This document shows, piece by piece, positions 1-39,044 of a DNA stretch of 39,044 bases. Location of the stretch: positions 1-39,044 of the IMG/VR virus record IMGVR_UViG_3300021335_000036. One strand, given 5' to 3'. The stretch comes from a virus. The stretch's first letter is position 1. Each line of letters starts with the position of its first letter. A program made the position numbers and the translations under genes. The notes beneath the pieces were generated by a model. That model had not been told where the DNA came from. It did no database searches and saw only the letters and a list, made by a program, of their open reading frames with translations.

Positions 1-9
1 ACCGAGATC

Positions 10-282
10 ATGACCGCTTCTACCCTCAGCACCTTCAACGGTTGGGCAACTTACGAGACCTGGAATGCTGCCCTGTGGGTGCAGAACGATGAGTTCCTCT
101 ACAACACCGCTAAGGCGTGTGTCGAGTTCTGCTCTGATGACGAAACCCCTTGGGATAAGTTCGTGCGCTGCATGACTGACGGGCAGATCGGTCGCCACCT
201 TGCCAAGACTGGCGACGGCGTGGCATGGGATAGCGTCGCCATCGATGCAGACGAGATGAACGAGATGATGGCAGACCTCTGA
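10..282 (+). CDS. Conserved small phage protein, NGWATYETWN type (90 aa)
   Basis: The product begins MTASTLSTFNGWATYETWN and belongs, as far as I recognise it, to a small conserved phage family (DUF7249-like) marked by N-G-W-x-T-Y-E-T-W-N near the amino terminus and an acidic, Met-rich tail. No enzyme motif, signal peptide or membrane segment is visible, so no function is assigned. The ATG at 10 is the first in frame, but only nine bases precede it, so an upstream start cannot be excluded. GC content is about 55%, well above the roughly 37% of the structural genes downstream, which sets this gene and the next apart in composition. A small GGGG-TCG-CCCC hairpin (283-293) follows the stop directly. 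Confidence 0.8.
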   Translation: MTASTLSTFNGWATYETWNAALWVQNDEFLYNTAKACVEFCSDDETPWDKFVRCMTDGQIGRHLAKTGDGVAWDSVAIDADEMNEMMADL

Positions 283-299
283 GGGGTCGCCCCCCATGC

Positions 300-305
300 T
301 ACAAT
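300..305 (+). promoter_or_regulatory. Weak -10-like box before the 328 gene
   Basis: TACAAT lies 22 bases upstream of the ATG at 328. A similar TACACT (511-516) lies just upstream of the 522 gene. No good -35 hexamer is seen at 17 bp, so these are only suggestive of early-type promoters. Confidence 0.2.
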
Positions 306-327
306 ACACCAGACAACACACCACACC

Positions 328-504
328 ATGACTAAGCGCCTCCCCACCTGCTTCCGCCTTGCCTCTGACATCAGCACCCGCCAGACAGGATGGGTCAACA
401 GCAACACCCTACAGGGCACAGCACACAGCGCCTACATGATCGCAGGCGTCTACGGTGAGACCTTCCAACAGGAAGCGATCGACCGCCTGCCCACCTTCGG
501 TTGA
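328..504 (+). CDS. Unrecognised small protein (58 aa)
   Basis: An ATG-to-TGA frame of 58 codons begins MTKRLPTCFRLASD and ends DRLPTFG. It lies in the same GC-rich stretch and direction as the genes on each side, with a 45-base gap before and 17 bases after. Codons end mostly in C or G, which is typical of the local composition and unlike the structural genes. The central part (GTAHSAYMIAGVYGETFQQEAID) has the look of a small folded domain with one helix, but I recognise no family. There is no clear Shine-Dalgarno sequence. It could be a chance frame, but its tight fit between neighbours and lack of rare codons favour a real gene. Confidence 0.55.
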   Translation: MTKRLPTCFRLASDISTRQTGWVNSNTLQGTAHSAYMIAGVYGETFQQEAIDRLPTFG

Positions 505-521
505 ATTCTCTACACTAACTC

Positions 522-692
522 ATGACAGATAAGCAACTACAGAAGATCGCTAAGATCAACGGATGGATTAAACAACGCAACGGAGCAAAGCATCAACTAT
601 GGCAGCATCCTTCAGGTAAGATTATCACATTGCCTTACAGACCAAAGCAACACACAGCACTGCTACTAAGTAAGAAGTTAGCAGCAGTTTAG
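522..692 (+). CDS. HicA-like small protein (56 aa), orphan
   Basis: The 56-residue product reads MTDKQLQKIAKINGWIKQRN and continues GAKHQLWQHPSGKIITLP. This matches the layout of HicA-type double-stranded-RNA-binding-fold proteins: a short helix, then G-(W/F), a basic turn, G-x-x-H followed by an aromatic strand, H-P-(D/S)-G-(K/R), T-(V/L)-P, and a final helix. HicA proteins are mRNA interferases that use the G-S-H histidine; here the equivalent is A-K-H at residues 22-24. No HicB-type antitoxin is visible beside it, so it may be a solitary phage effector or simply an RNA-binding protein. The homology is by eye only. The gene ends 11 bases before a stable hairpin. Confidence 0.6.
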   Translation: MTDKQLQKIAKINGWIKQRNGAKHQLWQHPSGKIITLPYRPKQHTALLLSKKLAAV

Positions 693-703
693 TTAGTGAC
701 ACT

Positions 704-725
704 GGGGGCAGTTAATTATGCCCCC
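704..725 (+). terminator. Stem-loop, likely terminator of the first gene group
   Basis: A perfect 7-bp stem (GGGGGCA 704-710, TGCCCCC 719-725) encloses an 8-base loop, 11 bases after the stop at 692. The downstream tract (TATGTTATA) is U-rich but not a clean run, so it may be a weak intrinsic terminator or an RNA-end stabiliser. Confidence 0.55.
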
Positions 726-735
726 TATGTTATAC

Positions 736-778
736 GTAGGCGGGCCGAGCGAAAACTCGATGGGTCCCGTTAGTCTAC
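736..778 (+). ncRNA. Candidate structured RNA, three nested helices
   Basis: Three nested complementary blocks lie in 43 bases: GTAG (736-739) with CTAC (775-778), CGGG (741-744) with CCCG (766-769), and CGAG (746-749) with CTCG (756-759) closing a CGAAAA loop. It sits between the stem-loop at 704-725 and the sigma70-type promoter at 797-825, in sequence with no reading frame. It is GC-rich in an otherwise AT-rich spacer. I do not recognise the class; it lies upstream of the promoter, so it is not a leader of the HNH gene from that promoter. Confidence 0.35.
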
Positions 779-796
779 AAAAGTATCCCAGCGACC

Positions 797-825
797 TTGA
801 AATATTTCGAAAAAGGTGTTATGAT
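797..825 (+). promoter_or_regulatory. Sigma70-type (early) promoter
   Basis: TTGAAA (797-802) and TATGAT (820-825) are separated by exactly 17 bp, close to the host vegetative consensus. The start of the HNH gene lies 39 bases beyond the -10 box. This is the only good host-type promoter I see in the window; the structural genes use NATAAATA late elements instead. Confidence 0.7.
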
Positions 826-864
826 TTTCGAAAACCGAATTCTTGCAAATAAAAAAAATCCGCC

Positions 865-1233
865 ATGAAAAAATTTCCCACAAAGTTCGCACGGTATTAT
901 GTCTCTGAGGACGGTGTAGTGCATCGTGAGGATGACAATGGTAATGTGTATGCTTTAAAGCCCCACAAGAGGGGAGGTGTACCGAAGAGTCGATATGATG
1001 CTGTGAACATCTCATTGTATGATGAGAATGGAAAGTTTCAGAAGCAGATTCGATATTACGTGCATAGACTTGTTGCAGAGACTCTCATTGAGAATCCTGA
1101 GGTACACGCAGAGATTGACCATATCGATATGAATAAGAGTAATAATGCTGTCAATAATCTGCGATGGTGCAGTAGGAAGGAGAATATGCAATATTTGTCT
1201 GAGAGTTATCGTAATACGGTAGTATGTGAATAA
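865..1233 (+). CDS. HNH homing endonuclease (122 aa)
   Basis: The product has the HNH_3 layout: residues about 66-75 read YYVHRLVAET, followed by EIDHIDMNKSNN and NLRWCSRKENM. The catalytic histidine is in DHID, with the metal-site Asn in the NN pair and the NLRW strand after it. The amino-terminal half (YYVSEDGVVHRED) resembles the NUMOD4-type segment found before HNH domains in phage enzymes. The family cuts DNA and promotes its own spread. It is a stand-alone gene with its own sigma70-type promoter (797-825) and ends just before a late promoter, so it looks like a mobile insertion between the early-type genes and the structural operon. The key residues are intact. Confidence 0.9.
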   Translation: MKKFPTKFARYYVSEDGVVHREDDNGNVYALKPHKRGGVPKSRYDAVNISLYDENGKFQKQIRYYVHRLVAETLIENPEVHAEIDHIDMNKSNNAVNNLRWCSRKENMQYLSESYRNTVVCE

Positions 1234-1236
1234 ATA
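1229..1236 (+). promoter_or_regulatory. T4-type late promoter (AATAAATA)
   Basis: The octamer AATAAATA overlaps the end of the HNH gene and lies 21 bases before the ATG at 1258. It matches the T4 late consensus TATAAATA in seven of eight positions and would start the transcript of the small structural-region genes. Confidence 0.55.
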
Positions 1237-1257
1237 TCAGTAGTCTTTTAAGGGATA

Positions 1258-1515
1258 ATGAAAGATTTTGATTACAATGAGTATACTGACAAGAGGCAAG
1301 AGATTTTAAGTAATTTCGATGCATTCTGTGATGAACTTGAAGATCGGGCACTGAATAGTTTTGGAAAGGTAGATAATGGACAAGGAGCAATTGGAGACGA
1401 TTTTATTGCCAATGCTGCAACGTATCGAAAAGATGGAGCAGGAGATCGAATCACTGAAGAGACCGCAATTGATGTACCGCCCGCCGTCTTCGACGCAGTA
1501 TCAGACGATATCTGA
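1258..1515 (+). CDS. Unrecognised acidic protein (85 aa), overlapped by next frame
   Basis: The start at 1258 follows AAGGGATA, a usable ribosome binding site, and a late promoter at 1229-1236. The amino-terminal 40 residues (MKDFDYNEYTDKRQEILSNF) look like a real helical, acidic segment. From 1376 onward the frame is shared with another ORF in the +1 frame for 140 bases, and there the product turns Gly/Ala/Asp-rich (AIGDDFIANAATYRKDGAGD) and less protein-like. Either both frames are translated, or the true product is shorter or shifts frame. I recognise no family. Confidence 0.5.
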   Translation: MKDFDYNEYTDKRQEILSNFDAFCDELEDRALNSFGKVDNGQGAIGDDFIANAATYRKDGAGDRITEETAIDVPPAVFDAVSDDI

Positions 1516-1585
1516 GACTTTAGATTATCTGCATAATAGTATTGAGGAGATACAATGCCAAATATTGTTGGACCAGAAACAGTAG
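1376..1585 (+). CDS. Small coiled-coil protein (69 aa), overlapping both neighbours
   Basis: The product begins MDKEQLETILLPMLQRIEKM and continues EQEIESLKRP with a heptad-like pattern of Leu, Ile and Met over residues 5-28, then a Pro-rich turn (MYRPPSSTQYQT) and a second short helix. This hydrophobic periodicity suggests the frame is truly coded. GGAAAGG lies about eight bases before the ATG. It overlaps the 1258 gene by 140 bases and the 1555 gene by 31 bases. A small coiled-coil protein upstream of baseplate genes may be an assembly or tip protein, but no function is assigned. Confidence 0.55.
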   Translation: MDKEQLETILLPMLQRIEKMEQEIESLKRPQLMYRPPSSTQYQTISETLDYLHNSIEEIQCQILLDQKQ

Positions 1586-1941
1586 ATACTTTAAGTATCG
1601 ATGGAAATTGCGAATATCCCTCAGCGCCTCTTGGAGGTACGCCATACGTTTCACCGAATGTATTTGCTGAGGGTGAAGCAGTAGAAATATACAATTCATT
1701 AAATTTACCAGCACAAGTTACTGGGATAAAGATTAATCCTTTAATTCCTCTGCCATGCCAACCAGGAATACGAAGGATCGATCCAGTAATTAACAAGAAT
1801 GTGTTTATCAATGGACAGTTATTCGCAGTTACTGGTGATGAGGCAGATTTACTTACTGGAATAAGTACACCAAGGACCTTGACAGGACCGTACAGTTATC
1901 CTACAATACAGATTGGAACACAAACAATAACAGGAGCATAA
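1555..1941 (+). CDS. Possible PAAR-like baseplate spike-tip protein (128 aa)
   Basis: A strong GAGGAG site five to ten bases upstream supports the ATG at 1555. The sequence is rich in Pro, Gly and beta-formers, with two related strands: SPNVFAEGEAV near residue 33 and NVFINGQLFAVTGDEADL near residue 81. The second has the V-x-x-N-G-x-x-x-A-V-x-G-D pattern of PAAR repeat proteins, which cap the membrane-piercing spike of contractile tails (T4 gp5.4). Its place just upstream of gp25 and gp6 agrees with a central-spike role. The classical Pro-Ala-Ala-Arg residues and the metal-binding His/Cys set are not obvious, so this is an inference. Confidence 0.5.
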   Translation: MPNIVGPETVDTLSIDGNCEYPSAPLGGTPYVSPNVFAEGEAVEIYNSLNLPAQVTGIKINPLIPLPCQPGIRRIDPVINKNVFINGQLFAVTGDEADLLTGISTPRTLTGPYSYPTIQIGTQTITGA

Positions 1942-1943
1942 TT

Positions 1944-2090
1944 ATGGCACGAAGCAAAATTGGTGTAAGTGGTAACAAGATTATTGAGTCGAAACCCAAA
2001 ACCACGCGGCAAGGAAGCAGCAAGAACACAAAATATTCTGCTACCAGTCGTAATTCTGCTAAGAAGCGTTATCGGGGACAAGGAAAATAA
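1944..2090 (+). CDS. Small very basic conserved phage protein (48 aa)
   Basis: The frame of 48 codons begins MARSKIGVSGNKIIESKPKT and ends KKRYRGQGK. Nearly a third of residues are Lys or Arg, with many Ser, Thr and Asn and almost no hydrophobic core, so it is likely disordered and nucleic-acid or protein binding. Similar tiny basic proteins ending in YRGQGK-like tails are, to my recollection, common beside baseplate genes in cyanomyoviruses. It starts two bases after the stop of the 1555 gene, and its own stop shares one base with the next start (TAATG at 2088-2092), which signals translational coupling. Confidence 0.75.
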   Translation: MARSKIGVSGNKIIESKPKTTRQGSSKNTKYSATSRNSAKKRYRGQGK

Positions 2091-2593
2091 TGAAAGATTT
2101 ACTGTTCATCTCACAGGATAAAGAGATGGCACTCATTCAGGAGATGTCATACAAGATCAAAATGTCTGATTGGGATATTCACCCCAGTAAGACATGTTTT
2201 TTGTGTGTTTCTCCTGATTACTCAAGTATTGTAACTCAACATCTCTCGCATTCACTAACAGTGGATCGAGAGATTTTTCATATTGAGGCAGTAAATGTGC
2301 CATTTCCTGATGAAAATCCCTCTCCATACATGATTAACTTTGAGTTAAATTTTGCGGAGTGGTTGTTAGACTGGGACAACTTTGTGTTATGTGAGGCAGG
2401 TGTCATCAGAGGTGGCAACTATACATGGATTACTCAGAGTATGGAGAAGTTCTCCGAGAAGAATTACTACACATTATCTCTTTGTGAGAACGTTCGTAGT
2501 AAATATAAGAGTGATCTGGTTTCATTGTATTATGATGATAATGTAGAGGATTTACACTTTTGGTGGGAGAGACCTAACAATCATTGGACCTAA
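2090..2593 (+). CDS. Unrecognised protein (167 aa) before the baseplate genes
   Basis: The product begins MKDLLFISQDKEMALIQEMS and has an alternating strand and helix pattern suggestive of a compact alpha/beta fold. Features that stand out are KTCFLCVSPDYSS (near residue 34), the aromatic stretch FAEWLLDWDNFVLCEAGVIR (near 83-103) and a Trp-rich end (LHFWWERPNNHWT). There is no signal peptide, membrane helix or catalytic motif I trust. Translation is coupled to the 48-residue gene through TAATG. After the stop lies a 74-base spacer with small GC-rich self-complementary stretches. Confidence 0.75.
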   Translation: MKDLLFISQDKEMALIQEMSYKIKMSDWDIHPSKTCFLCVSPDYSSIVTQHLSHSLTVDREIFHIEAVNVPFPDENPSPYMINFELNFAEWLLDWDNFVLCEAGVIRGGNYTWITQSMEKFSEKNYYTLSLCENVRSKYKSDLVSLYYDDNVEDLHFWWERPNNHWT

Positions 2594-2667
2594 GCGCCGA
2601 AAACGCCGCGCAAAAGGGATAGCAACCCCGTAAAAAGTTCTAATCAAACTTTCTAACGGAGAAAACC
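2594..2667 (+). other. Spacer with small hairpins between the 2090 and 2668 genes
   Basis: GCGC occurs twice about ten bases apart near the start of the spacer, and GGG-ATAGCAA-CCC follows. Neither is followed by a good U run. GGAG lies close before the ATG at 2668. No late promoter octamer is seen. Confidence 0.3.
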
Positions 2668-2883
2668 ATGGGACTATTTCCAGTAGACAAAAGTGAAGAA
2701 TTTATCGAAGAAGGTATGACACTGATCACCGAAACGGACAGTGATCGCCTTTTAGATGCCGCTACAAAGCAGCGTAGGGCAAAGAAGAGGGACGAACTAT
2801 ATCCTCTTCCAGAAGACCGCATGGAGCGCCCTTGTGGAGGTGCTGGTGGTTTTGATGATTTTGTAGAGCGTTGGCACGAGTGA
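2668..2883 (+). CDS. Unrecognised small acidic protein (71 aa)
   Basis: The start at 2668 follows AACGGAGAAAACC, a reasonable ribosome binding site. The product opens MGLFPVDKSEEFIEEGMTLI, has a charged helical middle with a basic cluster (TKQRRAKKRDELYPLPED) and ends in a Gly-rich turn plus FDDFVERWHE. It is hydrophilic with no membrane segment. It stands alone between two spacers, just before the late promoter of gp25. No family is recognised; its position suggests a minor virion or assembly role, but nothing in the sequence proves this. Confidence 0.65.
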   Translation: MGLFPVDKSEEFIEEGMTLITETDSDRLLDAATKQRRAKKRDELYPLPEDRMERPCGGAGGFDDFVERWHE

Positions 2884-2899
2884 CCTACATAGATGATGG

Positions 2900-2907
2900 G
2901 ATAAATA
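2900..2907 (+). promoter_or_regulatory. T4-type late promoter for the baseplate operon (GATAAATA)
   Basis: GATAAATA lies 18 bases before the gp25 start and is followed by an AT-rich tract. It matches the T4 late consensus in seven of eight positions and probably drives gp25, gp6 and the gp7-like giant. Confidence 0.7.
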
Positions 2908-2925
2908 TAAAAAAATTCTCATCTA

Positions 2926-3318
2926 ATGCCTCAATCGTTTACTTACAAGGATTTAAATGTGACATTCAAGAAGCATCCTGTTACGGATGACTTGATTGTC
3001 TCGAAAGATTCTGCTGCGATTAAGCAAGCGATTTCTAATTTATTATTAACTGGCACAGGAGAAAGGTTCTTTCAACCAGAACTTGGATCAAAAATTCCTC
3101 GTTTGTTGTTCGAACCTTTTGACTTTGCATCAAGTGCTTTGATTAAGGACGAGATTAACAGAGTTTTAGTTAATTACGAACCAAGAATAAAAATTGACAG
3201 AATTGACGTATTTCCAAATTATGATGCAAATGGTTATGATGTTGACATGACCATAATAATTCTTGGCAGAGAGGATGAGATCATTGGAATAGATGTATTC
3301 TTAGAGAGAACACGATAA
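2926..3318 (+). CDS. 25: Baseplate wedge subunit gp25
   Basis: This 130-residue protein matches T4 gp25 (132 residues) in length and layout. The GPW_gp25 fold is recognisable: an amino-terminal strand (FTYKDLNVTF), the D-x-x-A-I-K-Q-A-I-S-N-L-L-L-T helix near residues 29-44, the G-E-R-F-F-x-P-x-L-G-S turn near 46-56, and the conserved Y-E-P-R-I (residues 88-92) that defines the family. In T4, gp25 is the sheath-like core of the baseplate wedge that forms a heterotrimer bundle with gp6 and gp53 and helps start sheath assembly. No Shine-Dalgarno is obvious; the start follows the late promoter closely. The stop shares one base with the gp6 start. Confidence 0.96.
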   Translation: MPQSFTYKDLNVTFKKHPVTDDLIVSKDSAAIKQAISNLLLTGTGERFFQPELGSKIPRLLFEPFDFASSALIKDEINRVLVNYEPRIKIDRIDVFPNYDANGYDVDMTIIILGREDEIIGIDVFLERTR

Positions 3319-5126
3319 TGCCATATACACAGGTATCTAATTTAGATTACGACCAAATAAGAATAGCTCTTAAAGAGTACATCAGTAGTACATCGGATTT
3401 TACCGATTATGACTTCGAAGGTTCTACTTTAAGTGTTTTATTAGATGTTCTCGCATATAACACTTACTATACAGCATTTAACACCAATATGGTTGTTAAT
3501 GAGCTGTTTTTGGAGTCTGCAACTCTAAGAGACAACGTTGTTGCACTTGCAAAGCAACTTGGTTACACACCAAAGTCAGTCATTGCACCAACAGCAAAGG
3601 TATCCTTCACTGCAACATTCAGTGGATCTGTTCCTGTTGACAGTCAAATTGTTTTGAAGAGGGGAACTGGATTTATTGCGAACTATGATAACACGTTATA
3701 TCAATTTTCTGTTGTTGATGATATTAAGCAGGCAATCGTTTCAGGATCTGCTACATATGACAATATTGAAATAAGGGAAGGAACTTTAGTAACTAACACT
3801 TATGTTGTTAACACATCTCTAAAAAATCAAAGATTCATTATAGAGAATCAAAACGTCGATACAACTACAATTAGAGTTAGAGTTTATCCAAGTGCTCAGA
3901 CAACACTATTCGAAGAGTATAAGTATGCAAATAATATTTTAGATGTTGATCCAGAATCGAAGATTTACTTCTTAAGTGAAATTGAAGATGAAAGATATGA
4001 AATTTTCTTTGGTGATGGTGTTCTTGGAAAGAAACTTGAGAACAATCAAAAAATTGAAATATCTTATCTTATTACTAATGGATCAGATACTAATGGCGTA
4101 AAAGAATTTACTTTCAACGGCGTATTCTCAGATATCACTGGTAATACAAATTATCCGTTCACTGTTTCGATCAATGCATCTCAAACTCAGGCAGCAGCAG
4201 GAGGCGCTGAGATCGAAGGTATCGACAAGATCAAGTATAATGCTCCAAAGTACTTTGGAACGCAGAACAGGGCGGTTACATCACAGGATTATGCTGCTAT
4301 AGCAAGGAATATCTATCCTGCAATTGCAGACATCATTACATTTGGTGGTGAGGAGCAAGATCCACCTGCATATGGTCAAGTATTCTTGGCAATCAAACCA
4401 TCAAATTCTGCCTACTTATCGTCGATTACTAAACAGCAAATTAAAAAAGATTTAAAGAAGTACATGGTTGCTTCTGTAACACCAGAAATTTTAGATCCTT
4501 CAATTCTTTATATTGAACTTGATAGTAAAATTTACTATGACACTACAAAGACAGAAGAATCACAAGAACAGATAAGATCAAAAGTTATTTCTGGAATTAA
4601 CAGTTATATCCAAAAATCTGATACAGAAAAATTTAACGGCAAATTTAGATACAGTAAATTTGTTGGTGTTATTGATGATGCAGATCGTTCAATTAATTCA
4701 AACCTCACAATGGTAACAATGAGGAAAGATTTCTATCCTCAAATTAATTCGACCTTCTATTATGAGGTTTGTTATCAAAATGCATTTGATATTGATTGTG
4801 ACAATCCAGTAATGTCATCGACTGGGTTTGTAGTATCAGAATATCCAACAAGGACGGTATATTTGGAAGATAGGGGTGGCAAAATTGTCCTATATAGATT
4901 GGATCCTCTTACGGGTAGCAAGATCGTTCTGAATGATTCTCAGGGTGATATTGATTATGAAAAAGGTGAAATCATGCTCTATGATTTGACTATTATTAAA
5001 GGTAGTTTTGCCGACAATAAAATTGAACTGAGAGTAAAACCAAGATCAAACGATATTGTTGCGAAAAGAGAAGTCTACTTGGATGTAGATGTTCCAAAGA
5101 GCAAATTTCAAGTATATCAAGAGTAA
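3318..5126 (+). CDS. 6: Baseplate wedge subunit gp6
   Basis: At 602 residues it is slightly shorter than T4 gp6 (660). The amino terminus (YTQVSNLDYDQIRIALKEYI) and the helical pair that follows, with TDYDFEGSTLSVLLDVLAYN near residue 32, are typical of T4-like gp6. A baseplate-J-like core follows at about 294-360: a G-G-A-E-x-E start, APKYFGTQNRAVTSQDYAAI and a GGEEQDPPAYGQVFLAIKP strand. In T4, dimers of gp6 form the continuous ring that links the six wedges around the hub. It is coupled to gp25 by a TAATG overlap and precedes the gp7-like gene by five bases, the same order as in T4. Confidence 0.95.
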   Translation: MPYTQVSNLDYDQIRIALKEYISSTSDFTDYDFEGSTLSVLLDVLAYNTYYTAFNTNMVVNELFLESATLRDNVVALAKQLGYTPKSVIAPTAKVSFTATFSGSVPVDSQIVLKRGTGFIANYDNTLYQFSVVDDIKQAIVSGSATYDNIEIREGTLVTNTYVVNTSLKNQRFIIENQNVDTTTIRVRVYPSAQTTLFEEYKYANNILDVDPESKIYFLSEIEDERYEIFFGDGVLGKKLENNQKIEISYLITNGSDTNGVKEFTFNGVFSDITGNTNYPFTVSINASQTQAAAGGAEIEGIDKIKYNAPKYFGTQNRAVTSQDYAAIARNIYPAIADIITFGGEEQDPPAYGQVFLAIKPSNSAYLSSITKQQIKKDLKKYMVASVTPEILDPSILYIELDSKIYYDTTKTEESQEQIRSKVISGINSYIQKSDTEKFNGKFRYSKFVGVIDDADRSINSNLTMVTMRKDFYPQINSTFYYEVCYQNAFDIDCDNPVMSSTGFVVSEYPTRTVYLEDRGGKIVLYRLDPLTGSKIVLNDSQGDIDYEKGEIMLYDLTIIKGSFADNKIELRVKPRSNDIVAKREVYLDVDVPKSKFQVYQE

Positions 5127-5131
5127 CTTAG

Positions 5132-8100
5132 ATGGTCGTTAAGAAGAGGCAGATTTCTTATCTTATTGAGGATCAGCTCCCCTCATTTATCTCCACTGAA
5201 TACCCACAGTTTGCTCGTTTCTTAGAGAAATATTATGAGCAAATTGAGTCTCAGGGGCAACCTCTTGATGTGATTAATAACATTGAGAAGTATAAAGACA
5301 TTGATTTCTATGAAGAGAACTTATTAAATCAAAGTTCTTCTTTTAATGGCATTATCACGCCTTCAGATACTACTATTACACTTATTGATGGTTCTTCATT
5401 CCCAGAAAAGAATGGGTATATAAAAATTGATGATGAAATTTGTTTTTACAAATCGAGAAATGGAAATGTTCTTTCTGAGGTCAGCAGGGGTGTAAGTGGC
5501 AATACCACCCTTGGTAATTTGTATGAGAGCACAGAGTTTGTAACAACACAGGCAGCATCGCACCAAAGTGGAACTCTTGTATACAATATTAGTAATTTGT
5601 TCCTGTATGCTTTTATTAAAAACTTTGAGTATGAAAACCTTGCTTCTTTTCCAGAAGCATATTTGAAGAGAGAAATTGACAAGAGAACTCTCATTAAAAA
5701 TATTACCGATTTTTATAAGGTAAAAGGAACTGAAACTTCAATTAAGTTTGTTTTTAATTCTATTATTGCAAGAGACATTGAAAATGTCCCTACAACTTAC
5801 AACCCAAAAGATTACACGCTTAAAGCATCGACTTCAGATTGGACCACTACTTACTCGTTAAAAGTAAAGTTAGTTTCTGGCGAAATTACTGATTTGATTG
5901 GCAATCAGATCGTTCAAAATGATGGACTTGGAAATTTTGCATCCGCTATTGTTGATAATGTTAGACCAGCAGGTGGAATTGATGGCGAGCAGATGTATGA
6001 AGTTATTTTGAATCCAGCAACTGTTAATGGTAAATTTAAATCTGCTTCAAGAACTAAATTAGAAAAAAATATCTCATCCTCTGCAGTAAAAGGAGATAGA
6101 GTAACTGTAGAATCTACTCTTGGATGGTCAAATGCTGGATCGTTCTATGTCAATAATGAAAAGTTTACATTTGTCGAAAAGAACGTAAAGCAATTTTATA
6201 TTGATAGCAGATCTTCTTCGTCAAGTCATTCTGCAGGAGAAACAATCTATGATTATGTTCCAGTAAAATATGGAACAGTGGAATTGATGACATTTGGTGT
6301 TCTTTATAATTTAAGAAATCAAACTGCTTTGCCTTATTCAGAAGTTGGTGATAGTATTCAAATTTCTGGTCCAGGTTTTGAAACAAAAGATAGAGTCATA
6401 TATGATTTTTCGGATGATACTGTAAGGTGGTTTGTAAATGAACTAAACACTGCACCAACGGCACTTACAAATTCAAATCTTCAATCTCAATTGCAGAAGT
6501 ACATTGCTGATGTATCTGCGATATATGAAGATGATCAGTTTTATTATATTTGCTCCTCTGGTTATCCCTCTTATGATATTTTAACTGCTGGTGTCTCTGC
6601 TTCTTTAGTAGATCCAAAAAATTTAAAAATTATAAGAAAAGTTCCAATTCAAACTACCGAAGTATATGAAACATCACAAAAAGATGTTGGTGTGTTTGTT
6701 GATGGTTCTTTAGCGTTTAGTTATAAAGACGACGAGTTCGTTAAGTATGGGGAAATTGTAAAAACTTCAATAACACAGAAAGGATCGGGATATAAAAATG
6801 CTCCTTATGTTTTGATTGATAATGTTGCTGGTAAAGCAACTGCTGTTCGCTCTGGAGAAACTATTGAGTCTATTGTAGTTGATGATAATACGATTTACAC
6901 TCAGGATCCAGAAATTACTATCACATCTGGAAGAAATGCCGAGATTAGAGCAGTTGTAACTAATGGAGAAGTAACAAGTCTTGTAATTACAAATCCAGGA
7001 GAGTATTATTCTACTCCACCAACTTTAGTCATTACTGATAGAAGTGGTAAAGGAAGGTTTGCTTCTTATCAAGCAGTTGTCTCTGAATCAGGTCAGATTG
7101 TTGACTATGTTCAAGTTGATAAAGGAAAACTCTACGCCCAAGCAACTACAGAAGTTTCTATTATTCCACAGGGCAGTGGAGCTGCTGCTACAGCACAAAT
7201 AAGAAGATGGGTAAAAAATAGATATAAAAAATTCGAATCATCCCTTGATGGGGCAAATGGTTATATCTTTGATGACCTTTTTACTTCTAACGGAAAAAGA
7301 TACGGTATTGTTGCAAATCCACTAAAACTGAGATATAAAGTAGGAGATAATTTAAATTCTTTATTACAAGAACCATCAACCAAAACACACTCAAAAATTC
7401 TTGGTTATGCTTATGATGGTAATCCAATTTACGGACCTTTTGGATATTCTGATCCAGGAGATTCCACATCTGCTATTTCCAGGATAACATCTGGTTATAA
7501 TTTAAAAACTTCAAGAGCAGATGGTCCTTCAACAATAACTTATCCATTGGGAACTTTTATCGATGATTATCAGTGGACGCAATCAAAAGACACTGGAAGA
7601 ACAAAATTAGATAAAAACAATGGAAGATATTGCACAACTCCAGAATATCCAGAAGGAACTTATGCATATTTTATATCAACAGATTCTTCAAACAATCCAA
7701 CTTTCCCATATCTACTTGGAGAGAATTTCTATTCTCTTCCAGTAAGTTCTAACTATGATTCACTTCTTTCTCAAAATGAAGTGCCAAGAAGTAGTAGAAG
7801 ATTAAATTATTCTGATTATACTGCTAACGGATATAATTCTTCAGCACTGATAAAATCAATCACGAAAGGAACTGTTTCTGGAGCTTTGGTCGAATCATCG
7901 CCAAGTATTTTTTCTGTTGGAAATCAAGTTATTATCGACCAGAATTCAACCACTTCTGGATCTGGAGCTGCCGCATCAGTCAAAGAAGTTTATGGCAAAG
8001 ATGTTGATGCAATTGAAGCACTACAAACAAGAGTTGTAAAGGTAACAACTTCAGAACCTGTATACTTTTTTGATGGTGATACAGTAACTCAAGAGATTAC

Positions 8101-11100
8101 TGGTGCAACTGGAACTGTTTACGGAAATTCATTTAATACCACTGAGTTTGTTCTAAGGTCTGTATCTGGAACATTTGATACAAACAACCAGATTAACTCA
8201 AATAGAACAATTCAAACATTAATTTTAGATAAGCAAGGAGATTTCTCTGCTGGTTCTACCATAAGTCTTTTTGATGGTGTTGATTCTATTATTGCGACTG
8301 CACAAGTTTTAGAAACAATCAATAATCAAAATTCTCTTAAAATTTCTGTTCTTACTGGAACTTTTATAGTTGATGATGAATATTCAATCGTAAGTAACAA
8401 TCTAACTGACACTCCTGGAACAAAAATTCTATCAATTTTAGATTTAAGCAAGGATATTGATGTCTTTTCATTAAAAACAAATGTTGCTTTAGTGAGGACT
8501 GATGGAGAGCATCTGCTTGGCGTTAATGATAAAGTCAACATCACGATTGATCCAGATGACTCTATCACTGAAACAACTTACTATGTAAGAAAGAAGAAAT
8601 ATCAAACAGTAAATCTATTAACACCTGGATATTTTTCAACTGTCCAAGATACTGGTATTGGAAGAATTGATACACTTGTAGCGGGATCTAATTATGCATC
8701 TACTACATATGGCGGCGGAACCTTTACCGATGTGGAGGTTTTATTCTCTAATCAAAATAATGCAAGAAATGCTATCGGACAAACTGTAGGAAATACATCC
8801 GATGCAGTAATTGGAATTGAAGATGCTGCAAATAATGCGAAAGCAACCGTTACAGTTGGATATACAAAAACAGTTTCTGCATCTAATAGTGCAATCAATA
8901 CCATTACTGTTAATGATATTTCTAACATATTTGTTGGTCTTTCAGTCAAAGGACAAAACATTGCTAATAATACAGTTGTATCATCTGTTAATGTTGATAC
9001 AAAGGTAATTACTCTAACAAATTCTGGAACCAATAATATAATTACTGGGTCTGTTACTTCAGTTGTTTTTAACCCTGGAGTTATTTCTTCTGTTATTATC
9101 ACAGATAAAGGACAGGGATATAGAAGAGGCGACGGTTTAACTTTTAAAGATGAAGACTTGGATAAAGTATCATCTGCAACAGAGAGAAGTTACATAGCTA
9201 TTGTTGATCACGTTGGATTCTCATCAACAGACTCTTCTCTATTCTTAACTAATGTTAGAGGTCTTTCAAACGATGATTTGTTACAAGTTGGATCAGAAGT
9301 TGTAAAAATTATCTCTGTTGATTCGACACTTAATAAAGTAATTGTTGAGAGGGCACAAAATAATACTAATGCAATTGATCACTATAATAGCACTCAAGTT
9401 GGATTTGTAAATCCAAAATATAGATTTACAGTTGGATCTCAACTTGGTTCTGGTAATGCGGGAGATCCTTATGTAGAATCTTACGACGAAAAAACTCAAA
9501 CTCTTGTTGTCTCATACGCATACGGTGTATCAAATCCAAATATTATAAACTTGAGTACTTCATTTGAAGACGTAAGCACGCCAACAAAGAGAGTGAACAT
9601 TACCAATCTAATTGATGTTAATAATAGATTCCAATATTCAAAAGACAATACTAACTTTGATATTCTAAACGGATTAGAACTTCAAAGAAATTACAGTTAT
9701 AAGTTTGATACCAGTCATTCTTCAATGACTGACACATTTTTTGATCTTTCTTATAGTATCAATAAGAATATTTTTGCTCTTGATACATTCAGATCAAATG
9801 TTGCTCCAGGAACAACTGGATCATATTTTAAGGTAAAACCAGGAGCAAACTATGGTTTCTTCTTTGGATCAACATTTAGCAATAATAACGTTATTAGTGG
9901 ACAATCTTTAGTTACTGAAAAAGAAGAATCTGAGTTTATAAGATATTACTTCTTTGACAGGAATGGCGATGTTGAAACTTTCAACAACTATTTTTCTCTA
10001 ATAAATGATCCACTTCAAGGTGAAAAAACTGTTGTCTTTACTACAGCAACTGGATTTTTGTATGAGTATACAGTAACTCCACAGTATGATGGATCAGGAA
10101 CAATAGAATATACCACCACAAATAATTCTGCTATTGGTAAAATAAAATCAATTAAGATTGATAATGTTGGTTCTGACTATAATTCCATTCCATCTGTTAT
10201 TGGTGTTATTCCAAATAAATCATTAGAATCAATGATTGATGTTAATTATGACTCTATTAATAATAGAATTGGATCAATCACCCTATCTTCTTCTGGAGAT
10301 AATTATGTAAATCCACGAGCTGTTGTAATTGGTAATGGAACAGAAGCAAAAATAGATTTAGTTGTAAGAGATGGAAAAATTGTTTCTGCTGTTCTAAAAA
10401 ATAAAGGTAAGGGATATACAGAAAAACCAACTGTAAAAGTTGTAGAAACTTCTGCAAAATTATACCTAACATCATTAGATATTGGTATCCCAGAAAGTAT
10501 CAAAGTAGAAAATAGCGGATTTTTATATACTAATGATAATACTTTGTCAAGACAATTTTTCTCAAATACTATTTTAATACTTTCTGATTTTGTTGACAAT
10601 GCTTTTGCTTTTGGCGAAGAAGTGGTCCTTGAAAATAATGGCACTGTATATGCAACTGCAAAAGTATCTAAGAATGGTTGGAAAAATGGAAGTAATATTC
10701 TAAAAGTTAGGAATGTTACTGGTCAGTTCTTGAAAGGTCTTACTTTAAGAGGAAAGGCAAGAGGAAATACCGCAACAGTGGTTGATGTCTTGACATCAGT
10801 ATTTAATCCAAACATAAAAACTTACTATGATAATATTGGATTCTATACGTCAGATAGAGGTAAACTGAGTGCTAATTCACAAAGAATTACAGATTCCTAT
10901 TTCTATCAAGATTATTCTTATGTTGTTAAGTCAAAGACTCCAATAAATGTTTGGAGAAATTTGATTAAAGAGACAACACATCCAGCTGGATTTAAACTAT
11001 TTGGTGAAGTTATAGTAGAATCATCTGGTCAATCTACTGTCGCAAGTTCTTCTTCCAAGAATTTTACGATTATTAACTTAGAACCAAAGAGTGTTTCAAA

Positions 11101-14100
11101 TCTATCTACAAGAAGAACTATTAAAGAAACTTTTGTAAACTTTAATAATCTATCAGAAGAAAGAGGAATTGGATCTGTTTCTGTTGATAACCAAAGTAAT
11201 GCAGAGACTTATGCTACTGAGGTGATTCTTTCTGCTTCTTTTGATGGAGAATATGATGAGAATACTGGAAAAGTTGTAGGAACAAAAACTTTCACTCTAT
11301 TAGATAAAAAGACAAACTCAGCACTTACTCCTTATAATGAAGAACAACTACTCATAACGATTGATGGAGTAGTTCAGGAACCAGGGGTTGCTTATACGAT
11401 TGCGGGAAGTTCAATTACATTTGCAAGTGCTCCACTTGGAGAAAGAATTTCAGAAGGTCAAAATGTACCATCTCAATCTTTCTATGGAAGATCATTTAAG
11501 TATAAATCCAACACCTTAAATGCGGAATACTTAAAGAAAGTAAGAAACTTCTTCCAGAGAAGTGGTAGATGGTTAGACTCGGCAAATCAGATTAGATTCA
11601 ACAAAGATTTTATTGTTGAAGAATCAATTGGATATGTTGTTGATAAGTATCCGAATCTTCCATGGAATTTATACAGATCCAAGTGTGCAAGAGATATTCG
11701 TTATATCTTGGATGCATATGAGCACGACTTGAGATTTGGCGGAAATCAAAAGTCAATTGGATCAGCAGAACTTTATTATAGTGGAAACACTTTACAGCAT
11801 ATTGACAATGAACTAACAGAAACACTGGCAGCGTTTAAGTATGCTGCAAAACTTTCTGCCGCAGCAATGAGAAATTGGGATTATACTATTACCAATGCAA
11901 TAATTTCTACTGGAGATAATCTAATTATTGTTCCATCAACATTTGGAATTGTTGTTGGAATGAATGTAAGCAGTGGTTCTCAATTCCCCGAAGGAACAGT
12001 TGTAACTGAAATTGTTAATGATACTCAAGTTAGAGTTTCCACTAATGCAAGAGATATTGTCACAGCATCATTAAATGTTCCTTCTGGACAAACTGAAATC
12101 ATCACTGTTGATTCTACATATGCAGGTGTTATTAGTGGCGGTACTATTGAGGTTGATGTAATCTCGGGAGGAATAGTAACCTTAACATCAACTTATGCAG
12201 TTAATAATATTCCACAAGTTACATTCTCTCTAAGCAAGATTAACAATGGTACTTTCTATGATGCATCAAACTTAATTGAGAGGAACAAATTATACATTCA
12301 AGAAGAAACTCTTGGATGGATTAAAGCACAATATCCATCGTTAGTAATTCCCGATGAAACAAAGTGCAAGAGAGATACTGGATATTTTGTTGATGCTATT
12401 GTATATTCATTGCGTTATGGTGGAACTGAAAAGATTATTAAATTTGCAAAAGCATACTACGATGGCAATATCTTAAAATACATCAATGATGAACTTACAG
12501 AATCTGTAGAAGCATTCCAGTATGCGATTGATTTGATGATTTTGGCAATGAGAAACATCTTGCCAGCAGGAACTTATACATCAGAAACACCATTTACAGA
12601 TTCTAATATTCTTGACGATCCAAATGAATATTTCCCTAAGTGTTATGAAGTAGAATCTGCATTGAATTCATATTCTGGAATCATTGAAAGACTACTACTG
12701 GAAGGAATTAATTTAATTCAAGCAGAACCAGAGAACAATCAAAGAAGAGGAAACTGGACTACATTAAGAACATATTCTAATTATAATTTGATACCAGATC
12801 CATTACTTCTTTCTTCTGAATGTGCAGATGTTGAATCTTCTATTCAATCCCTGTATGCTGGAATAGAGTCTACATTAACATCTGGAATCGGATCTGTTAC
12901 CAAAACAAATCCAGATTATATTGATGGTGAGAACACTGATTTTGAATTATTCTATGAAGATGGTTCTGATGTTAGAACCAACTCAACTGAAGATCTTTTA
13001 GTATTCATCAATGGTGTAATTCAACTACCTGGAACTTATGAAATCATAAGATCTGGAACTACTGATGTTGTTTCATTCTCGTCTCCTCCAAAGTGGGAAC
13101 AAGAGTCAAATGTAATAACAGTACAAGAACCACTTGCTTTAGATAAAACTTTTGTTGTTAGAGTTGGTAGTTATGAAACATTAACAATAAATGCCGATAG
13201 AATTTCAATAAAGAAAACAGGACCTTTCGTACTATTTGATAGAGAAACTGGAAACATAAGAGCAGTAGATGATTCTAACTATGCTTATGTTTTCATTGAT
13301 GGAGTATTACAAAAGAAGGATACTTCGTATACACTTAATGGATCAACAATAACTTTTAAAGAACCACTTACTTCTCATATTTTAATAGATGGATCAGAAG
13401 TAACTCAAAGAGTAGATATTCTTGTCGTTTATGGTAGAGATTTAGATAAGAAATTAACTTTCTATGATTATGAACCAGATACTTATTACAATAAGATTAA
13501 CTTGAGAATCACTGATAACACTATTTCAAAAACTTTGTTATCTAATATTGAATCTTGGTTCAGGGAGTCTAATTTTATTGATTCAAGAACTCCACTTTCT
13601 AAATCAAGACTTGGACTATTCTTGTTGGAAACAAATTCAATTACTGGTAAAACAAGCAAGATTGGAGAAATCAAGAGAATTACTAATTCAAACTCTGGAT
13701 ATTTTGATCTTGTATTATCTGGTGATAATGTTGTTGATCTTGATGAGAATGGAACTTATACATTCTGTTTAGGTGGATACATCAATGATCCTAATAAATT
13801 ATCATTCATTGCTTCTTCTGACATCATAGTTTCATTCTCTTATCTTGAAGATTCCGAAGGAAACAGAAATCTCATTAGAAATGTTACACCAAGATTCTAT
13901 GATACTGGCAAGTCAAATGAAATATGGGAAGCTCGTACTGAACTAACCGCAAATCTAAGAGTTGGTGATCAGATTAAGATTGATGGCGAATCAGATTTCA
14001 GAAATATTGTTTCTATTCCAGAATTAGTAAATCTTAAAGATTTCAGAAAAGGCGAAGAAGTATCTAATGAAATTTATGGCACGGTTGGTGCAACAAATTA

Positions 14101-15250
14101 CAATGGATTGACCAGAGGACTTGGACTTGGTGTTATTGCAGAAATAGACAATGGATCTGTTTCCAACTTAGTTTGGAATAAGAGAGATCTACAACTATTC
14201 ATTGATTATCAAATCAGAGATAAAGAAACTGCAATCGGTTATTATGCTGCTCCATTTGTTCAGTTTATTCCAGTAGATGGAAATGGTGGTGGAGCAAGTG
14301 CAGAAGTTCTTGTTGTCAACAAGAGCATTGTTGATATTGTTATTACAAATCCTGGGTCTGGATATACACAACCACCAAGAGTTGTTATTTCTCGTGGATA
14401 CACAACAGTAAAGAACAACAGAAAAGTTGATTATGTAACTAAACTTGACATTGTACCAAAACTTGAAGTAAAAGCAGTATCTGTAATCAGCAGTGTTTCT
14501 ATACTTGGCACTATTTCTCCATCAGTACTTACTTCTTTTGAAATATTAAATTCTCCTGTATCAGTTGAAAGATCTATTGTAGAGATAATTACACCAGAAG
14601 AAAAAAATATTAGTCTCTCTTCACAAAGAAAAATTGCTATTCTATCTACCATAAATGTTGCTGCAGAGGCATTCACATTATCTAAGGTAGAGACTTTAAG
14701 TACAACAATTGTTGAAAGTGAAGTCAAAGAAATAAAAGTTTCTCATACAAAGACTAATATCACTGATAAAGTCTTTACTGGAACAGTTGATAAAGTATAT
14801 TCTGGATATAACGATTCATTCTACTCTCAAAATATTTTAGGAAATAGATTGGTTTGTTTTGAATCTTCTAAGTTTATTGATACAGGATATTCCGATGTCT
14901 CAAGACTTACTATTGAAGAGTTTGGTTTGATATATTCGGAATGTACAATTGAAGATTTTGAAACTACAGATACAGTAAAAGTCACAACAACTATTGATAA
15001 CAAGTTTAATCTTGGATATCCATCAATCCAAAATTACGGAGCACTACTTGATATCTCCATTAATGAAACTGACGATATAATTTACATTTCTGACACATCA
15101 GTATTCCCAAATGAAGGATTGTTATTAATTGGAGACGAAATTGTATCTTACACATCAAAGTTCAGTGATCGTTTCTTAGGAGTTACAAGAGGAGTTTCTG
15201 GTACAGTGGCACAGTCACATACTGCTGGAGATTATCTCAGAACTTTTTAA
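5132..15250 (+). CDS. 7: Giant gp7-like baseplate wedge protein (3372 aa)
   Basis: Position between gp6 and gp8 equals T4 gene 7, and landmarks of the T4 gp7 carboxy-terminal part can be read: a helical region with FARFLEKYYEQIES (about 27-40), KRTLIKNITDFYKVKGTETS with FVFNSI (about 187-212), a G-E-I-T-D-L-I-G strand, then far downstream the S-Y-x-V-K-S-K-x-P-x-x-x-W-R and HPAGF block (about 1925-1955). T4 gp7 has 1032 residues; here about 1700 lie between these blocks and 1400 more follow. The insertions include a YHYH-type domain (about 750-870), G-x-G-Y beta repeats, four S/F-P...RGVSG modules, a duplicated helical domain (about 2149-2248 and 2374-2475) and three I-D-G-V-x-Q modules. T4 gp7 is the wedge scaffold that binds gp8, gp10 and gp53. 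The reading frame is intact over 10 kb. Homology is judged from memory of T4 gp7. Confidence 0.85.
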   Translation: MVVKKRQISYLIEDQLPSFISTEYPQFARFLEKYYEQIESQGQPLDVINNIEKYKDIDFYEENLLNQSSSFNGIITPSDTTITLIDGSSFPEKNGYIKIDDEICFYKSRNGNVLSEVSRGVSGNTTLGNLYESTEFVTTQAASHQSGTLVYNISNLFLYAFIKNFEYENLASFPEAYLKREIDKRTLIKNITDFYKVKGTETSIKFVFNSIIARDIENVPTTYNPKDYTLKASTSDWTTTYSLKVKLVSGEITDLIGNQIVQNDGLGNFASAIVDNVRPAGGIDGEQMYEVILNPATVNGKFKSASRTKLEKNISSSAVKGDRVTVESTLGWSNAGSFYVNNEKFTFVEKNVKQFYIDSRSSSSSHSAGETIYDYVPVKYGTVELMTFGVLYNLRNQTALPYSEVGDSIQISGPGFETKDRVIYDFSDDTVRWFVNELNTAPTALTNSNLQSQLQKYIADVSAIYEDDQFYYICSSGYPSYDILTAGVSASLVDPKNLKIIRKVPIQTTEVYETSQKDVGVFVDGSLAFSYKDDEFVKYGEIVKTSITQKGSGYKNAPYVLIDNVAGKATAVRSGETIESIVVDDNTIYTQDPEITITSGRNAEIRAVVTNGEVTSLVITNPGEYYSTPPTLVITDRSGKGRFASYQAVVSESGQIVDYVQVDKGKLYAQATTEVSIIPQGSGAAATAQIRRWVKNRYKKFESSLDGANGYIFDDLFTSNGKRYGIVANPLKLRYKVGDNLNSLLQEPSTKTHSKILGYAYDGNPIYGPFGYSDPGDSTSAISRITSGYNLKTSRADGPSTITYPLGTFIDDYQWTQSKDTGRTKLDKNNGRYCTTPEYPEGTYAYFISTDSSNNPTFPYLLGENFYSLPVSSNYDSLLSQNEVPRSSRRLNYSDYTANGYNSSALIKSITKGTVSGALVESSPSIFSVGNQVIIDQNSTTSGSGAAASVKEVYGKDVDAIEALQTRVVKVTTSEPVYFFDGDTVTQEITGATGTVYGNSFNTTEFVLRSVSGTFDTNNQINSNRTIQTLILDKQGDFSAGSTISLFDGVDSIIATAQVLETINNQNSLKISVLTGTFIVDDEYSIVSNNLTDTPGTKILSILDLSKDIDVFSLKTNVALVRTDGEHLLGVNDKVNITIDPDDSITETTYYVRKKKYQTVNLLTPGYFSTVQDTGIGRIDTLVAGSNYASTTYGGGTFTDVEVLFSNQNNARNAIGQTVGNTSDAVIGIEDAANNAKATVTVGYTKTVSASNSAINTITVNDISNIFVGLSVKGQNIANNTVVSSVNVDTKVITLTNSGTNNIITGSVTSVVFNPGVISSVIITDKGQGYRRGDGLTFKDEDLDKVSSATERSYIAIVDHVGFSSTDSSLFLTNVRGLSNDDLLQVGSEVVKIISVDSTLNKVIVERAQNNTNAIDHYNSTQVGFVNPKYRFTVGSQLGSGNAGDPYVESYDEKTQTLVVSYAYGVSNPNIINLSTSFEDVSTPTKRVNITNLIDVNNRFQYSKDNTNFDILNGLELQRNYSYKFDTSHSSMTDTFFDLSYSINKNIFALDTFRSNVAPGTTGSYFKVKPGANYGFFFGSTFSNNNVISGQSLVTEKEESEFIRYYFFDRNGDVETFNNYFSLINDPLQGEKTVVFTTATGFLYEYTVTPQYDGSGTIEYTTTNNSAIGKIKSIKIDNVGSDYNSIPSVIGVIPNKSLESMIDVNYDSINNRIGSITLSSSGDNYVNPRAVVIGNGTEAKIDLVVRDGKIVSAVLKNKGKGYTEKPTVKVVETSAKLYLTSLDIGIPESIKVENSGFLYTNDNTLSRQFFSNTILILSDFVDNAFAFGEEVVLENNGTVYATAKVSKNGWKNGSNILKVRNVTGQFLKGLTLRGKARGNTATVVDVLTSVFNPNIKTYYDNIGFYTSDRGKLSANSQRITDSYFYQDYSYVVKSKTPINVWRNLIKETTHPAGFKLFGEVIVESSGQSTVASSSSKNFTIINLEPKSVSNLSTRRTIKETFVNFNNLSEERGIGSVSVDNQSNAETYATEVILSASFDGEYDENTGKVVGTKTFTLLDKKTNSALTPYNEEQLLITIDGVVQEPGVAYTIAGSSITFASAPLGERISEGQNVPSQSFYGRSFKYKSNTLNAEYLKKVRNFFQRSGRWLDSANQIRFNKDFIVEESIGYVVDKYPNLPWNLYRSKCARDIRYILDAYEHDLRFGGNQKSIGSAELYYSGNTLQHIDNELTETLAAFKYAAKLSAAAMRNWDYTITNAIISTGDNLIIVPSTFGIVVGMNVSSGSQFPEGTVVTEIVNDTQVRVSTNARDIVTASLNVPSGQTEIITVDSTYAGVISGGTIEVDVISGGIVTLTSTYAVNNIPQVTFSLSKINNGTFYDASNLIERNKLYIQEETLGWIKAQYPSLVIPDETKCKRDTGYFVDAIVYSLRYGGTEKIIKFAKAYYDGNILKYINDELTESVEAFQYAIDLMILAMRNILPAGTYTSETPFTDSNILDDPNEYFPKCYEVESALNSYSGIIERLLLEGINLIQAEPENNQRRGNWTTLRTYSNYNLIPDPLLLSSECADVESSIQSLYAGIESTLTSGIGSVTKTNPDYIDGENTDFELFYEDGSDVRTNSTEDLLVFINGVIQLPGTYEIIRSGTTDVVSFSSPPKWEQESNVITVQEPLALDKTFVVRVGSYETLTINADRISIKKTGPFVLFDRETGNIRAVDDSNYAYVFIDGVLQKKDTSYTLNGSTITFKEPLTSHILIDGSEVTQRVDILVVYGRDLDKKLTFYDYEPDTYYNKINLRITDNTISKTLLSNIESWFRESNFIDSRTPLSKSRLGLFLLETNSITGKTSKIGEIKRITNSNSGYFDLVLSGDNVVDLDENGTYTFCLGGYINDPNKLSFIASSDIIVSFSYLEDSEGNRNLIRNVTPRFYDTGKSNEIWEARTELTANLRVGDQIKIDGESDFRNIVSIPELVNLKDFRKGEEVSNEIYGTVGATNYNGLTRGLGLGVIAEIDNGSVSNLVWNKRDLQLFIDYQIRDKETAIGYYAAPFVQFIPVDGNGGGASAEVLVVNKSIVDIVITNPGSGYTQPPRVVISRGYTTVKNNRKVDYVTKLDIVPKLEVKAVSVISSVSILGTISPSVLTSFEILNSPVSVERSIVEIITPEEKNISLSSQRKIAILSTINVAAEAFTLSKVETLSTTIVESEVKEIKVSHTKTNITDKVFTGTVDKVYSGYNDSFYSQNILGNRLVCFESSKFIDTGYSDVSRLTIEEFGLIYSECTIEDFETTDTVKVTTTIDNKFNLGYPSIQNYGALLDISINETDDIIYISDTSVFPNEGLLLIGDEIVSYTSKFSDRFLGVTRGVSGTVAQSHTAGDYLRTF
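11565..12560 (+). repeat. Duplicated helical domain inside the gp7-like protein
   Basis: Two copies of about 100 residues (11565-11875 and 12255-12555) share the order: x-x-N-K-x-F/Y-I-x-E-E-x-x-G-W/Y, Y-P-x-L, K-C-x-R-D, Y-x-x-D-A, L-R-F/Y-G-G, A-x-x-Y-Y-x-G-N-x-L-x-Y/H-I, E-L-T-E, A-F-x-Y-A, A-M-R-N. A beta-rich linker separates them. This is an internal duplication at protein level; the DNA has diverged. Confidence 0.85.
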
Positions 15251-15260
15251 ATTTAATCAT

Positions 15261-15268
15261 TATAAATA
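15261..15268 (+). promoter_or_regulatory. T4-type late promoter before gp8 (TATAAATA)
   Basis: A perfect TATAAATA lies in the 46-base spacer between the gp7-like gene and gp8, 28 bases before the gp8 ATG. It gives gp8 and the following giant gene their own late start. Confidence 0.8.
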
Positions 15269-15296
15269 AATCAGCAATTGTAGACGAGATCTTTAA

Positions 15297-17138
15297 ATGC
15301 CTGCGATCATTTCAGATAAATTTAGAATTTTTAATGCGAAGCAATTCATTGAATCTTTCACCGAAGGCAGTAGTGATACTGGAGATGAAAGAACAAGAAT
15401 GTATTTCTTTGTTGGTCGTCCCCAAAGGTGGGATGCTTACTTAGAGATTTTTAGTCAAAACGCTACCGCTTTTGCAGTTGGTGATGAAGTATACGTCGGT
15501 GCTTCATATGGCGCAGCAACTTTTAAAGGAGTTGTTAGAGAAGTATTCGAAGAGTCACTACTTCTTTATAATGTAACTGGTTCTGCAGGCCTTCAAACTG
15601 CTCCAGCAACAGGAGCAACTCTAAAAGGTTACTCTGGTGGATCTGACACTGGTGCTACAGCACTAACAGGAATCTACAGATATTCAATTGATGAAATCCC
15701 ACCTCTTCCAGTTGACAACCAAACAGAAAAGTATGCAGTATATGATGATATTATTGCAGCAAAGAGAATTACTTCAGAGTTTGTAAGAACAGTAATTAGA
15801 AGGTACAACTGGCAGACAAACACCACATATGATATGTGGAAACCAGATTATTTCTCAACGGAAACTGGTAGAACTGGTAAGTTAACCGCTACTGGGCAAT
15901 CTTCAATTTCGAATGCAAAGTTCTATGTAATGAACTCAACATATGAAGTTTGGAAGTGTATCTACAATGGTCAGGATCCATCAAATCCAAATGGACAACC
16001 ATCAACAGCAGAACCAGCACTTGTTCCATCTTCTGGTTCATATGATAGTGCTACAGGTCTTTATACAGAGCCTGGTGGTGCTTATGTATGGAAATATATG
16101 TACACCATTCCTACAGACGATGTACTAAGGTTCCTATCGAGCGATTTTATGCCAATCGTTCTTCCAACAGAACCATCAAGAGCTGGTGTTATCGCAAATC
16201 AGGTTGTTGCTGGTGCTATTGATGCTTATGTTGTAGAAGATGCTGGTAGTGGTCTTCCTGCTGATGGCACTTACTACGCTCCAGTTCTTGGAGATGGTAC
16301 TGCTGCTTATGCAGAAATTGTTATTGCCAGTGGCGCAATTTCATCTGTTGCAGTTGGTGGTCGTGGATCAGGTTATTCATATGGATCAATTGCTTTAAAA
16401 TCTGGAACTGGTTCTGGAATAACTGCGTATGGACTATTTACAGATTCTGCCCTAACATCAGCTGCAACTGTTGGTGCTTCAGCAAAAGGTCAAATTGAAG
16501 TTGTTCTTCCTCCTCAGGGCGGTCATGGATCGGACATGGAAGTTGAACTCAATGGTAAGCGCGTAATGACAAACATTCGCCTTACTTATGCAGAAGGATT
16601 TGGAGACTTCCCAGTTGATAATGACTTCCGTAGAATTGGTATTGTCAGAGATCCATATGAAAGAGGAACTACCACTTATGCTACTGCAGATACTCTAAAT
16701 GGTCTAACTGCTCTGAAAATTAATTCAGCTGGTGCTGATTATGTCCCAGACGATATTGTAAGGCAGACAGTTACTGGTGGAACTGCAATCGGTACGGTTG
16801 TATCTTGGACTCCTGATGCTCCTGGAAGTTTCAGTGGAATTCTCAAGGTATTCCAGTCGCCAGATTATCACAAGAACAATGGTGTTGTAAGAGCATTTGA
16901 AAACAACGCAAACCCTGTTGATGCTGATACTACACTTGCTGTTGGAACTATTGACGGTACTTACAATGCCACTGCAAGTAATGATCCAAATGCTCCATTC
17001 TTTGGCGATTTCACAAATGGCATTTCTCTACCAGAAATCGACAATAACTCTGGCGATCTTATATACATAGAGAATAGAAGACTAATCACAAGAGCTGCGG
17101 ACCAAATTGAAGATATCAAGCTGGTTATCGAGTTCTGA
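15297..17138 (+). CDS. 8: Baseplate wedge subunit gp8
   Basis: T4 gp8 landmarks are present in order: the F-F-V-G-R-P-x-x-W strand (about 37-45), V-I-R-R-Y-N-W-x-x-x-T-x-Y-D (about 165-178), Y-V-W-K-Y-M-Y-x-I-P (about 262), DFRRIGIVRDP (about 442) and the end GDLIYIENRR ... DQIEDIKLVIEF, which parallels T4 GEMIYMENRP ... DQTEEINILFTF. At 613 residues it is almost twice the T4 length (334). The extra part includes a 60-75 insertion (FAVGDEVYVGASYG) and a larger one at about 295-400 with a G-x-G-Y beta repeat (GGRGSGYSYGS), before the PPQGGHGSDMEVE turn. In T4 gp8 dimers bind gp7, gp6 and gp10 in the wedge. Confidence 0.93.
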   Translation: MPAIISDKFRIFNAKQFIESFTEGSSDTGDERTRMYFFVGRPQRWDAYLEIFSQNATAFAVGDEVYVGASYGAATFKGVVREVFEESLLLYNVTGSAGLQTAPATGATLKGYSGGSDTGATALTGIYRYSIDEIPPLPVDNQTEKYAVYDDIIAAKRITSEFVRTVIRRYNWQTNTTYDMWKPDYFSTETGRTGKLTATGQSSISNAKFYVMNSTYEVWKCIYNGQDPSNPNGQPSTAEPALVPSSGSYDSATGLYTEPGGAYVWKYMYTIPTDDVLRFLSSDFMPIVLPTEPSRAGVIANQVVAGAIDAYVVEDAGSGLPADGTYYAPVLGDGTAAYAEIVIASGAISSVAVGGRGSGYSYGSIALKSGTGSGITAYGLFTDSALTSAATVGASAKGQIEVVLPPQGGHGSDMEVELNGKRVMTNIRLTYAEGFGDFPVDNDFRRIGIVRDPYERGTTTYATADTLNGLTALKINSAGADYVPDDIVRQTVTGGTAIGTVVSWTPDAPGSFSGILKVFQSPDYHKNNGVVRAFENNANPVDADTTLAVGTIDGTYNATASNDPNAPFFGDFTNGISLPEIDNNSGDLIYIENRRLITRAADQIEDIKLVIEF

Positions 17139-17143
17139 TTACG

Positions 17144-17167
17144 TCTGCTTTTAGTAAAAGAAGTAGA
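17144..17167 (+). other. Weak hairpin after gp8
   Basis: TCTGCTTTT can pair with the TAGA-side sequence GAAGTAGA (two G-U pairs) around a short AGTAAA loop in the 41-base spacer. It might attenuate or stabilise the message between gp8 and the next giant gene. No U run follows. Confidence 0.25.
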
Positions 17168-17179
17168 TAATTTCAGAAA

Positions 17180-20100
17180 ATGCCACAAAAGACGAACCTC
17201 AATGTAGATCCCTACTTTGATGATTATGACCCATCTAAAAACTTTTATAAAGTACTTTTTAGACCAGGGTATTCTATTCAAAGTAGGGAACTTACTTCCC
17301 TACAATCTGTTTTACAGAACCAAATTGAAAGTTACGGCAAGTTCCAGTTTAAACAGGGAGATCTTGTCGTACCAGGAGAGATTGGTCTTAACAATAATTT
17401 AAATTATGTTAAGTTATCTTCCGTATCTGAAGTTGCTGTAAATGTTGATGGAGATATCATATATCAAAAATATGATATCAAGCAGTTAGTTGGCGAAAAG
17501 ATTAGAGGAATTACATCTGGAGTATCTGCTACTATCATTGCAGCTGAGTATGCAAATGATGCAGAAGCAGATACTCTTTATGTTAAGTACACCACAAGTG
17601 GCGACGCAGCAGATGAATCAACATTCAGACAGGGCGAAACACTTGAAGTAGTTGATGGAATTAATACACCTTTACTTGTTGTTGGAACAGATGGAAGTGT
17701 TCTACCAACAACCGTAACTATTGTTAATCCAGATACAGGAGAATCGAAGGCGGAGTTAAGTCCAGCAATGGGTCTTGCTTCTGCTGTAAAAATTGAAGAA
17801 GGTATTTATTTTGTTAATGGATTTTTTGTAAGAAATGACGAGCAATTATTAATTGTAAGTAAGTATTATAATCGCCCATCAGCAAAAATTGGTTTTAATA
17901 TTATTGAATCAATTATCTCTGCAGATGAAGATCCTTCTTTATATGATAATGCAAAGGGTTATTCAAACTTCTCTTCTCCTGGAGCAAACAGATTAAAAAT
18001 CTCTCTTAGTCTGAAGAAATATGGATATACAGAAGTAACAGACAAAAACTTTATTCAACTTTTAAAAGTTAAATCTGGTGTAGTAGAAAAGAAAGTTAAG
18101 AAAGCTGATTATACTTTACTTGAAGATACTTTAGCACGCAGAACTTATGATGAGTCTGGTGACTATGTAGTACAAGATTTCCCTATTGATATTAGAGAGT
18201 ATTATCAAAGAAATGGAAACCTTGGATTCTATAATTTAGATAGATCATCAAATACTGTTAATGGTGTTGCTCCTCTTGAAGCGGCAAGGAAGATGGTCGC
18301 TTCTATTGGACCTGGAAAGGCGTATGTAAGGGGTTATGAGATAGTCAATAAGGAAACCAAGTACATTGAGGTAGAGAAGGCGAGAGACACCTTAGAGAGG
18401 GATAATAACACCATTAAGGGTAGGGGGTTATCTGACTTTAAAATTACTAATGTCTATGGATCAGTTCCATTAAATGCGGATGGATCAGAATTAACCGCAT
18501 ACCCAAATGTTTACTTATATTCAACTTTCAATGATGGAAGTATTGGTTTAAATGGAACTGAGGACAGCACATATTATAAACAAACTATTGACAGAAGAGG
18601 AGCAGAGTATGCTTTTTCTTCGGAAGGTGTAACTTTCAATAACGAAGATATTGGTATCAAGACAATTTACATTGAAGGTAGAGACACTACATTTACATTT
18701 ACAGATATCAATGATACCACTTTTGCAGCAACTGATGGTAGTGGTATTGGTTTACTTTGGTTTAAGAAAACTGCAGATGAAGTAGACTCTGTTAAGTCAT
18801 TGTCCTGGTCTATTGTAAAAAGACCAGAACTTGATGGCACTGGTGGAGCAGACTACTTAGAACTCACTGTATATGGAAGAAAAGATCATTTGGATCTTTA
18901 TTTTAAAGAGTTTAATGATAGCGACTCAACTAAAGAAACTAAACTTTTCAGAACAAAAAATGCAGCTTTAAGTTCAACAGGTCAAGAGTTTGGTGTTATC
19001 AGGGACTACAATGAAATTGTAACTCCACTAATTGGTATTGCAAAACCAAAAAACTTCTATTTCAAAGATCTTCCTACTGGGTTCAACCCAAATATCGATA
19101 AAGTTCTATCGAAGGGAACTGATTTTTACGATGCTACGTTCTCCTTTAGTTATTTCAATCCAATCTTCTTTACGAAGTTAACTCTGGATAGTCCTGTAGC
19201 ACAAGATACTTTTGGTGCAGGAAAATATATTATTGGTTCTAAGAGCGGTGCGTATGGAGTTGTAGAGGGTACAGCAAGTGGACAATATTCCACTGGAAAC
19301 CAATTGTTTGTTAAAACTCTCTATGGCAATTTTGTTCCTGGAGAAACTATTTCCGATGAGGACAATAATGTAAGAAGAATTGCTGTAGAAAATACTATTT
19401 CACACTTTATTGTTACAAGAAGGGGAACTGGATATAATGCTTCGACAACCAACATTGAAGTTGATGGTGTCAAGTATGATTCTTCTATTGTATCTATTGG
19501 TTTAAATTCTACAGGAACACTTTACAGAGTTGATGTAAGTAACAGAAATGCTTTCTTACAAACTTATTCATCTCCTCCATCTGCTCAAGCAGCTGTATCT
19601 GGAGGAGCAACAGCTCCAAGTCCAGCAGCAATAATCGTTCCTGTTTTATTTAAAGATACTGTTCAAAATTATTCATCTGAAAATGTTAAGTCATTTTACT
19701 CAGTATTTGGATCTGGTGGTGAAAACAGATTCACCGCAGATACCGAATTGAGTAAGGAGCAATATTCTTCGACTACTCAAGTAACACCATATTCCTTCTC
19801 TGGAACAAAAGGATATAAGTACATCGAATCTAATGGATTTGGTGATGATGCTGCTAATTATGTTAAGCAAGGTGATCTTGTTCAATTCACAGATACATCT
19901 GGTGTTGTAAATAGAGGAATTGTTCAAACAACCACAAGATCTCAAGGATCTAAAAAAACCAGGATCTACTTAGATTCTGCTCTACAAAATAATGTTGTAA
20001 ATGCTTCGATTGCAAGAGTAAGACCAAAACAATCAAATACTGCTCTCTCAACTCTTATTTTCCCAACTGGAAGTAAACAGATCAGATCTCTTATTAAGGA

Positions 20101-23100
20101 TACAGTTGATTCAAAGTTTAAGTATTATTTCAGAAGAGATTTTGTAACTACTGGTTCTTCAAGTGGCGGATTGCTAACATTTGCTGCACAACTTCCATTC
20201 GGAACACAAAGATTTGTAAGTTACACTAAAGAGAATTACATTATTACAGTTTTAGACAAAGGAAGTTCTAATGTAGTGAAAGATGGAGACATTATCTACA
20301 TCGATCCAAGTTATGTAAATATTGATACATCTACAGATGCTACAAGCGGACTCACTTCAGGAAGTGTAACTATCTCTCTTCCAGATGATTTCTTTGGAAA
20401 TCTAACGACAAATTTCCCAACTCTAAAATTAACAGCAACCTTAGAAGTTTCGAAAGCAAAACCAAGACTTAAAACTTCTATCGCCAACAGAAGAATTGTT
20501 ATTACTGCTGGTGGAGACAGAATTGTCCCACTTAGAGGATATGACTATGATTCTGAAGATACTGAAATTTTCACGTATTCTGATGCATATCGTCTTAGAT
20601 ATGTTTATGAAGGTGGTTCCAATCCTCCAGTTGTAGATTCAGATGGTATTCTTATCAGTGGTACTGACGTAACAAATAGATTCACTTTTGATAATGGACA
20701 AAGAGATACTTTCTATGATGTATCAAGAATTGTTTTGAAACCAGGATTTGATGCTCCAACTGGTCAACTTGTTGTTGGATTTGATTATTTTGAACATTCA
20801 CAAGGAGATTTCTGTACGGTAGATTCATATCTACACGAAGCTGGTGTTGGTGAAGATGACATTCCGTACTTCAATTCTTCTGTTTATGGAAATGTTTCAT
20901 TGAAGAGTGTTATTGACTTTAGACCAAAGGTAGATTCAAATGCAGTTATCAGCGGATTCCAAGATAAATCTCTACTAACTCAAGGAGAATTCAATAGTTT
21001 CAGTGGTCCTGGTGGTGTTCCAACAAGTACACCAGCAATAGATGCAAACTTAGAGTATACCATTTCATTTAGTGAGACTCAATACCTTGACAGAATAGAT
21101 GGTATTTTCTTAACTAAGAAGGGAGAATTTATTATCAAAGAAGGCAATTCATCACTGAACCCAGCAAAACCAGAAACAATTGATGATAGTATCCCTCTCT
21201 ATTACATCTACGTTCCATCATTCACAACTTCCTACAGAGATGTAAAGATTATTCCTGTAGACAACAAGCGTTATACGATGAGAGACATCGGTAAACTTGA
21301 GAAGAGAATTGAGCGTCTTGAGCACTATACAACTTTAAGCATCCTTGAGCAACAAGCATTAAACATGCAAATCAAGGATGATATTGGTTTTGATAGATTC
21401 AAGAGTGGATTTATCGTAGATAATTTTGAAACACACAAAGTTGGAAACTTAAAATCAATTGATTATAGATGTTCTATTGATACACAACAATCTGTCTTAA
21501 GACCACAAGTTAAAGAAGATTCTCTCAACCTGGAAGAAATTTTCACTAATGAAAATGAAAGATCTTTATATGGATATGTCAACAATAATGGTATTGTTAC
21601 ACTGCCATATACAAACCTAACATTAGCATCAAATCAGTTTGCTACAAAGACGATCAACCCAAATCCGTTTGTGGTTATTCAATATGCTGGTGATGGTCAT
21701 TTAATTCCAGAAGTTGATCAATGGTATGATGATTCAGTAACTCCAATTTCTGTTAATGATAATACTGGACTGTTTACTATCTTCTCTGCTAAGAATGATG
21801 TTTATGAGTCATTCTCTTCTATCTACAATAGTTTTATAATTAACTGGGTAGGAACTAACAGAACATTCTATAATATTGCTCCACTAACTTCTATTAGCAG
21901 CGAAAATTCAGAATCCAATATTGAAATGGCATTAGTGGCAAGTAGTTCAAATATTACTCCACAAAACCATGAGTTAGCACAGGGAGTTGGCAAGACTAAT
22001 ATTGGCAATAAATCTGTAATCAACTCTTTACAACTATTTGCAAGAAGTCAAGAAGTTAGATTTGTAATCAGAAGAATGAAACCAGAAACACAAATATTTG
22101 TGTTTATGGAAGGAAAAAATATTGGAAGATGGGTTAATCCTGATGAAAAATTTACTGGCATTGCAAGTAATTCACCAACCTCATTCGGATCAACAGTTAC
22201 GACAGATGAAAATGGTAATGCAAGTGGAATTATCATTATTCCTGCTGGTGTTCCTCCAATTGAAGGAACATCATGGACTAATGATATAGAAACTGTTGCA
22301 TATGATACTACAGCAGATGAGTTAAGATTCCCTGCAGGTATTAAGACTATTAGATTTACTTCAAGTTCTACAAATGAAGATAAGAGCACTGTAGAAACTT
22401 ACTCAGAAGTTAAGTACTATGCTACTGGTATTCTGCCAGAAAATCCAAAGTCTATTATTTCAACAAGACCTTCATACTTCAAAGCAAATGAAGGTGTCCA
22501 GTTAGTAGACAGTAACACTGATGTTGAGATTAAACCAAATCCACTGGCACAAACATTTAAGGTAGAAAATTATCAGGGTGGTGTATTTGCTACTGGTATT
22601 GATCTCTTCTTCAATAAGAAGAGTGCTAACATTCCAGTAAGAGTTTATCTAACCAATGTTGACTTAGGAAAACCATCTAAAAATATTGTTCCAGGAACAG
22701 AATCCGTTTTAAATCCAGAAACAAAACTAAAAGTTTATGCAAGTGGAAACCTTGCAGTTAAGGTTGGCGAACTTGTAGTAGGATCTAAGTCTGGTGCATC
22801 TGGACCTATCCTTAAAGTTCTGGATAAGAATGATATTCAGATTAATCCTTTACTTGATGGTCGTATTAATCTCAATAACGAGCAAGTTTATACATTTGTA
22901 TTGTCAAATCATAATGGCATATCTTTCCTTCAAAATGAAGGTTTGACTTCGGACTTCTTGACATCATACAACAATCAAAATGCTACTAACCTCACATTAA
23001 CAATTGCAAAAGATTCAGGAAAAATTTCAAAACTAATAATTGAATCTACTGGAAGTAATTACGAAACCGCTGTTCTAACTATTGAAAGTCCACAACTTCC

Positions 23101-25357
23101 AGGTGGTAGCACATCTACTGCTGTATGCAAGGTTTCGGGTGGAAAAATTTACGACACAACTCTAACACTTGCTGGCAGTGGTTACACGGAGAATCCATCC
23201 ATTGTTGTTAAAGGAACAGGAAGTGGTGCTGCTGGTGCTGTGGTAAAATCTCAAATTGAAATTACCAATCCAGCAGTTATCATGGGTGTTGCTGTAGATG
23301 ACTTTGATTCTTTCGGTCTTATTAATTCTGTAATTCCAACAAGATTTAACTTTGAGTACCCAGTCTACTTACAGAACAATACTGATTATGCTCTTGTGAT
23401 TGAAACCGATTCAACAGATTACCATATGTGGTCATCTAAGTTGGGTGAGTCGGATATTTCAACAAGCATTACTGTAACTACTCAACCAGGATTAGGATCT
23501 CTCTACAAATCACAAAATGTGGACAACTGGACAGAAGATCTCTTTGAAGATGTTAAGTTTACTCTATACAGAGCAGAATTTGACACAAGCAGAACTGCAC
23601 AATTGTTCTTAAAGAATTCTTCTCTTGGTTATGAGAGACTCCAAGCAGATCCAATTGAAACGTCAGCAAGATCAAATTCAACCGCAACATCAATGTTATT
23701 CAAGAATAACAATTCAACTGTGAAGATTTCTCATAGAGATCATGGATTCGAAGACTCTGGAAAGTCCTATGTATTTTTTAACAATGTGAACGATGTTGGT
23801 GGAATCACAGATGCGACTTTTAATGGAACTCTATTTGAAGTAATGAATGCTGGCATTGATTCATATAATGTTCAAATTCCATATAGAGCTGGTAGTAGTG
23901 TTCTTGGCGGAGGATCTTTTGTAATCGCATCTCATAATAGAAAATATGAAAAACTTTATGCTCAGGTGAATTACATTCAATCGGAAGGAACTTCTATTAA
24001 TTCTTTTGTCAAGACAACTAATATCATTCCAGTTGATTCAAACACATTAAATTATGCAACATATTCTTCTGCAAATTATGAAAAGACTTTCTTAAATGAA
24101 GAACAATATTTTACCAATCAAAAAGTAGTTACCTCTGATATCAATAGCACAATCAATAATATTGATAATTCTCTTTCGTATAGAATTGATCTATTATCAA
24201 ATGTTTCTTATCTGTCGCCAGTGATTGATGTAAGATCTTCGTCTGTTAAATTGTCTTCCAATAGAGTAGAAAATGCCACTGGAAAAGAAGATCGTTTTGG
24301 CAAGAGATATCAGAAATTAAAATTCTTCCCAGTATATTCATTCCCAATCACTGGAAATACTATTGAAGGAACTGTTTATGATGTTGATTTAAATCAATCT
24401 GTCGAGGGAATTAATTCCAAAGCAAAAGGTGAAGTCATTAAGTATGATAGCAATACTGTTTGGGTGAGATTAACCAGTATCAATGCGTTCGAAGCAAATG
24501 AAGAACTCTTCTTCTCATCACAATCTCAAAGTGGTGGAGACTTTTATAATCCAAAATATACTGGCGGAACTGATAACAGTGTTGAAATTGCAATTAGTAA
24601 TTTGGGCACTACTGAAGTTATTCAATCTTTTGAAGTTGGATCAACTATCGTTGCTCTAAATCCAAGTAACAACACTGTAAAGTATGACAATAAGATATCT
24701 GGAAAAGTTATTTACTGGGATTCTCAACTTGGAGAACTCATTGTTGAAAATGACAAAAACCCAATCAATAATAACTTTAGTGCTGAGATAAAAGTTGGAA
24801 GTGATTATTCCAGAAAAACTACTGTTGGCGATCAGAGCAGTGACATCTTTAGAGTTAATGATGTTATCTTCAGAGATAATTTAGTTGCTGCAGATTCTCA
24901 GTTTATTAAAGTTGCCTCAATGGAATTTGAAAATGGAGTTGATTATGTCAGCGAAACAAGTTCAAAGAACACTTCTGCTTTAGCAAAATATGTTACTAAA
25001 CAGATCTCACTAAACAATGATGCAACTGGTATTGATGTTAGATTAACCGTTAATGTTAAGGACATAGAAAATGTAAAAGTTTTCTACAAGATTAAAAAAT
25101 CTTCATCGCAAGAAAATTTTGAAGATATTAACTGGGAAGCATTCAATCAGGATGGAAATCCAGATATTGAAGAAATTGCTTCAGCAACAAATAATATCTC
25201 TGGTGAGTTTGAAGATCAAAAATCATATCAAGAATTGAAGTACAGTGTATCAGGTTTGCAAAACTTTAGCTCTTTCGCAGTGAAAGTTATCATGAAGACA
25301 TCTGAACCTGCATACAGTCCAAAGATTCAAGATATTAGAGCGGTTGCTTCTTACTAA
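17180..25357 (+). CDS. Giant DUF4815-type virion structural protein (2725 aa)
   Basis: The amino terminus (about 10-90) reads PYFDDYDPSKNFYKVLFRPG, then SRELTSLQSVLQNQIE and GDLVVPG, the signature I associate with DUF4815 of phage structural proteins. Later landmarks fit the same family: YTMRDIGKLEKRIERLEHYT with a short coiled coil (about 1364-1400), RFKSGFIVDNFE (about 1410), RFVIRRMKPETQIFVFMEG (about 1627), NPLAQTFKVENYQGG (about 1787) and a DHGFEDSGK domain (about 2187). G-x-G-Y beta repeats occur near 752 and 1996. It follows gp8 where T4 encodes gp9 and gp10, so it is probably a peripheral baseplate or fibre-base protein, but I see no gp9 or gp10 sequence likeness. The frame is intact. 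Confidence 0.8.
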   Translation: MPQKTNLNVDPYFDDYDPSKNFYKVLFRPGYSIQSRELTSLQSVLQNQIESYGKFQFKQGDLVVPGEIGLNNNLNYVKLSSVSEVAVNVDGDIIYQKYDIKQLVGEKIRGITSGVSATIIAAEYANDAEADTLYVKYTTSGDAADESTFRQGETLEVVDGINTPLLVVGTDGSVLPTTVTIVNPDTGESKAELSPAMGLASAVKIEEGIYFVNGFFVRNDEQLLIVSKYYNRPSAKIGFNIIESIISADEDPSLYDNAKGYSNFSSPGANRLKISLSLKKYGYTEVTDKNFIQLLKVKSGVVEKKVKKADYTLLEDTLARRTYDESGDYVVQDFPIDIREYYQRNGNLGFYNLDRSSNTVNGVAPLEAARKMVASIGPGKAYVRGYEIVNKETKYIEVEKARDTLERDNNTIKGRGLSDFKITNVYGSVPLNADGSELTAYPNVYLYSTFNDGSIGLNGTEDSTYYKQTIDRRGAEYAFSSEGVTFNNEDIGIKTIYIEGRDTTFTFTDINDTTFAATDGSGIGLLWFKKTADEVDSVKSLSWSIVKRPELDGTGGADYLELTVYGRKDHLDLYFKEFNDSDSTKETKLFRTKNAALSSTGQEFGVIRDYNEIVTPLIGIAKPKNFYFKDLPTGFNPNIDKVLSKGTDFYDATFSFSYFNPIFFTKLTLDSPVAQDTFGAGKYIIGSKSGAYGVVEGTASGQYSTGNQLFVKTLYGNFVPGETISDEDNNVRRIAVENTISHFIVTRRGTGYNASTTNIEVDGVKYDSSIVSIGLNSTGTLYRVDVSNRNAFLQTYSSPPSAQAAVSGGATAPSPAAIIVPVLFKDTVQNYSSENVKSFYSVFGSGGENRFTADTELSKEQYSSTTQVTPYSFSGTKGYKYIESNGFGDDAANYVKQGDLVQFTDTSGVVNRGIVQTTTRSQGSKKTRIYLDSALQNNVVNASIARVRPKQSNTALSTLIFPTGSKQIRSLIKDTVDSKFKYYFRRDFVTTGSSSGGLLTFAAQLPFGTQRFVSYTKENYIITVLDKGSSNVVKDGDIIYIDPSYVNIDTSTDATSGLTSGSVTISLPDDFFGNLTTNFPTLKLTATLEVSKAKPRLKTSIANRRIVITAGGDRIVPLRGYDYDSEDTEIFTYSDAYRLRYVYEGGSNPPVVDSDGILISGTDVTNRFTFDNGQRDTFYDVSRIVLKPGFDAPTGQLVVGFDYFEHSQGDFCTVDSYLHEAGVGEDDIPYFNSSVYGNVSLKSVIDFRPKVDSNAVISGFQDKSLLTQGEFNSFSGPGGVPTSTPAIDANLEYTISFSETQYLDRIDGIFLTKKGEFIIKEGNSSLNPAKPETIDDSIPLYYIYVPSFTTSYRDVKIIPVDNKRYTMRDIGKLEKRIERLEHYTTLSILEQQALNMQIKDDIGFDRFKSGFIVDNFETHKVGNLKSIDYRCSIDTQQSVLRPQVKEDSLNLEEIFTNENERSLYGYVNNNGIVTLPYTNLTLASNQFATKTINPNPFVVIQYAGDGHLIPEVDQWYDDSVTPISVNDNTGLFTIFSAKNDVYESFSSIYNSFIINWVGTNRTFYNIAPLTSISSENSESNIEMALVASSSNITPQNHELAQGVGKTNIGNKSVINSLQLFARSQEVRFVIRRMKPETQIFVFMEGKNIGRWVNPDEKFTGIASNSPTSFGSTVTTDENGNASGIIIIPAGVPPIEGTSWTNDIETVAYDTTADELRFPAGIKTIRFTSSSTNEDKSTVETYSEVKYYATGILPENPKSIISTRPSYFKANEGVQLVDSNTDVEIKPNPLAQTFKVENYQGGVFATGIDLFFNKKSANIPVRVYLTNVDLGKPSKNIVPGTESVLNPETKLKVYASGNLAVKVGELVVGSKSGASGPILKVLDKNDIQINPLLDGRINLNNEQVYTFVLSNHNGISFLQNEGLTSDFLTSYNNQNATNLTLTIAKDSGKISKLIIESTGSNYETAVLTIESPQLPGGSTSTAVCKVSGGKIYDTTLTLAGSGYTENPSIVVKGTGSGAAGAVVKSQIEITNPAVIMGVAVDDFDSFGLINSVIPTRFNFEYPVYLQNNTDYALVIETDSTDYHMWSSKLGESDISTSITVTTQPGLGSLYKSQNVDNWTEDLFEDVKFTLYRAEFDTSRTAQLFLKNSSLGYERLQADPIETSARSNSTATSMLFKNNNSTVKISHRDHGFEDSGKSYVFFNNVNDVGGITDATFNGTLFEVMNAGIDSYNVQIPYRAGSSVLGGGSFVIASHNRKYEKLYAQVNYIQSEGTSINSFVKTTNIIPVDSNTLNYATYSSANYEKTFLNEEQYFTNQKVVTSDINSTINNIDNSLSYRIDLLSNVSYLSPVIDVRSSSVKLSSNRVENATGKEDRFGKRYQKLKFFPVYSFPITGNTIEGTVYDVDLNQSVEGINSKAKGEVIKYDSNTVWVRLTSINAFEANEELFFSSQSQSGGDFYNPKYTGGTDNSVEIAISNLGTTEVIQSFEVGSTIVALNPSNNTVKYDNKISGKVIYWDSQLGELIVENDKNPINNNFSAEIKVGSDYSRKTTVGDQSSDIFRVNDVIFRDNLVAADSQFIKVASMEFENGVDYVSETSSKNTSALAKYVTKQISLNNDATGIDVRLTVNVKDIENVKVFYKIKKSSSQENFEDINWEAFNQDGNPDIEEIASATNNISGEFEDQKSYQELKYSVSGLQNFSSFAVKVIMKTSEPAYSPKIQDIRAVASY

Positions 25358-25560
25358 TGAATAATTATTTGAAAGTAAAGGGTCATGAGAAGTTGTATCG
25401 TGACCCTTTCACTGGTGCTATTATCAACACAGAAACTCCCAATAAACAATCATTTACCAACAAATTCAACGCTGTTGTAGATGACATAAATAACTTGAAG
25501 AATGAAGTCTTTGAAATAAAAAGCCTCTTGAAAGAACTGATAAGAAATGTCGATCATTAA
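25357..25560 (+). CDS. Small coiled-coil virion-associated protein (67 aa)
   Basis: The start shares one base with the stop of the DUF4815 gene (TAATG) and its end overlaps the next gene by 14 bases. The product has LYRDPFTGAIINTETPNKQS near residue 13, a motif I associate with small cyanophage structural proteins, and then an amphipathic helix (residues about 38-63, VVDDINNLKNEVFEIKSLLK) with Leu and Ile in heptad positions. The tight coupling on both sides suggests equal expression with its neighbours and a role in joining fibre parts, perhaps as a trimeric coil. This role is inferred. Confidence 0.75.
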   Translation: MNNYLKVKGHEKLYRDPFTGAIINTETPNKQSFTNKFNAVVDDINNLKNEVFEIKSLLKELIRNVDH

Positions 25561-27172
25561 CCCAGTAAATAAAACGGATACGTTTGAAATACAAAGACAA
25601 AAAATTAATTTTAATGGAGACGTATTGCAACTTTTAATTCCAGATCCACCAGATAATATTGATGGAGTTTCTCTTGCTTTATCTGGTGTTTCTTCTGGAA
25701 GATTGTGTGCTGGATTTACTCCAATAAATAATTCTACTGGTGTTATGACTCCTGTTGCTGGAGATGAGTATAATAGAAATACAGACAATACAATTACAAC
25801 TGATTATTTAACAGAATATGGTCCTGGTGGTGGTGAGTTTGATGTTACTGTTTATCCAGATAATCAAGAAATAGTTGCAATTTTGAACGGTTCTTCAATA
25901 GGGTCACATACATTTACTACTGGTGATGATTCTGGAACATATGGAAATTTGCAAATAGCGAATAATGTAGATTCGTATTATTCATCAAGAAATCCTGGAA
26001 TACCTTTGGATTTTTATCAAATTTTTGATACTAGAATTAATAATGTCTCTTGTCCAAATGGATTTAATTATGTTCAAATTACACAAGGTTCTTTTGAAAC
26101 AACAAAACCATATTGGTATGAAGATCCAAGCATAGTAGGAAGTCCAGTCATAACATTTGGTAGTGTTAGTGTACCAAATTCTGGAACACATGATGTTTCA
26201 TATTCTTCTGGCGTTCCTCATTATAAAAACAACTCATCAAATACATTTTCTTATAATTTAAATTTAGAAAATGCTACTGGTGATATGTATATACAGAATC
26301 AAGTTATTAGTGGAGGATCACAAACAACTGGATTTACTGCTGGAGGAACTAAAAATTACACGGATTTTGTTGGTGGATCAAATCCTCCAGTAAGAAATTT
26401 TGGGGTCGGAACTCCAGTAAGCACTACTATTACACACCAACCAAGAGATATACATTCCACAATATCCTCAACCCATTTTTCTACATTTACAGCAACAACA
26501 AGTTACGGTACAGATTCAAATAAAAGAGTTAATTTTGTGGGTAATGTAAATATTATGGGAACAACTTCAAAGACTAATGTTATTGATGAAGATAATATTT
26601 TAATTTCTAATTTAGGAATTGGTAGTGGAAACGCAATTCGTGTTAATTCAGGAAGTTCTGGAGATACTCCAACACCAGTTTTTACTTCTTGGAATCCTGC
26701 CATTAATGTAAGTTCTTACGAAGCAGTTGTTCGTGGTGGTGTGCTAAGGCACGATCAAACAAATTATTCTTCTGGGTATTATCCAGTTGGTCCAAACTAT
26801 TCTTCTGGAAGAAGTGGATCACAATATTTTCAAATAGAATTAATTAGATCTAATGTTTCATTATTTAACATTAGTGTTACTGGATCATATTCTGGTTGTT
26901 GGGTTTGTATGCCAGATAATTCTGTTTGGACATCAGGATTATCTAACACAAATGGTTGGGCAGATATGTTTCAAGAATATTCTGGTTCTGGTGTTCCCAA
27001 TAACGCAAATCCAGGTTGTGCGTCTGGCGGTTCTATGAATGGTTCTACTGGAACATTTAAATGTGTTTTTGGCACACAGTCCTCTTCTAATGATGCAAAT
27101 AATAGAATCTTAATCAGGTGGAAATTGGATTCTGGTCAATCAATAACCTCAATGTCATTTTTGGCAACTTAA
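25547..27172 (+). CDS. Fibre-like structural protein with Cys-containing tip domain (541 aa)
   Basis: The amino terminus reads MSIINPVNKTDTFEIQRQKI, a probable attachment segment shared by phage fibre proteins. The body is Ser, Thr, Gly and Asn-rich and beta-predicted throughout (GPGGGEFDVTV, NNVDSYYSS). The carboxy-terminal 160 residues (about 385-541) form a separate domain with YEAVVRGGVLRHDQTNYSSG, GCWVCMPDNSVWTSGLSN, NPGCASGGSMNG and FKCVFG; it carries most of the cysteines and looks like a receptor-binding tip. No enzymatic motif is seen. It overlaps the small coiled-coil gene by 14 bases and is followed by AAGGAGG for the next gene. Confidence 0.75.
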   Translation: MSIINPVNKTDTFEIQRQKINFNGDVLQLLIPDPPDNIDGVSLALSGVSSGRLCAGFTPINNSTGVMTPVAGDEYNRNTDNTITTDYLTEYGPGGGEFDVTVYPDNQEIVAILNGSSIGSHTFTTGDDSGTYGNLQIANNVDSYYSSRNPGIPLDFYQIFDTRINNVSCPNGFNYVQITQGSFETTKPYWYEDPSIVGSPVITFGSVSVPNSGTHDVSYSSGVPHYKNNSSNTFSYNLNLENATGDMYIQNQVISGGSQTTGFTAGGTKNYTDFVGGSNPPVRNFGVGTPVSTTITHQPRDIHSTISSTHFSTFTATTSYGTDSNKRVNFVGNVNIMGTTSKTNVIDEDNILISNLGIGSGNAIRVNSGSSGDTPTPVFTSWNPAINVSSYEAVVRGGVLRHDQTNYSSGYYPVGPNYSSGRSGSQYFQIELIRSNVSLFNISVTGSYSGCWVCMPDNSVWTSGLSNTNGWADMFQEYSGSGVPNNANPGCASGGSMNGSTGTFKCVFGTQSSSNDANNRILIRWKLDSGQSITSMSFLAT

Positions 27173-27175
27173 TAA

Positions 27176-27182
27176 GGAGGAC
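27176..27182 (+). promoter_or_regulatory. Strong Shine-Dalgarno for the 27191 gene
   Basis: AAGGAGG about eight bases before the ATG at 27191 is the best ribosome binding site in the fibre region, where most starts rely on coupling or weak sites. It fixes the 27191 start. Confidence 0.65.
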
Positions 27183-27190
27183 CACTAAAA

Positions 27191-28045
27191 ATGTCATTAT
27201 CCATAGAACAAAAAGTAGACTTTCTATTAAAGAAAATTGGTTATACTGTTTCTAAAACAGGATTAGCTGAAGAAGTTACTGCAGTATCTGGTACAAAAAA
27301 AGCAGCATTTTCTGAAGCAATACCATCACCATTAATTGTATCTAATAATGGTATTTGGAATCAATCAAATGATATTCCTTTTACTCCTCCAGCATCTTCA
27401 ACAAGTATCGTTCAAGTTTATTCTGTATCATCTGCATACTTATTAACAGAAGATTCAACTGTTGCTAATTCCAGAGCATGGTATGCCGATGACGGAAATT
27501 GGATTGATACTCAATATGGTCCAGATTATATTATACAAGTTTATGCAGGAAATCCAAATTCAGGTGGAGTAAAACTTTCTGCATCTGGTTCTGGTAGCGA
27601 TGATACTTGGTTCTTTGATTATTCTTCTGGTGTTTTAAATTTTAACGGATCTCAAGTTCCATCTTTAGTTGCAAATGGAGATCCAGTTTATATTGTTGGA
27701 TATAGGTATATTGGTTCTGTTGGAAGTGGATCAATTCAAAAAGAAATAATTAGAACTTCTGTTGGACAGTTTGTTGCTGATTTTTTTGCTTCTTCTAATT
27801 ACAGAACGACTAAATACTTAGTACAAGTACAAGAAACAGGATCTTCCAATTTCTATAGTACCGAAGTTTTTATTATGCATGATGGTTCCGAAGTCTACAT
27901 GACTCAATATGGAACGCTAAATACTGATAGTTCACCAGTAACTTCCATTGAAGCTGATATTGATTCTGGAAATGTTCGTTTATTGATAACCCCTTCAGTT
28001 TCAAACACTACCACCAAAATTTCTAGAAATTCATTAACAGCATAG
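27191..28045 (+). CDS. Short fibre-like protein (284 aa) with shared C-terminal domain
   Basis: The amino terminus is helical (MSLSIEQKVDFLLKKIGYTV), followed by a beta-rich body with an aromatic, Asp-rich region (ADDGNWIDTQYGPDYIIQVY at about 98-117) and a Gly/Ser linker (IGSVGSGS). The last 100 residues (about 188-284) match the carboxy ends of the next two genes: F-x-S-S-x-Y-R-x-x-x-Y-L-V-Q-V-x-E, a HDGSEVYMTQYGTL strand, D-x-D-S-G-N-V-R-L-L-I-T and K-I-S-R-N-S-L. The start is set by a strong ribosome binding site. A virion fibre or fibre-tip role is inferred from these shared parts. Confidence 0.75.
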   Translation: MSLSIEQKVDFLLKKIGYTVSKTGLAEEVTAVSGTKKAAFSEAIPSPLIVSNNGIWNQSNDIPFTPPASSTSIVQVYSVSSAYLLTEDSTVANSRAWYADDGNWIDTQYGPDYIIQVYAGNPNSGGVKLSASGSGSDDTWFFDYSSGVLNFNGSQVPSLVANGDPVYIVGYRYIGSVGSGSIQKEIIRTSVGQFVADFFASSNYRTTKYLVQVQETGSSNFYSTEVFIMHDGSEVYMTQYGTLNTDSSPVTSIEADIDSGNVRLLITPSVSNTTTKISRNSLTA

Positions 28046-28057
28046 GAGCAATAAGAA

Positions 28058-29683
28058 ATGGCAATGCAAAAACCATTAGACATTCAATATGGTTTAAGTC
28101 TAAACGGGACAGTAGTATTAGATCGTGAGCAGAATCTTGCGGTAAAAAATGCCAGTATTGAGAACCTAAGCGTTACTGGTACTTTAACTGCTGTTAATAC
28201 AACAGATAGTTATCTAAAGGATAACAACATTCTGCTAAACTCTGGAATTGAAGCAGGTGCTGTAAGTACTTTGGGTTCTGTCACTGGTGGTAGTGGTTAT
28301 ACTCAAGGTACATACAGAAATGTCCCTCTTGTCGTTTCAAGTGGAACTGCTGGTTACGGAGCAACTGCTGATATTGTTGTTAGCACAGGTGGTGCAGTAA
28401 CATCAGTAACTATTGCCAATGCTGGTTCTGGTTACGCAACCCATACTGTATTTACAGTAGCAGCAGCAGATATTGATTCTGATGACAACGGAACTAACTT
28501 CTCTGTTCCAGTAACAACAGTAACTGCTGGTGCTGCAGCAACGGACGCATTCATCACAGTTGCAAGAGGAACGAGCGGCACTGATGTTGCTCTCAAATGG
28601 CTAGAGTCTAATGATGCATTCTTTGGAACTCCTCGTTGGCAACTAACAAATAACGGTACTAACTATTACAGCATCTATGTAACAAATGATGCTGATACTT
28701 CTGCTACTGCAAACAAACTGGTTCTTCGTGATGGATCAGGTAATATTAATGTAAATGATATTGGAGTTGGTAACGATTTATCTGTAACTGGAACTTCACT
28801 ATTAACTGGAGAGGTTACTGTTAATACTGGTATTATCCCAGATGCAGATGAAGGTGCATATATTGGTACTACTTCAAGACCATTTAGCGAAGGTCACTTT
28901 GGAGAAATTCAAATTGCTCCTGGTGCAGAAGATAATGATATTACCACAGCATCAGGAAACTTAATTCTTGATTCTGCTGCTGGTACTGTTAATGTACAAG
29001 ATAACTTGGATGTTGATGGTGATGTAAATATTGATGGTGGTGACCTTACAGTTTCAACCACAACATTTAACCTCGCAAATACCACAGCAACAACATTAAA
29101 TCTTGGTGGTGCTTCAACAACACTAAATGTTTCTCATGTTGGAACTGGTGCAAGAACAATTAATATTGCTACTGCCGCCACAGGTGGAGCATCTACATTA
29201 ACATTTGGTGGCGGTGTAACTGGCAACACACTCAAGATTCAAGGTACTGCTTCTGGTCAAATTAACTTGACCACGGATGTAACAACTGGAATTGCAAATC
29301 TATTCACATCTGTAACTGGCAAACTTCAAATTGGTGGTGTTGGATCTGAACTATACGTTGGTACTCAGACTGCTGTTACTGGCACTACAACTACAGTTGC
29401 AACAACTTCTGAGACAGTAACAGATCAATTCAGCACATCTGAGTTTAGAAGCGCAGAATACTTAGTTCAAATCACTCAAGGTTCTTCATATCAAGTAAGT
29501 AAGATTCTTCTTGTTCACGATGGAACTACTCCTTACATTACCGAATACGGCACTCTTCTATCTGGATCTACTTTAGGTACATTAGATGTTGATATTACTG
29601 GTGGTAATGCGAGACTTCTTGTTACTATGGCAAACGCAGCATCAGCTTCAGTAAAAGTCAGCAGAACCTCCATCATCGTCTAA
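28058..29683 (+). CDS. Beta-rich tail fibre-like protein (541 aa)
   Basis: The product begins MAMQKPLDIQYGLSLNGTVV and ASIENLSVTGTL, then contains two G-x-G-Y beta modules (GGSGYTQGTY, AGSGYATHTV at about 77-130). An ALKWLESNDAFFGTPRWQLT segment follows, then a long run of short strands such as ATTLNLGGASTTLNVSHVG and ARTINIATAATGG (about 330-385) consistent with a beta-helical or triple-beta fibre. The last 95 residues (about 446-541) are the shared carboxy-terminal domain with FRSAEYLVQITQGS, HDGTTPYITEYGTL and ITGGNARLLVT. It is one of three adjacent genes with that domain. A fibre role is inferred. Confidence 0.8.
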   Translation: MAMQKPLDIQYGLSLNGTVVLDREQNLAVKNASIENLSVTGTLTAVNTTDSYLKDNNILLNSGIEAGAVSTLGSVTGGSGYTQGTYRNVPLVVSSGTAGYGATADIVVSTGGAVTSVTIANAGSGYATHTVFTVAAADIDSDDNGTNFSVPVTTVTAGAAATDAFITVARGTSGTDVALKWLESNDAFFGTPRWQLTNNGTNYYSIYVTNDADTSATANKLVLRDGSGNINVNDIGVGNDLSVTGTSLLTGEVTVNTGIIPDADEGAYIGTTSRPFSEGHFGEIQIAPGAEDNDITTASGNLILDSAAGTVNVQDNLDVDGDVNIDGGDLTVSTTTFNLANTTATTLNLGGASTTLNVSHVGTGARTINIATAATGGASTLTFGGGVTGNTLKIQGTASGQINLTTDVTTGIANLFTSVTGKLQIGGVGSELYVGTQTAVTGTTTTVATTSETVTDQFSTSEFRSAEYLVQITQGSSYQVSKILLVHDGTTPYITEYGTLLSGSTLGTLDVDITGGNARLLVTMANAASASVKVSRTSIIV

Positions 29684-29698
29684 TGAGGTAAAAGGTTA

Positions 29699-31069
29699 AT
29701 GGCAGTAGCAACAAAAAGAGACTTTGTAATTAACTATGGTCTCCAAACAGATAGAACTGGCACATCTACAGGAAATACTCTTTTTGTAGATCAAGTTAAT
29801 GATAAAGTTGGCATAGGTCAGGGATCTCCTGCATATACTTTAGATGTTAGTGGAGACATTAACTTCACTGGAACTCTGTATAAAAATGGAGCAGAACATG
29901 TTGCTTCACGATGGACTCTAACTGGTTCAGATATCTACAGACTTTCTAAAGTTGGGATTGGTACAACGAGCCCTGCTCGCCCACTACATATATCCAATGG
30001 GGGAGCAGAAGGTATTGAATTTGGGCCTGGAGAGTCTGGTAATGTTAACCTAAGTCTTCATTTTAATAGAAGTTCAAGTGTTTATGTAGGCAATGAAACT
30101 CGTGCTTCATATCATTCATTTTTTATTGGTAGTAGCGAAAAAGCACGAATCCACAGCTCTGGCAATGTTGGTATTGCCGATACAAATCCAGATCAAAAAT
30201 TAGTTGTTGCTGGAAACATTAGAACAACTGGAGCATTATATGGTCCATCAAACTTTATTATTGATCCTTCAACAGTAGGTGATGATACTGGTACTGTAGA
30301 AATTAAAGGTAATCTTGTAGTTCAGGGCACTACAACAACTATCAATTCTACTACATTAGATTTAGATCATCTTTCTTTGGGTGATAACGAAGTTGCTAAC
30401 TTTGGTAATAGTAATGACTTACAGATTTATCATGATGGTCCAACAAATAGAACCATCATAGACGATTCAAGTGGTGGATTTAAAGTTCAAAGTGATGGAA
30501 ATATTTCCTTCACAAAAGGAGCAACGGAAAATCTTGCTGTATTTGAAGTTGATGGAGCAGTAAAACTTTATTATGATAATAATATAAGATTTGAAACAAC
30601 CACAGATGGTGCTGATATTAGTGGAACTGGATCACTAAAAGTTCCTGTTGGAACAACAGCAGAAAGAAGTGATTCTCCAGTTGCTGGAGATATCAGATTC
30701 AATAGTGAATTAGTAACTTATGAAGGTTATAACGGAAATGAATGGGGCGGACTTGGTGGTGCCGCAGAAAAAGACACTACTGTTGCAACAACTGCTGCTA
30801 CAACTTGTGAACAATTTGATATTACTACTCATAGATCAGCAACTATTACAACTCAAATTACACAAGGAACTGACTATCAGATCGGTAGATATTTGGTAAT
30901 TCATGATGGAACTACTGCAAGTATAATTGAACAAGCTGCTGTTGCTACTGGTGATATGTTAGGTTCATTTAGTGTAACTATTAGTGGTGGTAATTTATTA
31001 TTTCAAGTTAATATGAATAACTCAAGTTCGGCAACCGTAACTTCATTAATGACAAAAATTTCAGTATAA
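29699..31069 (+). CDS. Tail fibre-like protein with VGIGT repeats (456 aa)
   Basis: The product begins RDFVINYGLQTDRTG and has three copies of the K-V-G-I-G-x-x-S/N-P-x-x-x-L-x-V/I motif (about 38-50, 87-100, 157-172), each followed by a G-x-I/R strand; such repeats are common in trimeric phage fibres. Further segments are LDHLSLGDNEVANFGNSNDL, QIYHDGPTNRTIIDDSSGGF and a S-P-V-A-G-D-I-R-F-N-S-E-L...Y-E-G-Y-N-G-N-E-W module (about 325-348) that recurs in the propeller genes downstream. The last 97 residues are a diverged copy of the shared carboxy-terminal domain (YLVIHDGTTASIIEQ). It bridges the two fibre families in the window. Confidence 0.8.
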   Translation: MAVATKRDFVINYGLQTDRTGTSTGNTLFVDQVNDKVGIGQGSPAYTLDVSGDINFTGTLYKNGAEHVASRWTLTGSDIYRLSKVGIGTTSPARPLHISNGGAEGIEFGPGESGNVNLSLHFNRSSSVYVGNETRASYHSFFIGSSEKARIHSSGNVGIADTNPDQKLVVAGNIRTTGALYGPSNFIIDPSTVGDDTGTVEIKGNLVVQGTTTTINSTTLDLDHLSLGDNEVANFGNSNDLQIYHDGPTNRTIIDDSSGGFKVQSDGNISFTKGATENLAVFEVDGAVKLYYDNNIRFETTTDGADISGTGSLKVPVGTTAERSDSPVAGDIRFNSELVTYEGYNGNEWGGLGGAAEKDTTVATTAATTCEQFDITTHRSATITTQITQGTDYQIGRYLVIHDGTTASIIEQAAVATGDMLGSFSVTISGGNLLFQVNMNNSSSATVTSLMTKISV

Positions 31070-31080
31070 GGTGAAAAATA

Positions 31081-32475
31081 ATGACTAGTACTCGTATTGG
31101 GTTTGCAGAGGATTTCTCCCTAAAAAATCAACTAGTCGGTATTGGCACAAATCAACAAGAAGTAAAATTAAGAGTCGTCGGAACTATAAAGGGAGACTTC
31201 AATGTAAAGGATGAAACCACCCTGTCAGTTTATAGTGGTTTTATTGTACAAAATTATAATATTAATGTTCCCTCTGTACTAAGTTATACTTCCGATAATG
31301 TAGGAACATTCACAAGAGTAAACGAAAGAGAAACAGATTACTTAAAGTTAGAGGGAGAATATAATACACTATCCGAAGACATCATAGTAGATGAGGATAG
31401 AATATTTGAAGTTTCAGATGATTCCTTAGTTAGTGTTGGAACATTAGAAAGTGTAAGTATTCAATCACACTTTAGTGTTCCTGATGGTGGAACAAATGAA
31501 AGACCAGACCAACCAGTAGAAGGAATGGTAAGATTTAATGATGACCTGAATACACTTGAGTTTTATAATGGAATTGAGTGGAGACAATTTACAGTCTCTG
31601 GTGCAAGTGGTCGTGGTGTTTTTGGTTCCAATGGAACTTATGGTTATGTGAATATTCATACTCTTGGTAATGCAGAATATTTTGGAGATGCAGTTTCTGC
31701 TGGTGCTGAAATTAGAGCAGCATTTGGTTCATCAACTCGTGGAATTTGGGGCGGCGGATATAGTGTAACTGGAATTGAATATGTGACGCTTGCATCTGCA
31801 GGAAATGCAATTGAATTTGGAAATCTTACTGGAAATTATTTTAGAAATACTGGTGGATGTTCAAGTTCAACAAGAGGTTTATTTTATGGTGGTGGTCTTC
31901 CTGCATATTATAATGTTATTGAATATGTTGAAATAAATACACTCGGCAATTCACTTGATTTTGGAGACCAAACTAATTCTAGTGCAGTAAAAACTTGTTT
32001 TTCTTCTCCAACTCGTGGATTTTCTATCGGTGGATATAACGGAACTTTTGGTGCTGGTTTAATATCAACAATTGATGTTGTTACTATTTCTTCTAAAGGT
32101 GATGCAATTGAATTTGGTGATGTTACCGAAAGAAGAATAGGAATGTTTGGATTATCAAATAGTGTTAGAGGTGTTTTTGGTGGAGGATATAATACACCTA
32201 ATTTTAATAGTATTAATAGTGAATATGTAACAATGTCTTCAAATGGAAATGGAATTGACTTTGGAGATTTGACTCAAGGAAGAACATATCCTGGAGGAAC
32301 AGCATCTCAAACAAGAGGTATAATATTTGGTGGGGTAAATCCAACAAATGTAAATACAATAGATTATATAAACATATCATCCACAGGAAATGCACAAGAC
32401 TTCGGGGACCATATAGAGTCTCAAACAAGAATGAGAGGAACATCAGACTCTCACGGTGGTTTAGGAGGTTTCTAA
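31081..32475 (+). CDS. Six-repeat propeller-like adhesin, paralogue 1 (464 aa)
   Basis: The amino terminus (RIGFAEDFSLKNQLVGIGTN) is a paralogue of those of the next two genes. A linker with VPDGGTNERPDQPVEGMVRF and LEFYNGIEWRQF (about 138-168) precedes the repeats. Residues 177-464 hold six copies of a 45-50 residue unit: (T/V)RG-hydrophobic-x-G-G, an I-E/D-Y-V-T-I strand, GNAIEFG, then GGCSSS. The end is SDSHGGLGGF. I infer a six-bladed propeller on a trimeric stalk, probably for binding the host surface. It is the most diverged copy: unit 1 has FGSNGTYG instead of FGGG. Confidence 0.8.
   Translation: MTSTRIGFAEDFSLKNQLVGIGTNQQEVKLRVVGTIKGDFNVKDETTLSVYSGFIVQNYNINVPSVLSYTSDNVGTFTRVNERETDYLKLEGEYNTLSEDIIVDEDRIFEVSDDSLVSVGTLESVSIQSHFSVPDGGTNERPDQPVEGMVRFNDDLNTLEFYNGIEWRQFTVSGASGRGVFGSNGTYGYVNIHTLGNAEYFGDAVSAGAEIRAAFGSSTRGIWGGGYSVTGIEYVTLASAGNAIEFGNLTGNYFRNTGGCSSSTRGLFYGGGLPAYYNVIEYVEINTLGNSLDFGDQTNSSAVKTCFSSPTRGFSIGGYNGTFGAGLISTIDVVTISSKGDAIEFGDVTERRIGMFGLSNSVRGVFGGGYNTPNFNSINSEYVTMSSNGNGIDFGDLTQGRTYPGGTASQTRGIIFGGVNPTNVNTIDYINISSTGNAQDFGDHIESQTRMRGTSDSHGGLGGF
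31609..32475 (+). repeat. Six-unit protein repeat array, paralogue 1
   Basis: Six units start at GRGVFGSN, TRGIWGGG, TRGLFYGG, TRGFSIGG, VRGVFGGG and TRGIIFGG. Each carries an Y-V/I-x-I strand, a G-(N/D)-A-like turn and an F-G-D/N-hydrophobic motif. DNA similarity between units is low, so the array is old or under diversification. Confidence 0.9.
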
Positions 32476-32476
32476 A

Positions 32477-33835
32477 ATGGCAACTAATCGTTTCGGTCAT
32501 TCTGACGACTTTGTATTAAAGAATAAAAAAGTTGGTATCAATACTTCAGAACCACAAGAAGAGTTAGAAGTTGTTGGTGATATAAAATCACATAACTTAA
32601 GAGTTACTGGAGATTCTTCTCTAACAACTTTTGAAGGATTTTTAAGTTCAAATCAAAATGTTGATGAGACTTTAAATGTATCTACTTCTACCAGTTCGTC
32701 TTTATCTGACGAAATTATTATTGGTGATGGTGTAACTGCAACTATAGAAGATGGAGTAACAAGTTCTCAAGGTAATATTGATAGTCTGAAAGTCTTCAAT
32801 ACTTTCACTATCCCAACTGGTGGAACAGAAGATAGACCAAGTAAGGTAAAACCAGGACAATTATATTATAATGTAGACTTTAAGACTATTGAGTTCTGGG
32901 ATGGTAATGTATGGAGACAGGTTGATAATACGACACAGAGAGGAAGGGGTGTTTTTGGTGGAGGAACTATAGATACTCCCACTCCAGGAGAATCGAGGAG
33001 AATGGATTATATCAATATAATGACCCTTGGAAACTCTATAAGTTTTGGAGATTTAACAGGAACTGCGAGAAGACAAAGTACTGGATGTTCCTCATCAACT
33101 CGTGGTCTTTTTATGGGAGGTCAAGGACCTGGACCAAACATAAGTGATATTGATTATATAACAATTGCAAGTGAAGGAAATTCGCAAGATTTTGGCAATT
33201 TGCAATCATCAAAACAAACTGCTGGAGGATTATCAAGTTCTACTAGGGGTATTAGTTATGGACATGGTGATGTTGCTAGCAATCAAATTGATTATGTAGA
33301 AATAGCAACACTGGGAAATGCGTTAGATTTTGGCGATGCAAAAACTGCAAGAAGAGATTGTGGAACATTTGCATCTTCAACCAGAGGAATTAATGGCGGT
33401 GGTATTAGTGACCCAGCAGTTTTGAGTGAGATTGAATTTATTACTATTGCATCACAAGGAAATGGAATATCATTTGGCGATTTAACCAAAAGTAGAAGAA
33501 GTTTAGGAGGATGCTCCAATTCAACTCGTGGAGTATTTTTTGGTGGTGGTCCAACAAGAGTTAATACTATTGATTATATAACTATCGCAAGCACAGGTAA
33601 TGCAATTTATTTTGGTGATTTGACTAGTAATCGTGGTGGAGGAAATAGTGGTTCTACATCAACACAGATAAGAGGAATATTTGCAGGAGGCGATACTCCA
33701 ACATATTCCAATATCATAGATTACATTACAATAACTACAACAGGGAATGCACAAGATTTTGGAGATTTATCTGCAAATTATTGGATTCAATCTGGTAGTT
33801 TATCAGACTCTCACGGTGGTCTTGGTGGTTTCTAA
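32477..33835 (+). CDS. Six-repeat propeller-like adhesin, paralogue 2 (452 aa)
   Basis: It starts two bases after the preceding stop and opens RFGHSDDFVLKNKKVGINTS, the paralogous stalk start, followed by PQEELEVVGDIKSHNLRVTG. The linker has IPTGGTEDRPSKVKPGQLYY and IEFWDGNVWRQV (about 115-152). Residues 156-452 contain six repeat units, the best conserved being TRGVFFGGGPTRVNTIDYIT followed by IASTGNAIYFGDL. The end is again SDSHGGLGGF. Translation is likely coupled to the gene upstream through the shared junction. Function as an alternative receptor-binding protein is inferred from repeat structure and position. Confidence 0.82.
   Translation: MATNRFGHSDDFVLKNKKVGINTSEPQEELEVVGDIKSHNLRVTGDSSLTTFEGFLSSNQNVDETLNVSTSTSSSLSDEIIIGDGVTATIEDGVTSSQGNIDSLKVFNTFTIPTGGTEDRPSKVKPGQLYYNVDFKTIEFWDGNVWRQVDNTTQRGRGVFGGGTIDTPTPGESRRMDYINIMTLGNSISFGDLTGTARRQSTGCSSSTRGLFMGGQGPGPNISDIDYITIASEGNSQDFGNLQSSKQTAGGLSSSTRGISYGHGDVASNQIDYVEIATLGNALDFGDAKTARRDCGTFASSTRGINGGGISDPAVLSEIEFITIASQGNGISFGDLTKSRRSLGGCSNSTRGVFFGGGPTRVNTIDYITIASTGNAIYFGDLTSNRGGGNSGSTSTQIRGIFAGGDTPTYSNIIDYITITTTGNAQDFGDLSANYWIQSGSLSDSHGGLGGF
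32942..33835 (+). repeat. Six-unit protein repeat array, paralogue 2
   Basis: Units start at GRGVFGGG, TRGLFMGG, TRGISYGH, TRGINGGG, TRGVFFGG and IRGIFAGG. Five of six keep a D/E-Y/F-I/V-x-I strand and F-G-D/N. Unit lengths are 46-52 residues. Confidence 0.9.
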
Positions 33836-33843
33836 TGATCATA

Positions 33844-33851
33844 GATAAATA
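33844..33851 (+). promoter_or_regulatory. T4-type late promoter before paralogue 3 (GATAAATA)
   Basis: GATAAATA lies in the 33-base spacer, 17 bases before the ATG at 33869 and shortly after the stop at 33835. It separates paralogues 1-2 from 3-4 in transcription. Confidence 0.7.
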
Positions 33852-33868
33852 CTTAAAAGCATCGTAAA

Positions 33869-35245
33869 ATGCCAAAGATTAGAATTAATTTTCCAGATGA
33901 ATTAAGTTTAAAAAACGAACAGGTTGGAATCGGGACAAATGATCCAACTGCTCGTCTGGATGTTCGTGGCAATATTTTAGCTGATAATTCTGTTGGTGGT
34001 GATAACATTTCAACTATCACAAGATATGATGGTTTTCTAAATGAGACACAGACTCTATATCATAACTTATCAGTATCACAAGATTCAAAAGGCAATCTAA
34101 ATTCTTTATCAGGTGAGATTGTAATTAATGGAGAAGTTACAGTTTCTGATGATACTCCACTCACAGGAGGACGATTAGATAGTCTGACTGTGACTGGTAA
34201 GTTTGATTTACCACACGGTGGCTCAGAAGATAGAGAAGATACACCAGAGAAAGGAAGCACAAGATTTAACCAGGATTTAGGACAACTTGAGTTTTATACT
34301 GGTTATGAATGGAGAACTGTGAATTCTTATGCTGATGGGGGTGGTAGGGGGAGAGGTGTTTTTGGTGGTGGTAGTGTTCCTGGTAATACTTCTGTTATTG
34401 ATTTTATCAATATTCAAAATTTAGGAAATGCAGTTAATTTTGGAAATTTAACAGTAGCAAGAAGAGGAATCGGTGGTTGTTCTTCATCAATAAGAGGTCT
34501 TTTTGGTGGTGGGGATGACCCAACAGGAAATACAATTGACTATATTACTATTGCTGCTGAGGGCAATGCTATAGACTTTGGCGATTTAACTCATTCTGAT
34601 GTTCACGTAGGGTCTCTTTCATCTTCCACGAGAGGGATATGGGCAGGGGGAGTGGGACCTGCTAATGTAGATATAATTGATTATGTTGAAATTTCAACTC
34701 TTGGTAATGCATTAGATTTTGGAAATCTGATGGAACCAAATCACGCACCATCAGGCGTTTCAAATGGAGTAAGGGGTGTTTTTTGTGGTGGTAATACTGC
34801 TCAACCATTCCACGCTTCTGGAACTACCGATAGAATGCAATTTATAACCATATCATCCACAGGTGATACTGTTGATTTTGGAAACTTGACTCAATTTAGA
34901 GGATATATAAATGCATCTTCAAATTCAGTTAGAGGAATCTGCGCTAATGGATACACAACACCAACTTTTTCAAGAACAATTGATTATTTAACTATTGCAA
35001 CAACAGGAAATGCTATTGATTTTGGAGAAACTAGTCAATACTCTTACGGAACACAAGGTTGTGCAACGCAGACAAGGGCAATAGTTGCAGTTGGATCACA
35101 AATAGCACCAACTACAAGAATTAATGTTATCGAATATGTTGAAATTGCAACAACTGGTAATTCTGTTGACTTTGGAGATTTAACATTAGCAAGATCTGTT
35201 CTTGGTGCATTATCAGACTCTCACGGTGGACTAGGAGGTTTCTAA
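33869..35245 (+). CDS. Six-repeat propeller-like adhesin, paralogue 3 (458 aa)
   Basis: The amino terminus RINFPDELSLKNEQVGIGTN and PTARLDVRGNILADN repeats the stalk start of paralogues 1 and 2. LTGGRLDSLTVTGKFDLPHG, a R-F-N-Q-D-L-G-Q-L-E-F-Y strand and GYEWRTV follow (about 105-153), then a Gly/Arg-rich hinge (DGGGRGRG). Residues 161-458 contain six units, and the end is SDSHGGLGGF. It has its own late promoter, so its dose may be independent of paralogues 1 and 2. Unit 4 carries an insertion (AQPFHASGTTDRMQF), a place where a surface loop may be lengthened. Confidence 0.82.
   Translation: MPKIRINFPDELSLKNEQVGIGTNDPTARLDVRGNILADNSVGGDNISTITRYDGFLNETQTLYHNLSVSQDSKGNLNSLSGEIVINGEVTVSDDTPLTGGRLDSLTVTGKFDLPHGGSEDREDTPEKGSTRFNQDLGQLEFYTGYEWRTVNSYADGGGRGRGVFGGGSVPGNTSVIDFINIQNLGNAVNFGNLTVARRGIGGCSSSIRGLFGGGDDPTGNTIDYITIAAEGNAIDFGDLTHSDVHVGSLSSSTRGIWAGGVGPANVDIIDYVEISTLGNALDFGNLMEPNHAPSGVSNGVRGVFCGGNTAQPFHASGTTDRMQFITISSTGDTVDFGNLTQFRGYINASSNSVRGICANGYTTPTFSRTIDYLTIATTGNAIDFGETSQYSYGTQGCATQTRAIVAVGSQIAPTTRINVIEYVEIATTGNSVDFGDLTLARSVLGALSDSHGGLGGF
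34349..35245 (+). repeat. Six-unit protein repeat array, paralogue 3
   Basis: Units start at GRGVFGGG, IRGLFGGG, TRGIWAGG, VRGVFCGG, VRGICANG and TRAIVAVG. The last two have lost the G-G pair, suggesting that only the strand pattern, not the glycines, is strictly needed. Confidence 0.9.
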
Positions 35246-35246
35246 T

Positions 35247-38003
35247 ATGGCAAACTTAAGAGCAAACAGAATTACAAGCACAGAAGTCTTTGAGACCACT
35301 GGGTCCGTTCAGTTTGATGGTAGTGGTGATTATTTGAGTCTTGCAAGTAACAGTGACTTTCAATTCGGAAGTAATGATTATACAATTGAATCGTGGATAT
35401 ATTTGAAGAGTTTATCATCAATTCCAGCATTATTCGGCAGATATAATACTTCATCGGCAAGAGAACTTTATGTTGTAATTGGAAATGATGGATCAATTGC
35501 ACATAGAACTTCACCAGATGGAATAAATTATACTACTCATCAAACTTTACCTGGACTTATCACTACAAATAAGTGGATACATATAGCAATCTCAAAATCT
35601 GGTATCAATTCTTATATATCAGTAGATGGTACAGTTTATACTGGAACAGTAAATTCAACACTGCATACTTCAAGTCAAACAACATATGTTGGTAGTGTTT
35701 TACCTGGAACATTAGATAATTATTTTAATGGTCACATTTCCAACTTACGAGTCCTAAAAGGTCAAGCACTCTACACAGAAAACTTCACACCACCTACAAG
35801 AGAACTGGAAGTCATACCAAACACGGTTCTTTTAGCGTGTCAGTCAACAACCAAAGCAGACGAAGAGAAGACTGGCAAGACTATCACAGTCAATGGAAAT
35901 GCAGTTGCAAATGAACTCACTCCTGGTCTTCTTATAAATGTTGTGAAGTCTGGTGGAAGCAGTGCGATTACTGGGTCTGTTGAGTTTGATGGGACTGGGG
36001 ATTATTTGAATATTCCAGACAATGAAGGTTTTAATATGGGAACTGGAGATTTTACTCTTGAGTGTTGGGTAAATTCTTCTGACAATAGCGATTATCAAGG
36101 AATTTTTGGATCATATGACTATGATAGTGCGATGGTATTGTTTCAAATATCAAATACTGGAGTTCTACGTTTCGTAAATCCAGGTGCTATTGACATAACA
36201 GGAACAACTAATTTACGAGATGGTGGATGGCATCATATTGTAATGTGTAGAAGTGGTTCTACTTTAAGAGGATTTGTTGATGGTATACAAGAAATATCAA
36301 CAACTTATAGTTCTTCTATTGATTGGGGACATAACAATAATTCAATTGTCATTGGTATTGTAGATAGAACAGATTATCCTGGACAGTACGAATATAAAGG
36401 TTTCATCTCCAACCTCCGTATCATCAAAGGTACTGCACTCTACACATCAAACTTCATACCACCCACAAGAAATCTCACAAAACTTCCAGGCACTGTTCTC
36501 TTATGTTGCCAGGATTCTAATGACCCAACAACAGAAGCAACTGGTAAGACTATTACGGGTTATGGAGATTTACAAAAAGCAGATGGTGTTGAGTTAGTTA
36601 CAAATGGAACTTTTGATACTGATGTAAGTGGATGGACTACATACGAATCCACAAATACTTGGTCTTCTGGTAAGATGCAGATTACTAGAACTGGTGGTGG
36701 TGGTAGGTCAACATATCAAACATTTACGACAGTGCCTGGATATGTTTATACTATCAATTCTGAAGTAAATTCTGTTGGAAGTAGAGGAGATATTTATATA
36801 ATGTATGGAACTGGGTGGACTAATATAGACAACCCGCTTTTATATCTAGCAGGAACTAGTGGACAAACACGCATACTATCTGGACATTTTACTGCTACTA
36901 CTACCACAACAACTTTGGCGTTTGCTGTAGATGCTAATGGAACTTCAATTATTGTTGATAATGTCTCAGTAACCAAATTAGATCCAGGAAACAGAGCATC
37001 AGACTTCACACCATCAGTAGGTAGTGATGATTCAGTAGAATTTGCAGGACCAACAACGATAAACACAGAAAATTATTTCTATCTTCCAACAGGACCAACG
37101 GAACAAAGAGCACCAGTTGGAAATTATAATGCAGGAACTCGTGGGGTATTTGGTGGAGGAAGAGCACCTGGAGAAGTTAATGTTATTGATTATATTACAA
37201 TATCCTCTACAGGTGATGCACAAGACTTTGGAGATTTGACTACAGAAAGAACGGATGCATCTTCATTTTCATCAGCAACTAGAGGGGTCTATGCGGGTGG
37301 ATATGGAACCCCAACACTTAGAAATATAATTGATTATGTGACTATAAGTTCTACTGGAAATGCGGTTGATTTTGGTGATACTACCCAACCAGAGGGATTT
37401 TCTGGGACAGGATGTTCTAATGGGACTCGGGGGGTATGGGCAGCAGGGTCTAATCCAGTAATATCAAATATTTTAGAATATGTAACAATTGCATCAACTG
37501 GAAGTGCTCAAGACTTTGGAGATTTACGTGGAGGTCTTTCTGAAGGTGCTGCTTGTTCTTCACCTACAAGAGGAGTATTCTTTAGTGGTAATGGAAATGG
37601 AAATGCAATCAATTATATAACTATTGCATCAACTGGAAATGCACAAGACTTTGGAGATTGTATTAGAAATCAAAGTCGTGGTAGAGGAGGATCTTCAAAT
37701 ACAATTAAAGGAGTTTTTGGCGGTGGTTACGATCAACCATCAACTTCAGGAAATGTAATAGAGTATATAAATATCGCTACCATAGGCAATTCTATTGATT
37801 TTGGTGATTTATCTTACTCATCAAGACTATTAGGATCTGCTGCAAATTCAACCAGAGCAGTATTTAGTGGAGGTGTGGGTACATTTAATAATATTGAGTA
37901 TGTTACTATTCCAACAAACTCCAATTCCATAGACTTTGGCAATTTGACTATAGGAAGACACGCAGCAAATGGTCTTTCTAATGGTCACGGCGGCCTCGGA
38001 TAA
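35247..38003 (+). CDS. LamG-LamG-CBM-like-propeller adhesin, paralogue 4 (918 aa)
   Basis: This mosaic protein opens MANLRANRITSTEVFETTGS. Two LamG/concanavalin-like domains follow (about 19-225 and 235-445); each begins G-S-V-x-F-D-G-(S/T)-G-D-Y-L, has W-I/V and W-H/I-H-I strands, then N-G/K-x-I-S-N-L-R-x-x-K-G-x-A-L-Y-T-x-N-F-x-P-P-T-R. A CBM4/9-like domain (ELVTNGTFDTDVSGWTTYES to IIVDNVSVTKLD, about 448-578) is next, then a short linker with FYLPTGPTEQRAP, and six propeller units (631-918) ending SNGHGGLG. LamG and CBM folds bind glycans, so it likely recognises host polysaccharide. The R-F-N...E-W module of the other paralogues is missing here. It starts two bases after the previous stop. 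Confidence 0.85.
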   Translation: MANLRANRITSTEVFETTGSVQFDGSGDYLSLASNSDFQFGSNDYTIESWIYLKSLSSIPALFGRYNTSSARELYVVIGNDGSIAHRTSPDGINYTTHQTLPGLITTNKWIHIAISKSGINSYISVDGTVYTGTVNSTLHTSSQTTYVGSVLPGTLDNYFNGHISNLRVLKGQALYTENFTPPTRELEVIPNTVLLACQSTTKADEEKTGKTITVNGNAVANELTPGLLINVVKSGGSSAITGSVEFDGTGDYLNIPDNEGFNMGTGDFTLECWVNSSDNSDYQGIFGSYDYDSAMVLFQISNTGVLRFVNPGAIDITGTTNLRDGGWHHIVMCRSGSTLRGFVDGIQEISTTYSSSIDWGHNNNSIVIGIVDRTDYPGQYEYKGFISNLRIIKGTALYTSNFIPPTRNLTKLPGTVLLCCQDSNDPTTEATGKTITGYGDLQKADGVELVTNGTFDTDVSGWTTYESTNTWSSGKMQITRTGGGGRSTYQTFTTVPGYVYTINSEVNSVGSRGDIYIMYGTGWTNIDNPLLYLAGTSGQTRILSGHFTATTTTTTLAFAVDANGTSIIVDNVSVTKLDPGNRASDFTPSVGSDDSVEFAGPTTINTENYFYLPTGPTEQRAPVGNYNAGTRGVFGGGRAPGEVNVIDYITISSTGDAQDFGDLTTERTDASSFSSATRGVYAGGYGTPTLRNIIDYVTISSTGNAVDFGDTTQPEGFSGTGCSNGTRGVWAAGSNPVISNILEYVTIASTGSAQDFGDLRGGLSEGAACSSPTRGVFFSGNGNGNAINYITIASTGNAQDFGDCIRNQSRGRGGSSNTIKGVFGGGYDQPSTSGNVIEYINIATIGNSIDFGDLSYSSRLLGSAANSTRAVFSGGVGTFNNIEYVTIPTNSNSIDFGNLTIGRHAANGLSNGHGGLG
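35290..36530 (+). repeat. Tandem LamG-like domain duplication
   Basis: Two adjacent copies of about 200 codons share both protein and DNA likeness, strongest at the ends: ACTGGGTC-GTT-AGTTTGATGG at the start of each and the TCTACACA..AACTTCA.ACCACC region before the domain ends. The DNA likeness implies a more recent duplication than the propeller units. Confidence 0.8.
37137..38003 (+). repeat. Six-unit protein repeat array, paralogue 4
   Basis: Units start at TRGVFGGG, TRGVYAGG, TRGVWAAG, TRGVFFSG, IKGVFGGG and TRAVFSGG. Units 1-4 are closest to the family consensus (YITISSTGDAQDFGDLT). The array ends HGGLG directly at the stop. Confidence 0.9.
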
Positions 38004-38006
38004 ATA
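37999..38006 (+). promoter_or_regulatory. T4-type late promoter overlapping a stop codon (GATAAATA)
   Basis: GATAAATA begins in the last Gly codon of paralogue 4 and includes its TAA stop (38001-38003). It lies 20 bases before the ATG at 38027, where AAAGGA also gives a ribosome binding site. Confidence 0.7.
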
Positions 38007-38026
38007 CTTAAAGGACATATAAGACT

Positions 38027-39034
38027 ATGAGTTTACCTCCATCCGAAATACCATTAGGTGCAATGAGATTCAACTCTGACTCACAGAAGTTGGAGTATTG
38101 GGATGGTTCGCAGTGGGTTCAGGTTCATACATTCTCACCAAACCTGAATGGTGGTGCTCGTGGTGTTTTTGTAGGCGGAAGGCAAGAATATAGTCCACAA
38201 CTTTATATTAATACCATAGAATATATTACAATTTCTTCAACTGGTGATGTAACAGATTTTGGAGATTTGAGTGCTGCAAAAGGTGATGGTGCATCTTGCT
38301 CTTCAGCAACTCGTGGTTTGTTTACAGGTGGACAAACAGCAACAAATACAATTGAATATTTTACAATTTCTTCTACTGGAGATTCTAAAGATTTTGGAGA
38401 CTTAAATCAACCAAATAATAATCAATTGGGAGCACTTGCTGGTGCAACAAGAGGAATTTTTATGGGGGGTAGGGATTCTCCAGCGGCAGCAAGAGTTAAT
38501 ATAATTGATTATGTAACTATAGCATCATTAGGAAATGCAAAAGACTTTGGAGATTTATCAAATCCAACTAATTTGTGTACAGGATGTGCATCTCCAACAA
38601 GAGGTGTGATAATGGGAGGACAAAATCCAGCATCTACAAATACTATAGAATTTATAACAATATCAACACTTGGAGATGCACAAGACTTTGGAGATTTAAC
38701 TGCTGCTAAATTTTCTTCTGGTGGGTGCTCTAATGCAACCAGAGGTCTTTATGGTGGTTCTAATCCAATAACAAATACAATTGAGTTTATTACAATAGCA
38801 ACAACAGGGAATGCACAAAACTTTGGTGATTTGATCAATTCAGTTTCATTAGCAGCAGCGTGTTCTTCATCAACTCGTGGGGTATGGGGAGGTGGATATG
38901 CATCACCAGTTGTTGAAGTTAATGTTATTCAATATGTCTCAATATCTACAGAAGGAAATGCGGTAGATTTTGGAGACTTAAGTAATGTTAGATATTTGGG
39001 TTCTGCCTGCTCCAACGCTCACGGAGGTCTATAA
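38027..39034 (+). CDS. Six-repeat propeller-like protein without stalk, paralogue 5 (335 aa)
   Basis: It lacks the stalk start seen in paralogues 1-3 and begins directly in the linker module: LPPSEIPLGAMRFNSDSQKL, EYWDGSQWVQV (about 3-35). Six units follow from residue 44 to the end (TRGLFTGG, TRGIFMGG, TRGVIMGG, TRGLYGGS, TRGVWGGG after the first ARGVFVGG), and the protein stops at SNAHGGL. With its own late promoter and no visible attachment segment it may bind to another fibre or be a released or exchangeable tip. The start at 38027 is the first ATG after the promoter, and no in-frame extension is open through the upstream stop region. Confidence 0.82.
   Translation: MSLPPSEIPLGAMRFNSDSQKLEYWDGSQWVQVHTFSPNLNGGARGVFVGGRQEYSPQLYINTIEYITISSTGDVTDFGDLSAAKGDGASCSSATRGLFTGGQTATNTIEYFTISSTGDSKDFGDLNQPNNNQLGALAGATRGIFMGGRDSPAAARVNIIDYVTIASLGNAKDFGDLSNPTNLCTGCASPTRGVIMGGQNPASTNTIEFITISTLGDAQDFGDLTAAKFSSGGCSNATRGLYGGSNPITNTIEFITIATTGNAQNFGDLINSVSLAAACSSSTRGVWGGGYASPVVEVNVIQYVSISTEGNAVDFGDLSNVRYLGSACSNAHGGL
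38156..39034 (+). repeat. Six-unit protein repeat array, paralogue 5
   Basis: Six units of 45-51 residues carry the consensus IEYITISSTGD, x-x-x-F-G-D-L and a Cys or Ala before the S-(S/N/P)-x-(T)-R-G start of the next unit. The final unit is followed only by HGGL. Confidence 0.9.
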
Positions 39035-39044
39035 TGGGAATATT
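39034..39044 (+). CDS. Start of the next gene, cut by the window edge
   Basis: ATG at 39034 shares its A with the stop of paralogue 5 (TAATG), the coupling used elsewhere in this region. Only three codons and two bases are visible (MGI...), so no product can be named. Confidence 0.5.

Follow-up and report, generated by a model that had tools for sequence, protein, structure and literature searches.

The window, that is, the whole stretch of 39,044 nucleotides that was analysed (positions 1 to 39,044 of the IMG/VR virus record IMGVR_UViG_3300021335_000036), ends in a bank of five consecutive fibre genes (A-E), each of which encodes six copies of a common repeat unit behind an N-terminal part of its own (Table 1). 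The source virus belongs to the marine, cyanobacterial T4-like group. The DNA outside the propeller heads is related to cyanomyoviruses, with S-SKS1 (host Synechococcus WH7803) as the nearest isolate, and the baseplate genes gp6 and gp8 are located upstream of the bank, inside the window. The motif RFN-D...GNEW is common to the fibre gene that precedes gene A and to the stems of genes A, B, C and E. Gene D matched the Pfam model Laminin_G_3 (6.4e-31) in two stretches, and another stretch of this protein, starting NGTFDTDVSGW, looks by eye like a carbohydrate-binding module. Promoter and terminator scans gave matches at chance level only. The contig ends 10 bases past gene E, so that the bank is cut off and only its start is shown. 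A gene for a 3372-aa protein (window 5132-15250) contains a YHYH domain (1.8e-27) within the first 1000 residues, after a weak baseplate wedge match.

Table 1. Fibre genes and their domains at the end of the window.
Feature	Position	Strand	Description
Fibre gene without propeller	29699..31069	+	Directly before gene A; PHROG 1325, 2803 and 25721 common to genes A-C
Fibre gene A	31081..32475	+	464 aa; attachment part at the N-terminus (1-176), six-bladed propeller (177-464)
Gene A propeller head	31609..32472	+	Residues 177-464; C-terminal closing strand TSDSHGGLGGF
Fibre gene B	32477..33835	+	452 aa; propeller, residues 156-452
Gene B propeller head	32942..33832	+	
Fibre gene C	33869..35245	+	458 aa; propeller, residues 161-458
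Gene C propeller head	34349..35242	+	
Fibre gene D	35247..38003	+	918 aa; two concanavalin A-like/laminin G domains and another beta-rich stretch before propeller 631-918
Gene D second concanavalin A-like/laminin G domain	35988..36428	+	Residues 248-394
Gene D propeller head	37137..38000	+	
Fibre gene E	38027..39034	+	335 aa; 43-residue attachment with motif RFNxDxxKLEYWDGxQW, and propeller 44-335
Gene E propeller head	38156..39031	+	Last strand, residues 326-329, closes blade 1

Repeat units and propeller fold

An earlier note on this DNA had counted six units in all five genes, starting at residues 177, 156, 161, 631 and 44, and both the number and the starts were confirmed exactly. When four of the proteins were used to build a profile and the fifth was searched with it, six units were found each time (5/5, all i-E <= 6.3e-8), and the 30 real units scored at least 35.8 bits, against 7.2 bits for the best chance match in 1000 shuffled copies. 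The unit is about 47 residues long, with a mean unit-unit identity of about 42% either within or between the five proteins, and a diverged seventh unit start, S(N/D)xHGGL(G), is present at the C-terminal end of all of them.

A tblastn search of the phage DNA collection with gene B gave no match, and S-SKS1 alone was near-significant with gene E; the relatives were therefore drawn from viral contigs, where the unit family has at least 258 matching stretches. With the exception of S-SKS1, the bank contigs are metagenomic assemblies. In a first survey of complete open reading frames in bank contigs, 99 had six units and 2 had twelve, and a second survey covering 78 further contigs revealed six units in 89 frames, twelve in 96 and eighteen in 3. 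The expectation that the number is fixed across diverged paralogues was thus borne out, with counts falling at 6, 12 and 18 among viral contigs, and in one twelve-unit protein that was read through, the closing motif lies between its two rings. Several apparent exceptions were examined. Five frames of the second survey read as eleven units, each with an over-long stretch between two units that was mostly about one unit long; seven units in G008 10730 resulted from one unit split in two by the profile; and the 9 and 3 units in L103 look like one twelve-unit gene split by a frameshift. Only the distant S-SKS1 relatives, whose partly truncated frames read as 8 or 9 units, fall outside the rule of six. 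An in-frame TAA interrupts one propeller gene (L020:6248-7210) after two units, with four more units following in the same frame (2+4=6).

The closed ring with six blades proposed in the earlier note is supported by this census and by AlphaFold2 models of genes E and A. The gene E model, which covers 38027-39031 and was obtained with an alignment of 37 relatives, has four strands per unit (pLDDT 92.5, pTM 0.84). In the gene A model (m579fd6de02bb) the propeller is mostly at pLDDT 75-90 and the N-terminus (1-130) mostly below 50. Foldseek comparison of gene E with solved structures placed kelch domains first (KLHL12 the best, E 6.5e-19; also Plasmodium kelch, KLHL17, Keap1 and the designed protein SAKe6). 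With VIA-align, gene E superposed on 7onc, a designed six-bladed kelch, with Z 38.4 and 1.9 A over 274 residues, and on Keap1 with Z about 37, collinear from end to end (Keap1 325-609); gene A, the most diverged paralogue, gave Z 36.1 and 1.9 A over 268 residues to 7onc. The Keap1 ring is closed by a C-terminal strand joined to the N-terminal strands in blade 1. In the gene E model the last strand, given by the terminal S(N/D)xHGGL segment, likewise completes blade 1 with the N-terminal strands, so that the ring is predicted to close as in kelch domains.

The same note had stated that the unit does not match kelch, which is wrong for the fold, since the best structural matches are kelch domains and an intermediate from S-SKS1 passes the Kelch_3 threshold. 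The kelch propellers Keap1, KLHL12, KLHL17 and SAKe6 share with the bank six four-stranded blades, a unit of about 47 residues, Gly-Gly in strand b and a collinear whole-ring alignment. The unit also follows the kelch order of basic residue, hydrophobics, Gly-Gly and aromatic pair, with GG in 82-88% of units and Y/F in 89%. However, the bank propellers are only 10-17% identical to these proteins and stay under every kelch Pfam cut-off; F replaces W (F in 96% of units where W is expected), the c-d turn is longer and the spacing exceeds that of the Kelch_1 pattern. No kelch model was matched in a Pfam search of the window proteins, Kelch_1 was found in 1 of the 37 relatives at E 0.12, and its best score in five bank contigs was 12.3 bits, under the cut-off of 20.1. 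No family for the unit was found among the Pfam and NCBIfam models tested, and a sequence search of solved structures gave no match for the unit proteins. A DUF7270 match (3e-10) was obtained with an artificial consensus of six identical units and was rejected because it was short and chance-like and no natural protein matched.

The link to kelch at the sequence level is provided by S-SKS1, whose repeat proteins are matched by the bank profile (E 5e-27), one of them reaching 34.5 bits with Kelch_3 (cut-off 22). These proteins (phrog_19111, e.g. SWZG_00001) have homologous units, lie beside a related sulfotransferase gene and have a predicted viral structural match, but they differ from the bank in the unit itself (SYGYFGGG...VDRIDFSNETTSAPGN), in the 8 or 9 units per open frame and in being annotated as hypothetical. 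Given the kelch-type fold and the S-SKS1 link to Kelch_3, the unit proteins are named here a divergent kelch-type propeller, although they have no Pfam kelch membership. The S-SKS1 bank itself (HQ633071.1 201813-208007 and 1-1226) consists of several truncated or overlapping frames (8, 9, 5 and 3 units), which may reflect sequencing frameshifts or a bank spanning the record ends. The same propeller family was found in a single-protein search in L043 and L044, contigs labelled Epulopiscium and Porticoccaceae, possibly as phage DNA inside those assemblies.

Constant N-termini and exchanged heads

Gene order and N-terminal types are conserved across the bank relatives, which carry up to 12 further propeller genes after the gene E equivalent. 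Three of them (G001, G002 and G004) hold 14 to 17 propeller genes arranged in two blocks with four genes between, one of these four encoding a sulfotransferase (PF13469, 5.9e-17). In L040:7520-10789 the four conserved inter-block genes encode proteins of 309 aa, 240 aa (phrog_1574) and about 270 aa and the sulfotransferase (PF13469), and a surface- or fibre-modifying role is possible for them. Slots 7 and 9 of the same contig (L040:17505-18668 and L040:19765-20787) have glycine-rich leaders (MGYGGGGSGGGG...) of variable length.

The N-terminal part and the propeller of each gene differ in their degree of conservation. Genes B and C are 69% and 76% identical in the N-terminus to their slot mates in G001, and 57% and 42% identical in the propeller. 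In a comparison of the sister phages G002 and G003, identity was 94-99% for the inter-block genes and 89-100% for the N-termini of nine slots in a row, but 43-57% for the heads of the same slots, compared to a mean of 47.6% for heads from different slots. At the DNA level, identity in this pair is mostly 90-100% up to the start of the propeller, where it drops to about 55%, and it goes back up at the stop codon in all nine slots. Over the six pairs formed by four sister phages, the N-termini average 83-94% and the same-slot heads 46.6-53.2%. Metagenomic chimeras in repeat-rich regions could have exaggerated the shuffling, but the sharp borders in nine consecutive slots and the consistent slot N-termini speak against their being the whole explanation.

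Heads were also found in different slots. The head in slot 8 of G002 is 88.8% identical over 884 nt to that in slot 5 of G003, and the heads of G003 slot 9 and L040 slot a are 87% identical. Relatives of the first of these heads were found behind a slot-8 N-terminus in the further contigs examined, namely L124 (a possible copy of the G002 phage), L126, L128, L129 and, in the next gene, L130. It is therefore probable that G003 acquired a slot-8-type head in slot 5. A concanavalin A/laminin G-like head takes the place behind a slot-type N-terminus in L041 slot 5 (L041:15315-16220; the Pfam search was run for L041 only), and similar heads with slot-type N-termini occur in G001 (25990-26868) and G008 (9795-10730, both in stitched bank coordinates).

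The phylogenetic trees of the two parts were compared. In the N-terminal tree the nine block-2 slots required 8 label changes, which is the minimum. The head tree, with weak support along its backbone (24 of 45 inner branches left open), showed no clustering of genome labels. A weak clustering of slots on this tree (0/200 shuffles as low) disappeared when labels were shuffled within junction classes, which are set by the residues that precede the propeller (PxGDTAYRGGRG, QTGG, GGTG or TPGA): slot labels then gave 30 changes against a shuffled mean of 30.7 (138/300 as low). Junction class itself was clustered: it required 11 changes, whereas shuffling gave a mean of 29 and no value under 24. 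Since slot changes are at the within-class chance level and junction class is clustered, heads appear to move freely among slots that belong to one junction class but seldom from one class to another. Such a pattern would be expected if heads recombined through the junction.

Variable face and proposed function

An analysis of 744 units from 124 propellers was carried out, with entropies averaged over alignment columns. Entropy was high for the b-c loop (mean 3.0 bits over columns 9-16) and the d-a region (3.6 bits over columns 36-41), which also contain essentially all insertions, and low for the a-b turn (1.1 bits over columns 45, 46 and 1) and the c-d turn (1.6 bits over columns 26-29). In propellers one face is formed by the b-c and d-a loops and the opposite face by the a-b and c-d turns. 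In the model the two chain ends exit from the conserved face, so that the variable face is predicted to point away from the stem. The nearly invariant residues (RG, GG, G-N and FG) are structural and all lie at repeat positions.

Phage fibres are known to combine N-terminal anchors with swapped C-terminal domains, and the proteins of the bank have the conserved N-terminal anchor and variable C-terminal recognition-type domain by which phage receptor-binding proteins are recognized. We consider it probable that the bank works as a rack in which the fibre attachments are constant and the heads, which would bind receptors and be assembled together, are exchangeable. That these are alternative receptor-binding heads carried together, as the earlier note had suggested, is supported indirectly by the constant attachments, the exchanged heads and the variability of one face. 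Each gene would yield a short fibre, with its slot-specific N-terminal part docking on the baseplate or fibre region and a six-bladed kelch-type propeller at the C-terminus, in which the SNxHGGL strand would complete blade 1, serving as its strand a beside strands b, c and d from the N-terminus. The b-c/d-a face, where nearly all the variation in sequence and length is concentrated, would most likely touch the host surface. With N-termini constant for each bank position, the heads would behave as cassettes recombining between phages and between positions with the same junction, probably by homologous recombination through the conserved flanks (the stem of the gene itself upstream and that of the next gene downstream). 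The phage would present, or quickly reassort, many receptor-binding heads, which may be present simultaneously in virions. A fuller model, for which the chances seem evenly balanced, is a combinatorial recognition array in which the docking parts are fixed at up to about 17 fibre positions in parallel, kelch-like and sometimes lectin heads are exchanged population-wide under junction-class rules, and virions display a reassorting panel of receptor-binding faces.

Enzymatic propellers have been considered as an alternative, with glycan-degrading or oxidising heads comparable to sialidases or galactose oxidase, whose exchange would swap substrate specificity. Enzymes are often carried on propellers, the cavity of one phage propeller has been likened to carbohydrate-degrading enzymes (PMC4901313), and a sulfotransferase gene lies inside the bank of the relatives. 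This possibility is nevertheless unlikely, because the best structural matches are peptide-binding kelch domains, the nearly invariant residues have a structural role with no unique catalytic set recurring across heads, and no enzyme family was matched in the Pfam and NCBIfam searches. Slightly less likely still is a mostly silent library in which few slots are expressed and the rest serve as recombination donors. The many paralogues and the movement of heads between slots are compatible with such a store, but almost all genes are intact and combine a conserved N-terminus specific to their slot with exactly six units, which fits products that are all made and docked; in addition, one broken copy (L020) was found among more than 100, and a pure donor store would need no slot-specific attachments. 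Fast divergence in place, by strong selection or a diversity-generating retroelement and without exchange, would account for same-slot heads that are often about 50% identical with no known near relative, but it is improbable in view of the sharp breaks in identity at domain borders, the near-identical heads in different slots and the loss of slot signal within junction classes; in addition, a screen of eight bank contigs, each of which is a fragment, gave no reverse transcriptase (RVT_1) or serine recombinase. An open beta solenoid with no ring, a question that tandem units alone leave undecided, has a negligible probability, since unit numbers quantised in sixes are not expected from it, the closing half unit ends rings and both models (genes E and A) are rings.

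The proposed exchangeable rack has partial counterparts in other phages. In the jumbo phage vB_PcaM_CBB, kelch-type six-bladed propeller proteins are clustered and one of them, CBB_552, is in the mature virion; there are three such genes and no rack, and the available part of that description mentions no pattern of constant slots and exchangeable heads (PMC5259590). Propellers are present in the recognition or baseplate proteins phi11 gp45 (five blades), PRD1 P2 and PhiKZ gp131 (seven blades) (PMC4901313), which differ from the bank in blade number and in being encoded by single genes. Klebsiella phage RaK2 has many tail fibre proteins, ten of them shown in the adsorption complex (PMC10253068), but its heads are largely depolymerases, whereas those of the bank are kelch-like propellers. 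Among the open-access papers searched, none was found that describes propeller heads in a many-slot rack with exchange limited by class.

In T4-like cyanophages wac, g10, g11, g12, g34, g35 and g37 are listed as missing (PMC2984593), and with no recognizable T4 fibre genes the recognition of the host is an open question in these phages. For one group of them, the bank offers a concrete candidate for the missing fibres, and its unit family falls outside the Pfam and NCBIfam models tested. With more than 100 heads of one fold, constant stems and one variable face, it also constitutes a natural data set on varied phage recognition.
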